Source of the DNA: Actinopolymorpha cephalotaxi | GTDB lineage: Bacteria > Actinomycetota > Actinomycetes > Propionibacteriales > Actinopolymorphaceae | NCBI RefSeq assembly: GCF_013408535.1 | Contig: NZ_JACBZA010000001.1 | Coordinates: forward strand, 4,548,850 to 4,612,849 | Direction of reading: 5' to 3' | DNA: 64,000 nucleotides | Part shown: one piece after another, positions 1-64,000 of the stretch | Numbering within the stretch: position 1 is the stretch's first letter | Layout of the letters: each line of letters begins with the position of its first letter | Made by a program: the position numbers and the translations under genes | The notes under the pieces: model-generated | Seen by the model: only the letters and a program-made list of their open reading frames with translations | Databases searched by the model: none | Told to the model about the DNA's origin: nothing

Positions 1-2
1 TC

Positions 3-2264
3 ACCGTCGGCGCCGACGGCTCGCTGTCGGACCCGACCTTCGTCACGATCCCGGCGGACGGGCCCAAGAAGGCCCTGGTGGGTGAGGCGGCATTCTCCGG
101 CGACGGCAAGACCGTCTACTCCGCCGTCAACGGCCAGAACCGCGTGGTGGCGATTGACGCCGCGACCGGTGAGATCACCCACAGCTGGACCGTGGGCATC
201 GCCCCGCGCGACCTCGCCATCGTCGGCGGCAAGCTCTACGTCAGCAACGAGGGCGGCCGTCCCGCGAAGGCGGGCGAGACCACGATCAACTCCTACAACA
301 CCGACGTGCCGGCCGACCCCGAGACCGGGTCCTCCACCACGGGTACGGTCAGCGTCATCGACCTGGCCAGCCCGGCCTCGGACGCACAGAGCATCGACGT
401 CGGCCTTCACCCGACCGCGTTGTACGCGAAGGGCGGCGCGCTGTTCGTCACGAACACCGCCACCAACGACGTGTCGGTGATCGACACGGCCAAGGACAAG
501 GTCGTCCAGACCATCGCCACCCAGCCCTGGCCGGAGGCCAAGGTGGGTTACGAGCCGGACGCGGTGACCCTCACCGACGACGGCCACCTGCTGGTCACAC
601 TCGGCCGGGCCAACGCTGTCGCGGTCTACCGCTACACCAAGCCGCTGGAGCCGGTGAGCTACGTCGGCCTGCTGCCCACGGACTACTTCCCGTCCGAGGT
701 CACCACGGTCGGCAACGACGTGCTCGTCTCCAACACCCGGGGGATCGACGCCCGCCGGCCGAACAACCCGGCCGGGCACGGCACCCACGACACCACGTCG
801 AGCCTGCAGAAGTTCACGCTGCCGAGCGACACGGTCATCAAGGCCCAGACGCAGAAGGTCTTCACACAGAACGGCTGGACACCTAACTCGGTGCTGAAGA
901 GCACGAGCCCGAACGTACGACCGGTGGCGGTGCCGAACCGGCTCGGTGACCCCTCGACGATCAAACACGTCTTCCTGATCGTCAAGGAGAACCGGACCTA
1001 CGACCAGGTGTTCGGCGACGACCCTCGCGGCAACGGCGACGCCACGCTGGCGCAGTACGGCCTCAACGTGACGCCCAACCAGCACGCGATGGCCAAGCAG
1101 TTCGGCCTGTACGACAACACCTACGACGTCGGCACCAACTCCGCCGAGGGCCACAACTGGCTGATGCAGGCCGACAACCCCGAATACACCGAGTCCTCGG
1201 CCGGTGAGTACACGCGCAGCTACGACACCGAGAACGACGTGCTCGGCCACCAGCGGACCGGCTTCATCTGGTCCGGCGCACAGGCGGCCGGTCACTCGGT
1301 GAAGGACTTCGGTGAGTTCCAGTCGCTGGAGGAGAAGCCGGCCGGGGCGACCTGGCAGGACTACTACTGCGACTACAAGAACATGGCCGCGACCGGGCAG
1401 GACACGCAGTACCCCATCAAGGTGGGCTCGGCGATCCCGTCGCTGAACAAGGTGTCCGTGCAGGGCTTCCCGATGTTCGACACCAGTGTCCCGGACATCT
1501 ACAAGACCGAGATCTGGAAGCGTGACTTCGAGAAGAACGGTCCGGCCAACCTGAACATGTTCTGGCTGTCCAACGACCACACCGGTGGCCCGCCGAACGG
1601 CGCCGCGCAGGTCGCGGACAACGACCTCGCGACCGGCCGGATCGTCGACGAGATCAGCCACAGCAAGTACTGGAAGGACTCCGCGATCTTCGTGGTCGAG
1701 GACGACTCCCAGGCCGGCATCGACCATGTGGACGGCCACCGTGCCCCGATCCAGATCATCAGCCCGTGGGCCAAGCACGGCACCGTCGACAGCCACTACT
1801 ACACCCAGATCACGATGATCCGCACCATCGAGCAGATCCTCGGGATCAGCCCGATGAACCAGAAGGACAGCGCGGCCACCCCGATGGCGGCGGCGTTCAA
1901 CGACACCCCCGACAACACCCCGTTCAACGCGGTGCCGAACCGCACCTCGCTGACCCTGGGCCTGAAGACCCCGCCGGCCTGCGGACAGGACACTCCCGCG
2001 ACGGCGAACCAGAGCTTCGCGGCCCCGCCGACGGCGAAGGTGCCGGCAGCCCAGAAGGACCTCGCGTCGAAGTGGGAGGCCTGGAAGACCAAGCAGCGCT
2101 TCACCGGAAGCCAGGCGCGGGCCGACTCCGCTCCGCCGGAGCTGATGAACCGCTTCTCGTGGTACGAGGCGCACGACTGGACCAAGCCGTACCCGGGAGA
2201 CAAGAAGCTCTACACCCCGGACCAGGTGCCGGGAGGCTTCATCCCGTCCGCTGACAACGACTGA
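3..2264 (+). CDS. Secreted YVTN beta-propeller / phosphoesterase-family protein, 5' truncated by the window edge
   Basis: The frame is open from the first bases, so the true start lies upstream; 753 residues are visible. The N-terminal part holds YVTN-type propeller repeats (GKTVYSAVNGQNRVVAID; LFVTNTATNDVSVIDTAKDK). The C-terminal half is a phosphoesterase domain (PF04185: phospholipase C/acid phosphatase superfamily). It shows the ENRTYDQVFGD metal-site motif near nt 990-1020, a WLSNDHTGG segment, and the EDDSQ...DHVDGHR segment near nt 1697-1740. By family it would hydrolyse a phosphate mono- or diester outside the cell; the substrate is unknown. It is a close paralogue of the gene at 4872-7619, with long stretches nearly identical in DNA and the same terminator design. 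Confidence 0.9.
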   Translation, partial: TVGADGSLSDPTFVTIPADGPKKALVGEAAFSGDGKTVYSAVNGQNRVVAIDAATGEITHSWTVGIAPRDLAIVGGKLYVSNEGGRPAKAGETTINSYNTDVPADPETGSSTTGTVSVIDLASPASDAQSIDVGLHPTALYAKGGALFVTNTATNDVSVIDTAKDKVVQTIATQPWPEAKVGYEPDAVTLTDDGHLLVTLGRANAVAVYRYTKPLEPVSYVGLLPTDYFPSEVTTVGNDVLVSNTRGIDARRPNNPAGHGTHDTTSSLQKFTLPSDTVIKAQTQKVFTQNGWTPNSVLKSTSPNVRPVAVPNRLGDPSTIKHVFLIVKENRTYDQVFGDDPRGNGDATLAQYGLNVTPNQHAMAKQFGLYDNTYDVGTNSAEGHNWLMQADNPEYTESSAGEYTRSYDTENDVLGHQRTGFIWSGAQAAGHSVKDFGEFQSLEEKPAGATWQDYYCDYKNMAATGQDTQYPIKVGSAIPSLNKVSVQGFPMFDTSVPDIYKTEIWKRDFEKNGPANLNMFWLSNDHTGGPPNGAAQVADNDLATGRIVDEISHSKYWKDSAIFVVEDDSQAGIDHVDGHRAPIQIISPWAKHGTVDSHYYTQITMIRTIEQILGISPMNQKDSAATPMAAAFNDTPDNTPFNAVPNRTSLTLGLKTPPACGQDTPATANQSFAAPPTAKVPAAQKDLASKWEAWKTKQRFTGSQARADSAPPELMNRFSWYEAHDWTKPYPGDKKLYTPDQVPGGFIPSADND

Positions 2265-2291
2265 CCCTTCGCGACCCAACGTCGCAGCCAA

Positions 2292-2322
2292 GGCGGCCCG
2301 CCGGGATTCCCGGCGGGCCGTC
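2292..2322 (+). terminator. GC-rich hairpin after the first phosphoesterase gene
   Basis: The arms 2294-2306 and 2308-2320 are exact reverse complements (CGGCCCGCCGGGA / TCCCGGCGGGCCG). Pairing extends by one G-T and one G-C pair outward. The hairpin begins 27 nt after the stop codon. There is no clear T-run, which is usual in high-GC actinomycetes. A sister hairpin follows the paralogue at 7666-7696. Confidence 0.7.
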
Positions 2323-2486
2323 CTGCTGTTCACGGACTTCCGATGTCGCCGGCGAGGGCCTGACAGACACGCGGTGTGACCGGTCAGTCATCCGGTGTTT
2401 GGCCAGATTGGACTTATCGCTCCATTTCGCACGATCAAGATCGTTAACATCCTTCTCCTAGCTCACGATCGAGGGGGGAAACCGAC

Positions 2487-3503
2487 ATGGACAGCACCCC
2501 CGCAGCCCCCGCACCCCTCGCGGTCAGGGCCCGCGGGGTCACGAAGTCCTTCGGCGAGGTGGTCGCCCTCGACGGTGTGGACCTCGACGTGCCGGCCGGT
2601 CAGGTGCACGGTCTGGTCGGGCCGAACGGCGCCGGGAAGACCACCCTGCTCGGCCTGCTGCTGGGGCTGGCGGTGGCCGACAGCGGCCGCCTGGAGATCC
2701 TGGGCACGCCCGTCGGACGAACCCTCGCCGTGCCCGAAGGCGTCGCGGGCTTCGTCGACGGACCTGGGCTGTACCCCTCCCTCACCGCACGGCAGAACCT
2801 CGCCGCCCTTGCCTCACTCCGCGGGTACGACACCAAGAACGCCGCCGGCGTCACCGGCGCACTGGAGCAGGTCGGGCTCACCGACGTCGCCGACGACCGC
2901 GTGGGCGGCTTCTCCCTCGGCATGCGCCAGCGGCTCGGCCTGGCCGCCGCGTTGCTCACCACCCCACGGTTGCTGGTGCTGGACGAGCCGGCCAACGGAC
3001 TCGACCCGGCCGGCAAGCACCAGGTCCACCGCGTCATCAGCGAGCTCGCCGCCCACGGCACCGCGGTCGTCATCTCCAGCCACCGCATGGACGACCTCGC
3101 CGTGCTGTGCTCGGAAGTCACCATCCTCGCCACCGGCCGCGTCGTCTTCTCCGGCCCGGTGGCCAAGCTGGCCGCCGAGACCGGCGAACTCGACTACCGC
3201 CTGGTCACCTCCGACCCTCGCGCCGCCCGGCGGGTGGCGCTGCACACGCCGGGCCTCGGCGTTCCGTCCGGCGACAACGCCGCCGAACGACCGGACGCGG
3301 CCGAGACCCTCGTGGTCCGTGGCCCGGTACCCGCCCTCGACGACCTGGTCGTCCGACTGGTGGGCGCCGGTATCGCGGTACGCGAGCTGGGACCCGTCGT
3401 CCCACCGTTGGAGGCCGCCTTCCTCGCGCTGACCGGCGACGACACGACACCGGAGCCCCAGCCGAGCGAAGAGCCCCAGCCGAGCAAGGAGACCCGGCGA
3501 TGA
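2487..3503 (+). CDS. ABC-2 type exporter, ATP-binding protein
   Basis: 338 aa with all ABC ATPase motifs: Walker A GPNGAGKTT (about 45-53), signature SLGMRQRLG (143-151), Walker B LLVLDEP (about 162-168) and H-loop SSH (about 199). The long C-terminal tail after residue 210 is typical of DrrA/CcmA-like subunits of ABC-2 exporters. The start is ATG 2487, preceded by the strong purine-rich site GAGGGGGGAA. The stop overlaps the permease start (ATGA at 3500-3503), so the two are translationally coupled. The exported substrate cannot be read from sequence. Confidence 0.9.
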   Translation: MDSTPAAPAPLAVRARGVTKSFGEVVALDGVDLDVPAGQVHGLVGPNGAGKTTLLGLLLGLAVADSGRLEILGTPVGRTLAVPEGVAGFVDGPGLYPSLTARQNLAALASLRGYDTKNAAGVTGALEQVGLTDVADDRVGGFSLGMRQRLGLAAALLTTPRLLVLDEPANGLDPAGKHQVHRVISELAAHGTAVVISSHRMDDLAVLCSEVTILATGRVVFSGPVAKLAAETGELDYRLVTSDPRAARRVALHTPGLGVPSGDNAAERPDAAETLVVRGPVPALDDLVVRLVGAGIAVRELGPVVPPLEAAFLALTGDDTTPEPQPSEEPQPSKETRR

Positions 3504-4867
3504 CCGCGACCACGGCGACCACCGCGCCGCCCCGGACCGCGGCCGCCCGGCCGGCTCCGATGATGCGTGGCTATCGGTTCGAGCTGACGAAACTGCTGTC
3601 CCAGTGGCGGATTCGCGTACTCCTGCTCGCCTGCTGGATCGCGCCGGCAATCTTCGTCGCCGTGGTGAGTCAGCAGAGTGCCCTGCCCGCGGACACCGTG
3701 TTCGGTCGCTGGATGCACGCCACCGGCTGGGCGGGTTCGCTGGTGGTGCTCGCGTTCTCCTGTACGTGGGCGCTTCCGCTGCTGACCGCGCTGGTCGCCG
3801 GTGACGTGTTCGCCGCGGAGGACCGGCTCGGCACCTGGCGGCACCTGCTCGTCGCGGTCCGCTCACCGGGTCGAATATTTGTGACGAAAGCGCTTGCCAG
3901 CCTGACGGTCCTGCTGCTGCTGGCCGCCGGACTCGCGGCGTCCGGGATCACCGGTGGACTGCTGGCCGTCGGCAACCATCCCCTCGTCGGCCTCGACGGC
4001 CACATCCTGAGCCCCGCGAACACCGCCGGCACCGTGCTCCTGGCGTGGGTCTGCGTGCTCGTGCCGATGCTCGCGTTAGCGGCGGTCGGGCTGCTCGGCT
4101 CGGTCGCACTGGGCCGCTCGCCGATGGGGCTGCTGATGCCCGCGCTGCTCGCGTTCGGCCTGCAGCTCGCACAGATGCTCCCACTGCCGGAGCCGGTTCG
4201 GCTGGCGCTGCCCAGTCAGGCGTTCCTGGCCTGGCGGGGGTTGTTCACCAGTCCCGTACAGACCGGCCCGCTCCTCATCGGCCTCGTGGTCTGTCTCGCG
4301 TGGGCGGTCGCCGCGACCGTGCTGGCGTACCGGCTGTTCCTGCGCCGGGACTTCACCGACCTGGCGTACGACGGATCCGGCCGCCGAGTCCTCACCGGCG
4401 GCGTCGTGCCACTGGCCGGGCTCGTCGCCCTGACGGTCGCCGTCCTCGCGGCCACGACCCCCGCGGCCGGGACGGGAATCGTACGTACGAAGGTGCAGGA
4501 CTCCCTCGCCACCGCGTACGCCCATCTCTACCGGCTGCAGACCGCGCAGCTGCACCGTCCCGGCGTCACCGAGGCACAGCTGCGCGCCACCGCGTCCTGC
4601 GACAAGGGCGGCGACCGCGTGGCCGACGAGGGGCCCGGCAACGACTGGCGATGCGTCGTGTCCTGGCATCTTCCGGGCGCGACCGCGGTGGGCACCGCCA
4701 TCTACCAGCTCGACGTCACCGCCGATGGGCGGTACGTCGCGGACGGGGACGGACCCAAGGAGGTCAACGGGTTCTTCCAGGTGCGCACCCCGAACGGGGA
4801 CGCACCCAATCCCCTGTGGCAGTTCGACGGAAACGTCGACCTGCTCGCCACCACTCCGGAGGGATAA
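3500..4867 (+). CDS. ABC-2 type exporter, membrane permease with an extracytoplasmic C-terminal domain
   Basis: 455 aa starting at ATG 3500 inside the ATPase stop. About six hydrophobic segments are visible, including FVAVVSQQSALP-adjacent, ALPLLTALVAG, LASLTVLLLLAAGLAASG and LAGLVALTVAVLAATTP. After the last one, roughly 150 hydrophilic residues follow with two cysteines (ASCDKGG and DWRCVVSW). This suggests a folded outside domain, unusual for a plain ABC-2 permease. The gene ends 4 nt before the phosphoesterase start at 4872, so the three genes read as one operon. The exporter may serve secretion or substrate handling of the phosphoesterase; that is inference. Confidence 0.85.
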   Translation: MTATTATTAPPRTAAARPAPMMRGYRFELTKLLSQWRIRVLLLACWIAPAIFVAVVSQQSALPADTVFGRWMHATGWAGSLVVLAFSCTWALPLLTALVAGDVFAAEDRLGTWRHLLVAVRSPGRIFVTKALASLTVLLLLAAGLAASGITGGLLAVGNHPLVGLDGHILSPANTAGTVLLAWVCVLVPMLALAAVGLLGSVALGRSPMGLLMPALLAFGLQLAQMLPLPEPVRLALPSQAFLAWRGLFTSPVQTGPLLIGLVVCLAWAVAATVLAYRLFLRRDFTDLAYDGSGRRVLTGGVVPLAGLVALTVAVLAATTPAAGTGIVRTKVQDSLATAYAHLYRLQTAQLHRPGVTEAQLRATASCDKGGDRVADEGPGNDWRCVVSWHLPGATAVGTAIYQLDVTADGRYVADGDGPKEVNGFFQVRTPNGDAPNPLWQFDGNVDLLATTPEG

Positions 4868-4871
4868 TTCC

Positions 4872-7619
4872 ATGCAGGTAAGGCGTCAACGCCGGAACGG
4901 CACGGTGGCCAGACCACCGGGCCGACGCGCCGGCAACCGGATCCGTGTCATCGCGGCCGGCGCCGCAGCCCTCGCGATCGCCAGCGGGGGCATGGCCTAC
5001 GCCTCGACCGTGGCGTTCGGCAGCTATCAGGTCGGCCAGACCACCGACAAGGGACTGGTGGTCTCCGACGACCAGTACATCAAGCCGATCGGCACCCGGC
5101 TCGTCATCAACAACGGCAAGATCATGTCGTCCTCGGTCAGCCCGGACGGCACTCACCTCGCGGCCTCCCTCGCCGACGGCGGGATGGCGCTGGGCATCGT
5201 GGACCTGAAGACGTCGACGATCCAGCAACTCGTCGGCAAGAACGCGAAGGCGAACCTTCAGATCAGCGGCAACGACGTCGGCCAGGAAGGTCCGACGTAC
5301 TCTCCCGACGGCAAGCAGTTGTGGCTTGGCCAGGCCGACGGCTACCGCAGGTTCACCGTGAACGCCGACGGCTCGCTCGCGAACCCGACGTTCGTCTCGA
5401 TTCCCGCGGACGGACCCAAGCGCGCGCTGGCGAGCGGCGCGGTGTTCTCCGCCGACGGCAAGACCGTCTACGCGGCCGTCAACGGCCAGAACCGCGTGGT
5501 GGCCATCGACGCCGCGTCCGGGGCCATCCAGCAGAGCTGGGCGGTGGGCATCGCACCGCGGGACCTGGCCATGGTCGGGAACAAGCTCTACGTCAGCAAC
5601 GAGGGTGGCCGGCCGGCGAAGGCGGGCGAGACCACGATCAACTCCTACAACACCGACGTGCCGGCCGACCCCGAGACCGGCTCCTCCACCACCGGCACGG
5701 TCAGCGTCATCAACCTGGCCGACACGAGTGCCGAACCGACCAGCATCGACGTCGGCCTGCACCCGACCGCGCTGTACGTCAAGAACGGCGCGTTGTTCGT
5801 CACCAACACCGCGACCAACGACGTGTCGGTCATCGACACCGCCAAGGACCAGGTCGTTCAGACGATCGCGACCCAGCCCTGGCCGGAGGCCAAGGTGGGT
5901 TACGAGCCGGACGCGGTGACCCTCACCGACGACGGACACCTGCTGGTGACCCTGGGCCGCGCGAACGCGGTCGCGGTCTACCGCTACACCAGCGCACTGG
6001 AGCCCGTCAGCTACGTCGGCCTGCTGCCGACGGACTACTTCCCCGCCGAGATCACCACGGTGGGCAACGACGTACTGGTGTCGAACACCCGCGGCATCGA
6101 CGCCCGCCGGCCGAACAACCCGGCCGGGCACGGCACCCACGACACGACGTCGAGCCTGACGCGGTTCAAGCTGCCGAGCGACACGGTCGTCAAGGCCCAG
6201 ACGCAGAAGGTCTTCACACAGAACGGCTGGACCCCCGACTCGGTGCTGAAGAGCACGAACCCGGGCGTGCAACCGGTGGCGGTGCCGAACCGGCTCGGTG
6301 ACCCCTCGACGATCAAGCACGTCTTCCTGATCGTCAAGGAGAACCGCACCTACGACCAGGTGTTCGGCGACGACACGCGTGGCAACGGCGACGCGTCGCT
6401 GGCGCAGTACGGCCTGAACGTAACGCCGAACCAACACGCCCTGGCACGACAGTTCGGGTTGTACGACAACACCTACGACGTCGGCACGAACTCCGCCGAG
6501 GGCCACAACTGGCTCATGCAGGCCGACAACCCGGAGTACTCCGAGTCCATGGCCGGCGAGTACATCCGCACCTACGACACCGAGAACGACTCTCTCGGCC
6601 ACCAGCGGACCGGGTTCATCTGGTCCGGCGCACAGGCGGTCGGTCATTCGGTGAAGGACTACGGCGAGTTCCAGTCGTTCGAGCAGAAGCCGGCCGGGGC
6701 GACCTGGCAGGACTACTACTGCGACTACAAGAACATGGCCGCGACCGGACAGGACACGCAGTTCCCCATCCAGGTGGGCTCGGCGATCCCGTCGCTGAAC
6801 AAGGTGTCGGTACAGGGCTTCCCGATGTTCGACCTGAACGTCCCCGACATCTACAAGACCGAGATCTGGAAGCGTGACTTCGAGAAGAACGGTCCGGCCA
6901 ACCTGAACATGTTCTGGCTGTCCAACGACCACACCGGCGGCCCGCCGAACGGCGCCGCCGGCGTCGCCGACAACGACCTCGCGACCGGCCGGATCGTCGA
7001 CGAGATCAGCCACAGCAAGTACTGGAAGGAATCCGCGATCTTCGTGCTCGAGGACGACTCCCAGAACGGCCTCGACCACATCGACGGGCACCGCGCCCCG
7101 GTCCAGATCATCAGCCCCTGGGCCAAGCACGGAACCGTGGACAGCCACTACTACACCCAGATCATGGCGATCCGGACCATCGAGCAGATCCTCGGGATCA
7201 GCCCGATGAACCAGAAGGACAGCGCTGCGACCCCGATGAGGGCGGCGTTCAACGACACACCCGACAACACGCCGTTCAACGCGGTGCCGAACCGCACCTC
7301 GCTGACCCTGGGCCTGAAGACTCCGCCGGCCTGTGGCGAGGACGTTCCGGCGCCGACGAACGACAACTACACCCCACCGCCGTCCGGCAAGGTGCCGGCG
7401 GCCCAGAAGGACACCGCGGCGAAGTGGCAGTCGTGGAAGGCGAAGCAGCACTTCAACAGCAGCCACCTCGCCAAGGCCGACTCCGCACCGCCGGAGCAGA
7501 TGAACCGCTTCTCGTGGTACGAGGCGCACGACTGGGCCAAGCCCTACCCGGGTGACGCGAAGATCCTCACCCCGGACCAGGTGCCGGGCGGAGCCATCCC
7601 GTCGGCCGACAACGACTGA
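4872..7619 (+). CDS. Secreted YVTN beta-propeller / phosphoesterase-family protein, full length
   Basis: 915 aa. The start ATG 4872 has GGAGGG about 8 nt upstream and follows the permease stop by 4 nt. The N-terminus has twin arginines and a hydrophobic stretch ending near YAS, so it is a signal peptide (Tat or Sec undecided). Residues of about 60-470 carry propeller repeats. The phosphoesterase domain follows with ENRTYDQVFGDD near 490 and EDDSQNGLDHIDGHR near 726-740. It is predicted to hydrolyse phosphoesters outside the membrane. It is very similar to the truncated copy at the window start, so this is a tandem duplication interrupted by the ABC genes. Confidence 0.9.
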   Translation: MQVRRQRRNGTVARPPGRRAGNRIRVIAAGAAALAIASGGMAYASTVAFGSYQVGQTTDKGLVVSDDQYIKPIGTRLVINNGKIMSSSVSPDGTHLAASLADGGMALGIVDLKTSTIQQLVGKNAKANLQISGNDVGQEGPTYSPDGKQLWLGQADGYRRFTVNADGSLANPTFVSIPADGPKRALASGAVFSADGKTVYAAVNGQNRVVAIDAASGAIQQSWAVGIAPRDLAMVGNKLYVSNEGGRPAKAGETTINSYNTDVPADPETGSSTTGTVSVINLADTSAEPTSIDVGLHPTALYVKNGALFVTNTATNDVSVIDTAKDQVVQTIATQPWPEAKVGYEPDAVTLTDDGHLLVTLGRANAVAVYRYTSALEPVSYVGLLPTDYFPAEITTVGNDVLVSNTRGIDARRPNNPAGHGTHDTTSSLTRFKLPSDTVVKAQTQKVFTQNGWTPDSVLKSTNPGVQPVAVPNRLGDPSTIKHVFLIVKENRTYDQVFGDDTRGNGDASLAQYGLNVTPNQHALARQFGLYDNTYDVGTNSAEGHNWLMQADNPEYSESMAGEYIRTYDTENDSLGHQRTGFIWSGAQAVGHSVKDYGEFQSFEQKPAGATWQDYYCDYKNMAATGQDTQFPIQVGSAIPSLNKVSVQGFPMFDLNVPDIYKTEIWKRDFEKNGPANLNMFWLSNDHTGGPPNGAAGVADNDLATGRIVDEISHSKYWKESAIFVLEDDSQNGLDHIDGHRAPVQIISPWAKHGTVDSHYYTQIMAIRTIEQILGISPMNQKDSAATPMRAAFNDTPDNTPFNAVPNRTSLTLGLKTPPACGEDVPAPTNDNYTPPPSGKVPAAQKDTAAKWQSWKAKQHFNSSHLAKADSAPPEQMNRFSWYEAHDWAKPYPGDAKILTPDQVPGGAIPSADND

Positions 7620-7665
7620 CCTTCCGCATCACAGCAGGTCTCGCACCACAGCAGTTCTCGCATCA

Positions 7666-7696
7666 GGACGGCCCGCCGGATCCCGGCGGGCCGTCC
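7666..7696 (+). terminator. Perfect 14-bp-stem hairpin after the second phosphoesterase gene
   Basis: The arms 7666-7679 (GGACGGCCCGCCGG) and 7683-7696 are exact reverse complements around a 3-nt loop, 46 nt after the stop. The stem core matches the hairpin after the first paralogue, so the terminator appears to have been duplicated with the gene. Confidence 0.8.
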
Positions 7697-7734
7697 GTCG
7701 CTGTCAGGCTGCCGAACCAGTTGCCCGTCGAGCG

Positions 7735-7764
7735 TTGACGAAAGATCACGGGTGTACGTAGCAT
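7735..7764 (+). promoter_or_regulatory. Likely sigma-70-type promoter of the GH123-like gene
   Basis: A -35 TTGACG (7735-7740) and a -10 TAGCAT (7759-7764) are separated by 18 bp. They lie just after the preceding terminator and about 55 nt upstream of ATG 7818. The boxes are good for an actinomycete; no further operator is seen. Confidence 0.5.
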
Positions 7765-7817
7765 GCGGCGAGAAATGGTCACGTCCGTAACTCCGACGGT
7801 AGCGGGACAGGACGATC

Positions 7818-10322
7818 ATGCTTCGACGCTTGGTGACCGGTCTGATGGTCGCGGGATCGCTGACTCTGACGGGTGTCGCCCTTCCGCAGAACGCGTCCGC
7901 GAGCACCACGGTCTTCCAGGACTTCGAGACCAACGCGGACCTGAACGGCATCTCGGTGTCGCTTCCCGAGGTGGACTCCGCCGTCCGTGTGCCCTACGGA
8001 ACCCATGGCGAGTCCGGCCTGCGGTTCACCGTCGGCCCGGCGGACACCCCGGGCGCGACCGCGTCGTCGGGGGTCACGTTGCACACGGGTACGCCGAGCC
8101 TGCCGGTCACCGACTGGTCCGGGCACGTGGCGGTCGGCTTCGACTTCTTCACCAACCTGCCCTACGACACGGTCGGCCGGGTCACCGTCCGCGACACCAA
8201 GGGAAAGGCGTGGGGCGCGGACTACACCATCCACGCCCGCGGCTGGACGCCCTTCAACGCGCGGCTGTCCAGCCTCACCGCCGCCGGGGTGGACGTGCGT
8301 TCCATCTCCTACATCGGCATCTCGATCCCCCGCGCGGACGCGCCGGTCACCGGGTTCTACGACGCGTTCCGGCTCGCCGACGAGTACCCGTACGACCAGA
8401 GCTCGTACAGCAACCGCGCCGCGTCGGCCCTGCTGGAGGTGTGCGGTTTCAGCAGGATCCTCACCGACCTCGCCGGCCGGCTGGACGGGCTGGAACGCCA
8501 GGTCGGCCGGTCCAACGCCATCGACCTGCGCCTTCGCGCCCTGGTGAACAACCAGCAGGCCGACGTCGCCGGGCTGCGGGACACCCTGCGTGCGGGCCGG
8601 ATGGACGGCGACGCCTACGCCGCCTTCAACGCGGCGGTCACCGCCGCACAGCGAGCGGTGCCCAGGCTCACCAACACGATCGACGCCCGGGCAGCCGCGC
8701 CGCAGTCGGACTTCGGGCTGGCGTCGGCGGACTCGATGGCGCTGGTCTACCCGAAGGACCTCGCGTTCACGTCCACCGGTTCGGCTCCGGTCGTCCGGCT
8801 GGCCAAGGGCGAGTACGAGAGTGCACAGGCGGTCGTGCTCCCGTACGCCGAGGAACTCCACGGCGTACAGGCCCAGGTGTCGTCGGTACGCGGGCCGGAC
8901 GGCAAGCCCGCGAGCGATTCCGACCTGCAGGCCACCATCGCCCCGGTCGGGTCGCTCGACACGACACCGAGCAGCGCGTACCGACGTCCGGTCTACAAGG
9001 GCTGGACGCCGGACCCGATCCGCGACGACCTCACCACCGTCGACGTCGCCGCCACCGACGTCCAGCCGTACTGGATCAGGGTGCACGCGAGCGACGCCGC
9101 TCCCACCGGGACGTACTCGATCACGCTGCGGTTCTCCGCTGATGGCAGGGCCGCACGCACGATGACCGTCACCGCCAAGGTGTGGGCGTTCGCGATCCCG
9201 GACCAGCCGAAGCTGCTCACGTCGTTCCAGTACACCCCGAGAATCACCAACGAGGCGTACGGCGTGACCGACCCCGCCCAGCAGGAACAGCTCAGGAACG
9301 AGTACTGGTCGTTCCTGAACGACTACAAGATCAAACCGGACCAGATCTACACGGTGGACGGGAATCCCGCGATCCCGGGCGACTTCAGGATCCGGCCCAC
9401 TCCGGTCGAGGACGTGGTGTACATCAGGGACCACTACGGGCTTCGGCACTTCAACGCCCTCTATCTCAACTCCGGCCTGCTCGACCGGAACAAGCCGGAG
9501 ACCTGGCAGGCCCAGATCGACACCTGGCTGGACCAACTCGACACGGCGATGGCCTCCTACCGTGCGGCCGGAGTCGACCAGAATGCCTACGTGTACGGGT
9601 TCGACGAGGCGACCGGACCGATGCTCCAGGCCGCGAAACAGACGTTCGCCGCGATCAAGGCGCGCTTCCCCGACCTGCCGATCATGACCACGCTCCGGGA
9701 CAACTCCATGGGTGTGGACACAGGTCTCGCCGGGCTGGTCGACATCTGGGTACCGCAACAGGACCTTTACAACCAGGCTGTCGCCGAGCGCACCCGGGCT
9801 CGCGGCGACCAGGCGTGGTGGTACCCCGACATCGCCACCGGGCATCCGCTGCCGAACTGGTTCAACGGTTTTCCGCCGATCGACGCCCGGATGCTGATGG
9901 GGCCGATGTCCTACCAGGCAGGAGTCGAGGGCGTGCTCTACTACGCCACCAACCGCTGGCTCCCGGACCAGCACGCCGCGCAACCGCTGGTTGACGACGG
10001 CATCTTCTCGCGGTTCAACCCGGTCACCTTCGGGACCACCGCCGGCGACGGCTCACTGTTCTACCCCGGCCCGCACGGGCCGATGGCCTCGATCCGGATC
10101 GAGAACTTCCGCGACGGGATGGAGGACTACAACCTGCTGTGGACGCTGCGGCAGGAGTTGACCGAGCACCCGGACGCCCCGGACGGTCTTCGCCAACGGG
10201 CCGAGGAACTGCTCACCGCCCGCGACGTGGTGACCAGCGCCCGGAAGTTCACCGAGGACCCCGAGAAGTACCGGGACTGGCGTCTGCAGGTGGCCGGCGT
10301 CATCACACAGTTGGAAGCCTGA
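7818..10322 (+). CDS. Secreted GH123 / DUF4091-type glycoside hydrolase-like protein
   Basis: 834 aa. A signal peptide (MLRRLVTGLMVAG... to about residue 30, ending in an Ala/Ser-rich site) is followed by a beta-sandwich-like N-terminal region. A helical linker of about residues 200-290 comes next. The C-terminal region resembles DUF4091, the GH123 catalytic domain, with YVYGFDEATG near 592-601. It includes the Asp-Glu pair used by GH123 N-acetyl-beta-galactosaminidases, plus conserved WYPDIATGHPLPNW and MLMGPMSYQAGVEG segments. By family it would cleave beta-linked N-acetylhexosamine outside the cell. It has its own promoter and follows a terminator, so it is probably monocistronic. Confidence 0.8.
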   Translation: MLRRLVTGLMVAGSLTLTGVALPQNASASTTVFQDFETNADLNGISVSLPEVDSAVRVPYGTHGESGLRFTVGPADTPGATASSGVTLHTGTPSLPVTDWSGHVAVGFDFFTNLPYDTVGRVTVRDTKGKAWGADYTIHARGWTPFNARLSSLTAAGVDVRSISYIGISIPRADAPVTGFYDAFRLADEYPYDQSSYSNRAASALLEVCGFSRILTDLAGRLDGLERQVGRSNAIDLRLRALVNNQQADVAGLRDTLRAGRMDGDAYAAFNAAVTAAQRAVPRLTNTIDARAAAPQSDFGLASADSMALVYPKDLAFTSTGSAPVVRLAKGEYESAQAVVLPYAEELHGVQAQVSSVRGPDGKPASDSDLQATIAPVGSLDTTPSSAYRRPVYKGWTPDPIRDDLTTVDVAATDVQPYWIRVHASDAAPTGTYSITLRFSADGRAARTMTVTAKVWAFAIPDQPKLLTSFQYTPRITNEAYGVTDPAQQEQLRNEYWSFLNDYKIKPDQIYTVDGNPAIPGDFRIRPTPVEDVVYIRDHYGLRHFNALYLNSGLLDRNKPETWQAQIDTWLDQLDTAMASYRAAGVDQNAYVYGFDEATGPMLQAAKQTFAAIKARFPDLPIMTTLRDNSMGVDTGLAGLVDIWVPQQDLYNQAVAERTRARGDQAWWYPDIATGHPLPNWFNGFPPIDARMLMGPMSYQAGVEGVLYYATNRWLPDQHAAQPLVDDGIFSRFNPVTFGTTAGDGSLFYPGPHGPMASIRIENFRDGMEDYNLLWTLRQELTEHPDAPDGLRQRAEELLTARDVVTSARKFTEDPEKYRDWRLQVAGVITQLEA

Positions 10323-10412
10323 CGGGCACGACGGAAAAGCAGTTTCGCCTCACCTGACCGTCGGCGCAGGATGGGTCGCCGGAATCGCGTACGCGTCGAA
10401 AGGGTGACACGC

Positions 10413-10913
10413 ATGGGGACCATCCACACCGGTGTCGTCAAGCTGCCGCTGACGGTGCGGGACATGACCGAGGCCGACCTGCCGGAGCTCGCCTGCTTCT
10501 ACCCGGGACACGTCATGGCGACGATGCCCGCGGAGCTCGAGCGGGCGCGCACCGGCGTCGTCGACCATCTGGTCGTGTGCACGCCGGCGGGAGTGCCGGT
10601 CGCCAAGGGTGCGGTCAACTGGGACGAGATACCCGGGGCCGGGGTGATCTCGACCCTGTCCGTGCGAGCCGAGCTGCGCTCGATCGGAATCGGGACGGTG
10701 CTGATCCAGGCGTCGGAGGAACGGATGCGGGCACGCGGCCTGTCCCGTTCGGAGATCGGCGCGGAGGAGAACAACCCGCGGGCACGCGCGCTGTACGAAC
10801 GGCTCGGCTACGTGGTGTACGGCTGCGAACCCGCGTCCTGGGACGAGGAGAAGCCCGACGGAACCCTGGGCCGATATGAAACCACCTGCACTCTCCTGCG
10901 CAAGGACCTCTGA
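10413..10913 (+). CDS. GNAT-family N-acetyltransferase
   Basis: 166 aa from ATG 10413, chosen because AAAGGG sits about 9 nt upstream. An in-frame upstream start at 10371 would add 14 arginine-rich residues that do not look like the family. The fold is a single GNAT domain: VISTLSVRAELRSIGIGTVLIQ is the beta4/acetyl-CoA loop region, and NPRARALYERLGY is the usual C-terminal motif. The substrate is unknown. A gap of 31 nt separates it from the next gene on the same strand. Confidence 0.85.
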   Translation: MGTIHTGVVKLPLTVRDMTEADLPELACFYPGHVMATMPAELERARTGVVDHLVVCTPAGVPVAKGAVNWDEIPGAGVISTLSVRAELRSIGIGTVLIQASEERMRARGLSRSEIGAEENNPRARALYERLGYVVYGCEPASWDEEKPDGTLGRYETTCTLLRKDL

Positions 10914-10944
10914 CGCCGACCGCCATCGGTGGCATCCTTCGGTC

Positions 10945-12261
10945 ATGGGTGACAACGAGCGGCTGACAGCGCAGCGGTTCCAGCAGGCGGGCGGGGTCGA
11001 GGACTGGCGGGTGCTCAGGTTCGGCGCGAGCGCGTGGTTCGGGGCGGCGTCACAGGCGGCGGGCGCAGCACTTGCCCGCCGGGTCGCCGAACTCTCCTTC
11101 GACCCGAGCCGGTCACCGGACGTCGATCTGCGTGCTGATGGTGTGCACGTGCGGATCGGTAGGCCCGGCTCGCGCGACCTCACCCGCGCCGACGTGGCCG
11201 CGGCGCGCACGATCTCTGCGGCCGCCCGTGACCTCGGCCTGACTGCCGACCCGTCCACGCTCCAGGCGTTGCAACTCTCCATTGACACCCTCGACAGACC
11301 TTCGGTGATGGCGTTCTGGCAGTCCGTGCTCAGGTACGAACCGCAGGGAGACGAGGTTCTCGTGGACCCGATGCACCGGGACCCGCCGTTCTGGTTCCAG
11401 CAGCAGGACACGCCACGTCCGTTGCGCAACCGGATCCACGTCGACGTCGCGCACCCCCATCTGCTGACCCTGCGGGCGATGCAGGCGGCCATGGCCGCGG
11501 GTGGCGTGCAGGCCTATGTGAGTGAGCACCACGGCAGGCTCGCCGACGCCGAGGGGAACGAGGTGGACGTCATCCCACTCGCGCCACAGGACACCTTCGG
11601 CGACGACCCGGACATCGCCGACTGGCGGGAGTTGTTCGGCGGGATGACGTTCTACGCTGTCGACTCGCGTGGGCGGGCGGCCGACCTGGCCTCCGTCGTG
11701 GCCGAACTCGCCGACGAATCCGGTCTGCCTCTGCTGATCGACCTGCGTCCGGACGGCGTCACGATCGACACCGGCAAAGACCAGTGCGAGGACGAACGGT
11801 TCCCCGACCTGGCCCGACGGGTCCAGGCAGCCGCGCGCAACCTGGGCTTGACGGCGGACACCGACCGGCTGCGGTTCGTACAGTTCGGCATCGACGCCGT
11901 CGACATCCCGCCTGTCCGTGCCTTCTGGAAAAGCGTTCTGGGGTACGAGTACGACCCGCGGACCGGGATCACCGACATCTACGACCCGCACCGGCTCAAC
12001 CCTCCGGTCTTCTTCCAGCAGATGCCCGCGTCGGAGGAGGCCCGCCGCGAGCAACGCAACCGGATCCACGTCGACCTGTATGTTCCCGACGACCAGGCCC
12101 AGGCCCGCATCGACGCAGCACTCGCCGCCGGAGGACGCGTGGTGTACGACGACGAGGCGCCGGAGTGGTGGACGCTCGCGGACCCGGAGGGCAACGAGGT
12201 GGACATCGCCGTCGTGCCGGGCCGCGAGGAGCTCTGGGCCGCCCAGGCAGCAGCTGACTGA
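10945..12261 (+). CDS. Internally duplicated fusion: pterin-dehydratase-like plus VOC domain, twice
   Basis: 438 aa with the pattern A-B-A-B. Domain A (about residues 1-105 and 230-315) resembles 4a-hydroxytetrahydrobiopterin dehydratase by the D-L-R-x-D-G-V core and the LT.AD...AR.L.AAARNLGLTAD helix. Domain B (about 110-220 and 318-435) is a VOC/glyoxalase-like fold. It holds RNRIHVDV / RNRIHVDLYVPDDQA and DAEGNEVDVIP / DPEGNEVDIAVVPG, which carry the usual VOC His and Glu. The VOC halves align well with each other, so the protein arose by internal duplication. The enzyme activity is unknown. The start ATG 10945 is preferred over the frame extending to 10876, which lies in the previous gene. 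Confidence 0.75.
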   Translation: MGDNERLTAQRFQQAGGVEDWRVLRFGASAWFGAASQAAGAALARRVAELSFDPSRSPDVDLRADGVHVRIGRPGSRDLTRADVAAARTISAAARDLGLTADPSTLQALQLSIDTLDRPSVMAFWQSVLRYEPQGDEVLVDPMHRDPPFWFQQQDTPRPLRNRIHVDVAHPHLLTLRAMQAAMAAGGVQAYVSEHHGRLADAEGNEVDVIPLAPQDTFGDDPDIADWRELFGGMTFYAVDSRGRAADLASVVAELADESGLPLLIDLRPDGVTIDTGKDQCEDERFPDLARRVQAAARNLGLTADTDRLRFVQFGIDAVDIPPVRAFWKSVLGYEYDPRTGITDIYDPHRLNPPVFFQQMPASEEARREQRNRIHVDLYVPDDQAQARIDAALAAGGRVVYDDEAPEWWTLADPEGNEVDIAVVPGREELWAAQAAAD

Positions 12262-12316
12262 CCTGCCCGGCCACCTTCCTGGACACCGTGAACCGGAAAC
12301 CGGGAGGATGCGAGGC

Positions 12317-13312
12317 GTGGACGTCATCGACGAGTTCGTACCCGACCGTGCCGCGGCCCAGGAGCTGACCAAACTCGTCGAGGAGGCCGGCGAGCAGCCG
12401 TTCGACGTCGTGTTGCCTCCGGCCGAGGACCTGCCTCCCCTGTTGCTCGATCTCGCGGTGCCGCACGAGGACATCGACGAGCTCACCGCCCTGGTGCCGA
12501 GCCGCGAGCGGGACCCACGGGTGTGGCGGTTCCTGGAGTACTGCACCCGTCTGGTCGTCAGCCGGATGGGCGCCGTCACGCCGGAGGTACCGTTCCCCGA
12601 ACTCTCCCCCGCCATGGGTGCCGTGCGGCGGTACTTCTACGTCTACGTCTACCTGGCCGCGCTGCCGCAGGTCCGGGCCTTTCACCGGGAGCACGGGATC
12701 CCCGACGACATCTCCCGCCGGACCGTCGCCGACCTCGGCAGAGTCCTCGCCGACCACCGCTTCTGGTACGGCACCGGCGGCCTCGACACGGAGCTGGCGT
12801 CCTGGCTCACGGGTCACTTCCGCGGGATGCTCTACCAACTCGGGCGGCTGCAGTTCCAGCGGGTGACACTCGGGAACCGGACCGGGAAGGCGATCATCGC
12901 CGCCGGTCAGCCGTACGGCCCGGGCGACCCCGCACTCGCGGTTCACGTCCCGGCGACCTACGGGCCGATGACGCCGGCCGCGTGCGACAGGTCGTTCGCG
13001 ATGGCGCGGGACTTCTTCGGCCGGCACTTCCCGGAGGAGCAGTACGACATCGCGGTGTGCTACTCGTGGCTGCTGGACGACCAGCTCGCGGAGTACCTTC
13101 CGGCGGAGAGCAACATCGTCCGGTTCCAACAGCGCTTCCAGCCGGCGTACGAAGCCAACGAGGACGATGCGACGACTCTCCGGTTCGTGTTCGGCAAGGT
13201 AGGAACCGACCCGGCCGACCTTCCCCGCCGTACGACTCTGCAACGTGCGATCCTCGACCACCTTCAGGCCGGCCGCCACTGGCACGGCGGCGCGGGCTGG
13301 TGCCTGCTCTAG
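12317..13312 (+). CDS. Acyltransferase-domain protein (NAT_N/GNAT_C-like)
   Basis: 331 aa from GTG 12317. GGAGG at 12303-12307 sits 9 nt before this GTG but directly abuts the alternative ATG 12308, so GTG is the better start. The sequence resembles actinobacterial proteins annotated as acyltransferase domain-containing: a helical N-terminal domain, RYFYVYVYLAALP near the middle, and a C-terminal part with CYSWLLDDQLAEYLP and SNIVRFQQRFQP. The substrate is unknown. The stop TAG (13310-13312) shares bases with the stop of the convergent deacetylase gene. Confidence 0.7.
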   Translation: MDVIDEFVPDRAAAQELTKLVEEAGEQPFDVVLPPAEDLPPLLLDLAVPHEDIDELTALVPSRERDPRVWRFLEYCTRLVVSRMGAVTPEVPFPELSPAMGAVRRYFYVYVYLAALPQVRAFHREHGIPDDISRRTVADLGRVLADHRFWYGTGGLDTELASWLTGHFRGMLYQLGRLQFQRVTLGNRTGKAIIAAGQPYGPGDPALAVHVPATYGPMTPAACDRSFAMARDFFGRHFPEEQYDIAVCYSWLLDDQLAEYLPAESNIVRFQQRFQPAYEANEDDATTLRFVFGKVGTDPADLPRRTTLQRAILDHLQAGRHWHGGAGWCLL

Positions 13313-14055
13313 TTCCGCAGTCCGTGGTCGCGAAGCGGGCCGACAAGCCGGCCTTGCGTTCGGCAGTGACCGACGACGGCGTCCAGCGCGTCCAGAGCCG
13401 ATCGCCAGGAGCCGGGGACGGCCGCGACGTCGGAGTCGTGCAGCAGGATCGTGCCGCCGCCGTCCACACGGCTGAGGACACGACGGGCAACCGTGTCACC
13501 GTCCGCGTCGCGCACCCAGTCGCGCCCGTCGGCGGTCCACAGAACGGGCCGGAGTCCAAGCCTGCGGGCCGCGGCAGCGCGGGACGTCGTGAGAACGCCG
13601 TACGGCGGGCGATACCAACCGGGACTGGCACCGGTGACGTCGGCGATGGTCCGGTACGCCTCCGCCAGGTCGGCACCCGCGCGCCACGGCCTGGTCGGCG
13701 GGTCGTGGCGCAGACCGTGCACGGCGATCTCGTGGCCACGCTCGTGGGTCTCGTACGCCACTCGTGGATGTTCGCGGACCTGTTCGGCGAGGAGGAAGAA
13801 CGTCGCCCGCACCGCCAGCTCGTCCAGCCGTCGAAGCACAGTCGGCGTGGCCACCGGGTGCGGACCGTCGTCGAAGGTGAGGGCGACGTGGCCCGGGTCT
13901 CCGCGACCGGCGAGCGTCGGACACAACCTGCGCACCGGCGAGACCGCGGTCACGGTCGGAAGAAACTCGGCGACCACTCCGGCGGCGACGAGCGCGACAC
14001 CGGCCCCCGTCGCCGATGTCACTGTCAACCCGCGCTTGCGCGACTCCGTGGGCAC
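13309..14055 (-). CDS. Polysaccharide deacetylase (NodB/CE4 family)
   Basis: 248 aa if GTG 14055 is the start; a G-rich stretch lies 7 nt upstream. Longer starts up to 14328 exist but read as arginine-rich non-family sequence. CE4 motifs are intact: TFDDGPHP (catalytic base and metal Asp), HGLRH (metal His pair), WYRPPYG, and a late ILLHDSD. A single N-terminal hydrophobic segment (GAGVALVAAGVVAEFLP) makes it membrane-anchored or secreted. It likely removes N-acetyl groups from a cell-wall or capsular glycan. It is divergent from the glycosyltransferase at 14261 and convergent with the preceding gene, with which it shares a CTAG stop overlap. Confidence 0.85.
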   Translation of the reverse strand: MPTESRKRGLTVTSATGAGVALVAAGVVAEFLPTVTAVSPVRRLCPTLAGRGDPGHVALTFDDGPHPVATPTVLRRLDELAVRATFFLLAEQVREHPRVAYETHERGHEIAVHGLRHDPPTRPWRAGADLAEAYRTIADVTGASPGWYRPPYGVLTTSRAAAARRLGLRPVLWTADGRDWVRDADGDTVARRVLSRVDGGGTILLHDSDVAAVPGSWRSALDALDAVVGHCRTQGRLVGPLRDHGLRN

Positions 14056-14260
14056 CCCCGAACCCCCGTCCACCCAGGCGAAACTGCTGCCATCCTGCCG
14101 ATGCTGTGACAGCCTGACACCGCGTCCCGTCCAAACCCCGCAAGGTCGTCCCACCTCGCAAGACCCAGTTGACGACGTGCTTCGCCCCCGGCTCCTACCC
14201 GTACGCTCCGCCCGTGACGCAGGCGGCCGCCGGCGCGACCACCAGAGGACGGCAACGGCA

Positions 14261-15379
14261 ATGTCAGACCCGAGTGTCCGACCCGTCGCACGCGATGGCC
14301 GGCGCCACCTGATCGTGTCGGCGAGCATGGGCAGCGGCCACGACCAGGCGGCGGCGGAGATCGCCCGGCGCCTGCGTGAACGCGGTCATCAGGTGCAACT
14401 GCTCGACCTGTTGCGGTTGCTGCCGGCGGGGATCGGCAGCGCCATCCGCAACGGCTACGGGATGACCCTGCGGCACGCGCCGGGCCGATACCAACGTGTG
14501 TACGACAGGTTCGCGGACCCCGAAGGTGCCCACCAACTCGTGGAGCCAATGATCCGGTTACTGGCGCCGGCCGCTCGCCAGGCCGTCCGCGCGGCCGACC
14601 CGGACACGGTCATCTCGACGTTCCATCTCGCCGCGACGGTGGCCGGCCGTCTTCGGATGGACGGGGTGCTGAGGAAGCCCGCGCTCGTGGTCCTCACCGA
14701 GTTCGCTCCGCACGCCTTGTGGCTTTCGCCCGGGAACGACGCCTACCTGTGCCTGTCACCGGAAGGACGTGAACTCGCCGCCAGGCAGGTCGACGGGCGG
14801 GCGTACTGGCTCGGCCCGTTGGCACCACAGTCTCCAGCCGTACTCCCGAACACCACCGCGGACGGCGGCGCCGACGGCGCGGACCGGCAGCAGCTGGTCG
14901 TCGTGTCGACCGGTTCGTGGGGAGTCGCCACGAACCTCGCCGCAACCGTCCGCACCCTGGTCGAGTCCGGCCGCTACTCCCCGTTGGTGCTGTGCGGCAG
15001 AAACGAACGCCTGGTGGCCCACCTCGACCGCACGACCGGGCCCGGGCACGCCGTCGGCTGGCGGGACGACGTCGCCGACCTGCTGGCACATGCCTACGCG
15101 CTGGTGGAGAACTCCGGAGGTCAGACCTGCATGGAGGCGTTCGGTGTGAGTACGCCGGTCGTCATCCACCAGCCGCTGTCGGGCCACGGCCTCGCCGCGG
15201 CCATCCACCTCGCCCGGGCCGGCGCCGTCTCCAGGACCGACGACCCGCGCGACCTGCCGGCGGCCCTGGACTCACTGGCCCCGGGAACGCCGGCCAGGTC
15301 GCGTCAAATCGAACGCGCCCTCGCGCTGTTCCGCCCGGACAGCACCGACCTGCTGGAGAAGCTGACCCGGGCTGGGTGA
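14261..15379 (+). CDS. Glycosyltransferase, MGDG-synthase/MurG-like (GT-B, GT28-type)
   Basis: 372 aa from ATG 14261, with AGAGGA upstream. The N-terminal SASMGSGHDQAAAEIARRL is the typical glycine-rich GT-B acceptor loop of monogalactosyldiacylglycerol synthase-like enzymes. The C-terminal half has the nucleotide-sugar region VVVSTGSWG, an HAVGWRDDVADLL segment, and ENSGGQTCMEAFGVSTPVV. It probably transfers a sugar from UDP-sugar to a lipid or glycan acceptor at the membrane face. It is divergent from the polysaccharide deacetylase, suggesting a shared envelope role (inference). Confidence 0.8.
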   Translation: MSDPSVRPVARDGRRHLIVSASMGSGHDQAAAEIARRLRERGHQVQLLDLLRLLPAGIGSAIRNGYGMTLRHAPGRYQRVYDRFADPEGAHQLVEPMIRLLAPAARQAVRAADPDTVISTFHLAATVAGRLRMDGVLRKPALVVLTEFAPHALWLSPGNDAYLCLSPEGRELAARQVDGRAYWLGPLAPQSPAVLPNTTADGGADGADRQQLVVVSTGSWGVATNLAATVRTLVESGRYSPLVLCGRNERLVAHLDRTTGPGHAVGWRDDVADLLAHAYALVENSGGQTCMEAFGVSTPVVIHQPLSGHGLAAAIHLARAGAVSRTDDPRDLPAALDSLAPGTPARSRQIERALALFRPDSTDLLEKLTRAG

Positions 15380-15434
15380 TCCAGACCGCGATGGTCACGT
15401 CAATCCCCTGGACAGCACCGTGATCGGTTGTGCC

Positions 15435-16010
15435 ATGGTGTGGGGTGTGACGACCAGACCATGGCCGCTGCACGTCGGCCCCCTCACGCTGCGCGACGCG
15501 ACCGAGCCGGACATCGAACCGCTGTTGGCGTTCCGGAACGATCCGGCCGTCCAGCGCTTCCTGATCGCCACCACGGTGGACCCGGAGAAGTTCCGCGACA
15601 ACTGGCTCGCGAAAGCCTCCAGCGCAACGGACTTCTCCTGCGTCGCCGAGGCCGACGGCCAGGTGGTGGCGATCGGATTCCTCGAGGTCGTCGACGCGAT
15701 GGGTCAGCCCGGCGTGCCTACCGGCACCGACGGCCTGATCGGGTACATCGTCGATCCGCGGTACGCCGGACGGGGCTACGCCACCCACCTTGCCAAGGGC
15801 CTGTTGACAGCAGCGTTCGACCATCTCGGACTTCGCCGGGTCACCGCCGGCTGCTACGCCGACAACCTCGCCTCGGCGCGCGTACTCGAGAAGGCCGGTA
15901 TGCGCCGCGAACAGCACGGCATCGAGGACTCCTGGCACGCCGAGCTCGGCTGGGTCAACGGCAGCACCTACGCTCTGCTCGCTCGCGAGTGGCGCGCCGC
16001 CAGTGAGTGA
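15435..16010 (+). CDS. GNAT-family acetyltransferase (RimJ/RimL-like)
   Basis: 191 aa from ATG 15435; GTG 15420 or GTG 15447 are also possible. Domain evidence: GPLTLRDATEPDIEPLLAFR at the N-terminus, GYIVDPRYAGRGYATHLAKG (acetyl-CoA binding R/G-x-x-G-x-A), and ADNLASARVLEKAGMRRE. These place it with ribosomal-protein-type or antibiotic-type GNATs. The substrate is unknown. It overlaps the next small gene by 8 nt. Confidence 0.85.
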   Translation: MVWGVTTRPWPLHVGPLTLRDATEPDIEPLLAFRNDPAVQRFLIATTVDPEKFRDNWLAKASSATDFSCVAEADGQVVAIGFLEVVDAMGQPGVPTGTDGLIGYIVDPRYAGRGYATHLAKGLLTAAFDHLGLRRVTAGCYADNLASARVLEKAGMRREQHGIEDSWHAELGWVNGSTYALLAREWRAASE

Positions 16011-16338
16011 GCACGACCCGCACGTTCACCTCGATTCCAAGGCCATCCAGTCGAGGGCGAACGTCCGCAACATGCTGGCCGGCACGTTCGGGCTGGCCGC
16101 CGACGCGCCGCGGGTCGTCACCACCGGATGCGGACGGCAGGTGCCGTACGCCATGACCTCCGAGAGGCCGGAGAGCGTCACCTGTCTTCCCTGCCGCGAG
16201 TACGGCCGTCAACGCCACCTTGCGTTCGCGGAGACGCTCGAGCATCGCGTACATCTCGAGGACGGCGCGCTGCGCACCGGGGGCCGGTGGGCACAGCACC
16301 ACCGCGACCTCGCCAGGAGATTCGACAGTACGCCCTGA
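16003..16338 (+). CDS. Small protein with a possible zinc-binding cysteine set
   Basis: 111 aa starting at GTG 16003 inside the end of the acetyltransferase gene. A TTGCGRQVPYAMTSERPESV segment followed by TCLPC provides three cysteines in a short ribbon-like span. The rest is hydrophilic. No family is recognised with confidence. The overlap and the cysteine pattern favour a real gene over the antisense frame at 15955-16386. Confidence 0.5.
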   Translation: MSEHDPHVHLDSKAIQSRANVRNMLAGTFGLAADAPRVVTTGCGRQVPYAMTSERPESVTCLPCREYGRQRHLAFAETLEHRVHLEDGALRTGGRWAQHHRDLARRFDSTP

Positions 16339-16389
16339 GCCGGGTGTGGCGGCGTGCACGAGTGGATCGCCACCACGCTCACCCACTGA

Positions 16390-17139
16390 TTACGGGCACC
16401 CAGGTCGCCACCGGACGCAGACCGCCTGGTGATGGACCGGGGCCGTGGCAGAGCCGGCCGCCCGGCACGCTCCGGACACGAGCGCGTGCGCCCTTCTCAG
16501 ACGTTCGCCGCGTTCCCGCGCCGGCATGAGGACGAACACCGACAGGGTTTCCAGGTACGAACACCAGTCGCCGGGAGTCGTACGCCACACCCAGCGGAAG
16601 GTCGCGGTCTCGGTTTCCTCTGCAGGGAAAGGTCCTTCGTCGTCGGCACCCTCCTCCGGGGGCGGTGCGTACGACGGATCGACGGCGGCCAACTCCTTCT
16701 CCCAGGGCTCGATCGGCGCGGCCATGCTCCACACCAGGCCCAGCCAGCCGCCCGGCCGCAGAACCCGGCGCGTCTGCGCGACCGCCTGCTCGAAGGGGAA
16801 CCAGTGCCAGGCGTCCGCCGCGAGGACCGCGTCGACACTCGTGTCGCCCAACGGGATCTCCTCCGCCCCCGCGTTGTGAGTCCTCGCCCGCGGATGGACC
16901 CGCCTGAGGACGTCGAGCATGCGCACGTCCGGCTCGACCGCCTCGACCCGAAGCCCCCGCTCCAGCAGCGCGCCGGTCAGTTTCCCGGTCCCGGCGCCGA
17001 CGTCGGCGACCACGCTCGCTCCCGGAGGCACCAGCCAGTCGACCGCTTCGTCAGGGCACGCAGGCCGCCAGCGGTCATAGCTCTCGGCGTTCAGTCCGAA
17101 GATCGTGGCTCTGTCGGATCGCGCTCGCGCTGGGTCCAC
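16390..17139 (-). CDS. Class I SAM-dependent methyltransferase
   Basis: 249 aa from GTG 17139. SAM motifs: VVADVGAGTGKLT (motif I), VEAVEPDVRML (motif II acidic residue), and DAVLAADAWHWFPFEQAV followed by VLRPGGWLGLVW (motif III). This is the Methyltransf_11/UbiE-like group. The small-molecule substrate is unknown. The membrane-protein gene ends 37 nt downstream of the opposite end (start side) on the same strand, so the two may be co-transcribed. Confidence 0.85.
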   Translation of the reverse strand: MDPARARSDRATIFGLNAESYDRWRPACPDEAVDWLVPPGASVVADVGAGTGKLTGALLERGLRVEAVEPDVRMLDVLRRVHPRARTHNAGAEEIPLGDTSVDAVLAADAWHWFPFEQAVAQTRRVLRPGGWLGLVWSMAAPIEPWEKELAAVDPSYAPPPEEGADDEGPFPAEETETATFRWVWRTTPGDWCSYLETLSVFVLMPARERGERLRRAHALVSGACRAAGSATAPVHHQAVCVRWRPGCP

Positions 17140-17175
17140 TGCTTCTCCCTCGGCCGGCCGACGGGAGGACGCAGC

Positions 17176-17862
17176 CTACGGGGTGCTCGGCTCCTGCGCG
17201 GGGTCGCACCAGGAGAGCTGGTATCCGCCGGCGTGCAGCGACCGGCGGAACCACAGCACGGAAAGGGCGAGCCCCGCGATGAACAGCGGGACCGAGGCCG
17301 CCGTGGCCACCGGCACCGACCAGGTGGTGCCCATGGTCAGCAGCAGGCTCAACGTCACGCTGGCGTTCACCAGCAACACCGCACCCCAGAGCAGGGACAG
17401 TCGCTGGAAGAGCCGGCGCAGCGGGGCCGAGCGCACCACGTCGAGGGGCAGCGGGCAGAAGTCGTGGGCGAGCCGCTGGATGAGTGGACGCTCCAGCAGC
17501 GCGGTCAGCAGGAAGGCCGCGGCGACGAGGTAGGTCATCAGCGTGGGTTGGAGGAAGTAGACCATCGCCGACCCGGCGGCGTAGGAAACGCCCACCTGGA
17601 CGACGGACAGCCCGGTCGCGCCGAGGAGTACGGCCGGCGGGCGTACGCCCCGCACGACCCGGACGGCCACGGCGAGCAGGGCCCATCCCACGGCGGCCAG
17701 CAGCGCGACGTGGAAACCCGCGACGACGACGACGCCGTAGAAGAGTCCGAGCGGTACGAGCACCGACTCGGCCAGGTGCTGGGCGATCTGCGCGGCCAGC
17801 CGTAGCCGGGGAGGCATGACGACGGTGCGCGTCGCGATCGCTGGGTGGTGCACGGGACTCAT
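17176..17862 (-). CDS. VC0807-like integral membrane protein
   Basis: 228 aa from ATG 17862; a TTG at 17889 is possible. At least six hydrophobic segments are present (for example LVPLGLFYGVVVVAGFHVAL, AVLLGATGLSVVQVGVSY, LFIAGLALSVLWF). The central DFCPLPLDVV and WGAVLLVNASVTL pattern recalls the VC0807 family. The function of that family is unknown. It is located upstream of the methyltransferase in the same direction. Confidence 0.7.
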   Translation of the reverse strand: MSPVHHPAIATRTVVMPPRLRLAAQIAQHLAESVLVPLGLFYGVVVVAGFHVALLAAVGWALLAVAVRVVRGVRPPAVLLGATGLSVVQVGVSYAAGSAMVYFLQPTLMTYLVAAAFLLTALLERPLIQRLAHDFCPLPLDVVRSAPLRRLFQRLSLLWGAVLLVNASVTLSLLLTMGTTWSVPVATAASVPLFIAGLALSVLWFRRSLHAGGYQLSWCDPAQEPSTP

Positions 17863-17999
17863 GGTCCGGACAGACCACCGGGTCGTCAACTCCGGCCGAA
17901 GCGGGCGATCGGGACGCCGGCGGTCAAGCGGTCACACCCGGCCGGGCACCGGAAGGCCGAGTGTGACCGAGGTCGCGGCGGACGGCGTGACGGAACGTG

Positions 18000-19721
18000 T
18001 CAGGACGGTCGCTTCACGGTGAGGTTCTTCAGGAACGCCGCCGCGACCGGCCCGGCGTCGGAGCCTCCGGATCCGCCGTCCTCGATCAGGACCGCCCACG
18101 CGATGTCGCTGTCCTCCTGGTAGCCGATCATCCAGGCGTGGGTGCGGCGCGGGGAGGCGTTGCCGTACTCCGCCGTTCCGGTCTTGGCGTGCGGCCGCCC
18201 GGGCAGGCCGCGCAGCGCGTCGCCGGCTCCGTCGGTGACCACCGACCGCATCATCGACCGGAGGTCGGTGACGACGCCCGGGTCGAGCGACTCCGGTGCC
18301 TGGTAGGGGTGACGGACGGCCCCGGGGACGAGCCTGGGCTGGACGAACTTCCCGTTCTTCACCGTGCCCGCGACCGACGCCATCACCAGCGGCGACGCGA
18401 GGTCGCGCCCCTGCCCGATCATCGCGGCCGACCGGTCGAGAACGTCGGTGTTCACCGGCACCGAACCGTCGTACGTCGACGTGCCGGTGTCCCAGACGCC
18501 GCCGATCCCGAACGCCGAGGCGGTCTTCGCCAGCGAGCTGTCGTCGAGTCGCTTGTGGGCTCCGATGAACGCGGTGTTGCAGGAGTGGGCGAACGCGTCC
18601 CGGAAGGTCGACCCGTCCGGCAGCACGAACTCGTTCTGGTTGGTGAAGCGGTAGCCGTACACCCATTCGTACCTGGGGCATTCCAGGGCATCGGAGGGGC
18701 GCAGGCCGGACTTGAGCAGAGCGGCGGAGGTGATGACCTTGAACGTGGATCCCGGTGGGTACTGCCCGATGAACGCACGGTTGTACCCGGCCGGGGAGTT
18801 CGCGGCGGCCAGGATGTCCCCGGTGGACGGCTTGACCGCGACGATCGCCGCCGGCTTGCTGACCAGATCGAGCGCCTTGGCCGCCGCGCGCTGCACGTCC
18901 GGGTCGATCGTGGTGTGCACGTCCGCGCCCAGCTTCGCGTCGGGGGTACGCAGGGGCCGCACCGCACGGCCGGTCTCCCGGTCGGTGATCGAGATCAGGT
19001 ACGCCGACCCGGACCCGGGCCCGGCGAGCTGCTTGTTGTAGCGCTTCTGCAGGCCGGTGGTCCCCTTGCCGTTCGAGTCGACGTCGCCGACGAGGGTGGC
19101 GGCGGCGAGCACGTCACCCTTGCTGTCCAGGATCGATCCGCGGGTGGACATCCTCGCCACCGCGAGCGTCTGTCCCACCTTCAGCGCGGGGTGGACCATC
19201 GACGGTTCGAAGTGGACCACGTCCCGGGCCGCGGTCTGCACGATCCGTGCCTTCGACTCGTAGGTGTACGCGCCGACTCGCGGCACCTTCATCTTCACGG
19301 TGAACGGCATCACGTAGGCGGCCCTGGCCCCGGCCTTGCGCTCACTCTTGGTGACTGTGCTCGCACTCGCGCGGCCGACGTCGATCGAGAACGGCTTCGG
19401 CGCGAGGTTGCGGTGCAGGGAGGCGAGGAGTGACGCCGCACTGGCCGGGCTGTCGGTGTACTGCCCCGCCGCGTCCCATTTGCCGCGTCTCCACGCGCTG
19501 ACGAAGGTGTCCATCCGGCGTTCGGCGCGCGCCACCGACTCCTTCGCCGCCTGATGCCTGGCCTCCTCGGCCCTCTCCGCGGTCCTGCCCGGGGTGCCGA
19601 CCAGCATCAGGGCGCCGGCCACTCCCCCGAAGATCACCAGCGATACTGCGACGACCCCCACGATGACCCGGAACCGCCGTACGCGGTCTCGCTCCGAGTG
19701 CCACTCCGTCACGTCTTCCAC
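18000..19721 (-). CDS. Class B penicillin-binding protein with NTF2-like (MecA-N) domain
   Basis: 573 aa from GTG 19721; GTG 19712 with GGAAGA just upstream is a close alternative. One N-terminal membrane anchor (VIVGVVAVSLVIFGGVAGAL) is followed by an NTF2-like MecA-N domain (about 55-170), a dimerisation region, and the transpeptidase domain. Catalytic motifs are complete: PPGSTFKV (SxxK), HSCNTAF (SxN) and HAKTGTAE (KTG). It cross-links peptidoglycan outside the membrane. The architecture is that of low-affinity PBPs and PBPA/PbpA-like proteins. It is divergent from a LysR regulator 85 nt away that is itself coupled to a beta-lactamase-fold gene. Confidence 0.9.
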   Translation of the reverse strand: MEDVTEWHSERDRVRRFRVIVGVVAVSLVIFGGVAGALMLVGTPGRTAERAEEARHQAAKESVARAERRMDTFVSAWRRGKWDAAGQYTDSPASAASLLASLHRNLAPKPFSIDVGRASASTVTKSERKAGARAAYVMPFTVKMKVPRVGAYTYESKARIVQTAARDVVHFEPSMVHPALKVGQTLAVARMSTRGSILDSKGDVLAAATLVGDVDSNGKGTTGLQKRYNKQLAGPGSGSAYLISITDRETGRAVRPLRTPDAKLGADVHTTIDPDVQRAAAKALDLVSKPAAIVAVKPSTGDILAAANSPAGYNRAFIGQYPPGSTFKVITSAALLKSGLRPSDALECPRYEWVYGYRFTNQNEFVLPDGSTFRDAFAHSCNTAFIGAHKRLDDSSLAKTASAFGIGGVWDTGTSTYDGSVPVNTDVLDRSAAMIGQGRDLASPLVMASVAGTVKNGKFVQPRLVPGAVRHPYQAPESLDPGVVTDLRSMMRSVVTDGAGDALRGLPGRPHAKTGTAEYGNASPRRTHAWMIGYQEDSDIAWAVLIEDGGSGGSDAGPVAAAFLKNLTVKRPS

Positions 19722-19806
19722 GCTGAAGATGAAAGCAAATTCATCGGCCCGTCGCCAATGTGGATATCGGCGGGCGCTCGATCGGCTCCGGATACCATCG
19801 CCGGTC

Positions 19807-20760
19807 ATGGACCTGGTGCGGCATTTGGAGTACTTCACGGCGATCGCCGCCGAAGGGCACTTCGGCCGCGCCGCGGAGCAGCTCCGGATGCGGCAGCCGC
19901 CGCTGTCCCAGGGCCTGCGGCGCCTGGAGGCCCAGCTCGGCACTCGGTTGTTCGACCGGGACAGTCAGGGTGTACGGCTGACCGACGCGGGCCGTGCCCT
20001 GCTGCCGGCCGCGCAGCGGGTACTCGACGAGGTCCAGCAGCTGCATCTGCTGGCGAGACGGCAGCGTGACCCGGCACGGGCCCTGGTCCGCATCCGGATC
20101 GCTCCCGGCCTGGGGCGGGCCCACTACTCCCGGGTGGTCGCCACCTGCCGGCGCGCCGTCCCGGAGGCCGACATCGAGGTGAGCGAACAGACCGGCCGCG
20201 ACCTGACCCGGGACCTGCTCGACGGCCGGGCCGAGCTCGGCGTCCTCCGCGAACCCGTCGTCGCCCGCGGGCTCACCCTCGGCCCCGCGCTCGAGGTGCC
20301 GTTGCGCTGTCTCGTACCCGACGACGGATCCGTTCGTGACACCCCGCGGCTCCGCGACCTGGCCGGCCACGAGCTCCTGCTGCCCGCCCGCGACCACGCG
20401 CCCGCGGCGTACGACGACCTGCTGGCGATGTGCGAGCGGCACGGGTTCCTGCCGCGGGCGGTCCGGGAGATGGCCGACGAGCGGGTCGCCCGCGGGCTGA
20501 TCGCGGCGGGCGGGGTGGTCGCGTTCACCACCGACCCCGCGACCGACCCCGCCACGGACGCCGACTCTGGTGAGGGAATCCGGATCGTCCGCCTGCACGG
20601 CGATCCGCTCGCCCTGTCCCTCCGGGTGGCGTGGGCGGGAGCCCTGCCGGTACCGGCCCGGGAGCTTCCCGGCGTACTCCAGGAGGTCCTCGGCCCACCG
20701 CGCCGGCCGGCCGGGGTCGGCCCGGCACCGCGACCGGTCTCCGAGGTGCCCGCACCATGA
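19807..20760 (+). CDS. LysR-family transcriptional regulator
   Basis: 317 aa from ATG 19807. The N-terminal winged HTH is clear: LEYFTAIAAEGHFGRAAEQL, then PPLSQGLRRLEAQLGTRLF. A periplasmic-binding-like effector domain follows from about residue 90. It starts 85 nt from the divergent PBP gene, so it probably controls that promoter and its own. The stop overlaps the beta-lactamase-like gene (ATGA, 20757-20760). The effector is unknown; a cell-wall fragment or beta-lactam is a plausible guess only. Confidence 0.9.
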   Translation: MDLVRHLEYFTAIAAEGHFGRAAEQLRMRQPPLSQGLRRLEAQLGTRLFDRDSQGVRLTDAGRALLPAAQRVLDEVQQLHLLARRQRDPARALVRIRIAPGLGRAHYSRVVATCRRAVPEADIEVSEQTGRDLTRDLLDGRAELGVLREPVVARGLTLGPALEVPLRCLVPDDGSVRDTPRLRDLAGHELLLPARDHAPAAYDDLLAMCERHGFLPRAVREMADERVARGLIAAGGVVAFTTDPATDPATDADSGEGIRIVRLHGDPLALSLRVAWAGALPVPARELPGVLQEVLGPPRRPAGVGPAPRPVSEVPAP

Positions 20761-21653
20761 CCGTGATCGAGGAGGGAAGCCGGGCGATCCAGCAGTGCTT
20801 CGAGGACGCGGGCGTCTGGGGCTGGCTGCACGCCGTCGACCTGCACGACGAGGACCGCGAGGTCGGCTTCTTCCCGGACGAGCAGGTCGCGCTCGCCTCC
20901 GTGTTCAAACTGCCACTGCTCGCGGCGTACGCCCGGATGGTCGACGCCGGCGAGATCGACCCGGTGGCGACCGTCACCCTCGACCCCTCGCGGCGTACCC
21001 CCGGGAGCACCGGGTTCGCGGCGATGGCCGACCCGATCACAGTGTCCTGGCGCGACCTCGCACGGTCGATGATCACCGTCAGCGACAACGCGGCGGCGGA
21101 CGAACTGCTCGACGCCGTGGGGCTGGACCGGGTCCGCGCACTGCTGGACGACCTCGGCCTGCGGCGGACCCGGATCACCGGGGGCTCCCGGGACCTGTTC
21201 GACGCGGTGCTGCGGGAGAGCGGCCAGCCGACGCTGGCCGAGGGCATCGCGTGGCTGCGCGACTCGGGAACGATGGACCAGACCGCCGTACTCGATCCGG
21301 AGAACCCGCACAGCAGCGTCGGCACCTGCCGGGACATGACCCGGCTGCTCATGGCGATCTGGCGCGACCGCGCGGCGTCGCCGGACCAGTGCGTCTACAT
21401 GCGGACGGTGCTCACCCAGCAGATCTGGACCCAGCGGCTCGCGGCGGCGTTCCCGTTCGACGACGTGGTGGTGGCCGGCAAGACCGGCACCTTCATCGCC
21501 CTGCGGCACGAGGTCGGCGTGGTCGAGTATCCGAACGGCGAGACCTACGCCGTCGCGGTGTTCACCAGGTCGCCGCGTACCCGCCTGATCCTCCCCGCTG
21601 CCGACGCCGCCATCGCCCAGGCCGCCAAGATCGCGGTCGCCTCACTGCGCTGA
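20757..21653 (+). CDS. Class A beta-lactamase-fold serine hydrolase without signal peptide
   Basis: 298 aa, translationally coupled to the LysR gene. Motifs: ASVFKLP (SxxK, about residue 48-51), TVSDNAA (SDN) and AGKTGTF (KTG), so the active site is intact. No signal peptide or membrane anchor is seen (MTVIEEGSRAIQQCFEDAG), and a typical omega-loop ExxLN is not evident. It may be cytoplasmic and act on something other than beta-lactams, or the N-terminus may be mis-assigned. Confidence 0.85.
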   Translation: MTVIEEGSRAIQQCFEDAGVWGWLHAVDLHDEDREVGFFPDEQVALASVFKLPLLAAYARMVDAGEIDPVATVTLDPSRRTPGSTGFAAMADPITVSWRDLARSMITVSDNAAADELLDAVGLDRVRALLDDLGLRRTRITGGSRDLFDAVLRESGQPTLAEGIAWLRDSGTMDQTAVLDPENPHSSVGTCRDMTRLLMAIWRDRAASPDQCVYMRTVLTQQIWTQRLAAAFPFDDVVVAGKTGTFIALRHEVGVVEYPNGETYAVAVFTRSPRTRLILPAADAAIAQAAKIAVASLR

Positions 21654-21763
21654 CCCGCCGCTCGCCAGGATTTGTCATTGCGGAATTCGGTGCTTTGTTT
21701 CTCCGGCGGATTTCATTGGCTGCATGACTAGGCTTGCACTGGCTCTTCACGAGGGGGATATGC

Positions 21764-23524
21764 ATGACCATTCGATTCAAGGTCTCAGCGCTTTCACTTG
21801 TGAAACACCGGTCACGGGTATTCACCCGCCGGGCAGGTATGGCCTCGGCGCTACTGCTGGCCGTGGTGACCGGTGCGACGCCATCGGTCGCACGCGCCGC
21901 CCCGTCTCCCTCGCCGCTCGGCTTACATGTCGCACGGCACGACCACGCCGGGGCAGATGCGGTCTCCTCCCGGCACCGGGCTCGGCCGTGCGCGACGAGG
22001 CCCGCGCCGCCCTCGAACACGGTGCCCACGCCACCACCCGTCACGGCCGGCAGCGGGGTGTGGAGTTTCGTGACCGAGCCACGCCTGCATCCCATGCGGG
22101 TCACCGTCATCACCCGGACTCCGCACACGGCCCCCGGCGACATCTTCGTCGCACCGTACGCCGCGGGGAGGATGGTAGGCCAGACCGGATCACTGATCGT
22201 CGACAACGCCGGCGACCCGGTGTGGTTCCGACCACTGGCGTCGGCGAAGCTGCAGAACGCCGACTTCAGGGTCCAGACCTACCACGATCCACACACCGGA
22301 AAGGCACAACGGGTGCTGACGTGGTGGCAGGGATCCATAGCCATTCCGCCCACCTACACGAACCTCCCCATCGGTGGGGCCGAGCCCGGCGGATGTTATT
22401 ACATCGTCGACAGCCACTATCGGCTGATACGGACAGTTTTCGCGCGGCACGGATTCAACCCGGACGAGCACGAATTCACGCTTACCCGCGCGGGGACGGT
22501 GCTGTTCGTCGCCTCCAAGGCGGTGCCCATGGACCTGACACCGTACGGGGGTCCCAAGGACGGGGCCATACTCGACGCCGAGGTGCAGGAGGTCGATCTC
22601 CGGACGGGCAGGCTCGTCTTCTCGTGGGACATGCTCGACCACGTGGATCCCGCCGACTCCGAGACGCCGGCTTCGGACGCCACGAAGTCCGGTGGCGTGT
22701 GGGATGCCTTCCACATGAACTCGATCGACGAACGCGGCGGCGAACTGCTGGTCTCGGCCCGGAACATGTGGGCGGTCTACAAGATCTCGAAGTCGAGCGG
22801 CCGGATCCTCTGGCAACTCGGCGGAAAGCGGAGTGACTTCACCTTCGGGACGAACGCGGAGTTCTTCTGGCAGCACGACGCGCGTTTCCGAGCCGGCAAC
22901 AGGATCAGCATGTTCGACGACGGCTGCTGCAATCTCACCGGCGGAAGGCCCGAACAGCAGTCGCACGGCCTGATTCTCAGTCTCGACCTACGCAGGCATC
23001 GGGCAGACGCCGTACGGACCTACTACCACAAACGGGGCCTGTACTCGCCGTCGGAGGGGAACATGCAGGCGCTGCCGAACGGCAACGAGTTCGTCGGGTG
23101 GGGACAGAATCCGTACTACTCGGAGTACACCGGCGCGGGAAACTCGCAGGGCCACGGCACCGTCAACCTCGTCTATGACGCGAGGCTGGCCGGTTTCAAC
23201 TTCTCCTACCGCATCCTCCGCAACACCTGGATCGGCACGCCGCACTACCCGCCGCGCGCCGCGGCGCGGTCGAGCGCCGGTCAGCGCGTCGTCTATGCGT
23301 CCTGGAACGGGTCGACGCAGACCAGAGCGTGGCAGGTGCTGGCGGGCAGGCACGCCGACGAACTGTCGGTTGTCGTCAGACGGTACGCCCGCGTGGGATT
23401 CGAGACGGGGATACCGACCAACAGCCGGGGACCGTACTTCCAGGTGAGGGCACTCGACGGGAGAGGAAAGGTCCTGGGCACTTCGAAGGTCGTGAAACTG
23501 CGGCGGGCCGACTTCCTTCCCTAG
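21764..23524 (+). CDS. Secreted arylsulfotransferase-like (Arylsulfotran_2) protein
   Basis: 586 aa from ATG 21764 with the strong site GAGGGGGA 6 nt upstream. The N-terminus has a long basic region then ASALLLAVVTGATPSVARAA, so it is exported (possibly Tat, RR at 32-33). The body resembles PF14269: DPHTGKAQRVLTWWQG, HGFNPDEHEFTLTRAG, DAFHMNSIDERGGELLVSAR, ILWQLGGK and FWQHDARFRAGNRIS. The histidine-containing segments are the conserved family blocks. By family it would move sulfate between phenolic compounds, but many members are uncharacterised. Its stop shares a CTAG with the convergent substrate-binding gene. Confidence 0.75.
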   Translation: MTIRFKVSALSLVKHRSRVFTRRAGMASALLLAVVTGATPSVARAAPSPSPLGLHVARHDHAGADAVSSRHRARPCATRPAPPSNTVPTPPPVTAGSGVWSFVTEPRLHPMRVTVITRTPHTAPGDIFVAPYAAGRMVGQTGSLIVDNAGDPVWFRPLASAKLQNADFRVQTYHDPHTGKAQRVLTWWQGSIAIPPTYTNLPIGGAEPGGCYYIVDSHYRLIRTVFARHGFNPDEHEFTLTRAGTVLFVASKAVPMDLTPYGGPKDGAILDAEVQEVDLRTGRLVFSWDMLDHVDPADSETPASDATKSGGVWDAFHMNSIDERGGELLVSARNMWAVYKISKSSGRILWQLGGKRSDFTFGTNAEFFWQHDARFRAGNRISMFDDGCCNLTGGRPEQQSHGLILSLDLRRHRADAVRTYYHKRGLYSPSEGNMQALPNGNEFVGWGQNPYYSEYTGAGNSQGHGTVNLVYDARLAGFNFSYRILRNTWIGTPHYPPRAAARSSAGQRVVYASWNGSTQTRAWQVLAGRHADELSVVVRRYARVGFETGIPTNSRGPYFQVRALDGRGKVLGTSKVVKLRRADFLP

Positions 23525-25464
23525 CTCCCGCTCTTCATCTGGAGGTAGCCGGACTGCATCCACATCACCGGCTGGGCCGCCCCGCCGAGTCCGGTCCACA
23601 GCCACTTCTCGGAGTCGGGCGGGAACTTCGTGTACCGGCTGGTGCCGTACGCCTCGTGGAAAGCGTTGTTGTACAGCGGGAGGATCGGCAGGTCGCGGTT
23701 GATCCACCGGGCCCAGTCGTAGGTGTACTCCGCCCACTTGCTCTTCGGGGCCTGGTTCACCTGGCGGTTCAGGGTCGCGGCGATGTGCACCTTGCCCAGC
23801 CCGGGGACGTCGGCGTACGGCCCGACACCGATCGCGACGTGGCCGTGGAACTCTCCCTTGCCGTCGTACCAGATCGGGTAGTTCCACGCCGGCAGGGAAC
23901 CTTGCGCGAACGTCGCGGCGAAGTCCGCCAGCGGGTTGGGCGTGCCACCCCAGTCCATGAACCACTCGGTGACCGCGAACTGGCCGTCGAGCATCTGGTT
24001 GTAGTACGTCCCGGAGTTGACGTTCACCTCCTCGGCCTTGATCCCGAAGTGCATCAGCATGTTGGCGATGGCCAGCCCGTCCTGGTCGAACTGCGAGTTG
24101 CCCGCCTCCTCGGTGATCGTCACCTTCCACAGGTCACCCTTCGGCGTGTACCACTTGCCGTTCTTCTTCGTGAATCCCACGCTCTCCAGAAGCTGCTTCG
24201 CCTTGGCCGGGTTGTAGTTGTAGGGATTCATCTTCGCCATCTGAGCCCTGGTGATGTACTTCGGCACCGCCATCGCGTCGTTGATGCCGTCGGGCGCGAT
24301 CGCGGGCGGGTCCTGGATCAGCTTGCCGCCCATGTCCAGCTGCGTGAGCTGCTTGCGCTTGATGATGTACGCGAACGCCTGCCGGACCTCACGCAGGTTG
24401 TAGGGGTAGGTGGCCAGGTGGAACACCAGGCTCTCCTGCTGCACCGGCGACGGGATGAACACGTAGTGCCCGGTGCCCGAGGCCTTCAGCTTGTCCACCT
24501 GCGGGTCGGTGAACTGCGAGAACTCCTCGAAGTCCATGGTGCCGCCGGACAGGCCGCCGAACGCCGCGGTCACGCTCGCCGGGACGATCTGCACCCACGG
24601 GACGCGGATGTTCTTCTGGTCCCACCAGCCCATCCACTTCCTGAACAGGATTCCGCTCACGCCGGAGTTCTGGATCGTGTACGGGCCGTTCCCGATGAGC
24701 TTGTCCGGCTTGAACTTCGCCAGGTTGGTTCCCGTCGTCAAGACGGCCTTGCCTGCCGGGGAGTCCGAGGCTGCCTTGATGCTTGCCTGGGTGGGGTCGA
24801 GGAAGTTGTACGTGTGCCAGTAGCTGAGCAGCGCCTTGTCGAACCCTGCGGGGAGGAGGCTGCCGTACTGGGTGGAGGGCAACATCCAGATGGACATGAT
24901 CGAGGACATGACGTTGTCGGTGACGACCCAGTCGTGCAGCTTGACCGTCACCTGGTGGTCGTTGGGGGCCGAGAGGTCCTCGATGTCGGCCCACACCGAA
25001 CTACCGTTCGCACCTGCCAGCAGGAAGCTGTCGATCACGTCCTTCGTCGTGAAGGGCTTGCCGTCCTGCCACTTCGCACCCTGCCGCAGATCGAACGTGA
25101 TCTGGTGGCCGTCGACCTTCCAGCTGGACGCCATCTCGGGGAGGTACGGGTTGGACCCGGGACGGAGGGTGTTGGAGTAGGCGGCCAGGTTGATCAGGGA
25201 CAGGTTGAGGAACGGCTCCGGGTTCGGGCTGTACGGGTTGTAGGAGACGCCGCTGCTCCACTGCGGGTTGGCGATCCGGAACGCCGTCTGGGTCGCGGGG
25301 TACTTCGCCGGATCGACCACCGCGCTGCCCGTGGCCTTGCCGACGTCGTGTGCTCCTCCCCCACCTCCGCCTGCATCCTCACCCGAGCAGGCACCCACGA
25401 CCAGCGTGAGCGCGGCGGCCACCGCGCCCAGTGCCGCCGCCCTGCGAGACCTCGATGTCCTCAT
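23521..25464 (-). CDS. Opp/Dpp-type ABC transporter, substrate-binding lipoprotein (SBP_bac_5)
   Basis: 647 aa from ATG 25464 with GGAGGA 2-7 nt upstream. The signal peptide ends in a lipobox (LVVGAC|SGED), so it is a membrane-anchored lipoprotein followed by a glycine linker. The rest is a family-5 extracellular binding protein (DLRQGAKWQDGKPFTTKDVID, IGNGPYTIQNSG, RQAFAYIIKRKQLTQ). It is the last gene of the operon that starts at 29425. The ligand is unknown. Neighbouring catabolic genes suggest a sugar or acylated amino sugar rather than a peptide (inference). Confidence 0.9.
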   Translation of the reverse strand: MRTSRSRRAAALGAVAAALTLVVGACSGEDAGGGGGGAHDVGKATGSAVVDPAKYPATQTAFRIANPQWSSGVSYNPYSPNPEPFLNLSLINLAAYSNTLRPGSNPYLPEMASSWKVDGHQITFDLRQGAKWQDGKPFTTKDVIDSFLLAGANGSSVWADIEDLSAPNDHQVTVKLHDWVVTDNVMSSIMSIWMLPSTQYGSLLPAGFDKALLSYWHTYNFLDPTQASIKAASDSPAGKAVLTTGTNLAKFKPDKLIGNGPYTIQNSGVSGILFRKWMGWWDQKNIRVPWVQIVPASVTAAFGGLSGGTMDFEEFSQFTDPQVDKLKASGTGHYVFIPSPVQQESLVFHLATYPYNLREVRQAFAYIIKRKQLTQLDMGGKLIQDPPAIAPDGINDAMAVPKYITRAQMAKMNPYNYNPAKAKQLLESVGFTKKNGKWYTPKGDLWKVTITEEAGNSQFDQDGLAIANMLMHFGIKAEEVNVNSGTYYNQMLDGQFAVTEWFMDWGGTPNPLADFAATFAQGSLPAWNYPIWYDGKGEFHGHVAIGVGPYADVPGLGKVHIAATLNRQVNQAPKSKWAEYTYDWARWINRDLPILPLYNNAFHEAYGTSRYTKFPPDSEKWLWTGLGGAAQPVMWMQSGYLQMKSGS

Positions 25465-25472
25465 GTCTCCTC

Positions 25473-26462
25473 CTACCGTTCGGTGCTCGTCAGTTCGGTG
25501 ATCGGGGGAACGCGGTCGGGGAAGAAGCACGCGGCCCGGTGCCCGGGAGCCACCTCCGCCAACGGAGGCGCCTCACGGCAGCGGTCCTCGGCGAAGGGAC
25601 AGCGGTTGGCGAAGACACAACCGGTGCGCGCGGGCTCACCTTCGAGCCGGTGGGCCACCTCCTCGTCGCGGCGTACCTCGGCGACGTCGGGATCGGGCAC
25701 CGGAATGGCCCGAAGAAGGTGGTAGGTGTAGGGATGCCGCGGCTGGGTGATGACCTGTTCGGTGGGGCCCTCCTCGACCACCACGCCGTAGAACATCACC
25801 AGAATGCGGCCGCCCCTGGTGAAGTACCGCACCACTCCGAAGTCGTGGCTGATGAATACGAAGCTGATCTGGCGTTCCGCGCGGAACTTCAGCAGGAGAT
25901 TGAGAATCGCCACCCGCATCGAGACGTCCAGCATGCTGGTCACCTCGTCCGCGACGACCAGGCGTGGTTCGAGGCTGATGGCGCGGGCGATGGCGACCCG
26001 CTGCCGCTGCCCACCCGACAACTGGTGCGGATAGCGGTGCAGGAAGGCGGGCGTGGCGTCCAGCCCGACCTGCTGCAGGGTCTCCAGCAACCGCTTCTCC
26101 ACGGTCCGGTGCGTGGCGAGTCCGTGGCGGCGCAGGCCGTAGCCGAGGGTGGTGCCGATCGAGAGGCCGGGGTTGAGCGAGCTGTAGGGATCCTGGTGGA
26201 CCATCTGTACGTCGCGCCGCCACGCACTCCTGGCCTTGCCCCGCAGCGACCCGATGTCCTGGTCCTCGTACCGGACCACCCCATCGCTCGGCTGGGTCAG
26301 GCCGGCGATGATCTTGCCGAGCGTGGTCTTGCCGCAACCGGACTCCCCGACCAGCGCGACCACCTCGTCCGGCTCGACGGCGAGGTTCACGTCGTGCAGC
26401 ACCGGACGGTCCTTCGTGGTGGCGTACCTGTGGGTCAGGTGGTCGACTTCGAGCAGGCTCAT
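25473..26462 (-). CDS. Opp/Dpp-type ABC transporter ATPase (DppF/OppF-like)
   Basis: 329 aa from ATG 26462 inside the previous stop. Motifs: GESGCGKTT, HQLSGGQRQR, LVVADEVTSMLD (Walker B with Val in place of the usual Pro after Asp-Glu) and FISHD. The C-terminal cysteine-rich oligopeptide-transporter tail (CVFANRCPFAEDRC) is present. It energises uptake with the DppD-like partner. The D-E-V replacement of the canonical D-E-P is common enough in OppF-type proteins and does not remove the catalytic Glu. Confidence 0.9.
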   Translation of the reverse strand: MSLLEVDHLTHRYATTKDRPVLHDVNLAVEPDEVVALVGESGCGKTTLGKIIAGLTQPSDGVVRYEDQDIGSLRGKARSAWRRDVQMVHQDPYSSLNPGLSIGTTLGYGLRRHGLATHRTVEKRLLETLQQVGLDATPAFLHRYPHQLSGGQRQRVAIARAISLEPRLVVADEVTSMLDVSMRVAILNLLLKFRAERQISFVFISHDFGVVRYFTRGGRILVMFYGVVVEEGPTEQVITQPRHPYTYHLLRAIPVPDPDVAEVRRDEEVAHRLEGEPARTGCVFANRCPFAEDRCREAPPLAEVAPGHRAACFFPDRVPPITELTSTER

Positions 26463-27496
26463 CGGGCCGTGACCTCCAGCTCCTCGTTGACCACATGACA
26501 TGCGACGAGGTGGCGTCCGTCCGCGAGCAGCGGCGGCTCGACCCGGACGCAGATGTCCTGTGCCAGCCGGCAGCGTGGTGCGAACCTGCACCCCGGCGGC
26601 AGGTCGGCGAGGTTGGGCACCTCCCCGGCGATCGGCTGGACGAGGAGTCCCTTGTCCAGAACGCTCGGAATGGCGTCGACGAGCGCACGGACGTACGGAT
26701 GGCGTCGCCGCGACCCGAAGATCTCCCTGACGGTGCCCGCCTCGACCAGCCGGCCCGCATACATCACCGCGACCCGGGTGGCCATCTCGGCCACCACGGC
26801 CAGGTCGTGGGTCACGAAGATGATGGTGATTCCGAGCTCTCGGTGCAGTCGCCGCAGGATGTCGATCACCAACCGCTGGTTGAGTACGTCCAGTGCGGTG
26901 GTGGGCTCGTCCAGCACCACGACCGACGGCTTCAGCAACAGCGCCAGCGCGATGGCCACCCGCTGCTTCATGCCACCGGACAGCTGGCTCTCGAACGCGT
27001 CCCAGACGACCGCCGGTGGGAGCCGGACGAGTTCCAGCAGGTGCTCGAAGTAGGCCCGACCCGCACGGGAATCGGGGAACACCTCCGGGTGCGCCTGGAG
27101 GACGTGCTCCACGTGGTCGCCGATGGTGATCACGGGGTTGAACGCGTTCATGGCCGCCTGGAACACCATGGCGATCTCCAGGCCGAGCAGCCTGCGAAGG
27201 TCCCTGCGGCGCAGGCGTTCCAGAGCGGCACCTTTGAACCTCACCTCGCCCTCGGTCACGCGTCCCGGCGGCGGAACGATGTCGAGCAATGCGTAGGCGA
27301 GGGTGGACTTGCCGCATCCGGACTCACCGACCAGGGCGTAGATGTCGCCCGGCCGGACTGTCAGGCTCACGTTCTCCACGGCCCGGACCGCCCCCGGCCC
27401 GCTGCCGAAGGCGACGGTGAGGTTGTCGACCTCAACGATCGGCGCGCCGTCGTCGGGGTGTCGCGCGGTGGACCTGTCGTCGGCCACGTCGGTCAT
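26459..27496 (-). CDS. Opp/Dpp-type ABC transporter ATPase (DppD/OppD-like)
   Basis: 345 aa with GESGCGKST (Walker A), SQLSGGMKQR (signature), VVVLDEPTTALD (Walker B) and FVTHD (H-loop). The C-terminal CRFAPRCRLAQDIC tail is typical of OppD. It overlaps the next ATPase gene by 4 nt and follows the DppC-like permease by 16 nt, so it is mid-operon. Confidence 0.9.
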   Translation of the reverse strand: MTDVADDRSTARHPDDGAPIVEVDNLTVAFGSGPGAVRAVENVSLTVRPGDIYALVGESGCGKSTLAYALLDIVPPPGRVTEGEVRFKGAALERLRRRDLRRLLGLEIAMVFQAAMNAFNPVITIGDHVEHVLQAHPEVFPDSRAGRAYFEHLLELVRLPPAVVWDAFESQLSGGMKQRVAIALALLLKPSVVVLDEPTTALDVLNQRLVIDILRRLHRELGITIIFVTHDLAVVAEMATRVAVMYAGRLVEAGTVREIFGSRRRHPYVRALVDAIPSVLDKGLLVQPIAGEVPNLADLPPGCRFAPRCRLAQDICVRVEPPLLADGRHLVACHVVNEELEVTAR

Positions 27497-27512
27497 GTCT
27501 GCGCCTCCCTGG

Positions 27513-28364
27513 TCATTGGACCCGTAGCCGGGGGTTGAAAAGGCTGTCCAGGACCCTGGTGAGGTACACGAACGCGACCTGCAGGATGACGATCGCGGCC
27601 ATCGGGGAGAACAGGTAGAGCATGCTCTTGCTGGTGTAGAGCGCGCCCTGGTTCATCGCGGTGTTGATCATGACGCCCCAGTTGGTCCCGCTCACCGGGG
27701 CGATGCCGAGCAGGAAGAGCCCCACCTCGGCGTACATCGCCCCCGTGATGGCCAGCAGGAAGTTGATCGCCACGTACGGACCGACGTTGGGCAGCAGTTG
27801 CCGGCCGACGATGTTGGTGAGCGACGCACCCTGCAGCCGCGCGGCCTCGATGAAGTCGCTCGTGCGAAGGCTGAGTGCCTGCGAGCGCACTGCCCGAGCC
27901 AGGCCCGCCCAGGCGGTGACCGAGAGGATCAGGGCGAGGACGACCGGGCTCGACGTGCGCACCACGCTGGAGATGACCAGGATCAGCGGCAGGCCGGGGA
28001 CCGTCAGCACCACGTCGGTGACCCGCATGATGACCGTGTCGGCCGTGCCGGCGAGGTAACCACTGACCAGACCCACCACGACACCGACGAACACCGTGAT
28101 GGACGCGGCGAGTACGCCGACCTCCATGATCGGGCGGGTGCCCACGATCACCTGTGCCATGACGTCCTGGCCGAACGAGTCCGTGCCGAGCAGGTGGTGC
28201 CATGACGGCGGCAGGTATGCCTTCATCGGATCCTGCACGGTGGAGACGTGCGCGACGAGCGGGCCGAAGACGGCCATCAGCACGTAGAACCCCACCACCA
28301 CGGCCCCGGCCAGGCCGGTGCGGTCGGCCCGGGCGATGCGCCAGAAGTCACTGAGGAAACTCAT
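27513..28364 (-). CDS. Opp/Dpp-type ABC transporter permease (DppC-like)
   Basis: 283 aa from ATG 28364. It has about six transmembrane helices, the N-terminal LLGTDSFGQDVMAQVIVGTR block of OppC/DppC proteins, and the EAARLQGAS...QLLPN coupling loop (EAA motif) that contacts the ATPase. It overlaps the DppB-like gene by 4 nt. Confidence 0.9.
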   Translation of the reverse strand: MSFLSDFWRIARADRTGLAGAVVVGFYVLMAVFGPLVAHVSTVQDPMKAYLPPSWHHLLGTDSFGQDVMAQVIVGTRPIMEVGVLAASITVFVGVVVGLVSGYLAGTADTVIMRVTDVVLTVPGLPLILVISSVVRTSSPVVLALILSVTAWAGLARAVRSQALSLRTSDFIEAARLQGASLTNIVGRQLLPNVGPYVAINFLLAITGAMYAEVGLFLLGIAPVSGTNWGVMINTAMNQGALYTSKSMLYLFSPMAAIVILQVAFVYLTRVLDSLFNPRLRVQ

Positions 28365-29425
28365 ACTCCCACCCCCGGGACCGCCACCGTCTCCTCGGCG
28401 GCCTCCTTGTCCTCCTCGGCCCGGCGGGCCAGGCCGGGCTTCGCGATCCTCGGATCGATCGCGGGATACACCAGGTCGACGAAGAAGTTCGCCAGCACCA
28501 CCGACGTGGTGATCAGCAGGAAGCAGCCCATCATCACCGAGTAGTCGCGGGAGTTGATGGAGTTGATCAGGTAGTACCCAAGACCCGGGTAGCTGAAGTA
28601 GAACTCGATGAACACCGAGCCGCCGAAGAGGAAACCGACACTCAGGGCCAGTCCGGTGACCTGCGGCAGTAACGAGTTGCGGCCGACATAGGACTGTGCG
28701 ACCCGCCTGGGGCTGAGACCGCGCGACTCCGCCGCCCGGACGTACTCCGAACCGAGTACCGACACGGCGGTTCCCTTCATCGACAAAGCCCACGCCCCGA
28801 AGGACGTGATGACGAATGCCGCGACGGGAAGAACCGCGTGGTAGATGGCGCTGCCGATGAAACCGAAAGTGAATCCGGGCCGGATATTGACCGAGTAGGC
28901 ACCCGAGATCGGGAAGTAGTGATGAACATCGGTCAACAGGTAGAGCAGCACGATGGCGACCAGGTAGTTCGGCACAGCACTGAGAAACGACACCACGAAT
29001 GTCATCGACTTGGAGAAAGCGCTGTTCTGGAACGCGGCCAGCAACGCACCGACGGCGAGTCCGGTGACGAAACTGAGGACAAGTGCCGAACCCACGATGA
29101 AAATCGTCCACGGCGCGGCGTTCGCGATGACGTGGACGACACTCTGACTCGGGTCGCTGATCGACTTCCCGAGGTCTCCGTGGAGTGCGTTCCAGATGTA
29201 GCTGACGTACTGACGCCACAGTGGTTCATTCGGCGTCAGACCGTAGATCGCCTGTACCCGTTGCTGAATCTCCGCCGGCGACATGCCGCCCTGCTTCTGC
29301 AGCTGTGCTTCGAGCGCGGACATCGGATTGCCCGGCATCAGCCGGATCATGAAAAACGACAGCGACACCACGAAGTAGACAATGGCGAATGCCATCACCA
29401 ACCGTTTGACGACGTACTGACGCAT
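28361..29425 (-). CDS. Opp/Dpp-type ABC transporter permease (DppB-like)
   Basis: 354 aa, first gene of the five-gene uptake operon. N-terminal VVKRLVMAFAIVYFVVSLSF with FFMIRLMPGNPM is the standard DppB start. About six helices follow with the EYVRAAESRGLSPRRVAQSY coupling loop. An acidic C-terminal tail (RRAEEDKEAAEETVA) is longer than usual. Upstream lies a palindrome at 29482-29493 that may be the operator. Confidence 0.9.
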   Translation of the reverse strand: MRQYVVKRLVMAFAIVYFVVSLSFFMIRLMPGNPMSALEAQLQKQGGMSPAEIQQRVQAIYGLTPNEPLWRQYVSYIWNALHGDLGKSISDPSQSVVHVIANAAPWTIFIVGSALVLSFVTGLAVGALLAAFQNSAFSKSMTFVVSFLSAVPNYLVAIVLLYLLTDVHHYFPISGAYSVNIRPGFTFGFIGSAIYHAVLPVAAFVITSFGAWALSMKGTAVSVLGSEYVRAAESRGLSPRRVAQSYVGRNSLLPQVTGLALSVGFLFGGSVFIEFYFSYPGLGYYLINSINSRDYSVMMGCFLLITTSVVLANFFVDLVYPAIDPRIAKPGLARRAEEDKEAAEETVAVPGVGV

Positions 29426-29953
29426 GGCACGGATTCCAGTCCGCTCGAGGGGTGAAACGATTCAGCCATATCGTTACCCCCTACCATTTGGTATCGGCGC
29501 GGACCCCGTCAAGATCTGCGGCTGACCAGCGGCGGCCAGACCGGTCCGATTCCGGCGTCACCGAAATTTCAGTAACGCCGTTCCGCCACGTCGTCTTACG
29601 TACAAGAAATAGCGGCACGGCCCCGAATTCCGCTGCTGGTTCGCGCGTAAACGAGGACATGAATCAAGTCGATAAAGTGCGGCCAAAATTGCGGCAAAGA
29701 ACTGGCCCACAGCTCTCACCGAATCGTCGAACGGCAGCGGGCTGCCGACAGGCGCCTGCTGAGCGGGTCGCGTCGCCCGTCCTGCCCCGTCCCGCACGCC
29801 GTGACCGCCCAACGCCATCTCCTTGGCCAGAGCCTCCGGTTCCAGCAGAATCGCGGCAGCGTCTCTCGCACCGGCGGTGCGAGCCTGTTGCCTGTGCCGG
29901 CGCGGGACACCACGCTGGGGTTTTGCCACGCTGTCCGAACGAGACGGGATTCG
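29426..29953. other. 528-bp divergent intergenic region between uptake and catabolic operons
   Basis: No convincing gene is seen on either strand; short frames here are arginine-rich and unlike any family. The base composition is visibly less GC-rich than the flanks. It contains the TACCATTTGGTA palindrome near the uptake operon, a GAAATTTC site around 29564, and TTGCGGCAA around 29691. It should hold both divergent promoters and probably the regulatory sites of the whole locus. No regulator gene is adjacent. Confidence 0.6.
29482..29493. promoter_or_regulatory. Candidate operator palindrome of the uptake operon
   Basis: TACCATTTGGTA is a perfect 5-bp inverted repeat around TT, 57 nt upstream of ATG 29425 on the minus strand. 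A minus-strand TAACGATAT sequence that could serve as the -10 region lies immediately downstream of it. The position fits a repressor overlapping the promoter. The regulator is not in the window. Confidence 0.35.
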
Positions 29954-30853
29954 ATGATGACGCAGGTGCAAGTCGCCGTCGACGTGCACACCCACCTCGG
30001 GCAGCACGGCACGCACGTGTGTGATCCGCTGGCACGCGACGAGCTCCGGGCCTGGGGCGAGGTCAGCTGGAACGTGACTCCGGAGGAGCACCGGCTCTCC
30101 GCGGAGGCGGCCGGCACCTCGATCGTGCTGGCGTTCGACGCCGAGCCGGTCGGCGTCGTCGTACCCAACGACTACGTCGCGGACACGGTCACCGGACACG
30201 ACAACCTGATCGGGTTCGCCAGCGTCAACCCCAACCGGCCCGGCGCGCCCGCCCTGCTCGACGACGCGATCACGACGCTGGGGCTGCGGGGGCTCAAGCT
30301 CGGCCCGTGCTACCAGCATTTCCACCCGCACGACCCGTCCTGCTTCGACCTGCTGGAGGTCGCCGCCCACCACGAGATTCCGGTGATCTGGCACCAGGGA
30401 ACGACGTTCACCCCGGCGGCGATCGTCGACTACGCGCGGCCCTTGCAGCTGGACCGGGTGGCGCGCCGCTTCCCGGACCTGCGGATGTGGATCGCGCATT
30501 TCGGGCACCCGTGGGCGGAGGAGGCGTTGAGTGTGATCCGCCGGCACGAGCACTTCCACATCGACGTGTCCGCGCTGGACACGCGGCCGTGGCAGCTGGC
30601 GCAGGCGCTGACGGCGGCGAAGGAGTACCGCGTGTTCGACCGGATCCTGTTCGGCACCGACTACCCGTTCTCGACTGTCGAGCGCACCGTGGCCGGGCTT
30701 CACAAGGCGGCCGGGCTGTGCCGCACGCTCGGCCTGGCCGACGTCACCGACGACGACGTGGACCGGATCTGTCAGCGGGACTCCCTTGCCCTGCTCGGGT
30801 TGGGCGTTCCCAAGGACGGCGCCACGGCGCCGGAGAGGACGGTCGCGTCATGA
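29954..30853 (+). CDS. Amidohydrolase-2 family hydrolase (lactonase-like)
   Basis: 299 aa from ATG 29954. PF04909-type metal site: VDVHTHLG (HxH), VIWHQGT (His), WIAHFGHP (His) and LFGTDYPFS (Asp), in the order of a TIM-barrel amidohydrolase. Relatives include sugar-lactone hydrolases and decarboxylases. It is the first gene of a five-gene operon in which every junction overlaps. In that setting a sugar-lactone hydrolase is the most coherent role, which is inference. Confidence 0.8.
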   Translation: MMTQVQVAVDVHTHLGQHGTHVCDPLARDELRAWGEVSWNVTPEEHRLSAEAAGTSIVLAFDAEPVGVVVPNDYVADTVTGHDNLIGFASVNPNRPGAPALLDDAITTLGLRGLKLGPCYQHFHPHDPSCFDLLEVAAHHEIPVIWHQGTTFTPAAIVDYARPLQLDRVARRFPDLRMWIAHFGHPWAEEALSVIRRHEHFHIDVSALDTRPWQLAQALTAAKEYRVFDRILFGTDYPFSTVERTVAGLHKAAGLCRTLGLADVTDDDVDRICQRDSLALLGLGVPKDGATAPERTVAS

Positions 30854-31758
30854 GCGGGATCGCGATAGGCGGGGTCGTGTGCGTGGTGCAGACGCCGTTC
30901 GACGCGCAAGGCGAGGTTGACGCCGCCACCTTCGTGCGCCAGGTGGAGTGGCTGTTCGACAACGGCGCGGACGGCGTGGCGATCGGGATGGTGTCGGAGG
31001 TGCTCCGGCTGTCCACGACCGAGCGGGACGAGCTCGCGACGTTGCTGTGCGGGGCGGCGACCGGGCGGGGTGCGTCGGTGGTGAGCGTGGGCGCGGAGTC
31101 CACCCACACCGCCGTACGCCATGCACTGCACGCCGCCGCGGCCGGCGCGGACGCGGTGATGGCCACACCACCCGCGTTGAGCCGGACCGGTGACGCGGAA
31201 CTGTTCGACTACTTCCTCGCGATCGCCGACGCCGCGCAGCTGCCGATGATCGTTCAGGACGCCAGCGGGTACGTCGGTTCGGCGCTGTCGATCGACCTGC
31301 AGGCCAGGTTGCAGGCTGAACTCACCGACCGCGTGCTGTTCAAGCCGGAGGCCCATCCGATCGGGCCCAAGCTGACCCAACTGCTGGACGCGACCGGCGG
31401 GAAGGCACGGATCCTCGAGGGAAACGGCGGCATGTATCTCGTCGACAGCTTCCGGCGCGGAGCGGTCGGCACCATGCCGGCCGGTGACCTGGTGTGGGCG
31501 CTGGTCCCGTTGTGGCGGGCACTCACCACCGGGGACTACGACCGGGCCTACCGGATCGCCGGGCCGCTGACCCAGCTGGTGTCCCTGCAGACCAGCCTGG
31601 ACAGCTTCGTCGCCATCGAGAAACACCTGCTGGTACGCCAGGGAGTCTTCACCAGCGCGGCGGTCCGCGGGCCGGTCGGTGGTGGCGTCGACGGCCGCAT
31701 GTACGCCGAGGTCGACCGGCTGGTGGACCTCCTGCGCACGGCCGTCGACCATGGCTGA
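30850..31758 (+). CDS. Dihydrodipicolinate synthase / N-acetylneuraminate lyase family aldolase
   Basis: 302 aa from ATG 30850, overlapping the previous stop. TIM-barrel Schiff-base aldolase features: VVCVVQTPFDAQGEVD (start block), NGADGVAIG, IVQDASGYVG and LFKPEAHP, where the Lys is the Schiff-base candidate. Typical DHDPS core residues around the active-site Tyr are not obvious. It is therefore probably not lysine biosynthesis but a 2-keto-3-deoxy acid aldolase or related lyase acting after the dehydratase at 33297. Confidence 0.85.
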   Translation: MSGIAIGGVVCVVQTPFDAQGEVDAATFVRQVEWLFDNGADGVAIGMVSEVLRLSTTERDELATLLCGAATGRGASVVSVGAESTHTAVRHALHAAAAGADAVMATPPALSRTGDAELFDYFLAIADAAQLPMIVQDASGYVGSALSIDLQARLQAELTDRVLFKPEAHPIGPKLTQLLDATGGKARILEGNGGMYLVDSFRRGAVGTMPAGDLVWALVPLWRALTTGDYDRAYRIAGPLTQLVSLQTSLDSFVAIEKHLLVRQGVFTSAAVRGPVGGGVDGRMYAEVDRLVDLLRTAVDHG

Positions 31759-32566
31759 GCCGCCGTCGACCACGGCTGAACCGCCGTCGTCACTTGGCGC
31801 ACCCACCGTCGCGGTGGTCACCGGCGCGGGCGGCGGCATCGGTGGCGCCTGCGCTCTCGCCCTCGCCGGGTCCCACGACACGGTGGTCTGCGTCGACCGG
31901 GATCTCGACCGGGCGCGGGAGACCGTCGCCGCGATCGAGCAGGCCGGCGGCTCGGCGGTGCCGTTCGAAACCGACGCCGCGGACCCGGCGTTCGGAGAGA
32001 AGGTCGCCGCGGCGTGCACCGCGGCCGGGAAGACCCGCTCCGCCGTGCACGCCCTCGCCCACGAGGAACACGTTCCCGCCCTCGAACTCAGCCTGGACTC
32101 GGTACGGCGCAGCTTCACCATCGGCCCGCTCGCGGCGTTCGCGTTGTTCCGCGCCCTCGCGGTCGCACCCGTCCCGCCTCCTCCGGGTGCGGCGTTCACC
32201 GTGATCGGTTCCCTGCACGAGAAGCACGCGTTCGCGCGCTGCCTCGGCTACAACGCCGCACACGGCGCACTCGGCCAGGTGGTGCGGACGCTCGCGCACG
32301 AGTGGGCCGGCCGGCGGATCCGGGTGAACGCCGTCGTCCCCGGCTGGATCGCCACCCCGGGCGAGGTCGTCCTGTACGGCGAGGACCATCTCGCCCGCGC
32401 GGGCAGGTCGTTGCCGTTCGGCGCGATGGGCGAGGTCGGCCAGGTCGCCGCGGCCGTCGCGTTCCTGTCCTCCCCCGCCGCCGACTACATCTCCGGGTCG
32501 TTCCTGACAGTGGACGGCGCGCTGTCCGTGTCCCTCGCCAGGCTGCCGGAGGGAGACCAGACATGA
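31751..32566 (+). CDS. Short-chain dehydrogenase/reductase with altered active site
   Basis: 271 aa from ATG 31751, overlapping the aldolase gene by 8 nt. The nucleotide-binding TGAGGGIG and cofactor Asp (VCVDRD) are normal. The C-terminal VNAVVPGWIATPGE and SGSFLTVDGAL are normal SDR. The catalytic YxxxK reads YNAAH, so Lys is replaced by His, and the usual NNAG is replaced by HALAHEEH. The Ser 13 residues before the Tyr is kept. It may be a divergent active enzyme or a non-catalytic paralogue. The pathway role could be sugar oxidation to the lactone. Confidence 0.8.
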   Translation: MAEPPSTTAEPPSSLGAPTVAVVTGAGGGIGGACALALAGSHDTVVCVDRDLDRARETVAAIEQAGGSAVPFETDAADPAFGEKVAAACTAAGKTRSAVHALAHEEHVPALELSLDSVRRSFTIGPLAAFALFRALAVAPVPPPPGAAFTVIGSLHEKHAFARCLGYNAAHGALGQVVRTLAHEWAGRRIRVNAVVPGWIATPGEVVLYGEDHLARAGRSLPFGAMGEVGQVAAAVAFLSSPAADYISGSFLTVDGALSVSLARLPEGDQT

Positions 32567-33300
32567 AGTACGCCTGCGTGTTCGCGCATCCCGACGACGA
32601 GATGCGCTGCCTGGGAACGCTGTTGCGGCTGCACGAGGACGGCCACGAGATCGCGGTCGTCACCCTCACCGGTGGCGACAAGGGGCTGCCGTTCTCCGGG
32701 CCGGACTCCCACGAGCGGGCGGTCGCGGTGCGGGAGGTGGAGATCCGTACGGTGGCGAAGGCGTTCGACGCGGACTATCTGTGCCTGGGCCGGGAGGACG
32801 GGTTCCTCTACGACGACGAGCCGCTGCGGCACGACCTGATCGCGGCCCTGCGTACCGTCGATCCCGATGTGGTCTTCACCCACTGGACGAACGACTACAA
32901 CGCCGACCACGTGGTGACCGCGAAAGCCGTGGTTGACACCGCGTTGTGGACCAACCTCGGCTCGTTCGAACCACACGTCCCGGCGGGCGACCACGTGCCG
33001 CGGATCTTCCACGTCGACACCGGCGCAGGGTACGGGTTCGAGGCCACCCACTTCGTCGAGCTCACCGCGGACCACGTGGCCCGCAAGGCCGAACTGATCC
33101 GGGCGCACGCGAGCCAGATGGACGTGATGCGCCGGCTGCGCGGCCACGACTACGCCGACGAGATGGCCGACTCCGACCGGGTCACCGGCGCCCGGCTGAT
33201 GGTCGCCCACGCCGAGGGCTTCCGCCCCTGCCTGGCCGAACGCCGGATTCCGTGGCCGTCCGACCTGCCCGGTCAGGTGCCGCACGCGAGCACCACATGA
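32563..33300 (+). CDS. PIG-L family deacetylase
   Basis: 245 aa. The zinc site AHPDDE (residues about 9-14) and DYNADH later give the His-Asp-His set of the PIG-L/LmbE family. These enzymes remove N-acyl groups from amino sugars or related compounds. It is fourth in the operon, overlapped on both sides by ATGA. Its presence implies an acylated amino-sugar-like substrate. Confidence 0.85.
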   Translation: MKYACVFAHPDDEMRCLGTLLRLHEDGHEIAVVTLTGGDKGLPFSGPDSHERAVAVREVEIRTVAKAFDADYLCLGREDGFLYDDEPLRHDLIAALRTVDPDVVFTHWTNDYNADHVVTAKAVVDTALWTNLGSFEPHVPAGDHVPRIFHVDTGAGYGFEATHFVELTADHVARKAELIRAHASQMDVMRRLRGHDYADEMADSDRVTGARLMVAHAEGFRPCLAERRIPWPSDLPGQVPHASTT

Positions 33301-34472
33301 GGATCACCGACGTCACTCCGTTCCTGCTGCGCGGCAACCAGACCTACGGCGCCCACGCGGGTGAGGCGGAGGCGACCGACCAGGGCGACTGGCTGCTGCT
33401 GGTGCGGGTTCGTACGGACGAAGGTCTGGAGGGCTGGTCCGACGTGGAGACCATGGGACCGGTCGCCGCCCGCGTCCTGCAGGGCAACGGGATGAGCGCA
33501 CTCGGCTTCCGTACCATCCACGAACAGCTTGTCGGCCGGGACGCCAACGACGTGGAGGCGATCTGGGACGAGTTGTACGTCGCCACCGCCTACTACGGGC
33601 GGCGCGGCGTCGCGATGCACTGCATGTCGGCGGTGGACAACTGCCTCTGGTCGATCCGTGCGCAGGCGGCCGGGGTGCCGCTTGCCCAGGCGCTCAGTGG
33701 CCGGCGGCGCGACCGGTTGCCTGCGTACGCGTCCACGCTCTTCCGGCCGACGCCGGAGGAGAACGCCGCGGCGGCGCAACGCTACGTCGACCTCGGTTTT
33801 ACCGGAGTGAAGTTCGGCTGGGGCGGCTTCGGGCTCGCCCCTGGTGCGGACCGGGACAACCTCGTCGCGCTGCGGGAGACGCTCGGACCGGAGCGGGCGT
33901 TGATGATCGACCCCGGCTGGTACGTCGAGGACGCCGGGCGGCCGCGGGTGCGGACGATGGCGGAGACGACGACGATGCTGGAGACCTTGGGCGACGCCGA
34001 GCCGTACTGGGTGGAGGACATCGTCCATCCGGAGTGCACCGAGCAGTACGCCGTACTGGCGGCCCGCTTTCCGCACCTGCGCTTCGCGGCGGGTGAGCAG
34101 CAGGCGACGATCTGGGAGCTACGGCGGCTGGTCTGCGACCACGGGATCGCCGTCGTACAACCGGACCTGTCCCGGTGCGGTGGGCTCACGGTGGCGAGCG
34201 CGCTGGCGTCCGACGCCGAGACGGCCGGAGTGGAGATCGTCACCCACTCCTGGCTGACCGACCTGCTGCACGCCTACAGCCTGCACTTCCTGTCCACGTT
34301 GCCGGAAGCCCGCTGGGTGGAGTTCAACGTCGCGCAGAGCGAGCTCAGCGCAGGTGTCGTCAACAAATCATTGACACTGGCGACCGACGGCACGGTCGCG
34401 GTGCCCGACGGCATCGGCCTGGGCGTGGACGTAGACCTCGCTTTCGTCGAGGCGCACGCCGTCGCGCCGTAG
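33297..34472 (+). CDS. Enolase-superfamily dehydratase (mandelate racemase / muconate lactonizing group)
   Basis: 391 aa. Metal ligands Asp205 (MIDPGW), Glu240 (WVEDI) and Glu267 (AGEQQ) are intact. The His317-Asp290 dyad (THSW, QPDLS) is present. The opposite-face KxK is reduced to KFG (Lys172, Gly174). That pattern fits acid-sugar dehydratases of the mandelate-racemase subgroup that use the His/Asp dyad, giving a 2-keto-3-deoxy acid for the aldolase at 30850. It is the last gene of the operon and convergent with a PhyH gene 13 nt away. Confidence 0.85.
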   Translation: MRITDVTPFLLRGNQTYGAHAGEAEATDQGDWLLLVRVRTDEGLEGWSDVETMGPVAARVLQGNGMSALGFRTIHEQLVGRDANDVEAIWDELYVATAYYGRRGVAMHCMSAVDNCLWSIRAQAAGVPLAQALSGRRRDRLPAYASTLFRPTPEENAAAAQRYVDLGFTGVKFGWGGFGLAPGADRDNLVALRETLGPERALMIDPGWYVEDAGRPRVRTMAETTTMLETLGDAEPYWVEDIVHPECTEQYAVLAARFPHLRFAAGEQQATIWELRRLVCDHGIAVVQPDLSRCGGLTVASALASDAETAGVEIVTHSWLTDLLHAYSLHFLSTLPEARWVEFNVAQSELSAGVVNKSLTLATDGTVAVPDGIGLGVDVDLAFVEAHAVAP

Positions 34473-34485
34473 CTACCGGGTCTGG

Positions 34486-35346
34486 TCAGCACTCGTCGCC
34501 GTCGGCCATCCCGAACACCGCGGCGTGTTCCTCCGCGGACGTCGCGGTCACCTCGTCCACCGTGTAGTGAAACTGCAACGCTCGCCGCCGCGTCGTCGTG
34601 TCGTTGCTCGGCGTCCCGTGCTGCAGCAGGCCGTCGAAGAACATCAGCCCGCCCGGTGGGAGGGGCACGGCCACGCCTCGGTCGACCGGCACGTTCCCGT
34701 CGCAGATCTGCAGGTCACGCAGGTGGACGTGGCGTACGGGGCCGTCGCGATGCGATCCGCGGATGATCCGCATGCAGCCGTTGTCCTCGGTGGCCGCGTC
34801 CAGCGCGATCCACACGCCGACGATCGGGGTGCCGGGAACCAGGTGGAAGAAGGCGTTGTCCTGGTGCCACGGCTTCTCCCGTCCACCACCGGGTGGCTTG
34901 AGCAGCGCCATGTCCTGGAACATCCGCGGTGCGCCGCCGAGCAGGCGAGTCACCACGTCGAGGATGCCCGGATCGTTCGCGATCGCGGCGAGGCGGGTCT
35001 CGTGCGCCGCGAACGACATGAACTTCCGCGTCACGTCGAGCCGCTGGGGCGGGGTCAACGTGTCCAGGACAGCTTCGGCCCAGGCCTCGTACTGCACGTC
35101 GGCCGGCGAGTTCGGGCGGGCGAGATCTTCCAGGCCGGCAACGGCATCACGCACCGTCTCCGGCGACAGCGCGCCGCTCACCGGGAGGAAACCGTCCCGC
35201 CGATAGCGCTTGAGTTCGGACTCGCCCACGTCCGCGAGCGACCGGACCGGCTCGGCCACCTGCGGGGTGGCGTACAGGCCGCTCGGATAGGCCGCGCCGT
35301 CCCGGTCGAACGTCGTCCTTCCCCCGCTCGTCCTTCCCCCGCTCAT
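34486..35346 (-). CDS. Phytanoyl-CoA dioxygenase (PhyH) family protein
   Basis: 286 aa from ATG 35346 (GTG 35355 possible). Fe(II)/2-oxoglutarate site: PWHQDNAFF (HxD) and LQHGTPSN (distal His), with a following RRRALQFHY Arg for 2-oxoglutarate. The N-terminal tail is Gly/Arg-rich and contains a short repeat (SGGRTSGGRTT). It probably hydroxylates a small molecule. It is downstream of a second PhyH gene with a 48-nt gap, so the two may act in sequence or on related substrates. Confidence 0.85.
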   Translation of the reverse strand: MSGGRTSGGRTTFDRDGAAYPSGLYATPQVAEPVRSLADVGESELKRYRRDGFLPVSGALSPETVRDAVAGLEDLARPNSPADVQYEAWAEAVLDTLTPPQRLDVTRKFMSFAAHETRLAAIANDPGILDVVTRLLGGAPRMFQDMALLKPPGGGREKPWHQDNAFFHLVPGTPIVGVWIALDAATEDNGCMRIIRGSHRDGPVRHVHLRDLQICDGNVPVDRGVAVPLPPGGLMFFDGLLQHGTPSNDTTTRRRALQFHYTVDEVTATSAEEHAAVFGMADGDEC

Positions 35347-35394
35347 TCCACCCACCTGTCCTCGTGTCGTCCCGGGACGTGGCCCGATAAGGCC

Positions 35395-36234
35395 TCAGCC
35401 AGAAAGTAGGCCGTCGTACAGCACCGGGTTCCGCGCGGTGTCGGGCACCTGGCCGATCTCCGTGCCCGGCATCCAGTTGCGGTCGGCTACCTGGTTGTCG
35501 TTCGCCGGCTCGGTGACCCGGATGTCGGCGTCCATGTAGATCACGGTCATCACCCGGCGCGGGATGCTGCTGTGGTTCGGCCCGGCGTGGTGGAACGTCC
35601 AGCCGCGGTGGAAGCTCGCGTCGCCGAGGGCGAACGGCTCCACGACGTTCTCGAAGTTCTGCTCGTCGACCAGCTGGTTGATCCTCGCCTCCGACTCGTC
35701 GCTGATCGCCAGGTCGCGGCCGATGGAGAAGTTGTGGCTGCCGCGGGCGAACGCCAGCGGGCCCATCTCGTACGGCGTCTCCTGCAGTGGCAGCCAGATC
35801 GTGCACACCCGGTCACTCGACAGTGGCCAGTAGTACTGGTCGGCGTGCCACGGGGTGATGCCGCCACCGGCCTCCTTGTAGAGCGCCTGGTCGTGGTAGA
35901 GCCGCACCGCGTGGACGCCGAGGAGCTTCGCGGCGATCCCGGCCAGGCGGCTGGAGTGGGCCAGCTCCTTGACCTTCGCGTTGTGTTCCCAGAGGTTCGT
36001 CACCTGCAGGAACGCCTTGCCGTAGGTGTCCCGCTCCGCGAGCGGCAGGTGCTGGGTGTTCAGCCGGATCACCTCGCCGGTCACCACCGGCTCGTACTCC
36101 GCGATGGTCCGCGGTGAGAGAACGCCCGACAGGTGGGCGTAGCCGTTCCGCGCGAAGTCGGCGGTGGCCGTCGGCGGCAACCCCTCGTAGGGAACGTCCA
36201 GCTCGGACCCCAGCGCTGCCGTCGTAGCAGTCAT
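35395..36234 (-). CDS. Phytanoyl-CoA dioxygenase (PhyH) family protein
   Basis: 279 aa from ATG 36234 with AGGTGG upstream. The metal site is WHADQYYWPL (HxD) and FHHAGPNHS (distal His). It begins with an N-terminal RNGYAHLSGVLSP block typical of the family. It is the first gene of the two-gene dioxygenase operon. It is only moderately similar to its partner, so it is not a recent duplicate. Confidence 0.85.
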   Translation of the reverse strand: MTATTAALGSELDVPYEGLPPTATADFARNGYAHLSGVLSPRTIAEYEPVVTGEVIRLNTQHLPLAERDTYGKAFLQVTNLWEHNAKVKELAHSSRLAGIAAKLLGVHAVRLYHDQALYKEAGGGITPWHADQYYWPLSSDRVCTIWLPLQETPYEMGPLAFARGSHNFSIGRDLAISDESEARINQLVDEQNFENVVEPFALGDASFHRGWTFHHAGPNHSSIPRRVMTVIYMDADIRVTEPANDNQVADRNWMPGTEIGQVPDTARNPVLYDGLLSG

Positions 36235-36397
36235 GCCACCTACTCCTCGTGTCGTGATGTGCGTGTAGCCGGTTCCAGCGTCGCAGGGCACCGGGTCGGG
36301 CACCACTCCTGCGGTGTCCAGCTCCGGCAACCGACCGGGCCCGCCGCGGGTCGAGACGTGCCGCCCGCCAGGTCCGGCCAGAGCCTAGAGTGTGCCG

Positions 36398-36880
36398 ATG
36401 GTCTCTCGGGCATGGGACGAGGTACGGGCGTTCGCGCTCGCCATGCCACGTGCGATCGAGGACACTCCCTGGGGAGAAGCGGTGATCAAGATCGATCACC
36501 CGCCCCGCCGAAGGGCCAACGGGCTCGCGTACGGCCCGATGTTCTTGTGGCTCGGCCGGCCGGACGTGCCGGCGCCGGCGGTGTCGGTGAAGCTCAGGGC
36601 CTCCTACGACCAGGCGGTCACGGTCGGTGGAGCGAGCCCGACGACGATGAGCGGCCTCGGCCACTGGGGCTGGCTGACCGTCCCCCTCCTGCGCGCGGAC
36701 CTCGACCTGGTGCGCGACTGGATCGACGAGAGCTACCGCATCGTGGCGCCGAAGTCGTTACTCGCCGAGCTCGACCACGCCAACGCCACAACCACGACCC
36801 GGGAGATCCGTCATGGCCATCGAGAAGCGAACGTCGGCGACCGGCGCCACCGCGACGCCGGACTCCGCCCACAGCGTTGA
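36398..36880 (+). CDS. MmcQ/YjbR-family DNA-binding-like protein
   Basis: 160 aa from ATG 36398 (GTG 36392 possible). The core SRAWDEVRAFALAMP, DTPWGEAVIKI, FLWLGRP and DWIDESYRIVAPKSL matches the MmcQ/YjbR (CyaY-like) fold. The last 25 residues (from about REIRHGH) are arginine-rich. They overlap the next gene by 68 nt and probably lie outside the domain. The function of the family is unsettled. Confidence 0.75.
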   Translation: MVSRAWDEVRAFALAMPRAIEDTPWGEAVIKIDHPPRRRANGLAYGPMFLWLGRPDVPAPAVSVKLRASYDQAVTVGGASPTTMSGLGHWGWLTVPLLRADLDLVRDWIDESYRIVAPKSLLAELDHANATTTTREIRHGHREANVGDRRHRDAGLRPQR

Positions 36881-37799
36881 CGTTCTCTACTCGATGGTCG
36901 ACCCGAAGTGGGTGGCACGACTTGTGGCGGACGAGTACGACGTCGGTGTCCCGGACGACTGCCGCCTGTTGTTCGCCGGCCACAACGACACGTACGAGGT
37001 TTCCGTCGGTGACAGGCGTTATGCGTTTCGCCTGCACACCCGGGGAAAGTGGTGGCTCCGCGGCGAGGGCGACGCCAGGTTCGAACTCGACCTGCTGACC
37101 CACCTGCACAGCCACGGGGTTCCGGTGTCGTACCCGATGCCCCGGCGTAACGGCGACCTTCTCGGAACGATCCCAGCTCCTGAGGGCGAGCGCTTCTACT
37201 CGCTGTTCTCCTGGGCGCCCGGCGCCCCACCCGGGAAGCCGACCGTCGACCAGGCGTACGTCATCGGGCGAACGCTCGCGGCCATCCACGTCACCGCCGA
37301 CCTGCACACCCCGCGGCATCCTCGCTACCACCTCGACGAGGCCGCCAAGCTCGACCGACCGCTCGCCGAACTGGACGAGGCGATCCGCGGTGCGAGCCCC
37401 GAGGACGAGGAGACGATCCGCCACCACGCTGCCGAGATCCGCGCGAACCTTGCGTCGTTCGATCCTGGGCCGACCGGCTGGGGCATCATCCACGCCGACA
37501 TCCAGCCACACAACTACCACTTCGACGCCGGCGGGAGAGGCGGCGACATCACCGTCTTCGACTTCGACCTGTGCGGATACGGATGGCGGGCATACGACCT
37601 CGCCTACTGCTACACGCGTACGGGCGAGCCGCAACGCTCGGCGATGCTCGACGGCTACCAGAGTGTCCGGACGCTCAGCGACGCCGAACGCTCCATGCTC
37701 ACGACGTTCGGCCGGCTCGCCTGGATCGCGCACGACGGACGACCGGTCGCACGGCTGGCGCAGCTGATGCGTGATCCGTACTACGCGGGCTCCCTGTGA
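36813..37799 (+). CDS. Aminoglycoside phosphotransferase / homoserine-kinase-like (APH) protein
   Basis: 328 aa from ATG 36813, supported by GGGAG 7 nt upstream even though this overlaps the previous gene. The kinase-like motifs are IIHADIQPHNYHF (catalytic Asp, metal Asn) and TVFDFDLCG (metal Asp). A start at 36894 would avoid the overlap but lacks a ribosome site. The substrate is unknown. The DinB-like gene follows 10 nt later. Confidence 0.85.
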   Translation: MAIEKRTSATGATATPDSAHSVDVLYSMVDPKWVARLVADEYDVGVPDDCRLLFAGHNDTYEVSVGDRRYAFRLHTRGKWWLRGEGDARFELDLLTHLHSHGVPVSYPMPRRNGDLLGTIPAPEGERFYSLFSWAPGAPPGKPTVDQAYVIGRTLAAIHVTADLHTPRHPRYHLDEAAKLDRPLAELDEAIRGASPEDEETIRHHAAEIRANLASFDPGPTGWGIIHADIQPHNYHFDAGGRGGDITVFDFDLCGYGWRAYDLAYCYTRTGEPQRSAMLDGYQSVRTLSDAERSMLTTFGRLAWIAHDGRPVARLAQLMRDPYYAGSL

Positions 37800-37809
37800 G
37801 GACTGCGAC

Positions 37810-38322
37810 ATGAGCCGCGAAGTGCCGTTCACCGGTGTCGAGAAGGAGAGCCTGCACGCAAGCCTGGACCGGCATCGCGACGCTGTGCTGTGGAAGCTGG
37901 ACGGACTCGGTGACGAGCAGCTGCGGACACCGATGGTTCCCTCCGGAAGCACCATGCTCGGCCTGGTCAAGCACCTCGCGTCGATCGAGTTCGGATGGTT
38001 CTGCGAAACCTTCGGTCGCCCGTCGGAGTGGATCCCGTGGGATCCGGAGGACTGGGACGCCGACGCCCGAATCGAGCCGTACGAAACGACTGCCGGCGTC
38101 CTCGCCTACTACGCCCGCGCTCGCGCCGCGGCGGACGCCGTGATCGGGGATATGGACATCGAGGATGTGCGACCGACCCCGCAGGGGCTCGGCTCCGGCC
38201 AGCTGGTGACGCTGCGCTGGCTGCTCATCCACGTGCTGGAGGACACCGCGCGGCACGCCGGACACCTGGACATCCTCCGGGAACTCATCGACGGTCGTAC
38301 GGGAGCGCACAATCCCGACTGA
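37810..38322 (+). CDS. DinB-family (DUF664) protein
   Basis: 170 aa from ATG 37810. The four-helix DinB/DUF664 pattern is clear: HRDAVLWKLDGLGDEQL, LVKHLASIEFGWF, and HVLEDTARHAGHLDILREL. The His residues form the putative metal triad. Family members include thiol-dependent metalloenzymes such as mycothiol- or bacillithiol-dependent proteins; the partner here is unknown. It ends 1 nt before the convergent HNH gene. Confidence 0.85.
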   Translation: MSREVPFTGVEKESLHASLDRHRDAVLWKLDGLGDEQLRTPMVPSGSTMLGLVKHLASIEFGWFCETFGRPSEWIPWDPEDWDADARIEPYETTAGVLAYYARARAAADAVIGDMDIEDVRPTPQGLGSGQLVTLRWLLIHVLEDTARHAGHLDILRELIDGRTGAHNPD

Positions 38323-38323
38323 C

Positions 38324-40177
38324 TCAGAACGGCGGAAGGTCGTCCTCAGCCTTCCTCGCACCCGCTGTGGCGGGTTCCGGGTCGGTGAGTGAGGGCGCTC
38401 GGCTGAGGTACTGCCGGCTGAAGGGGTCGGTGAGGACGTGTTCGCCGGGACCGGTCTGCTTCAGTTTCCAGTCCCGTTCGGTCTTGGCCTTGTGGTGGCG
38501 CGGGCACAACGGGGCGATGTTGTCCACGGAGGTTTCTCCGCCGTCGGCGTACTCGGTGTTGTGGTCCAGGTGACACGTCGCCGCAGGACGTCGGCAGGTG
38601 GTCCACACGCACCGCTGGTCGCGCGCATGCACCAGCTCTGCCTGCAGCCCGCGCAAGAACCTCGCAGGAATCGGATGCAGGTGCAGTAACCGCCCGGTCA
38701 CCGGATGCGTGACCCCGACACTGAACCTGGCTTCGGGATTGGTGAGGTTGTTCGCCACGATGCGTTCGGCGACCTCGGTGATGACCGGTCCGAACCCGCC
38801 GAGTTCCCCAGGCCGGGTGGACAGTCCCATGAGCGTGGTCAACGGGATGTTCAGCTGGATCTTGGCGCGCGCTTTTATCGGCCCCCAGCTCGGCTGCGAG
38901 GAGGACCAGGGTGGCCGTGGTGGTGTCAGATCGTCCACGGGCGGATCGGGCGGATCGGCCGACTCGTCGGGTCGGCGGTTCTGCTGGGGAATCTGCCCCG
39001 CCGCGGGATGACCGGTGGCCGCAGCGGCACCGTCAGGGATGGTCGTCTCCTCGGTGGCTGCTTCCTTTCCGGCTTCATGTGCGGCGGTGTCGTGAACGGT
39101 CGAGCAGTTGCAAGGGGTGTAGTCGGCTGTGGCGTTCGCGGTCCCGGCGGGAGCGCAGTCACCGCAGCCGCAGTGGGCGTTGTGCAGGTCGTGGTCGGGG
39201 TACCGGTGAACGGCACAGTGCCCCTGCTCGCTCTGCTCCTGCCGAGACTCTTCCTGCGACGCCTCGTCCTGCTCAGACTGGTCTTGCTCTCCTTGGTTCT
39301 GCATGCTCTGAGCCTGCTCGGTCTCGCCGTGCGTCTGATCGGCTTGCGTAGGGGCGGAGCAGTCGATGATGTCAGCCATGCCGGTGAGCAGGCTCGCGGC
39401 GACGTCGGCCCGGAGTTGGCCGAGTTTGCGGGGATCGCCGCCGGACTTCACCGCACGGGCGATCGCGTCGATGTTGCCGTATGCCTCTGCGGCCTGATCC
39501 GCGGACAGTCCTCGGATGCCGAGGTCGGCGACACCGTCGACCGAGGGCCAGATCGCGACGTCACGGTCCGAACGCTTGGCCTTGTGCCGTTTCGCGGCTG
39601 CGTCGGGGTCTGCCCTGAGGACCTCCGCCTCCACCTTCGCCCGCAACAACCCACCCCGCAGTTGGAGCACCTTCGGAAACAGGGCGGCCTCGATCGCATC
39701 CCACAGGTCAGGTTTGGCGTCGGTGATCCGGTCGACGATGACGCGGACCTCATCGAACTCCAGAAGTCCGCCTGCCAGAGCCTCATCCACCCGCGGCAGC
39801 CTGGGCAGCGTGGTCGCTATCGACACGTACTGGGACGCGCGGTAGGCGGTCCACCCCAGCAACGGCTCCAGGAGCACAGGAGTCATCGAGTCCGCGGTGA
39901 ACCTGCGCCCGCCCGGACCGGTACGCATACCCGGATCAGCGTGGGCAAGCTCGCTCACCCCCGTCAAACAGCGGGACTCCACCCAGCAGCTCAGCCGCCG
40001 TGCCCCCTTGACGTACTCCTCCAACTCCCACCCGTCACACGCGGCCAGGTCGACCGAGGCGATCGCCGCCGCCAACTCCGGCCCACCCGGCAGATCCTCA
40101 AACCCCGCAGGCAGCACCCCGCGAGGACCGGGCTCGCCGCCCAGGCCCTCGCCGAAGCACTTGCCGTCGTCGCTCAT
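38324..40177 (-). CDS. DUF222 / HNH endonuclease domain protein with low-complexity insert
   Basis: 617 aa from ATG 40177. DUF222 (13E12-type repeat region) covers about residues 20-270. A Gln/Glu/Ser-rich low-complexity stretch (about 290-320) follows, then a Cys/His-rich insert (CGCGDCAPAG, CNCSTVHD). The C-terminal HNH nuclease is CVWTTCRRPA, CHLDHNTEYADGG and APLCPRHHKAK, with zinc cysteines and the catalytic His. Such genes are multi-copy in actinomycetes and behave like mobile or selfish elements; no partner element is seen here. The cysteine insert is not usual for the family. Confidence 0.85.
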   Translation of the reverse strand: MSDDGKCFGEGLGGEPGPRGVLPAGFEDLPGGPELAAAIASVDLAACDGWELEEYVKGARRLSCWVESRCLTGVSELAHADPGMRTGPGGRRFTADSMTPVLLEPLLGWTAYRASQYVSIATTLPRLPRVDEALAGGLLEFDEVRVIVDRITDAKPDLWDAIEAALFPKVLQLRGGLLRAKVEAEVLRADPDAAAKRHKAKRSDRDVAIWPSVDGVADLGIRGLSADQAAEAYGNIDAIARAVKSGGDPRKLGQLRADVAASLLTGMADIIDCSAPTQADQTHGETEQAQSMQNQGEQDQSEQDEASQEESRQEQSEQGHCAVHRYPDHDLHNAHCGCGDCAPAGTANATADYTPCNCSTVHDTAAHEAGKEAATEETTIPDGAAAATGHPAAGQIPQQNRRPDESADPPDPPVDDLTPPRPPWSSSQPSWGPIKARAKIQLNIPLTTLMGLSTRPGELGGFGPVITEVAERIVANNLTNPEARFSVGVTHPVTGRLLHLHPIPARFLRGLQAELVHARDQRCVWTTCRRPAATCHLDHNTEYADGGETSVDNIAPLCPRHHKAKTERDWKLKQTGPGEHVLTDPFSRQYLSRAPSLTDPEPATAGARKAEDDLPPF

Positions 40178-40228
40178 GTGTTCGAGTCTACCGGACAAGA
40201 TCGGCTTCCGCTCGCGGGAAACCCCTTA

Positions 40229-40252
40229 CCTATAAGCAAAAACTGAAGTCAA
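40229..40252 (-). promoter_or_regulatory. AT-rich promoter-like region upstream of the HNH gene
   Basis: TTGACT (complement of 40247-40252) and TATAGG (complement of 40229-40234) lie 12 bp apart, too close for a standard pair. Only one of the two boxes may be used. The region is clearly AT-richer than its surroundings. Confidence 0.2.
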
Positions 40253-40293
40253 CCGCACCTTGCCTGCCGACATCGACAGGGCATCGGAAGGCA

Positions 40294-40530
40294 CTACTCC
40301 GGCTCCTGAATCCGCTCCAGGATCCACGAGCGCACCAACGTGGACACCGGAAGTTTGGCCGCCTCCGCGAGCCCAGCGACCGCGGCCAACTCGTCTTCGT
40401 TGAGCCTCACCTGCAGCACACGCACGCGGTCATGGCCCCTGGTGACCTTGGTCCCCGGCACGGACGGCGCGTCCTTGTTCTGCTCCGCATGCTCGGCTTC
40501 GCAACGAAGCACATCATCGAGTTCACTCAT
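40294..40530 (-). CDS. Small ribbon-helix-helix-like protein (orphan antitoxin-type)
   Basis: 78 aa from ATG 40530; GTG 40566 would add 12 residues. The C-terminal VRVLQVRLNEDELAAVAGLA and LPVSTLVRSWILERI is a typical RHH/CopG-like dimerisation and DNA-binding pattern. No toxin gene is adjacent on either side. It could be an autonomous regulator or a leftover antitoxin. Confidence 0.65.
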   Translation of the reverse strand: MSELDDVLRCEAEHAEQNKDAPSVPGTKVTRGHDRVRVLQVRLNEDELAAVAGLAEAAKLPVSTLVRSWILERIQEPE

Positions 40531-40571
40531 GGCGATGAGAGCTTTCCCACGAATCGCCGAATGCACACCGG

Positions 40572-41378
40572 TCAGTCTGTGGTTTCGGCTCCGACCTTGC
40601 GGCCCACGAGATGGAAGACGCGGCTGAGGCGGCGGTACGGGTCACGGCGGCCGGCCTCGAGTTCGACCGCGGCCGTCGCCGCCACCTCCTTCGAGTCACT
40701 CGCGTCCAGCTCCGTTCCACCGAACTCGAGCCAGTCGACGAACAGCCACACGCCGTACCACCGCACCGGTTCCACCCCACGTCGCCGGATGAGCTCGCTC
40801 AGCTCCTCCACCGTGTCGGCGCGTCCCGGCACTCCGAGCACCCCGATCTCACGCCGGGAGTCGAACGCCGCCAGCGCGTCGTCCCATCGGCGTTCCAGGG
40901 CAGGGCGTACCGCCATCGCGTGGGCATTGGAGGTCATGATCGACACGACTCCGTCGTCCACGGCGCATCGGCACAACTGGTCGACCATCGGCTCCGGCTG
41001 GTCGAGATATCCCAGTACGCCGTGGCACAACACCGCCCCAAAACGGCGGCCGGCCACCGCAGCTTCGGCGTCTTCACCGGACGCCTCCACCAACGTCACC
41101 CGCTGCCGGGCCTCCTCGGGCAGCCGTCGGAGTCGCTGCCGGGCCTTGTCCAGCATGGCCGGTGACGGGTCGAGCAGCGTCACGTCGTAGCCGGCCTGGG
41201 CGAGCGGGAACGACTGATGGCCCGCACCGCCGCCCACGTCGAGCACTGTCGCCGGAGGAGCCGGCAGATGCTCCAGCAACTGCTGGTGCATCACGTAGGT
41301 GCGGACGTACCCCTTCACCGAGGCATAGGCCTCGTCGGCGAACAGGTCGGCGAGACCGGCCCAGGCGTCGTCACCCAT
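40572..41378 (-). CDS. CmoM-like SAM-dependent methyltransferase
   Basis: 268 aa from ATG 41378. Beyond the SAM motif LDVGGGAGHQSFPLA, the layout resembles E. coli CmoM (SmtA): N-terminal DLFADEAYASVKGYVR, HGVLGYLDQPEPM, a SIMTSNAHAMAV block, and C-terminal DPYRRLSRVFHLVGRK. CmoM methylates the cmo5U34 tRNA wobble base after CmoA/CmoB. No cmoA or cmoB is in the window, so the role in this organism is open. Confidence 0.75.
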   Translation of the reverse strand: MGDDAWAGLADLFADEAYASVKGYVRTYVMHQQLLEHLPAPPATVLDVGGGAGHQSFPLAQAGYDVTLLDPSPAMLDKARQRLRRLPEEARQRVTLVEASGEDAEAAVAGRRFGAVLCHGVLGYLDQPEPMVDQLCRCAVDDGVVSIMTSNAHAMAVRPALERRWDDALAAFDSRREIGVLGVPGRADTVEELSELIRRRGVEPVRWYGVWLFVDWLEFGGTELDASDSKEVAATAAVELEAGRRDPYRRLSRVFHLVGRKVGAETTD

Positions 41379-41476
41379 CACCTCAACAACCCCTTCAGTA
41401 GTTGGCGAATCCGCGAAACGCGATGCGCGACCAGGCTGTCAGGATCAGGTTGACAGGTCGACAGGTTGCCCGTCCC

Positions 41477-42361
41477 TCAGGTCGAAGACGGAAGCCTTCG
41501 GTGCAGCAGGCTGAGCGCGTCCCCCGACCCCGTCCCCACAGCCGGAGTGTGGGTGAGCAACCGTTGGCCGTGGCTGTCCGGGAGGTGCAGGACCTCGTAG
41601 TGGAGGTCCAGATCGCCGACCTCCGGATGGTGGAGACGCTTCGTGCCGCTGGAGCACAGGCGTACGTCGTGCTTGGCCCACAGCCGCGCGAACTCCGGGC
41701 TGTTGATGGACAGGTCGCCGATGAGCTCGGCGAGGAGCCGGTCGTCGGGATACTGGGCGGCGGTGTATCGCAGGGACGCCACGGCCAGGGCCGCCTCCTC
41801 GTCCCAGTTGCGATACAGCTCGCGGATGTGCGGATCCAGAAACAGCAGGCGCATCTGGTTCGGGCGCGTCTCGGGCCGCTCGGGTGCAGACAGGTCGAGA
41901 TGACCCGCGAGCAGTGCGTGGCCGAGAGGATTCCAGGCCAGGACGTCGTTGCGCCGGCCGAGCAGGAGTACGGGCACGCTCGACATGGACGCGACCAGCG
42001 CGGTGGCTCCCGCCGTCGGCATTTCCGTACGAGCTCCCCTGCGCCGCTTCGTGGCGACCGGATGGGCCAACGTGAGCAGGTGAGCACGTTCCGCATCGTC
42101 GAGATTCAGAGCCCGGGCGAGGGCCTCGATGATCGCGTCGCTGGCGTTGGTGGACTGTCCCTGCTCGAGCCGGGTGTAGTAGTTGACGGAGATGCCGGCG
42201 AGCTGGGCCAGCTCCTCCCGGCGCAGCCCGGGGACGCGGCGCGGGCCCCACGTGGTGATCCCGGCGTCCTCAGGGGTCAGCGAGGCCCGTCGGGTGCGCA
42301 GGAAGTCGCCGAGCTCGTTGGGCTTCCGTACGCGCTGCAGGTCGGCTGGCATGGGCTCCAT
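41477..42361 (-). CDS. XRE-family regulator with MmyB-like ligand domain
   Basis: 294 aa from ATG 42361. The N-terminal HTH VPGLRREELAQLAGISVNYY with LEQGQ is classic for this group. The C-terminal MmyB-like domain has VLLLGRRNDVLAWNPLGHAL and LRYTAAQYPDD, a small-molecule or fatty-acid-binding pocket in known relatives. It is divergent from the MFS exporter 93 nt away, so it most likely represses that promoter. Confidence 0.9.
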   Translation of the reverse strand: MEPMPADLQRVRKPNELGDFLRTRRASLTPEDAGITTWGPRRVPGLRREELAQLAGISVNYYTRLEQGQSTNASDAIIEALARALNLDDAERAHLLTLAHPVATKRRRGARTEMPTAGATALVASMSSVPVLLLGRRNDVLAWNPLGHALLAGHLDLSAPERPETRPNQMRLLFLDPHIRELYRNWDEEAALAVASLRYTAAQYPDDRLLAELIGDLSINSPEFARLWAKHDVRLCSSGTKRLHHPEVGDLDLHYEVLHLPDSHGQRLLTHTPAVGTGSGDALSLLHRRLPSST

Positions 42362-42454
42362 TGTGCCCCGGCTCCGCACGCCGTGGGTGCCCCTGTCAGT
42401 GGTACCAAGCGGCGGGGGCTGGCTGGGACGCGCCGCCGCCCCGAAGGTCGCACC

Positions 42455-43951
42455 ATGACCTTCGACTCATCGACCACCACGGTCCCCGGCCACCCCGGAC
42501 ACCCCGGCCACCCCGGACACGCCGGGCAGCGCGACCCCGGCAGCCCCGGCAGCCCCGGCGATCGCCCGGCCGCCCGCCCACGGGACCGGATCACGTTGTT
42601 CGTCCTGCTCACCGCGAGTTTCACGCTCGCCGTGGACTTCTCGATCCTGAACGTCGCCCTCCCCCGCATCGGCACCGACGTGGGTTTCGACCTGTCCGAC
42701 CTGCAGTGGATCTCGACCGCCTTCGCCGTGTGCGCCGCCGGGTTCACGTTGTTCTTCGGGCGATGCGCCGACCTGTTCGGCCGCCGACGGCAGTTCCTGG
42801 CCGGCATCGCCCTGCTGGGTGTGGCCTCACTGGTGGGTGGCCTGGCCGACGCGCCGTGGCTGCTCCTGCTCGCCCGGGTCGCCCAGGGGCTGGCCACGGC
42901 GGCGGTGATCCCGGCCGCGTTGTCGTTGCTGACCACCTCGTTTCCGGAGGGGCCGTTGCGCGAACGGGCGCTGGGCCTCAACGGCGCCCTGATGGCGGCC
43001 GGCTTCACCACCGGCGCGATCCTCGGCGGCCTGCTGACCGACCTGATCAACTGGCGTTGGGCGTTCTTCATCAACGTGATCGTCGCCGTCCTGGTGCTCG
43101 CCACCGGACCGGCCGTGCTGCGGGAGAGCCGTGCGGACGACCGTCCCCGCCTCGACGCCCCGGGAGCGGTGACGGTGACGCTCGCGCTGGTCGCCGGGGT
43201 GTACGGACTGACCCAGGCCGGCGAGCGTTCCTGGGCGGATCCGCGGTGCTGGGCGTCGCTGGCGGTGGCCGCGTTGCTCCTCGTCGCGTTCGTGATCATC
43301 GAGCGGGTCGTCGCCCAGCCGCTGGTGCCCCTGCGGATTCTCGCCCGGCGCACGATCGGCTGGGGCAATCTGGCCGGCGTCCTCGCGTTCGCGACCGAGA
43401 CCTCGGTGGTGTTCCTGCTGACGTTGTACCTGCAGAAGGTACGTGGCTACACCCCCCTGCGGGCCGGGCTCGCGTTCGCCGTCCTGGGCGTCGGGACGAT
43501 CGTCGGTGGGCTGGTCGCGCCACGCGTCATCGGCCGGATCGGCGACAAGCGAGCCATCGTCACCGCCTTCGCCGTACAGGCAGCGGCCACCCTCCCGCTG
43601 GTCTTCCTAGGCCAGCTTGCGGGATGGCTGGCCGTCCTGCTCGTCGCGACGTTCGCCGGTGGCGTCGCCAACCTGGTGGCGATCGTGGGGTTCATGGTGA
43701 CCGCGACCGCCGGCCTTCCCGATGCCGAGCAGGGACTTGCCACCGGGCTAGCCACCATGAGCCAGCAGGTGGGAATCACCCTGGGTACGCCGGTGATGTC
43801 GGCCATCGCCACGGCCGCGGGAGCCGGGGTGGTCGGCCACGTGCAGCACGGTGTGGCCACCGCGCTGACCGTCAACGCCGTCGTCTGTGTCGTTGCCGCC
43901 GGGCTGTTCGCCCTCGTTCTTCCCCGTACGAGGAAGCAGGCCCACGCGTGA
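42455..43951 (+). CDS. MFS drug exporter, DHA2 (14-TM) family
   Basis: 498 aa from ATG 42455. Fourteen hydrophobic segments fit DHA2. The family markers include TASFTLAVDFSILNVALPRIG, FGRCADLFGRRRQFLAG (motif A) and the motif-C-like GAILGGLLTDL. The first 45 residues are an unusual tandem Gly-His-Pro repeat (GHPGHPGHPGHAG then PGSPGSPGD) encoded by a short tandem DNA repeat. It probably exports a toxic compound sensed by the divergent XRE regulator. Confidence 0.9.
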   Translation: MTFDSSTTTVPGHPGHPGHPGHAGQRDPGSPGSPGDRPAARPRDRITLFVLLTASFTLAVDFSILNVALPRIGTDVGFDLSDLQWISTAFAVCAAGFTLFFGRCADLFGRRRQFLAGIALLGVASLVGGLADAPWLLLLARVAQGLATAAVIPAALSLLTTSFPEGPLRERALGLNGALMAAGFTTGAILGGLLTDLINWRWAFFINVIVAVLVLATGPAVLRESRADDRPRLDAPGAVTVTLALVAGVYGLTQAGERSWADPRCWASLAVAALLLVAFVIIERVVAQPLVPLRILARRTIGWGNLAGVLAFATETSVVFLLTLYLQKVRGYTPLRAGLAFAVLGVGTIVGGLVAPRVIGRIGDKRAIVTAFAVQAAATLPLVFLGQLAGWLAVLLVATFAGGVANLVAIVGFMVTATAGLPDAEQGLATGLATMSQQVGITLGTPVMSAIATAAGAGVVGHVQHGVATALTVNAVVCVVAAGLFALVLPRTRKQAHA

Positions 43952-43969
43952 GCCGTCAAGCTCCGGTTG

Positions 43970-44500
43970 TCAGTGCGGTTCTGCAGGAGGGTCGTCGCCG
44001 CCGGCGATGACCCTCTGGGCCCACGCCACGTCGTGCCAGGCGCCGTTCTTCCAGCCGATTCTCCGGTAGGTCCCGACGGGTTCGAAGCCCATGGCGCGAT
44101 GGAAGCCGACGCTCGCGTCGTTCGGCAAGGTCATTCCTGCTGCCACCGTACGGAAACCGCGGTCGGCCAGCCGGGCGAGCAGTGCCTCGTACAACACCCG
44201 TCCACCGCCGGAGCGGCGGCGGCCGAGTTCGAGGTAGACGCTGACCTCGCAGGACCAGCGGTAGGCGGCACGGGTCTTGAAGGGCCCACCGTAGGCATAG
44301 CCCGCAACCCGGCCTTGCTCCTCGAGGACGAACCAGGCATGACTGCGCAGCGCCGACTCGATCCGCTCCGCCATCACGATCGGCGTGGGCGGGTCGGTCT
44401 CGAAGGTGATCGCCGTGTTCTCGACGTACGGCGCGTAGATCGCCGCGCACGCCTCCGCGTCGCCCACGGTGGCGTCCCGCACTACCTCTCCGCGCTTCAC
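43970..44500 (-). CDS. Phosphinothricin-N-acetyltransferase-type GNAT
   Basis: 176 aa from GTG 44500 with AGGG upstream. The sequence matches the PAT/Bar-like GNAT layout: RDATVGDAEACAAIYAPYV, ENTAITFETDPPT, EVSVYLELGRRRSGGGRVLY (acetyl-CoA loop), and VGFHRAMGFEPVGTYRRIG with GAWHDVAW. Many such proteins act on phosphinothricin, methionine sulfone or related amino acids. It is convergent with the MFS exporter. Confidence 0.85.
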   Translation of the reverse strand: MKRGEVVRDATVGDAEACAAIYAPYVENTAITFETDPPTPIVMAERIESALRSHAWFVLEEQGRVAGYAYGGPFKTRAAYRWSCEVSVYLELGRRRSGGGRVLYEALLARLADRGFRTVAAGMTLPNDASVGFHRAMGFEPVGTYRRIGWKNGAWHDVAWAQRVIAGGDDPPAEPH

Positions 44501-44563
44501 AGCCAAGACCCTAGGCTGCCACCCGTGCGTAGTGAAGTCAGGGCCGATCGGAAGGAAGCGGCA

Positions 44564-45112
44564 GTGCGACGGATCGCGGTGTTCACCGGTTCGACCAACG
44601 GCAACTCCCCCACCTTCGCGACGTTGGCCTACACGGTCGGTGAGGAGCTGGCTCGGCGCGGTATCGGCCTGGTCTACGGCGGCGGCCGCTCGGGACTGAT
44701 GGGCGCCCTGTCCCAGGGCGCGCTGGACGCCGGCGGTGAGGTGATCGGGGTGATCCCGCAGGCGATGGTCGAGCGTGAGTGGGCCCGAACGGACCTCACC
44801 GATCTGCGGGTCTGCGCCACCATGCACGAGCGCAAGGCGATCATGTCCGAACACGCGGACGCTTTCCTCGCCCTGCCCGGGGGCCTCGGCACGTTGGAGG
44901 AGATCTTCGAGGTGTGGACGTGGCGGCAGCTCGGCTTCCACCGCAAGCCGGTGGGATTCCTGAACGCCGAGGGGTTCTGGCAACCGCTCCTTGACACCCT
45001 GAACGGGATCGTGTCCGCCGGCTTCCTGTCCGCGGCGACCCTGGAGGACGTGGTTGTCGACGGCAACCTGCCCGACGTACTCAAGGGACTCTCGCAGAAG
45101 CTGGGCGCCTGA
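44564..45112 (+). CDS. LOG-family protein (cytokinin riboside 5'-monophosphate phosphoribohydrolase-like)
   Basis: 182 aa from GTG 44564; GAAGGAAG is 5 nt upstream. GTG 44525 is possible. Signature LALPGGLGTLEEIFEVWTW is the PGGxGTxxE motif of LOG/TIGR00730 proteins, together with YGGGRSGLMGALSQ. They release free bases from nucleoside 5'-monophosphates such as cytokinin ribotides, or AMP. Divergent from the PAT-like gene. Confidence 0.9.
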   Translation: MRRIAVFTGSTNGNSPTFATLAYTVGEELARRGIGLVYGGGRSGLMGALSQGALDAGGEVIGVIPQAMVEREWARTDLTDLRVCATMHERKAIMSEHADAFLALPGGLGTLEEIFEVWTWRQLGFHRKPVGFLNAEGFWQPLLDTLNGIVSAGFLSAATLEDVVVDGNLPDVLKGLSQKLGA

Positions 45113-45157
45113 CCGGCATACCATCCGCCGCGGGGCAGGCCCGGCCGTTGATTTCGG

Positions 45158-46063
45158 GTGCCGGGCGGGAACAAGCTCGTCGTGGCCCTGAGTATCGTGC
45201 TGGCTCTCCTCGTGGCGGTGACCAACGCGGCGTCGAACGTCCTGATGCGCAAGGCCGCGCGGGTCGTGCCCACCGCCGCGCAGTTCCACCTGAGCCTGCT
45301 GCTGCGGCTGGTTCGCAGCCCGACGTGGATGGCGGGCCTCGCGTTGAGCCTGGCGACGTTTCCCCTGGGCGCGGCGGCACTGGGCTTCGGCAAGCTTTCT
45401 GTCGTACAGCCGATTCTGGTACTGGAGCTGCCGCTGTCACTGATCGGCGCCTCGTGGTTGTACGACTCGCGCCTCTCCCGGAGAGACTGGCTCGGCATCT
45501 CGATGATGACCGTGGGGCTGATCGGACTGCTCGTCGTACTCGTGCCGGAGGGCGGCCAGGTCACCGGCATTCCCACCTCGACCTGGCTGCTGGGCTCGGG
45601 CCTCAACGTCGGGCTGGTCGTCGTGGTCTATGTGCTCGGGAGACGGACGACGCAGCCGTCCGGGCGGGCCGCCTACCTCGGTGCGGGGTGTGGACTCGCG
45701 TTCGGACTGTCCGCGGTCTACATGAAGAGCATGACCGAGGTGTTCGACGTGGCCGGGATGACCGGAGTGCTCACCAGTTGGCAGCTGTACGGGTCGATCG
45801 CGGTCGCGACGCTGGCGTTCTGGCTGCTGCAGAACGCCTACGCCGCCGGACAACTCGCCGCGTCCCAGCCGGCCGTCACCCTGCTGGATCCGGCCGTCGC
45901 GATCCTGTGGGGACTGCTCGTCTTTCATGAGAAGACCGAGGGCGGCCCCTTCCTCATCCTGGCCGTCGCGGCAAGCGCGGCGATCGTCGCCGGTGCCCTG
46001 ACGCTGGCGCGGTCCCCACAGCTGAGCCGGATGCACGAGTACCCGGCCGATGGCGCTCGCTGA
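45158..46063 (+). CDS. DMT/EamA-like multi-spanning transporter
   Basis: 301 aa from GTG 45158, about nine to ten hydrophobic segments. N-terminal ALLVAVTNAASNVLMRKAAR and LGFGKLSVVQPILVLELPLS are typical of EamA-type exporters. The exported compound is unknown. It follows the LOG gene by 45 nt. Confidence 0.8.
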   Translation: MPGGNKLVVALSIVLALLVAVTNAASNVLMRKAARVVPTAAQFHLSLLLRLVRSPTWMAGLALSLATFPLGAAALGFGKLSVVQPILVLELPLSLIGASWLYDSRLSRRDWLGISMMTVGLIGLLVVLVPEGGQVTGIPTSTWLLGSGLNVGLVVVVYVLGRRTTQPSGRAAYLGAGCGLAFGLSAVYMKSMTEVFDVAGMTGVLTSWQLYGSIAVATLAFWLLQNAYAAGQLAASQPAVTLLDPAVAILWGLLVFHEKTEGGPFLILAVAASAAIVAGALTLARSPQLSRMHEYPADGAR

Positions 46064-46135
46064 GGTTGCTCGAAGAACCTGCGAGCATGCGCCGCCGCTC
46101 TGGTAAATGCCGCCTCGGCGCAGCATGATGCGATC

Positions 46136-46825
46136 ATGAGGTACGCCCGGCCGGAGGGACCCGCGCTCGAACTCGAGACGCAGCCGCGGCTCGCGAGCTG
46201 GGACGCCGCGAGCCATCCGAGCCAGTTGAGACTCCGGCACTATCTCCAGCACGCTGCGGGCCTGGTGGCGCCGACCCTGGGTGCGATGACCGGGTCGTGG
46301 AGTCTGTGGCTGGACGTGGGCCTCCCCGAGACCGTCCCCGTCCTCGACCAGCACGACCTCGACAACTTCGCGTACCCACTGGCCCAGCACCTCAGCCGGG
46401 AGACGACGTCGGGCCTCGTCTCGGTCTGGTGCACGAAGAGCCACCGCGCCTCCTCGTTCATCCGCGTGGGGCCGGCCGTCGCCCGGCCAGACCTCGACGG
46501 CGCCTCGACGATCAGCGTCCACACCACCGCCTCGGCGAGCAGTAGTGCGTACAAGCAGCAGATCCATGAGCAGGTCGCCCGCCACGCCGTCGCCCTGCCG
46601 GACGGACCGGTGGCGCTGGAGTTGGCGTTCACGGTCGGCCGGCGGAACTGGCTCAACCTGTGGAAGCCGACGATCGACGCCCTGGAACCCCTGCTCGGCC
46701 GGACCACCCCGGGCAGGAACTGGCACCCTCGCGACGGCAGGATCACCGACCTCGGCCTGCACCTCGCCAAGGACCTTTCCCTCGGATACGCCGTACGGAT
46801 CGACATCCTGGCCTCGGCCGGCTGA
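46136..46825 (+). CDS. Uncharacterised protein
   Basis: 229 aa from ATG 46136. No family is recognised. A HDLDNFAYPLAQHL segment and a later RNWLNLWKPTIDALEPLLG are vaguely reminiscent of the D-x-D-N and K-x-x-x-D-A-L pattern of RusA-type resolvases. The resemblance is weak and not claimed. Composition and codon use fit a real gene. It is convergent with the split phosphotransferase gene. Confidence 0.65.
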   Translation: MRYARPEGPALELETQPRLASWDAASHPSQLRLRHYLQHAAGLVAPTLGAMTGSWSLWLDVGLPETVPVLDQHDLDNFAYPLAQHLSRETTSGLVSVWCTKSHRASSFIRVGPAVARPDLDGASTISVHTTASASSSAYKQQIHEQVARHAVALPDGPVALELAFTVGRRNWLNLWKPTIDALEPLLGRTTPGRNWHPRDGRITDLGLHLAKDLSLGYAVRIDILASAG

Positions 46826-46836
46826 TCACGCCGGGG

Positions 46837-47728
46837 TCAGATGAAGACGGGCTTGGTGACGTCCTCGAGCCACGCCCACGGCATGCGTCCGTATCGGTCG
46901 AGGTCATCAGGCCCGGCGTCCTCGAGGTTGCGGATCCACGCGGCCGCGCGGTTGAGCGGCGCGACCCGCAGCGCGTAGCCGGCCAGCTCACGCAGGTCCT
47001 CGATCGGGGCGAAGTCCGTCCACTCGCGAAGGTAGGTGTCGATCACCTCGCGCGTACGCTCCTCCCGTAGGTTCACGGCATCGGCGGGTTGCGGAACCTC
47101 CCATCGGTACACGCATTCGACAACCATCATCGCCAGGGATCCGAACGGGTGGCTCCAACTCGCGTCGGCGAAGTCGAAGAACCGGAAGCTGCCACCGTCG
47201 ACGGGGCAGCCGATGTTCCCCGGCCACAGGTCACCCTGGTCCAGCGCCATCGGGACCGGGCCTTCCACCAGGACCTTCGCGGCCTCTCGTAGCGCCGGCA
47301 GCGCGGACAGCACGTGGTCGTACTGAGCCTCCGTGATCCGCCTGGGATCGTTTGCCGAAAGCCCGGCCAGGTGGAACGCCTGCGCCTCGGCCGCCGCGTC
47401 CGGCACTGCGGCGAGGGCCTTCGGAATCCCCGCCGACGCGAACAGGTCGCGATACCCGAGAGTGCGGCGCTGCAGGCGCGCGTAGTCGGCAAGCATGGGC
47501 GCAAGCGCTTCGACCTCCACCCTCGCCGAGCTCTCCAGCGCTGTCCGCAGAAGTGGGCCGCTATCACGGGTCAGGGTCCAGCCGCGCGAGCGTTCCTCGG
47601 CCACGGGGCCATGGACGTACTCGGGCGCCAGGGCGGCCACCACGGTCTGGACCGCACCCTCCCAGCGTGCGCGGCCGTTCACCTTGAACCAGTACCGCGA
47701 CTCGCGACAGTCCACTCTCCACACCGCC
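46837..47728 (-). pseudogene. APH-family phosphotransferase, 3' part, split by the 4-kb insertion
   Basis: The reading frame enters from the insertion at 47728 and continues to the stop at 46837. Kinase motifs are all in this part: PMALDQGDLWPGN (catalytic Asp, Asn) and FRFFDFADASW (metal Asp). The 5' part is at 51765-51913. Joining 51913-51765 to 47713-46837 gives an unbroken frame of 342 codons including stop, with sequence PWSAVWRVDCRESRYWFKV across the junction. An in-frame ATG inside the left terminal repeat (47757) could give a 306-codon shortened protein lacking the N-lobe start, so residual activity cannot be ruled out. Confidence 0.9.
47714..47728. repeat. 15-bp target-site duplication, left copy
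   Basis: ACTCTCCACACCGCC directly abuts the left terminal inverted repeat and is repeated exactly at 51765-51779 outside the right terminal repeat, in the same orientation. It encodes part of the AVWRV stretch of the interrupted phosphotransferase. Confidence 0.9.
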
Positions 47729-47782
47729 TGTGCTCCGTCGGCTGATGTGCGACACATATCCGCCAGCTGATGTGCGACACCT
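47729..47782 (+). repeat. Left 54-bp terminal inverted repeat
   Basis: Contains two exact copies of GCTGATGTGCGACAC (47741-47755 and 47766-47780) 25 bp apart, probably transposase-binding sites. It matches the reverse complement of 51711-51764 except at six positions. Confidence 0.9.
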
Positions 47783-47819
47783 GGCATGCACGGATCTGCC
47801 GATGAGCGGTAATCGGCAC

Positions 47820-47825
47820 TACGCT
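47820..47825 (+). promoter_or_regulatory. -10 box of a leaderless promoter
   Basis: TACGCT ends 6 nt before GTG 47832, the spacing expected if transcription starts at the start codon. It lies immediately after the TIR and a GATGAGCGG box. Confidence 0.4.
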
Positions 47826-47831
47826 CGCCGC

Positions 47832-48377
47832 GTGATCCGGGATCTGGTGCGCGACAAGGCCAAGGCCTTGCCCACCGATGCAAATGCAGCCCACGTGACC
47901 GCCCTGCGAGTGTGGCACTGCAACTACTGGTCACTCGCTCCCCTGGAGCAGTACCCCAACCTGCGCACCCTCGTGGTCGCCAGCTACCCGGACTCAGACG
48001 TCCAAGCCCTAGCGGCGCTCGCAGGGTTGGAGTACCTCTCGCTCCTGCATATGCCACACGTGCGGGACCTGGCGCCGCTGGAGGGGCTGAGGCATCTGCG
48101 CACCGTCCGGCTGGCTACGTCACCCGGCTGGGACTCATCGGGGAAGGTGACCGTCGTCGATTCCCTGCAACCACTGGCGAACCTGCCCGGGTTGAAGCAC
48201 CTGGAACTGTTTGGGGTCCAACCTGCGAGCAGGTCCTTGCAGGAACTGGAGAGCGCACCCGAGCTGGTCAGCCTGCGGGCCTCGAAGTACCCCGCAGAGG
48301 AGCCCCGGCGCTTCTACATGGCAACCGGCGTGACCGATGCCTTTGCCCCGTCCCCTGGCGTTGCTGACTGGAGCTGA
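47832..48377 (+). CDS. Leucine-rich-repeat-like protein
   Basis: 181 aa from GTG 47832, selected because a TANNNT box precedes it at leaderless spacing; ATG 47802 lies within a repeat motif. It shows irregular LxxLxxL repeats: YPNLRTLVVASY, LEYLSLLHMPHV, LRHLRTVRLA and LKHLELFGV. Such proteins usually bind other proteins. It is the first cargo gene of the element, cytosolic, with no signal peptide. Confidence 0.65.
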   Translation: MIRDLVRDKAKALPTDANAAHVTALRVWHCNYWSLAPLEQYPNLRTLVVASYPDSDVQALAALAGLEYLSLLHMPHVRDLAPLEGLRHLRTVRLATSPGWDSSGKVTVVDSLQPLANLPGLKHLELFGVQPASRSLQELESAPELVSLRASKYPAEEPRRFYMATGVTDAFAPSPGVADWS

Positions 48378-48426
48378 TACCCACTCTGTGCCGCGATCCG
48401 CGCCCGATCGTGCCGATGAGCGTGCT

Positions 48427-48708
48427 TTACGGCCGCCGGTTGTACGGCTGTCCGTCAACCTCGCGCTGATATGTGTCAATGTCGATCTCGTACGACGCCC
48501 ACTCGTCAGGGTCGAGGCCCCCTTGACTCAACATGCCGAAGTCGTCCTCTAGATGACAGCGGTCATAGGCGAGCATCACGCCGGCGTCGTAGATCTCGAC
48601 TTGCTGTTCGACGACTTCCCCGCGCACCCAGAAGTAGTAGACGGCAGCACCCCAGTCGTCGTAATGATCTCCACGGCGCTCGTCCCATCGGCGACGGTAG
48701 AACGGCAT
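48427..48708 (-). CDS. Small acidic, immunity-like hypothetical protein
   Basis: 93 aa from ATG 48708. It contains VYYFWVRGEVVEQQVEIYDAG, LAYDRCHLEDDFGMLSQ and WASYEIDID. The pattern (short acidic alpha/beta protein with a W/Y-F start, an E-I-Y-x-x-G core and a downstream D/E run) is like proteins seen beside polymorphic toxins in actinomycetes. No toxin is adjacent. The identity is a suggestion only. Confidence 0.55.
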   Translation of the reverse strand: MPFYRRRWDERRGDHYDDWGAAVYYFWVRGEVVEQQVEIYDAGVMLAYDRCHLEDDFGMLSQGGLDPDEWASYEIDIDTYQREVDGQPYNRRP

Positions 48709-48776
48709 GGTCGAAGTATCCGCTACCCATGATTCGATGTCCGCTCATGCTGCTGCGCGGGCGGTGATTCGAGCAG

Positions 48777-48782
48777 TAGCGT
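48777..48782 (+). promoter_or_regulatory. -10 box of a leaderless promoter
   Basis: TAGCGT ends 7 nt before ATG 48790. The 81-bp divergent spacer also holds a GTCCGCTCATGC box related to the dispersed repeat of the element. Confidence 0.4.
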
Positions 48783-48789
48783 GCGCGCC

Positions 48790-49122
48790 ATGGACCTGTC
48801 GGCTGTCGACGAGCTAGCCATTGCACCCGAGACCGAAGCCCGGGTGCTGATCTCCTGGCGCGAAGACGAGGTTTGGTCAACTCACACCTACATCGCCGAC
48901 GAGGACGGCTATGTCGATCCCGAGGAAGTCCTCTGGTGGCTCCTCTCGCGCGGCGCCCAGGTCGGACAGATCCGTTTCGCGTTCCACTCCGCCTATCCCT
49001 ATTTCGACCTCGATGCCGACATAGATCACGTCACGATGCCTGATCGCGCCGAACGTCGCGCCGAGGACCAGCGTCGACGCGACGCAGCGCGAAATGACTT
49101 CAAGCGGAGCCGCGGGACCTAG
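48790..49122 (+). CDS. Small acidic hypothetical protein
   Basis: 110 aa from ATG 48790. Acidic N-terminal two-thirds (LISWREDEVWSTHTYIADED, YPYFDLDADIDHV) end in a basic, arginine-rich tail (RRAEDQRRRDAARNDFKRS). No family recognised. It is divergent from the immunity-like gene. Confidence 0.55.
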   Translation: MDLSAVDELAIAPETEARVLISWREDEVWSTHTYIADEDGYVDPEEVLWWLLSRGAQVGQIRFAFHSAYPYFDLDADIDHVTMPDRAERRAEDQRRRDAARNDFKRSRGT

Positions 49123-49135
49123 CGCGAGGACGCGC

Positions 49136-49172
49136 GGATCTGCCGCCGATAGTGAAGCCCGGACGTGCCGAA
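49136..49172 (+). repeat. Dispersed intergenic repeat, copy 1
   Basis: Shares TGCCGCCGATAGTGAAGC plus a downstream GTGCCGA box with copies at 50255-50300 and 50661-50700. It lies just after the stop of the preceding gene. Confidence 0.55.
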
Positions 49173-49215
49173 TTGAGGATGTCCGGCCAGCAGCGCGCAT
49201 GGTCGATACTTCCTC

Positions 49216-49395
49216 ATGGCAGCGCGCTACACATGCCCTGTTGCGGGTACCGCACGCTCCGCGAAGCCCGAGGATCGTACGACCCTTGCTCCGTCTGCTA
49301 CTGACGACTGGGTTTCGTCAAGATGTTCGGCCCCGGCTGTCGTCGCGAATCTTGGCTCCAGTCAGCGTTGGCGAGGCTCGGCCCGGACGCTGATC
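49216..49395 (+). pseudogene. Decayed cysteine-rich CPCC-type gene
   Basis: Starts ATG GCA GCG CGC TAC ACA TGC CCT (MAARYTCP) but then loses frame. In the next frame the sequence continues CGYRTLREARGSYDPCSVCY, the normal zinc-ribbon pattern of CPCC-family proteins, then hits a stop and shifts again (DDWVSSRC). At least two small deletions are needed to explain it. The 3' end overlaps the antisense gene at 49362. Confidence 0.55.
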
Positions 49396-50048
49396 AGGTA
49401 GGTACTGGCACCGAAGGTGACGGCGAGCATGCCAGGACCGCGGCGTTCAATTCGGACGGCGGCTGACTGTGCGCCGAGCTTGCTGACGGCGAGGTCGTCG
49501 ATGAGTTCCTCGACGATGGAGTCGCGGGGTTCCTCGCGGCGTATGGCGGGCCCGATACTGGCCGAGGGGCACCCTCCGGCGATGCACTCCTCGTCGGGAT
49601 CGAAAGGGTCGTGCTCGAAGAGGTGGTGGAAGCAGTTGTAGTGCATGCGCTCGAACACTTCGAACTGCTCGGCTGAGACCACGACTGGCCGCCCGCAGTG
49701 TCGACAGGTCAAGGTGGGACTGGTGAGGCGCTCAAGGAAGGTGTCGAGCAACGCGTCGATGGTCTCGACCTCGGCGGTTTTCTCCTCGACGAGGCGGTCG
49801 TTCTCCCAGCGCAGTAGGACGTAACGACCGTTCGCTGATTGGACTCGGACCGACGAAGTGAATGGGTAGCCGTCGCCTGGCAAGGTGAACAGCAGGTCGT
49901 GCATCGAGGTTCGTGCGATCACGGCGTGCTGCCAGCGGTCTCGTGCTTGAGCGAGGGTGATCGCGTTGACCTGCGCGGCTGAGATGCCGTGCAGGTCGCG
50001 CAGGAAGTCGAGGCTGGCTTGCCAGGTCGGGTCGGGCATGAGCGTCAT
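49362..50048 (-). CDS. Uncharacterised protein with a CxxC zinc-ribbon-like centre
   Basis: 228 aa from ATG 50048 (ATG 50039 equally possible; upstream in-frame sequence to 50243 is low-quality). A central CRHCGRPVVVSAEQFEVFER segment, then MHYNCFHHLFEHDPFD and ECIAGGC, suggest a metal-binding region. The N-terminal part has SMHDLLFTLPGDGYPFTSSV. No family recognised. Confidence 0.6.
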   Translation of the reverse strand: MTLMPDPTWQASLDFLRDLHGISAAQVNAITLAQARDRWQHAVIARTSMHDLLFTLPGDGYPFTSSVRVQSANGRYVLLRWENDRLVEEKTAEVETIDALLDTFLERLTSPTLTCRHCGRPVVVSAEQFEVFERMHYNCFHHLFEHDPFDPDEECIAGGCPSASIGPAIRREEPRDSIVEELIDDLAVSKLGAQSAAVRIERRGPGMLAVTFGASTYLISVRAEPRQR

Positions 50049-50254
50049 TCTGCCGGGCTTGGCGGCGCGGTCAGGCCGTTTTCGCGTCCGAGCGGGGCCG
50101 GTCGTCTTGCTGGACGGCAGGCGGTAGGACTGGGTGCCGGTCTCGCGGATCGCTTGGCGAGCCAGCGAGGGGGAGGGCTGACGCGAGTCGGCTCGACGCG
50201 ACGGACTGCAGAAGTGACCTCGCTTATGAGTCCGAACCATCAAGCGACGCGCGT

Positions 50255-50300
50255 CCGCTCATGCCGCCGAGAGTGAAGCGCGCGACCATGCTGATGAGCG
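50255..50300 (+). repeat. Dispersed intergenic repeat, copy 2 (most complete)
   Basis: 46 bp with outer arms CGCTCAT (50257-50263) and ATGAGCG (50294-50300) and the shared core ATGCCGCCGAGAGTGAAGCG. The outer arms are inverted repeats, so the unit is an imperfect palindrome. Confidence 0.6.
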
Positions 50301-50335
50301 AGGCGCGCGGTGGGCAGGGCAGCGACGTCACAGGT

Positions 50336-50632
50336 TCAGTGAGCCTGGGCGAACTCCGCGCCGAGCGTGCGGGCCAGGAAGCGGTAGTGCTCCATGAGGG
50401 GGCCGACGAGCTGGCGATCCGCCTCGAACGCGTCGCGGAGACCCTTGGCCAGATCCTCGACTTGGGCCTCAAAGTCTCCAGAACGCTTGGCATGGCGTCG
50501 TCCGAACGTGCGCCACCGCCGCCAACCCAGTGCGATCGTCTTCTCTATTGCCTTCGGTCTGACTACCGGAGAGCCGTCGCGCCACAATCCGAGCAGGGCA
50601 GCACGGGCCGCGTTCTCAACGGCCTCATCCAC
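50336..50632 (-). CDS. Small basic hypothetical protein
   Basis: 98 aa from GTG 50632. Mostly helical and basic (RRWRTFGRRHAKRSGDFEAQ, EDLAKGLRDAFEADRQLV). No family recognised. A dispersed-repeat copy lies just upstream of its start. Alternative upstream starts exist in a doubtful, Arg-rich stretch. Confidence 0.45.
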   Translation of the reverse strand: MDEAVENAARAALLGLWRDGSPVVRPKAIEKTIALGWRRWRTFGRRHAKRSGDFEAQVEDLAKGLRDAFEADRQLVGPLMEHYRFLARTLGAEFAQAH

Positions 50633-50660
50633 GACATGAGGATGGCATGTCGTACGCACG

Positions 50661-50700
50661 CACATGCCGCCGGTAGTGAAAGCGCGAACCTGCCGATGCC
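50661..50700 (+). repeat. Dispersed intergenic repeat, copy 3
   Basis: CATGCCGCCGGTAGTGAAAG followed by CGCGAACCTGCCGATGCC. It aligns over its whole length with copies 1 and 2. It lies between two minus-strand cargo genes. Confidence 0.55.
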
Positions 50701-50705
50701 AGGCA

Positions 50706-50960
50706 TCAGCGATTCCAGCAGCGCGGGGACCCTTCCGCGCTCCATTCGGCTCGGTACTCCGCAAAGGACGCCGGGGACGCATTGCCGCCGGGGTTGTCGT
50801 CGTTCCCGAACTCGAAGCCGCAGTTCGGGCATACCTCGTAGGACGGTCTGCCCAAGTAGTCCTCGTACGGAGGGGTGAGGGTCGCCCCGTCAGGTGGTGG
50901 CCAGGTCTCGTACGGCTTGGCCGTCAACTCCTCTGAGCCACACACCGGGCACTCGAACAT
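50706..50960 (-). CDS. Zinc-ribbon protein (CPCC-like)
   Basis: 84 aa from ATG 50960. Two CxxC knuckles, MFECPVCGSEEL and YEVCPNCGFEFGNDD, around a Pro-rich loop, then FAEYRAEW. It resembles small CPCC or rubredoxin-like zinc proteins. An apparently decayed relative lies at 49216-49395 in the same element. Confidence 0.7.
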   Translation of the reverse strand: MFECPVCGSEELTAKPYETWPPPDGATLTPPYEDYLGRPSYEVCPNCGFEFGNDDNPGGNASPASFAEYRAEWSAEGSPRCWNR

Positions 50961-51138
50961 GGCTGGAGATTCTCGCACGGAAGCGTCCGCTCATGCCGCT
51001 ATCCGCGCTCTCACTCTGTCGCACATCACCCGGCGTACGACCGTCGGGTGTCGGCCACCCAGACGAGTCGGCCCCTGTCTTTGACGCAGTAGATGCTTGA
51101 CGGAGCTGTGCCAGTACTCGCTGACGTTTCGCCACGGC

Positions 51139-51634
51139 TCAGGTCGCGACCAATGCATCTCGGAGTCGGCTCGCGAACGCAAGCAACTGGGCGAATGCCT
51201 CGAGGTCCTCGGGCGTGACTTCGCGTCTCGGTTCTTCGCCCAGGCTCTCAAGGGCTGCATCCAGGACGACGCAAGAGGCCCCGTCCGCCCGCGCTCGGGA
51301 GTCTCGAAGTGCTGGAGCTGCCGATAGCTCGGTGAGCGTGACTGCTGACGCGGCGAGCGGCGGCGCTGTAAGTGAGCCCGCTGAAGCGCTCAGGGCGGCG
51401 AGGACGTCGGTTCCAACCTGTCCGGGGTCGAAGCGAAGACTGACCCACGCGCCCATCACGACCGGTCGCCACGCGCCGACCCTCAGCAGCCAAACGACGT
51501 CCTCAAGCTCGGCGGTGCGGCCAGCCTGGACCAGATCAGTCCCACACCTCCTGCCGGACCGAGGTGGCGTTCAACCTCATCAGATTCAGGTAGAACGGCA
51601 CCACGAACGTCGTTTCGCGTGGAGTCAGCGCCAT
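51139..51634 (-). pseudogene. Frame-disrupted gene, DUF6000-like
   Basis: The 5' frame starts ATG 51634 (MALTPRETTFVVPFYLNLMR...) and stops at TGA 51536-51538. Skipping one T gives a continuous downstream frame (LVQAGRTAELEDVVWLLRVG, AWRPVVMGAWVSL, ending at 51139) that has no own ATG or GTG before 51459/51456. The composite fits a DUF6000-type protein (tentative, from memory). AGGAGG lies 8 nt before the TGA, reminiscent of a frameshift or reinitiation signal. Confidence 0.5.
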
Positions 51635-51710
51635 GCGTTCCAGTCTTGCATCAGGCCCGACGGCACCGCGCGAATCGAACTGCCCGATTCTGCCGCTGAC
51701 CGCGCGTTCT

Positions 51711-51764
51711 AGGTGTCGCACATCAGGTGGCGGAGATGTGTCGCAGATCAGCTGTCGGATCACA
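51711..51764 (-). repeat. Right 54-bp terminal inverted repeat
   Basis: Its reverse complement starts TGTGATCCGACAGCTGAT and matches the left repeat at 48 of 54 positions. One of its two inner 15-mers differs from GCTGATGTGCGACAC by a single base, the other by one base as well. Confidence 0.9.
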
Positions 51765-51779
51765 ACTCTCCACACCGCC
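51765..51779. repeat. 15-bp target-site duplication, right copy
   Basis: Exact copy of 47714-47728, immediately outside the right terminal repeat. Confidence 0.9.
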
Positions 51780-51913
51780 GACCACGGCTGCACCGAGTGC
51801 GGCTCCAATTCGCCGACCACGGTGACGCCGGCCTCGATCAGTACGCCGGCCACCCACTCCCGCGCATCGCTCAGCCAGACCTTCGTACCCCACTCCTCCG
51901 CCACACCACCCAC
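51765..51913 (-). pseudogene. APH-family phosphotransferase, 5' part, cut by the 4-kb insertion
   Basis: From GTG 51913 (GGVAEEWGTKVWLSDAREWV, VTVVGELEPHSVQPW, SAVWRV) to the duplication. Past 51765 the frame reads through the terminal repeat and, in phase, into the frame-disrupted cargo gene, ending at 51536. It follows the small gene at 51924-52190 by 10 nt, so transcription from that promoter would enter the element. Confidence 0.9.
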
Positions 51914-51923
51914 GCTCCTGCCA

Positions 51924-52190
51924 CTACTCCTCGGCCCACCGGGTGACGTCTCGCTCGTATTCCTCGAGCCAGAACTGGAAGTCGACCGCGTGGTAGAGGT
52001 AGACGCCTGGCGTGTCCCGTGCGTCGGCCTGGCACAGCTTGTTCAGCGTGCGCCACACGGCCATGTCAGTGACGTCGGCCTCCCCCACGACCCAGGGCAT
52101 CGCCCAGTCTTCGACCTCATCCCTGCTTCGCCGGCCCGCCACTAGGTCTTCCAGCGCCTGGCGTACCTCATCCCGCGAAGGCAGTTTCAC
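51924..52190 (-). CDS. Small conserved-looking hypothetical protein
   Basis: 88 aa from GTG 52190 (TTG 52193 possible) with GGGAG just upstream. Sequence: RDEVRQALEDLVAGRRSRDE, VEDWAMPWVV, VWRTLNKLCQADARDTPGVY, HAVDFQFWLEEYERDV. It is of a kind common in actinomycetes but with no known function. It would have formed an operon with the intact phosphotransferase. Confidence 0.65.
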   Translation of the reverse strand: MKLPSRDEVRQALEDLVAGRRSRDEVEDWAMPWVVGEADVTDMAVWRTLNKLCQADARDTPGVYLYHAVDFQFWLEEYERDVTRWAEE

Positions 52191-52240
52191 CAACCGCTCC
52201 CTTCCTACACTCAAGCGATGACCATGCCACCATTCGGAGC

Positions 52241-53413
52241 ATGCTGGGAACCGCAGACCTTCGGGCGCTGTATCTGGACCCTTCAACTGCCGGGATCTCG
52301 TGGCTGCTCGATCCCGACTCGTCGCGGGTGCTGGACGGTGTCACAGCCTCCGACCGGCTATCGGCCGACAGCCGGTGCGACGTGGACGCGCTCATCGTCG
52401 ATGTGCCAGACACCCTTGTCCTCTTGAGGGAGCGCCACATCGGTCTGGTGACCGGGGCAGCCAACCCGCGTGGCCTCGACGACTGGGCAGCGACGTGGGT
52501 GGCACGTCTTGAGAACGAACGTCCAGACACCTGGGGTGCGGCCCTGGGCACCGCCTTTCACGACCTTCGCTGGCTCGTGGGCGATAACCACCTCAGGGTT
52601 CCCGGAGAGGACACCGACCTGCTGCGTGCGTCCGATCGCCGTGGTGGCGAACCCGTTCACGGGCGAGAAGAAGGACCATGGCTGGAGGAGCGGGTGGTCG
52701 ATGGCGTGCTGTGCCTGCGACTACGACAATGTGGCGGCCGGAGCCCCGAGGTCGAACAGGCCATGCTCCACTTCCAGGATGACCATGCCCGCCACTTCGC
52801 TCACGACAAGATCATCGTCGACGTCCGGAGCAACCCGGGCGGCAGCGACGAGTTCGTCTGGAAGTGGATCGCCGACCACGTGCCGCACGAGGTGCGCTAC
52901 GTGCCCGACAAGGCGTGGCGTTACGGCGGGCGACGGCTTGCCGCGTGGAACCTGATGGTCGAGCAGATCGCGATCGCCGGCGAGGACTCGATCTCCGAAC
53001 TGCGCCGGGACAACACGCCCGCTCTCCGTCCGAACGGCACGCTGACCCTCGAGGCCGACGACGAGGTGCTCGGCGTCGGTGCATCGCCATGGCACGGGCA
53101 GATGCTCGTCCTCACCGACCGCCTCACCGCGTCTGCCGGAGAGAGCATCGCCTGGATGCTGCGTGAGGCGTTCGACGCGAAGATCGTGGGCGGGCCGAGT
53201 GGAGGCCTACTCACGTACGGCGACATCACGCCGTACCTCCTGCCGCGAAGCCGACTGGTCCTCTGGCTGGCAACCCATTGGTTCGACTGGCGTGGCGTGG
53301 AGATGGTCGGTCTGCCCGTCGACCTCACCATCGACCCGCGTACTCCGCTGGCCGACATCATCACCAACTTCGACGACCTGCACACGGCCGCGTCCCCGAC
53401 CTCCACCTGGTAG
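52241..53413 (+). CDS. S41-like peptidase domain protein, no signal peptide
   Basis: 390 aa from ATG 52241. The C-terminal S41 (tail-specific protease) core is visible: IIVDVRSNPGGSDEFVW, LVLTDRLTASAGESIAWML (nucleophile Ser about 298) and AKIVGGPSGGLLTYGDI. The usual following Lys (GKG) is absent, which points to a tricorn-like or altered catalytic set. No export signal or PDZ is seen; such proteins may be cytoplasmic. Divergent from the 88-aa gene. Confidence 0.75.
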   Translation: MLGTADLRALYLDPSTAGISWLLDPDSSRVLDGVTASDRLSADSRCDVDALIVDVPDTLVLLRERHIGLVTGAANPRGLDDWAATWVARLENERPDTWGAALGTAFHDLRWLVGDNHLRVPGEDTDLLRASDRRGGEPVHGREEGPWLEERVVDGVLCLRLRQCGGRSPEVEQAMLHFQDDHARHFAHDKIIVDVRSNPGGSDEFVWKWIADHVPHEVRYVPDKAWRYGGRRLAAWNLMVEQIAIAGEDSISELRRDNTPALRPNGTLTLEADDEVLGVGASPWHGQMLVLTDRLTASAGESIAWMLREAFDAKIVGGPSGGLLTYGDITPYLLPRSRLVLWLATHWFDWRGVEMVGLPVDLTIDPRTPLADIITNFDDLHTAASPTSTW

Positions 53414-53554
53414 GCGCGATAACCAACACCAGCGTCATGTCTGGCGCCACAGGGCGCACGCGCACGCCCGAATTGCGACGAATGAGTAAATAGGCTGCTA
53501 CGCTCCGTCTCGGTTCGATGGCGCTCACCTCTCAGACAAGGTAGGTTGTCTACG

Positions 53555-53781
53555 TTGCGGATCGGTAAGTCGCTCAGAAGCACGGCGCTAGCGAGATAGA
53601 TGTCCGGCACGCCCTCCGCCACACGATTCGACGGGTCATCATGGACGACCTGACGATGAACATCGGGCCGGCAGGAGACGGCACGATGCTCGAGATTGGC
53701 GTGCTTGACATGGAAGGCGATGACCCAGTCGTCATCCACGCCATGCCGCTGCGGCCCAAATTTCATCGACTACTCAGGTGA
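53555..53781 (+). pseudogene. Toxin-like small gene with a one-base frameshift
   Basis: The C-terminal frame from ATG 53641 reads MDDLTMNIGPAGDGTMLEIG, then VLDMEGDDPVVIHAMPLRPK and ends with FHRLLR. This is the GP..DG.LLE...HAM.LR..F pattern of small BrnT/DUF4258-like toxins seen in actinomycetes. The N-terminal part of the family (R-I-x-K-S-A-x-K-H-G) appears in two frames: LRIGKS from TTG 53555 and AQKHGASEIDVRHAL after a missing base near 53571-53575. The preceding 140 bp from 53414 hold no gene. Family name is tentative. Confidence 0.5.
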
Positions 53782-53786
53782 TGACC

Positions 53787-54056
53787 ATGCGCCATACAGA
53801 CAAGGATGTTGACGAGGCAGCACGTCGATACGAGAGGGTCACCGACGAACTCGACCCCGAAACTGCCGAAGTCGACAACACAGAAGACCTCCGCGCCATC
53901 GCCGACGCATCCTCGACGCTGCACGACGACGAGGCTCGGGTCCGGGAGGCCGTCGGGGTCGCCCGCGCACGGGGACGGTCCTGGAACGAGATCGCTGTCG
54001 CCCTGGGAGTGTCCCGCCAAGCCGCTCGCCAGAAGTACGCCAACAAGGTCGCGTAG
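53787..54056 (+). CDS. HTH protein, likely partner of the broken toxin-like gene
   Basis: 89 aa from ATG 53787 (AGG 8 nt upstream; ATG 53781 overlaps the preceding TGA). It is acidic and helical, ending in a clear helix-turn-helix: GRSWNEIAVALGVSRQAARQK. Direct overlap or near-overlap with the toxin-like frame suggests an antitoxin or regulator of a two-gene module. Confidence 0.7.
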   Translation: MRHTDKDVDEAARRYERVTDELDPETAEVDNTEDLRAIADASSTLHDDEARVREAVGVARARGRSWNEIAVALGVSRQAARQKYANKVA

Positions 54057-54104
54057 CCCAATGCCGGCACTGGTAGGGACCCAACCGCGAGAGGAGTCCA
54101 GTCG

Positions 54105-55088
54105 GTGACGGCGCCTGTCGATCTCAGCGTTCCGGTTCGCGAGTCCGCCATCGCGGAGTGGCTCCGGCCGCTCCATCCCGATCTCGTTGCCGTGGAAGTT
54201 GGTCCGCGGCACGCTCTGGCGGGAGGAGTCGCCTCACCGTTGGTCGAGCAGGTGGATGTCGCTGCCGTGCGGTCGGACAGACGCCGAGACCTGTACCGAG
54301 TCGTGGCGAAGCGGGCTTCACCGGCCGAGGTGATCGCCCTGTCCGAGGTCGCCGCCATACCCGACACGGACGCCTTCCCGGAACTGATCGACGCAGGCGC
54401 CGACGAGTCGGGTCCGTGGCTGGTGACGCCTTTCTACCCAGGGTCGACGATGCCGTGGGACGCTGCAGTCCCGGGCACGGTGCTGGCAAGTCTGGCCCGA
54501 ATGCATCATCACTATCTCGGGCGTACCGAGGCACTGCCACCGGATCTTCCCCGGGTCGACGAGTCCTTCTGTCACAGCGCCCTCATGGACTTCTCCTCGT
54601 CGTGGATCCGCGATGCTCAGCGCACAGAGCCGCACCGTGTGCACGATCGCGCTTTGGACCTGCTTCGACGCTGGTCCGACGACGAGCGGATCCATGCCGG
54701 ACCGCGGCTGTTGCCGGCCACACTGCTTCATGGCGACGTGTACGGGCTCAATGTGGTCGTGGCCGATGACGGGTCCGGTCCACCTCGCCTGATCGACTGG
54801 GGGAGCGCCCGAATCGGGCCGATCATGCTCGACGTCGTGATGTACGACGACTGGCCTCCTGCCGCAGGACTCCCTGCGTACCTTCGTGCATGGGAAGCCG
54901 TCACCGGCGACCCACTCGACACATGGCAGGCAGAAGCGGGGTATGCCTGGGCGATGGCCTTCAGCAACGCGATGTTCGCCGGTGCGGTCGCGCTGCGCTT
55001 CGGCCCCACCCAGGCCGAGCTGATGCTCGACCAGGGCGAGGCCGCACTGGAACGCTTCGGGCAACTCCTTACGGCCCCGAGGTCATGA
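54105..55088 (+). CDS. APH-family phosphotransferase
   Basis: 327 aa from GTG 54105; GAGAGGAG lies 8 nt upstream. Kinase motifs LLHGDVYGLNVVV (Asp, Asn) and LIDWGSARIGP (metal Asp). Substrate unknown. It ends inside the convergent helicase gene (6-nt overlap at 55083-55088). Confidence 0.9.
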   Translation: MTAPVDLSVPVRESAIAEWLRPLHPDLVAVEVGPRHALAGGVASPLVEQVDVAAVRSDRRRDLYRVVAKRASPAEVIALSEVAAIPDTDAFPELIDAGADESGPWLVTPFYPGSTMPWDAAVPGTVLASLARMHHHYLGRTEALPPDLPRVDESFCHSALMDFSSSWIRDAQRTEPHRVHDRALDLLRRWSDDERIHAGPRLLPATLLHGDVYGLNVVVADDGSGPPRLIDWGSARIGPIMLDVVMYDDWPPAAGLPAYLRAWEAVTGDPLDTWQAEAGYAWAMAFSNAMFAGAVALRFGPTQAELMLDQGEAALERFGQLLTAPRS

Positions 55089-57230
55089 GCTGGTGAGGAT
55101 GACGAGGCGCTGGGTCGCTCGGGTCATCGCGACATAGCGGTCGACTGCCCCTTCGATGCCCTCGCCGAACGAGTCCGGATCGACGAGTACGACCAGGTCG
55201 AACTCCAGCCCCTTCGCCAGCTCCGGAGTCAGCGACCGGACGCGAGCCGTTGCCTGGAACGTCGAATCACCAATGACACAGGCGGTTCCCTCGACGTGTT
55301 CGGCGAGCCAGGCGTCGAGGATCGACGTCAGGTCCGAAGCCGCACCGTGCAGGACAGGGACGTCGCTCCTGCGGATGGACGTCGGCACGTTGGCGTCCGG
55401 GATCACGGCCCGGATCACCGGCTCGGCTTCGACCATGACCTCTTCCGGGGTCCGGTAGTTGATGCTCAGCGAAGCGAGGTTGATCCGGTCGAGCCCGATC
55501 CGCTCGAGTCGTTGCTGCCAGGACTCGGTGAAGCCGTGCCTGGCCTGGGCCCGGTCGCCGACGATCGTGAAACTTCGGGAAGGGCAACGCAGCAACAGCA
55601 TCTGCCACTCCGCGTCGGTCAGCTCCTGAGCCTCGTCCACCACGATGTGTGCGAACGGGCCGGCGAGGACGTCCGGATCCTTGCTGGGCAAGGCATCCTG
55701 GTCGACGAGGGCCTCGCGGATGCCGTGCTGACGCAACTGCGCGAACATGCCCTCGTCGTCGGACTCGATGAGTTCGTCGACAACCCGGTCCATGCGTTCA
55801 CGTTCGGCCGCGACGGCCGCCGTGTGCTGTCGCTTTCGTCGTGCCGCCTCCGGGTCACCGATCCGCTGCCGTGCCGCGTCCAGGAGCGGCAGGTCGGAAA
55901 CCGTCCAGGCGCGAGGGTCCTTACGCTGCAGCAGTCGTACGTCCTCCTGCGTGAGCATAGGAGCACACATGAGCAGGTAGGCGGGAACCTCCCACAGATC
56001 CCCCACGATGTCGGTCGGTTCGAGCAGCGGCCATGCTCGGTTGAACGTCGTGACCAGGACCCTGTTCCGCAACAGGGACCTGCGCAGCAGATCGTGCGGG
56101 ACCTCCTCGTCACTGTCGTGCTTGTCGACCAGGATCGTGAGCAGTTCCTCCCACACCTGGTCGCGTGCGTCGTTGTGCGGTGTGCCGGGCTCGGCCGCCT
56201 CGAACGCCTCAGCCCAGTCGGCGGGACTCAGCCAGATGTCGGACCAGTGCGTCTGGACCATCATCCCCTTGCCGGGCGGTTGTTCGTACAGCCTGACGGC
56301 CGGTTCGATCGCCTTCACCATGTCCGCGGACGACTTCAGCCGGGCGACGTTCGGATCGGCCTCGGGCGGTACCGTCGCGCCTTCGGGAACGAGGTCCCGC
56401 AGAGTGCACGTCTGTACGCCGTCCTCCCCGAGGCTGGGGAGCACATCGGCGACGTACGCAAGATAGGGCTGGTGCGGGCCGACGAAGAGCACGCCGCCCC
56501 GGCGCTCACTCAGGCGCGGGTCGGAGTAGAGCAGGTAGGCCGAGCGGTGGAGCGCGACGACCGTCTTGCCCGTACCCGGACCGCCGTCGACGACGAGAGT
56601 CCCCTTGGACCCGGCGCGGATGATCGCGTCCTGGTCGGCCTGGATGGTGCCGAGCACGTCCCGCATCCGCGGCGAACGGCTGCTGCCCAGGCTGGCGATG
56701 AACGCCGACTGGTCGTCGAGCGCCGCGCGGCCTTCGAGCCCGTCCGGGGTGAACACCTCGTCCCAGTAGTCGCTGATCCGGCCGCGTTTCCAGCGGTAGC
56801 GCCGGCGGCTCGTCAGCTCCATCGGATTGCCGTGGGTCGCCCCGAAGAACGGTTCGGCCGCGGGTGAACGCCAGTCGATCAGCAGCCGGCGTCCCTCGCT
56901 GTCGGTGAGGCCGAGCCGGCCGATGTAGATGGGATCGGTCTGGTCCGCGGTGACGATGTGCCCGAGACACAGGTCCAGGCCGAACCGGCGCAAAGTACGC
57001 AGCCGAGCGGTCAGGCGGTGGACCTCCAGGTCCCGATCCAGCGCCTGCTGGCCCTTGCCGCCGGGTGCCCGGCGAGCGGCAGCGAGGCGGTCGGACAGCT
57101 CTGCGATCGACTGCTCGAGGGTCTCCTCGATTGCGGCGAAGTGGTGTTCGTCGCGGGAGATCAACTTCGGGTCGGCCTTGTGGACCAGGTGGCCGGGTAG
57201 GTCGAACACGCCGGTGGTCAGTGGGTTCAT
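55083..57230 (-). CDS. helR: HelD/HelR-type RNA-polymerase-associated ATPase
   Basis: 715 aa from ATG 57230. UvrD-like SF1 ATPase: Walker A GGPGTGKTVV (motif I), IVVDEAQELTDAEWQ (motif II), FTIVGDRAQARHGF (motif III), INYRTPEEV and a C-terminal YVAMTRATQRLVIL (motif VI). The N-terminal helical arm (LEQSIAELSDRLAAARR) and the early GRLGL / LLIDWRSPAAEPFF block are HelD-specific. HelD proteins pull RNA polymerase from DNA; HelR also displaces rifamycins. The RAE-like site in its leader supports the HelR reading. Confidence 0.85.
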   Translation of the reverse strand: MNPLTTGVFDLPGHLVHKADPKLISRDEHHFAAIEETLEQSIAELSDRLAAARRAPGGKGQQALDRDLEVHRLTARLRTLRRFGLDLCLGHIVTADQTDPIYIGRLGLTDSEGRRLLIDWRSPAAEPFFGATHGNPMELTSRRRYRWKRGRISDYWDEVFTPDGLEGRAALDDQSAFIASLGSSRSPRMRDVLGTIQADQDAIIRAGSKGTLVVDGGPGTGKTVVALHRSAYLLYSDPRLSERRGGVLFVGPHQPYLAYVADVLPSLGEDGVQTCTLRDLVPEGATVPPEADPNVARLKSSADMVKAIEPAVRLYEQPPGKGMMVQTHWSDIWLSPADWAEAFEAAEPGTPHNDARDQVWEELLTILVDKHDSDEEVPHDLLRRSLLRNRVLVTTFNRAWPLLEPTDIVGDLWEVPAYLLMCAPMLTQEDVRLLQRKDPRAWTVSDLPLLDAARQRIGDPEAARRKRQHTAAVAAERERMDRVVDELIESDDEGMFAQLRQHGIREALVDQDALPSKDPDVLAGPFAHIVVDEAQELTDAEWQMLLLRCPSRSFTIVGDRAQARHGFTESWQQRLERIGLDRINLASLSINYRTPEEVMVEAEPVIRAVIPDANVPTSIRRSDVPVLHGAASDLTSILDAWLAEHVEGTACVIGDSTFQATARVRSLTPELAKGLEFDLVVLVDPDSFGEGIEGAVDRYVAMTRATQRLVILTSS

Positions 57231-57283
57231 TGCACCCCGTTCGGTACGTCTGCTGGTTCGGCCTGTGATTCTGCGGCACGACC

Positions 57284-57305
57284 GGGGTCTTGCGGCAAGC
57301 CCCCC
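57284..57305. promoter_or_regulatory. Rifamycin-associated-element-like inverted repeat
   Basis: GGGGTCTTGCGGCAAGCCCC and two more C. The core CTTGCGGCAAG equals the RAE core as I recall it from rifamycin-inducible rph, rox and helR promoters. On the gene strand the core reads CTTGCCGCAAG, i.e. the centre is inverted relative to the recalled consensus. It lies 54-75 nt upstream of the helR start. Confidence 0.7.
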
Positions 57306-57310
57306 AGTGC

Positions 57311-57316
57311 GCTATA
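57311..57316 (-). promoter_or_regulatory. Candidate -10 box of helR
   Basis: TATAGC on the minus strand, about 6 nt upstream of the RAE-like repeat, so transcription would begin at or within that repeat. No convincing -35 is found. Confidence 0.35.
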
Positions 57317-57322
57317 CGTTTA

Positions 57323-57353
57323 GAAGGGCAAGGAGAACGTTTCCTTGCCCTTC
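57323..57353 (-). terminator. Perfect 12-bp-stem hairpin between the ABC exporter and helR
   Basis: Arms 57323-57334 (GAAGGGCAAGGA) and 57342-57353 pair exactly around a 7-nt loop. It is 117 nt downstream of the exporter stop and directly upstream of the helR -10 region, so it can end exporter transcripts or act as an operator. Confidence 0.6.
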
Positions 57354-57469
57354 GTCGTCCACCTGGACCTGACGACCTTTTCATGATCCGCAATGCCGAA
57401 GATGACCGAGTCCAGCGTTGACCTCCTGCATCAAGCGAACTTTGTCACTTGGTGCATCGCCCCCGTCTC

Positions 57470-59242
57470 TCAGCGGTACGACTCGGCCTGGAGGTTGTAG
57501 AGGTCCGCGTAGAGGCCATCCTGGGCGAGCAGTTCGGAATGCGTACCGGACTCGGAGACGCGACCGTCGGACAGTACGACGATCAGGTCGGCCATCCGCA
57601 CGGTGGAGAACCGGTGTGAGACGAGCAGGGTGATCCTTCCGTCAACCCGTCCTTGCCTGGCATCGGCGGCGACGCGCTCGAACAACGCATGCTCGGCGTG
57701 CGGGTCGAGCGCGGCGGTCGGTTCGTCCAGCACCACCAGCAGCGGCCGCCGCCGCATCGCGGCCCGGGCAAGGGCGAGCCGTTGCCACTGACCGCCGGAG
57801 AGTTCGGCGCCTCCGTCCCACCCTGCTCCCAGTGGGGTGTCCAGTCCCGCGGGCAGCCGTTCCACGAAGTCCGCACCTGCAGCGTCCAGCGCCGCGCGGA
57901 CGGCCCGATCGTCGGCCATCCGGGTCAGGTCACCGACGCCGACGCTCTCCCGTACGGCGAGTTCGAAGCGGGCGTAGTCCTGGAAACCGGCGGTGATGCG
58001 CTCGCGGTAGGCGCCGGGGTCGAGCCTGGTCAGATCCACCCCGTCGACGGAGATCCGCCCCGCAGTGGGTTCGTACATGCCGGTGAGGAGCTTGACCAGG
58101 GTCGTCTTACCGGCGCCGTTCTCGCCGACCAGCGCGACCACCGCGCCGGCAGGCAGGTGCAGCGAGAGGTCGGTCAGGACCGGCCGGTCGGTGCCGGGAT
58201 AGGCAAAGTGCACGCCGTCCAACGTGATGCCGCCGGCCAGGCGTTCAGGTGCCGCGGCCGTCCGGCCGGCCTCCCGCAGCGCCTCGCGTTCCAGCCAGTG
58301 ATAGTGACCCGCGGCGGTGTGTACCCGCATCGCAGCCCCTGCCTGGCTGGACAGTTGGCCTGCGGCACTGATCACGGCAGCCGCCAGCGCGAGCACCATG
58401 GCAACGTCGCCGGCACTGGCCTCCCCCGCCGCGACCTGGCGCAGGACCAGCACCACCGCGCCGAAGAACGCCGCCGCGTAGCACAGCCACACCGCCACGG
58501 TGGCGCACACCGAACGGAACAGGGCCGCCTCCACCACCCGGTGCCGGGTCCGCGACGCGGCGCCATGCCGGTCCACCAGGTCCGCGCCGACCCCGTGGAC
58601 CCGGACCTCGGCACCCGATGCCGGGTTCGTTGCCAGGGCGAACAGGTCCTGGGCGGACCTGCGGTCAGCCGCCGTCCGCAGCTCCGCGGAGTTACGCAGC
58701 CGTTCCGCCTTCCTGGCCAGTCGTACGGCCGGAATCGCGAGCAGCGGAATCACCAGCAGGAGCGGTTGCAACCGGCCCAGCAGCAGCGCCGTGACGGCCA
58801 GTTGGACGACGGTGATCGGCCCGATCGCGAACAGGGTAAGGCCGTCCGCGAGATCGTCGGACCGTTGCTTGAGCAGTTCCAGCCGGTCACGGTATGCAGG
58901 AAGCTCGATGTGGGCGAGCCCCGGTGCGGACGCCGACAGCGTGAGCAGGCGCCGCTGGACAACCATCTGGGAACGTTCCCGCATCCGGATCACCGCCCAC
59001 CGGTAGCCGACCGGCGCCAGCGCGGACAGCAGCAGCGCGAGGCCGGAGAGCACGCCACCGACAGCGATCCGGCGAGAGTCGCCGGAGGCCGCGCCGTCGA
59101 CCAGCGGGCGCAGGCCGAGAGCGAGCAGCAGCGGGCCGAGGAACGACGTAGCCACCACCAGAACGTGGAGTACGCACACGACGACGCCGATCTCCCTCCC
59201 GATGCCGAACAGCAGCCGCCAGGTGTGACGCCAGGACGTCAT
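57470..59242 (-). CDS. ABC exporter half-transporter (TMD-NBD), second subunit
   Basis: 590 aa from ATG 59242. Five to six N-terminal helices, then an NBD with GENGAGKTT, LSGGQWQRLALARA, LLVVLDEPTAALD and LVSHRFS. This is a type IV (ABCB/MsbA-like) half-transporter. It overlaps the upstream half-transporter by 4 nt, so the two very likely form a heterodimer. It lies upstream of helR on the same strand, separated by a hairpin. Confidence 0.9.
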   Translation of the reverse strand: MTSWRHTWRLLFGIGREIGVVVCVLHVLVVATSFLGPLLLALGLRPLVDGAASGDSRRIAVGGVLSGLALLLSALAPVGYRWAVIRMRERSQMVVQRRLLTLSASAPGLAHIELPAYRDRLELLKQRSDDLADGLTLFAIGPITVVQLAVTALLLGRLQPLLLVIPLLAIPAVRLARKAERLRNSAELRTAADRRSAQDLFALATNPASGAEVRVHGVGADLVDRHGAASRTRHRVVEAALFRSVCATVAVWLCYAAAFFGAVVLVLRQVAAGEASAGDVAMVLALAAAVISAAGQLSSQAGAAMRVHTAAGHYHWLEREALREAGRTAAAPERLAGGITLDGVHFAYPGTDRPVLTDLSLHLPAGAVVALVGENGAGKTTLVKLLTGMYEPTAGRISVDGVDLTRLDPGAYRERITAGFQDYARFELAVRESVGVGDLTRMADDRAVRAALDAAGADFVERLPAGLDTPLGAGWDGGAELSGGQWQRLALARAAMRRRPLLVVLDEPTAALDPHAEHALFERVAADARQGRVDGRITLLVSHRFSTVRMADLIVVLSDGRVSESGTHSELLAQDGLYADLYNLQAESYR

Positions 59243-61170
59243 GCGGTGACCTCCGCCGTTCCTTCGGAGTCGTGCGCTGAGTCGTGCGCTGAGGCATTCG
59301 TAGAGTCGTTCGTACGGTCGGAAAAGCGCTCGGCCTGGAGCCGGAACATCTCCGCGTAGCTCCCGCCGAGCGCCATCAGGTCGTCGTGACTGCCGCGTTC
59401 GGCGACCCGGCCGCCGTCCAGGACGACGATCGAATCGGCGCGCCGGACCGTGGAGAAGCGGTGCGAGATGACGATCGTGGTGAGCCCCGCCGTGAGCTCC
59501 AGGAACCGCTCATAGAGGCGGGCTTCCGCCCGGGCGTCGAAGTGCGCGGCCGGCTCGTCCAGGATCAGAACACCGGCGCCGTGGTCGACCGCGTACAGCG
59601 CCCTCGCCAGCGACAGCTTCTGCCACTGACCACCGGACAGGTCGGCGCCGCCGGGATAGTGGGACGACAGCGGCGTGTCCCAGGAGGAGGGCAACGCCTC
59701 GATCTCGTCGGCGATACCCGCGCGTTCGGCGGCGGACTCGACGCCGGCCTGGTCGACGGGGACGTCCGGCCACCCCATGGCGACGCTCTCGCGGGCGGTC
59801 AACGGGAACCGCGTGGCGTCCTGGAACACCGCCGCCACCTGACGGCGCCATCCGTGGACGTCGACCGTGGCCAGGTCGGTCCCGTCGACGGTGAGACGCC
59901 CGGAGCTCGGCTCGTACATCCGGCACAGCAGCTTGATGATCGTGGTCTTGCCCGCGCCGTTGCGACCCACGATCGCGAGGGAACGACCGGCGGGTATCGC
60001 CAGGTCGAGTTCGTCGAGTACGAGGGTGGACGGCGCGCCGGGGTAGGAGAACGAGACGCGTTCGAATCGGATCTCGCGGCGAGGCCGATCCACCTTCGCG
60101 TCCCCGACCGGGACCGCGGCGACTGCCTCGACTGCCTCGATCGCCTCGTCGAAACGGCGAAGCGTCGCGAGCGCCAACTCGGTCTGCAGTCCCGTCCACG
60201 CGGACTGCTTGACGCCGAGGAGCCCGGTCATCAGCGCCTGCGCCCACACTGCCGCCTGGCCCGCGGTGACCTCTCCCCCAGCCGCGCGTACGGCGATCCA
60301 CGCCAGCCCGCACACGACGACGGCGGCGGTGACGACGTTGGCGGCGACCGCACGTCGCGGCAGCGGGCTGATCACGTCGGCCATCGACCGCTGCCACAGT
60401 GTCGTGTACCGGTCGCGCAGGAATCCTGCGAGCCCGAAGATCCTTACCTCCTTGGCGACTTCGGGAGTCGAGCCCAGGTCATAGAGGTAGTCCAACCGCC
60501 GCGCGACCTCGCTGGCTCCGTAGTGGTGGCCGGCCTCTGCGCGCGACGCCACCTTCTCCTCGTACGCCGTCCACGTTCCCGCCACCAGCAGGGCGAGCCC
60601 GAGCACCGGGCGGAAGCCCGCGACCAGCACGCAGGCGCCGACCAGCACGATCCGGCCGGTCACCAGACCGGCGACGGTGGACGCCAACCGGCCGGGACGG
60701 CCCCACGATCCACGAAAGGTCTCCCGGCCTACGGTGATGAGTTCGGCGGGACGGGGATCCTCCAGGTGGCCGATGCCGACCGGCTCACCGACCACGCGCA
60801 TGAGCTCTCGTTGAAGCGAGGCGTCGATCCGTTCGCCCAACGCGGTCGCGGTGGCCGATCGCACCGAACCCGCCACCCACACCACCATGAGAAGGCCGGC
60901 CGCGGCGGCGGCCCACCACAGCGCGGACCGGCTTGCCGGCGAGGACAGCCCCTCGGCCGCGACGTCGCCCGCCCGGCCCACCACGGCACCGACCACGCCG
61001 GCGAGTCCCAGCGGTGCCGCGGCACCCAGCAGCACAGTGAACGCGGTGACAACAGTCAGCCCCGGACCTGCCCGCCACGCAACGTGAGCGAACCTTCGAT
61101 AGCCACTACGTGACCGGCGGAGAACGGGCGCGGGCAAGAGCGCATCCCTTCGGTGGGAACCGTTCATCAT
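59239..61170 (-). CDS. ABC exporter half-transporter (TMD-NBD), first subunit
   Basis: 643 aa from ATG 61170 (61167 possible). TMD helices followed by NBD: GRNGAGKTT, LSGGQWQKLSLARA, ILDEPAAHFD and VISHRFS. The Walker B region has AAHFD in place of the usual TAALD, a common asymmetry in heterodimers with one degenerate site. The C-terminal tail is a Ser/Asp/His-rich repeat (NDSTNASAHDSAHDSEGT). Substrate unknown. Confidence 0.9.
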   Translation of the reverse strand: MMNGSHRRDALLPAPVLRRSRSGYRRFAHVAWRAGPGLTVVTAFTVLLGAAAPLGLAGVVGAVVGRAGDVAAEGLSSPASRSALWWAAAAAGLLMVVWVAGSVRSATATALGERIDASLQRELMRVVGEPVGIGHLEDPRPAELITVGRETFRGSWGRPGRLASTVAGLVTGRIVLVGACVLVAGFRPVLGLALLVAGTWTAYEEKVASRAEAGHHYGASEVARRLDYLYDLGSTPEVAKEVRIFGLAGFLRDRYTTLWQRSMADVISPLPRRAVAANVVTAAVVVCGLAWIAVRAAGGEVTAGQAAVWAQALMTGLLGVKQSAWTGLQTELALATLRRFDEAIEAVEAVAAVPVGDAKVDRPRREIRFERVSFSYPGAPSTLVLDELDLAIPAGRSLAIVGRNGAGKTTIIKLLCRMYEPSSGRLTVDGTDLATVDVHGWRRQVAAVFQDATRFPLTARESVAMGWPDVPVDQAGVESAAERAGIADEIEALPSSWDTPLSSHYPGGADLSGGQWQKLSLARALYAVDHGAGVLILDEPAAHFDARAEARLYERFLELTAGLTTIVISHRFSTVRRADSIVVLDGGRVAERGSHDDLMALGGSYAEMFRLQAERFSDRTNDSTNASAHDSAHDSEGTAEVTA

Positions 61171-61254
61171 GGCGAGCGCGACGGTGTTCGGCAAGCGGGC
61201 TGCCGCTTTGGGACACCCGAAGAACTGGGAGAGGGTTGGGCGAACCAGCGACAG

Positions 61255-62172
61255 TCAGCGAAACGCGTTCAGCTCGTCGAGGGCGCGATGGCCGCGCTTG
61301 ACCAACCCTGTAACGACATCGTGCCACCCATGACGGATGGGGAACTCGAGGCTCACGAGGATCTTGGTCGCTGCGAGCACTGCCGCCCCCTCCCAGCCGA
61401 CGAGGTCGAGGATCCTCCTCCACAGCTGCCTTCGGACACCGTCCAGCGGATCCTGGAAGGTTTGCCACACGAGGTCGATGAGATCAGTCGCCCGTGTGCC
61501 GCTACCCGCGTTCCCGACATCCACGACCGCCACCACCGCGCCGTCACGGACCAGAACGTTGCTGGGATTGAGATCGCTGTGGACCATGTCGGGTGACTCT
61601 CGTGGTGGTGGGACGTCGGCACACGAGAGCCGCAGGCGCTCGACCAAGGCCGACACCACCGAGGAATACCCCGAAAGCCCGGCGACCGCCCTCGACAAAC
61701 TCGGAGCCAGGTCCTCACCGAATTCCTGACCGGTGGCGAGCCGCCAGGCGTACGACCAGTGGTCGTAGGGCTCGGAGGCCTGGCCGGCCTGGAGTTCGAT
61801 GATCTCCATCAGCTGCTCGACGAGGGATGGGGTCAGCTGGGGCACGGGAGCCGCGTCGACGAAGTCCATCAGATGCCACACATGGGTGGCCGTGGCCCCC
61901 ACTCCGAGCCAGACCGGGGTTGGGTAACCGCGCCTGCGCATGTGCGCGACCACCCTCTGCGCACGCAACCACTCGTCCAGCTGATGGGGGTGCCTTTGCG
62001 CCCGGGGCACTGCTTTGAGCACTGCATCTGCCCTTCCGGCCAACTGGACGCGCATGGCACCCAGATCGAGGCCTCCGGGCAGGCGACCGAGAAGGGTGAC
62101 CTCTGCCCCGACCACCCTGGCCACGTCGTCCAGGATCTCGGCCGGCAGCTCTCGGACCGACCACCCAACCAT
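61255..62172 (-). CDS. APH-family phosphotransferase
   Basis: 305 aa from ATG 62172. Motifs: MVHSDLNPSNVLV (Asp, Asn) and VVAVVDVGNAGSG (metal Asp, with V-G instead of the common W-G/F-G). Substrate unknown. Divergent from the next phosphotransferase, 95 nt away. Confidence 0.85.
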   Translation of the reverse strand: MVGWSVRELPAEILDDVARVVGAEVTLLGRLPGGLDLGAMRVQLAGRADAVLKAVPRAQRHPHQLDEWLRAQRVVAHMRRRGYPTPVWLGVGATATHVWHLMDFVDAAPVPQLTPSLVEQLMEIIELQAGQASEPYDHWSYAWRLATGQEFGEDLAPSLSRAVAGLSGYSSVVSALVERLRLSCADVPPPRESPDMVHSDLNPSNVLVRDGAVVAVVDVGNAGSGTRATDLIDLVWQTFQDPLDGVRRQLWRRILDLVGWEGAAVLAATKILVSLEFPIRHGWHDVVTGLVKRGHRALDELNAFR

Positions 62173-62267
62173 GTCGCCAACCTACGCCCACCTCGCTCTT
62201 TGCAGGTATTCAGTCTGCGCCGTGGGACAGTTCGATAAGAGGTTGACCGTCGTCCTACCGTGATCGC

Positions 62268-63203
62268 GTGGAGATGACGCCGGAACATCATCGGGCCGTC
62301 GAGGTCGTCACCGAGTTCCTCGGTACGAAACCCACGTCCACGCGGGCGCTGCTGACGTTCGGACCGACGGTCGTCGTCGAGGCGCGCGTGGACGACGGGC
62401 TGACGGTGTTCGTCAAGGCGGGCGCCAACCAGAACGTCCACACCGAGGCCGCGGTGATGGAGCGCGTTCGCGCCGCGGGCGTCCCCGCTGTCGACGTCTG
62501 GGGCGTAGGGAACGACGACCTGCTCCCCGGCGGGCGCTGGATGATCACGCGCGCCGCGGCGGGCCGGACGTTGCAGGATGTCGGACGTACGGCACCGACG
62601 ATCGGGCGGAGCCTCGACGAACTGGCGGAGTACTACACACTCCTCCACCAGATCGCGCTGCCCGGCTTCGGAGCCCTCACCGACGACGCTCGTGGCGGCA
62701 GGCTCTCCTCGTGGTCGCGATGGCAGCAAGGAACGGTTGACGAGGCTCTCGGCTCACTGACCCGGATGGAAGCCGCCCCGCCGAAGTTCGTCTCCCGTGC
62801 CCGTGAGCTGTGCCGTGCCTTCGCCGCCGAGCTCGACGCCGCGCCGGGTGTCCTCCTGCACGCCGACCTGGGTGACGGAGAGATCTACGTCGATCCGTCG
62901 ACCGGCGCGGTCACCGCGATCGTCGACTGGGGCGGCGCGCTGGTCGGCGATCCGCTGTATGACCTCGTACGGTTCGTGGGTGGCGGCCCTGCCGACGACG
63001 AGCGGCCGGCGCAGCTGCACCCGACCATGCACGCGCGCTACTTCGCGCGGAACTCCTACGACACCGAGCATGTCCAGCGGATGCTGGCGTTCTACCGGTT
63101 CCACATCTGTGTCGTCGAGGCAGCGTGGGGCGCTGACCTCGCCGGCTGGACGGCGGGCCACGTCGCGTGGGCACAGCATCTGATGGACGAGCTTGGTGGA
63201 TAA
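62268..63203 (+). CDS. APH-family phosphotransferase with altered catalytic loop
   Basis: 311 aa from GTG 62268 (ATG 62274 possible). APH fold: TVFVKAGANQNVHTEAAVM (Lys-Glu pair), LLHADLGDGEIYVD, and AIVDWGGALVGDPLYD (metal Asp). The catalytic loop keeps the Asp but has Glu where the metal Asn is expected (H-A-D-L-G-D-G-E), so catalysis or metal use may differ. The GNAT gene follows 12 nt later. Confidence 0.85.
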   Translation: MEMTPEHHRAVEVVTEFLGTKPTSTRALLTFGPTVVVEARVDDGLTVFVKAGANQNVHTEAAVMERVRAAGVPAVDVWGVGNDDLLPGGRWMITRAAAGRTLQDVGRTAPTIGRSLDELAEYYTLLHQIALPGFGALTDDARGGRLSSWSRWQQGTVDEALGSLTRMEAAPPKFVSRARELCRAFAAELDAAPGVLLHADLGDGEIYVDPSTGAVTAIVDWGGALVGDPLYDLVRFVGGGPADDERPAQLHPTMHARYFARNSYDTEHVQRMLAFYRFHICVVEAAWGADLAGWTAGHVAWAQHLMDELGG

Positions 63204-63215
63204 GGGACGGAGTCG

Positions 63216-64000
63216 ATGAGCATGACGGTCGGCAACAGCCTTCGCTGCGAGGGCTGCTCGGTCCTCGTGGAGGGTCCGGACCTAAACGCCTTCAGCGATG
63301 CGTACCTCGCACACGTGCGATCCCGGCACCCCGACTGGCCGTTCCCCGACCTGGCTGTCCGCAACGTCGCCGAGGCGACGCAACGTCTCACGGGTTCAAC
63401 CGAGCGCCTCGACACCATCGGCGCGGTGACCGTTCATCCGGTCTCGGCTGCCCGGATCCCCGACTGGCTCTCGTTCTTCGACCACGACGTGTTCGCCGGC
63501 AACCCCGTCGACGCGGTCTGCTACTGCACCGGCCCTCATGTGCTGGGGCGTAGTCAGACCGGAGGCGAGCTCCGCTCCTGGAGGAAGAACCGGGAGCTGA
63601 TGGTCGACCTGCTCACGAGTGGGCGGGCGTTCGGTTACCTTGCCTATGTCGACGGCAGGCCCGCCGGTTGGGTCAACGCCTCGAAGCGGGCCGAGTGCTC
63701 GATGTACCGGATCGGCGACGGGGCGGGTCCGGCCGATGGTGACGTGATCTCCGTTTCCTGCTTCGGGATCGCGCCGCCCTACCGCGGCCACGGGCTCGTG
63801 AGCACCCTGCTCCGTCGCGTGATCGCCGACGCCCCGGGCAGAGGGATCGCGTGGGTGGAGGCCTACCCGTTCAACGACCAGACGGACGTCGACCAGGACA
63901 ACTGGCGCGGCCCTCGTTCCCTGTACGACGCGTTCGGATTCGAGCTCGTGGAAGAACGCGAGACCTACACCGTGCTGCGCCACGGGCCGCCGGAGCTCTG
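63216..64000 (+). CDS. GNAT-family acetyltransferase, 3' truncated by the window end
   Basis: At least 261 codons from ATG 63216 with AAGGGACGG upstream and no stop before 64000. The N-terminus has a CEGC pair. The C-terminal GNAT core is ISVSCFGIAPPYRGHGLVST (acetyl-CoA loop RGHGL), then AWVEAYPF and SLYDAFGFELVEERE. The middle (IPDWLSFFDHDVFAGNP, CYCTGPHV) is not part of a plain GNAT and may be an extra domain. Co-directional with the preceding phosphotransferase. Confidence 0.85.
   Translation, partial: MSMTVGNSLRCEGCSVLVEGPDLNAFSDAYLAHVRSRHPDWPFPDLAVRNVAEATQRLTGSTERLDTIGAVTVHPVSAARIPDWLSFFDHDVFAGNPVDAVCYCTGPHVLGRSQTGGELRSWRKNRELMVDLLTSGRAFGYLAYVDGRPAGWVNASKRAECSMYRIGDGAGPADGDVISVSCFGIAPPYRGHGLVSTLLRRVIADAPGRGIAWVEAYPFNDQTDVDQDNWRGPRSLYDAFGFELVEERETYTVLRHGPPEL

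Follow-up and report, generated by a model that had tools for sequence, protein, structure and literature searches.

The third gene of a five-gene operon in Actinopolymorpha cephalotaxi encodes a short-chain dehydrogenase (SDR) that retains the catalytic Ser and Tyr of its family and has lost both the Lys of YxxxK and the Asn of the catalytic tetrad (Table 1; the window is the whole 64,000-nucleotide stretch of DNA that was analysed). Because the loss is common to an entire clade from a small set of soil actinobacteria, and because the gene lies beside the same deacetylase gene in all loci examined, the protein is more probably a functional enzyme whose active site has been rebuilt than an inactive one. 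SDRs rank with the largest enzyme families, and few of their residues are as constant as the Lys of YxxxK; a clade with Ser and Tyr, and neither Lys nor tetrad Asn, thus offers a clean test of the Lys–Asn arm of the proton relay.

Table 1 Operon genes, divergent transporter and SDR motifs in the window
Feature	Position	Strand	Remarks
Dipeptide-type ABC transporter	23521..29425	-	Divergent; SBP_bac_5 with OppB, OppC, OppD and OppF (named by eye)
Amidohydro_2 protein	29954..30853	+	Candidate sugar lactonase (inferred)
DHDPS-family protein	30850..31758	+	Best solved match L-2-keto-3-deoxyarabonate dehydratase
SDR with YxxxH	31751..32566	+	271 aa; 5' end overlaps DHDPS stop, 3' end overlaps PIG-L start
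TGAGGGIG	31820..31843	+	Gly-rich cofactor motif, residues 24–31, kept
HALAHEEH	32048..32071	+	Residues 100–107; HALA occupies the NNAG columns
Gly125	32123..32125	+	Column of the catalytic-tetrad Asn
S154-L155-H156	32210..32218	+	Catalytic Ser present; His at +2, as in glucose dehydrogenase S145-V-H147
Y167-N-A-A-H171	32249..32263	+	Catalytic Tyr present; His instead of Lys
PIG-L/LmbE-type deacetylase	32563..33300	+	
Enolase-superfamily (MR/MLE) protein	33297..34472	+	Candidate sugar-acid dehydratase; top NCBIfam match galactonate dehydratase, below cut-off

Active-site residues and fold of the SDR

The reading frame is uninterrupted, and its translation carries the motifs TGAGGGIG, HALAHEEH, GSLHEKH and GYNAAHGAL. 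Profile matches are those of a classical SDR (PF13561, 122.2 bits against a cut-off of 27, E 3.4e-35; PF00106, 83.6 bits against 26.6), and the fold, TGxxxGxG and catalytic Ser and Tyr agree with that assignment; YxxxK, NNAG and the tetrad Asn are missing. None of the best 25 of 191 NCBIfam matches reached its cut-off, the glucose 1-dehydrogenase model NF005559 scoring 122.1 bits (cut-off 215).

A sequence-only reading of this DNA had proposed that the catalytic Lys is His (YNAAH), that the Asn of NNAG is lost and that the cofactor-binding parts are normal. Alignment bears out all three points. Residue 171 (codon CAC, 32261–32263) falls in the Lys column, a true substitution and no gap artefact; HALA fills the NNAG columns; and TGAGGGIG is present, with G25, G28, I30 and G31 invariant in 16/16 aligned clade members. 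Numbering runs nine ahead of Bacillus glucose dehydrogenase throughout (an offset counted by hand), such that residues 103, 125, 154, 167 and 171 correspond to the NNAG Gly, Asn116, Ser145, Tyr158 and Lys162. The available text on glucose dehydrogenase gives the catalytic tetrad as Asn116-Ser145-Tyr158-Lys162 (PMC4633474), of which the SDR keeps only Ser and Tyr. The tetrad Asn, distinct from that of NNAG, is Gly in 14, Ser in one and Thr in one of the 16 aligned clade members. The earlier account of the substitution was therefore right but incomplete, having missed this loss, the conserved EEH and SLH motifs and the pairing with PIG-L described below.

The host genome (6.86 Mb) encodes 49 PF13561 SDRs at E <= 1e-15, the window SDR included. 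The other 48 loci yielded 51 aligned segments (a few being partial repeats of a neighbour); 46 carry the Tyr, every one of them with Lys at +4, and five are without Tyr. Lys is likewise kept in 28/28 distant SDRs (alignment A2), a sign that the change is seldom tolerated. Halohydrin dehalogenase-type SDRs have a Ser-Tyr-Arg triad and have lost the Gly-rich motif, a signature the clade does not share: its Gly-rich motif is intact and its residue 171 is His or Gln. A candidate second group, in which tblastn segments from Acidimicrobiia appeared to read YVASH, was rejected. One such locus (L050) reads YVASKHGV when translated through, with Lys present and a gap having misled the reading; the remaining segments are taken as the same gap effect.

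Glu105, Glu106 and His156 align with Glu96, Asn97 and His147 of glucose dehydrogenase. Among the 51 same-genome segments Glu is never found at 105 and His at 156 only three times, and neither occurs in any of the 28 distant SDRs; given this rarity, the two seem to belong to a substrate pocket of the kind found in glucose dehydrogenase and not to the common SDR pattern. The alignment would place E105, E106, H107 and H156 in the pocket. The resemblance may be convergent, since, among solved proteins, the nearest in sequence is the Leifsonia alcohol dehydrogenase LnADH and not glucose dehydrogenase, and the tree described below does not join the clade to a glucose dehydrogenase-like SDR from the wider phylum (L120).

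An AlphaFold2 model built on A2 (39 sequences; pLDDT 93.6, pTM 0.90) best matches LnADH among solved structures (7v1q, Z 34.1, rmsd 1.8 over 243 residues), followed by L-rhamnose 1-dehydrogenase (7do5, Z 33.1) and glucose dehydrogenase (3ay7, Z 32.8); Z lies at 32–34 across the 50 matches listed. As modelled, the fold is ordinary, and only the active-site residues are unusual. LnADH, Bacillus glucose 1-dehydrogenase (1gee, 3ay6) and the clade have in common the fold (residues 18–261), the Gly-rich motif, Ser, Tyr and the PGW-I-x-T region, and glucose dehydrogenase additionally shares Glu at NNAG+2 and Ser-x-His with the clade. The clade differs from both in Lys to His/Gln, tetrad Asn to Gly/Ser/Thr, NNAG to a HALA-type sequence and a conserved EEH.

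Conservation and distribution of the clade

Across the 17 clade members, that of the window included, residue 171 is His in 16 and Gln in one, and Lys in none. The substitution is thus fixed among homologues, and same-operon orthologues carrying YxxxK, which would have told against the sequence-only reading, number 0/17. Our alignment of the clade (A1, n=16) has His in 15 and Gln in one, L109 from the family-level relative G007; it omits the frameshifted L031 and four loci whose contigs are, by length, the same as those of included ones (L021, L022, L027 and L029, with L104, L103, L108 and L107, respectively). Invariant in 16/16 are Glu105, Glu106, His107, Ser154, Leu155, His156, Tyr167, Asn168, Trp199 and Glu205, and Asp49 at the end of beta-2 is invariant in the aligned members as well. 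Several codons of invariant residues vary synonymously, and dN/dS is 0.10–0.29 among five Actinopolymorpha copies.

Two members depart from this pattern. L109 (9320–10075, minus strand) reads YNAAQ and retains S154, Y167, E105, E106, H107 and H156, its EEH and SLH motifs being unchanged. The 17th member, L031 from Fodinicola feengrottensis, carries His171 and, at 107, Gln in place of His (AYEEQS, GSLHAS, YNAAH). At ~6001–8571 of that locus the SDR and enolase-type genes each match in two overlapping pieces, as if frameshifted through decay or assembly error.

In a tree of 79 SDRs the 16 intact members group together (100/99), the Gln-bearing L109 branching as sister to the other 15, all with His; the bootstrap was not fully settled. 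A single clade implies, on this tree, that Lys was lost once, before its lineages split. Members share 53–90% identity with the window SDR (39% in one case) and occur in 17 genomes including that of the window, from Actinopolymorpha, Kribbella, Actinocrispum, Frankia, Glaciihabitans, Fodinicola, Pseudonocardiales MAGs and G007.

Profile searches recovered the clade in 6/8 family genomes (E <= 1e-45), 11/391 order genomes (E <= 1e-50) and 2/394 class genomes (E <= 1e-60; the window genome and G073). The family genomes without a clade SDR are the congener G005 (95% complete), where PIG-L is absent too, and G006. At phylum level 2/396 genomes gave matches (E <= 1e-50), and that in G590 (L120) proved to be a canonical glucose dehydrogenase-like SDR with YAATK. 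No intermediate combining EEH with Lys was seen in the class, family, order or phylum searches, the class, order and phylum ones scoring the best six candidates per genome, a depth at which distant intermediates may escape. Scanning 84,980 species with six exact peptide patterns returned 11 loci of at least 53% identity, all actinobacterial by title, among the 80 loci kept. All 164 plasmid records fell below 60% identity, the best of the 10 matches listed reaching 33%. In the open literature we found no paper on the clade or its operon, and none pairing 'YxxxH' with 'short-chain dehydrogenase'.

Operon, function and mechanism

The operon runs in the order amidohydrolase, DHDPS family, SDR, PIG-L, enolase superfamily, tightly packed with overlaps of a few bases. 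The PIG-L deacetylase is the constant partner, being the next gene after the SDR in 20/20 loci from 16 genomes besides the window's. Order-wide, clade SDRs (E <= 1e-50) and PIG-L clade proteins (E <= 1e-30) occur in the same 11/391 genomes; these come from three genera and are therefore not independent events. SDR and PIG-L distances correlate with r 0.93, the highest of the four partners tested. The PIG-L protein belongs to the deacetylase family by profile (PF02585, 93.4 bits, cut-off 28.2), and its six solved matches include the LmbE-related 2ixd and diacetylchitobiose deacetylases. The metal site of PIG-L proteins consists of AHPDDE and a downstream His. Here A8, H9, D11, D12, E13 and H116 are invariant in 16/16, and the Pro of AHPDDE varies. 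So constant a partner hints at the substrate of the SDR.

The enolase-type gene is present in 17/20 homologous loci; in the remaining three (L107, L029 and L028) PIG-L stands at the contig end, and G048 has an enolase-type copy at the end of another contig. At E <= 1e-50 enolase-type genes occur in 12/54 relatives, ten of which carry the SDR clade and two of which (G008 and G052) do not. Amidohydrolase and DHDPS genes accompany the SDR in 12/20 loci (in L106 at just 32–36% identity); not being found in the other eight, these steps are not tied to the SDR. The enolase-type, DHDPS and amidohydrolase genes have pairwise distances that correlate at 0.95–0.99 with one another and at 0.52–0.62 with those of the SDR.

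Taken together, the operon genes fit an oxidative sugar route, with a candidate lactonase, an enolase-superfamily dehydratase and a DHDPS-family enzyme. Non-phosphorylative sugar pathways comprise an aldose dehydrogenase, a lactonase and an acid-sugar dehydratase, their genes often clustered with an ABC transporter as here (available text of PMC6336799); the present operon adds a PIG-L deacetylase to that scheme. A further likeness is to the oxidative chitin pathway of the ong cluster, in which an oxidised amino sugar is deacetylated en route to 2-keto-3-deoxygluconate (PMC9537276, available text). There the deacetylase is OngB, putatively of D-aminoacylase type, followed by the deaminase OngC and KdgK, where the operon here has PIG-L; the text of that source mentions neither PIG-L nor enolase, and 'dehydrogenase' occurs in it twice. 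The clade could lead to an actinobacterial sugar or amino-sugar pathway for which the open literature gave no paper.

Related loci without the clade show what else can fill the dehydrogenase slot. Of 246 class genomes, six have a DHDPS match: four without the clade (G164, G175, G251 and G275; homologues at 43–52%) and, with it, the window genome and G073. Beside its homologue (51–52%), G164 has a similar transporter, a canonical SDR (SSVH, YEMTK) and a DUF4432 protein. G175, within the same identity range, has a zinc dehydrogenase and an SMP-30 lactonase, with an IlvD/Edd dehydratase on the other strand (above the NF004784 cut-off, below that for L-arabinonate dehydratase), which looks like a full oxidative sugar route. 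In G251 and G275, where few genes were called, the window SDR gave no match in the stretch read; the simple gene caller relies on high third-position GC, and its yield was low in L204 and L205. A dehydrogenase in this slot in two of four related loci counts towards a redox role, and the clade SDR is most simply read as serving the dehydrogenase step in a route of this type, one that also includes a deacetylase.

The reading we favour, at somewhat better than even chances, is a functional SDR, probably dependent on NAD, for the oxidation of a sugar within an oxidative non-phosphorylative pathway; the gene neighbours make an amino or N-acetylated sugar the likeliest substrate. Asp at the end of beta-2 favours NAD in SDRs. 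Catalysis is supported by the invariance of Ser154 and Tyr167, the retained cofactor motifs, the low dN/dS and the fact that the new polar residues have themselves become invariant. The pathway would proceed from dehydrogenase to lactonase, deacetylase and dehydratase, with a DHDPS-type last step.

Mechanistically, Tyr167 would stay the acid–base, and His171 may do what Lys normally does, binding the 2'-OH of the nicotinamide ribose. Lys normally also lowers the Tyr pKa, an effect that could here come from His156, the Glu/His loop or a substrate amine. The model for His171 is SimC7, a simocyclinone ketoreductase of low similarity to characterised ketoreductases, whose His112 replaces Lys and hydrogen-bonds the nicotinamide ribose 2'-OH; H112A/N/Q changes strongly reduce or abolish activity (PMC5039031, available text). 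SimC7 shares with the clade His at the Lys position and a retained Ser, and is active. It differs in having Ile for Tyr, with a substrate-assisted mechanism proposed, whereas Tyr167 of the clade is invariant, making Ser-Tyr-His a different combination. Since SimC7 also lacks the Tyr, it is a precedent for His holding the cofactor, not for Tyr working without Lys. Counting against the favoured reading is L109, whose Gln at 171 is a change harmful in SimC7. The converse case is BcSDR from Burkholderia cenocepacia, where, in the portion of the account available (PMC11614110), a catalytic residue is again replaced and the replacement conserved within its lineage, with Tyr to Leu and Lys kept; in the clade Tyr is kept and Lys lost. 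Lys to His has a published precedent, and the fold and role of the clade SDR look familiar.

Bolder, and in our view unlikely, is that the whole Asn–Lys relay arm has been replaced. A substrate amine made by PIG-L might stand in for the Lys ammonium, held by Glu105 and Glu106, or Glu105-Glu106-His107, His156 and His171 might form a new catalytic or metal site.

Three alternatives were weighed. The protein might be a non-redox enzyme on an SDR frame, binding NAD and carrying out dehydration, epimerisation, lactone opening or a lyase reaction through Tyr167, His156, His171 and Glu105/106. Relay Asn and Lys are indeed both gone, with an ionisable cluster conserved in their stead, and the operon already has several candidate steps of an acid-sugar route; yet TGxxxGxG and the beta-2 Asp are retained, and the dehydrogenases of G164 and G175 occupy the same slot, leaving this reading improbable. 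We think it more doubtful still that the SDR is mechanistically ordinary, with His tolerated for Lys in the same reaction, slower or pH-shifted, and the conserved neighbours binding substrate only: the protein is classical in fold and over most of its sequence, and an active SDR with His at this position is known (available text of PMC5039031), but Lys is kept in all Tyr-bearing same-genome segments and all distant SDRs compared, and the tetrad Asn is altered as well. The sequence-only reading had offered a different proton relay, which our data favour, or a non-catalytic subunit, which they do not; a cofactor-binding pseudoenzyme that stabilises or regulates the adjoining deacetylase would suit the constant pairing, co-occurrence and top distance correlation with PIG-L and the loss of 2/4 tetrad residues, but is the least probable of all, as Ser154 and Tyr167 would have been free to drift yet are invariant in 16/16, new polar residues turned invariant, and L109, changed at 171, still keeps the rest of the set.

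Genes flanking the operon

The ABC transporter of L023–L026 and L030 is of the same type as that of the window, at ~25–43% identity and in the opposite orientation relative to the enzymes; on these grounds the enzyme set may have been kept while its transporter was swapped for another.

Beside the enolase-type gene, L105, L108 and L109 encode proteins of 872–916 aa with above-cut-off matches to the GH20 catalytic domain and GH20b, together with Big_5 and two DUF4082 stretches. Their GH20 scores are 63–72 bits (cut-off 22.3; the search covered a minority of loci), and they are possible glycosidases feeding the pathway.

Facing the operon end at window positions 34486–36330 (minus strand) are two adjacent PhyH-family dioxygenase genes, ~25–28% alike where they cross-match. 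The pair lies near the operon in four Actinopolymorpha loci, the window included, and was not seen in the L103 stretch. Further along, at 38324–40198 (minus strand), a 624-aa open reading frame has a Gln/Glu-rich low-complexity middle and a C-terminus that, by eye, resembles an HNH nuclease.

Follow-up and report, generated by a model that had tools for sequence, protein, structure and literature searches.

Rifamycin-associated elements (RAEs) are known from the leaders of actinobacterial rgt, rox, arr, rph and helR genes (PMC10719064), where the element has been described as a 19-bp palindrome accompanied by sense promoters only (PMC10719064). The helD leader of M. smegmatis carries two promoters, P1 and P2, and its RAE lies over the -35 of P2 (PMC10719064). 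RAE control of both rox and helR is reported for S. venezuelae (Surette et al. 2022, as cited in PMC10719064). A different arrangement has been described in B. subtilis, where helD and pps sense rifampicin by pairing a weak sense promoter with a strong antisense promoter whose transcript soon terminates; the latter holds the former down until rifampicin arrests it, and induction was lost when the two promoters were made to overlap sterically (PMC12802891). For the sensing of rifamycins through the RAE in actinobacteria, reviews invoke an unknown factor.

The window analysed here is a stretch of 64,000 nucleotides from the genome of Actinopolymorpha cephalotaxi, in which helR occupies 55083..57230 on the minus strand. 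Its product matches the model for the RNA polymerase recycling motor HelR (class II HelD) over the full length of that model (NF041254, 1-706 of 706; 1280 bits, cut-off 750), and residues 29-712 align to M. smegmatis HelD (6YXU, 336 bits). HelR-type gene products free RNA polymerase from rifamycin antibiotics, and a feature of this class is a primary-channel loop that displaces rifampicin. The sequence GGGGTCTTGCGGCAAGCCCC, which the first-pass annotation had matched to the RAE core, is indeed present at 57284-57303 on the plus strand and reads GGGGCTTGCCGCAAGACCC on the helR strand. Positions 57285-57303 of it, taken as the element on the minus strand, fit the pattern GGGNCTTGCSGCAAGNCCC exactly; the palindrome is identical to that of the known RAE leaders, which precede the same target genes, helR included. 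With up to three mismatches allowed it is the single RAE-like site in the 64 kb window, where shuffle controls gave means of 0 (20-mer) and 0.05 (19-mer). The element lies 54 bp upstream of helR, between the start of that gene and a TATAGC box as had been proposed, the box itself standing between a hairpin and the RAE on the helR strand. By exact pattern match and HelR model match together, both the element and the helR leader that holds it are genuine.

Across the 6.86-Mb genome, assembled as one contig, there are two exact RAEs. The second, at C1:824965-824983, precedes a rifampin monooxygenase gene, rox (NF033145, 872 bits, cut-off 800), and is the one further copy that came out of the suggested scan for elements before rph, rox or arr; no Arr was found in the genome. 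The pairing of rox and helR is that reported, through the citing paper, for S. venezuelae, here in another genus and among other gene neighbours. Seven HelD-type genes of the genome were checked, and helR of the window is the only one that passes the HelR cut-off and the only one preceded by an RAE.

The element is retained well beyond this species. It is present before helR in all five congeners sampled, so that absence from close relatives, named in the first-pass annotation as a refutation, does not apply, and the nearest helR loci include that of Actinopolymorpha alba. Among helR loci of other genera 77 of 80 carry an RAE, either right before helR or before the preceding gene, which is mostly an rgt-type glycosyltransferase. 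Among 395 genomes of the class, 159 contain the exact pattern and 3 contain the control, the same pattern reversed; in a phylum-wide sample the element occurs in 30 of 396 genomes. Of 223 non-identical sites 219 precede a member of one of five rifamycin-resistance families (helR 109, rgt 43, rox 42, rph 14, arr 11), with helR enriched in these counts because 76 of the sites were gathered by searching for helR; the 147 sites that the RAE pattern picked out by itself give helR 60, rgt 16, rox 42, rph 14 and arr 11. The rox and helR labels were checked against curated models, and those of rph, arr and rgt are based on similarity among loci and on reading of the sequences. At the remaining four sites the element stands before a broken rox gene (L190 and L229), an amidase-like ORF (L248) or a pair of DrrA/DrrB-like genes (L225).

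Conservation around the RAE far exceeds 19 bp. When the 223 sites are aligned on the centre of the element (position 0, with sense taken as towards the gene), the strictest positions outside it are A+22, A+24 and T+26 on the gene side and T-22, A-21, A-26 and C-17 on the other. The gene-side bases belong to a CANAAT motif at +21..+26, and the exact mirror place on the opposite strand holds TANNTT. The flanks of the window RAE, whose centre is 57294, form the same block. Eleven mycobacterial helD leaders were added to give 234 sites, and both strands were scanned at offsets 8-59 for ANNNT, a -10 signature. It lies 22 nt from the RAE centre on both strands, in 99% of sites each, and the exceptions include two one-base shifts; the next-best offsets are 28 on the antisense strand (59%) and 25 on the sense strand (28%), against a background of 2.6%. 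The flanks of the sites have a mean pairwise identity of 49%, so the invariance of the block must have been selected rather than being a mere trace of recent copying. Most sites were collected through the RAE itself, and conservation within it is partly due to that selection; of the 76 sites that the helR search yielded, the RAE has no mismatch in 63 and a single mismatch in 13.

The RAE core TTGCSGCAA offers a -35-like TTGCSG to each strand, in each case 19 nt from the -10 of that strand. In the window the sense hexamer is TTGCCG (57293..57298, minus strand) and its mirror image TTGCGG (57290..57295, plus strand). The putative sense promoter Ps has the -10 CAGAAT (57268..57273, minus), matching xANNNT at this offset in 232 of 234 sites, and would start helR mRNA at 57261..57262, 6-7 nt past the -10, leaving a predicted 5' UTR of 57231..57262 up to the ATG. 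The putative antisense promoter Pas has the -10 TACGTT (57315..57320, plus), matching TANNNT in 231 of 234, and would start at a GG (57327..57328, plus) whose two bases are conserved as G in 98% and 94% of sites. The two sides differ at -12, where the antisense -10 has T in 232 of 234 sites and the sense -10 has C or G in 231; thus the antisense -10 is kept as strictly as the sense -10 and with the better base, in all gene families. As ANNNT is self-complementary, part of the signal is strand-neutral, and the strand is decided by T-12 (232/234) and T-8 for antisense, by A-9 and A-8 for sense, and by the -35 spacing; these agree on a divergent reading of the boxes. The sequence evidence argues strongly for a symmetric pair of divergent promoters centred on the RAE, with both -10s as predicted. 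The TATAGC box, earlier taken for a forward -10, then reads as the upstream part of the antisense -10, which it overlaps: TANNNT on the forward strand fits at 0 of 234 sites.

The arms of the RAE are unpaired at position 6 in 83% of sites and show no co-variation there, so the element is read as DNA, and the idea of the RAE as an RNA hairpin was dropped. Just past the predicted sense start, +31 to +40 from the RAE centre, GGCCGAGGCC is conserved in sequence with no stem co-variation; it too was considered as an RNA stem and rejected, its pairing being no greater than that of slid controls.

The hairpin beyond the antisense -10 is real, with 57323-57334 pairing with 57342-57353 over 12 bp and the two single strands folding at -14.3 and -17.9 kcal/mol (z -2.8 and -5.0). 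It had been assigned to the helR leader; the inverted repeat (57323..57353) is better explained as a putative terminator of the antisense RNA on the plus strand (the fold of -14.3 kcal/mol, z -2.8), outside the leader of the helR mRNA. Consistent with this, 136 of 159 stems in relatives begin where the antisense RNA is predicted to start, and the ten antisense-strand positions after it hold 4.8 T against a background of 2.3, the T frequency reaching 0.82 against 0.23 in strong cases such as GGCAAGGAGATCTCTCTCCTTGCC-TTTTCTTTTT. Exchanging 3' halves between sites lowers the share of strong stems from 48% to 13%, a drop which shows that the two arms changed together. Strand-specific wobble in the upstream stem stands at 73 to 54 (P 0.11), a ratio as in the null, and does not favour the antisense RNA. 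The window copy combines a strong stem with a weak T-tail, the T-run after the stem being found in many relatives; stems are rare in mycobacterial leaders and absent from arr leaders. The predicted antisense terminator is accordingly common, not universal.

From the observed symmetry and conservation of the block, and from the observed set of genes behind it, a model of the helR leader as a rifamycin-responsive switch can be drawn. The palindromic RAE would serve at once as operator and as the -35 region common to two divergent promoters. Ps (TTGCCG, 19 nt, CAGAAT), weak for want of a -12 T, would drive the helR mRNA, and Pas (TTGCGG, 19 nt, TACGTT), with the better -10, would be directed away from helR, its RNA beginning at the hairpin, a probable intrinsic terminator in many relatives, and ending as a stub of about 33 nt. 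Without rifamycin, polymerase at Pas would hold Ps low; with rifamycin the balance would shift to Ps and helR would be made, or elsewhere rgt, rox, rph or arr. Both -10s are very probably used as promoters, Ps on the added strength of the published M. smegmatis start sites, and Ps and Pas should be mutually exclusive because they have a common -35 region. Exclusion alone gives the wrong sign, since a rifamycin-arrested polymerase at Pas would block Ps as well; the sensor would therefore be a conserved factor that reads the RAE and not polymerase alone, and it is most likely this factor that shifts the promoter balance. The whole, in which a conserved RAE-reading factor tips the balance and the antisense promoter is a built-in brake, is given a probability of about 0.5.

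Several observations count against this two-promoter reading. Conservation of the entire 19-bp palindrome goes beyond the need of two -35 hexamers and suggests another DNA-binding protein; 19 nt is a long spacer for a primary-sigma promoter; the terminator is missing from arr and most mycobacterial leaders and has a weak T-tail in the window; pure exclusion predicts repression by rifamycin; and in B. subtilis induction was lost on steric promoter overlap. In its favour stands the conserved asymmetry of the -10s across the 234 sites, the antisense one better and the sense one poorer at -12, with promoter activity predicted from these bases. No description of a mirror antisense -10 and terminator of the RAE was found in the openly accessible literature, and an earlier description elsewhere is possible. 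With an antisense -10 in 99% of sites and all five families, and a predicted terminator in many, the question of sensing becomes cheap to test. If the model holds, inducible rifamycin resistance in soil actinomycetes, and in those mycobacteria that have such leaders, would come down to two promoters competing for polymerase, the drug's own target, and the RAE switch would be linked to the newly found B. subtilis alarm. A wider proposition, put forward tentatively and with somewhat less than even confidence, is that every RAE is a two-way promoter switch, a palindromic -35 and operator common to a weak sense promoter and a strong antisense one that often terminates its own transcript, and that the antisense-promoter rifampicin alarms of Actinobacteria and Firmicutes evolved independently, with different geometry, before the same kinds of genes.

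The strongest competitor, which may be correct though the evidence leans away from it, makes the RAE a plain operator at which a rifamycin-responsive transcription factor acts on the sense promoter, with the antisense -10 a by-product or in some other role. It accounts well for a palindrome conserved over its full 19 bp, beyond any -35 need, and for the near-invariant spacing of RAE to -10 (232/234); the published authors also suspect an unknown factor, and in M. abscessus induction is reported to be lost once half of the RAE is deleted (PMC10719064). It does not account for an antisense -10 that is as strict as the sense -10 and better at -12 in all families. Nor was any transcription-factor gene recognised behind the RAE in 223 sites, so that an autoregulated candidate for the factor is lacking; an RAE-controlled regulator gene as sensor was set aside on the same count.

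Polymerase itself as the sensor, in the B. subtilis manner, appears improbable. Convergent promoters would then flank the RAE, and an antisense RNA of about 80-90 nt would cross the sense promoter to reach the terminator. The attraction is that the parts are those of B. subtilis helD (an antisense RNA of about 94 nt, a terminator just upstream), that the sign of regulation comes out right and that ANNNT, being self-complementary, may be read either way. The likeness to the B. subtilis alarm includes the targets, HelD and a rifampicin-modifying enzyme, and would extend to a weak sense and a strong antisense promoter (the latter with a 19-bp spacer) and to early termination of the antisense RNA, as predicted here. 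The geometry differs, however: the B. subtilis promoters converge from 39 bp apart and have no RAE, whereas those of RAE leaders are predicted to diverge from the RAE as a common -35. Taken as TANNNT, the left box lacks the -7 T at every site (present in 0/234), no -35-like conservation exists at the required places, the RAE would be no promoter element at all, and the start of M. smegmatis P2 lies downstream, its -35 covered by the RAE like that of Ps in the window. Convergent promoters with separated starts are thus not what the sites display, and the best reading is the divergent one. The other M. smegmatis promoter, P1, about 20 bp upstream of the RAE, is without counterpart in the conserved block.

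Upstream of helR, on the same strand, an ABC exporter is encoded by two ORFs with overlapping ends, subunit B at 57470..59242 and subunit A at 59239..61194 (both minus; ABC_tran, MsbA-like), the nearest solved structures to subunit A being of ABCB, BmrA and MsbA types. This much of the first-pass annotation holds, and its tandem ABC pair is present; that the subunits form a heterodimer is suggested by their tandem order only. It had further joined exporter and helR into one suggested rifamycin tolerance locus of rescue plus possible efflux, which seems very unlikely. The genes are adjacent and on one strand, and the pair, 82-88% identical, is retained beside helR in the three closest congeners; elsewhere an RAE does stand before DrrA/DrrB-like genes, in L225. 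Beyond those three, the exporter is not beside helR in two other congeners or in 80 further helR loci, no RAE precedes it in the window, and the 12-bp hairpin separates it from helR. Being neither RAE-linked nor conserved beside helR, the exporter does not qualify as a rifamycin efflux locus, and it is judged a lineage-specific neighbour outside the RAE-helR system. The hairpin perhaps also ends the exporter transcript.

Least credible is the original picture in which TATAGC is the forward -10 of helR and both RAE and hairpin lie in the transcribed leader, since, although the left box most often reads TATAGC (167/230), position 6 of the box is never T, mycobacterial leaders with TATCTC, TATCCC or TACCGC in its place retain the antisense TANNNT, and the hairpin would lie upstream of a TATAGC-driven start.

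Some individual sites are of separate note. In L225 (contig G483:C34) an RAE block on the minus strand is followed by an ORF at 1379-2305 and then by a permease ORF, matching DrrA (TIGR01188, above cut-off) and DrrB (TIGR01247, below cut-off); this would be a candidate for an ABC exporter under RAE control that belongs to none of the five gene families, the one such case in the sample. Both -10s are intact in the RAE blocks before the broken rox genes of L190 and L229. L248, from a genome of the Mycobacterium family, has its RAE before the amidase-like ORF (1740-2414, minus), which is without an NCBIfam match, and has perhaps lost a resistance gene. An RAE match in the viral contig L281, without the flanking block and without a resistance gene, was rejected as chance. 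Blocks of the same layout occur outside the class within the same phylum, in genomes G082, G103, G160, G181, G306 and others (loci L119, L139, L141, L142 and L147), which suggests that whole leader-gene cassettes have been transferred. Around the helR-exporter segment of the window lie three APH-family kinase genes and a GNAT acetyltransferase gene, at 54105-55088 (+), 61255-62172 (-), 62268-63203 (+) and 63216-63998 (+).
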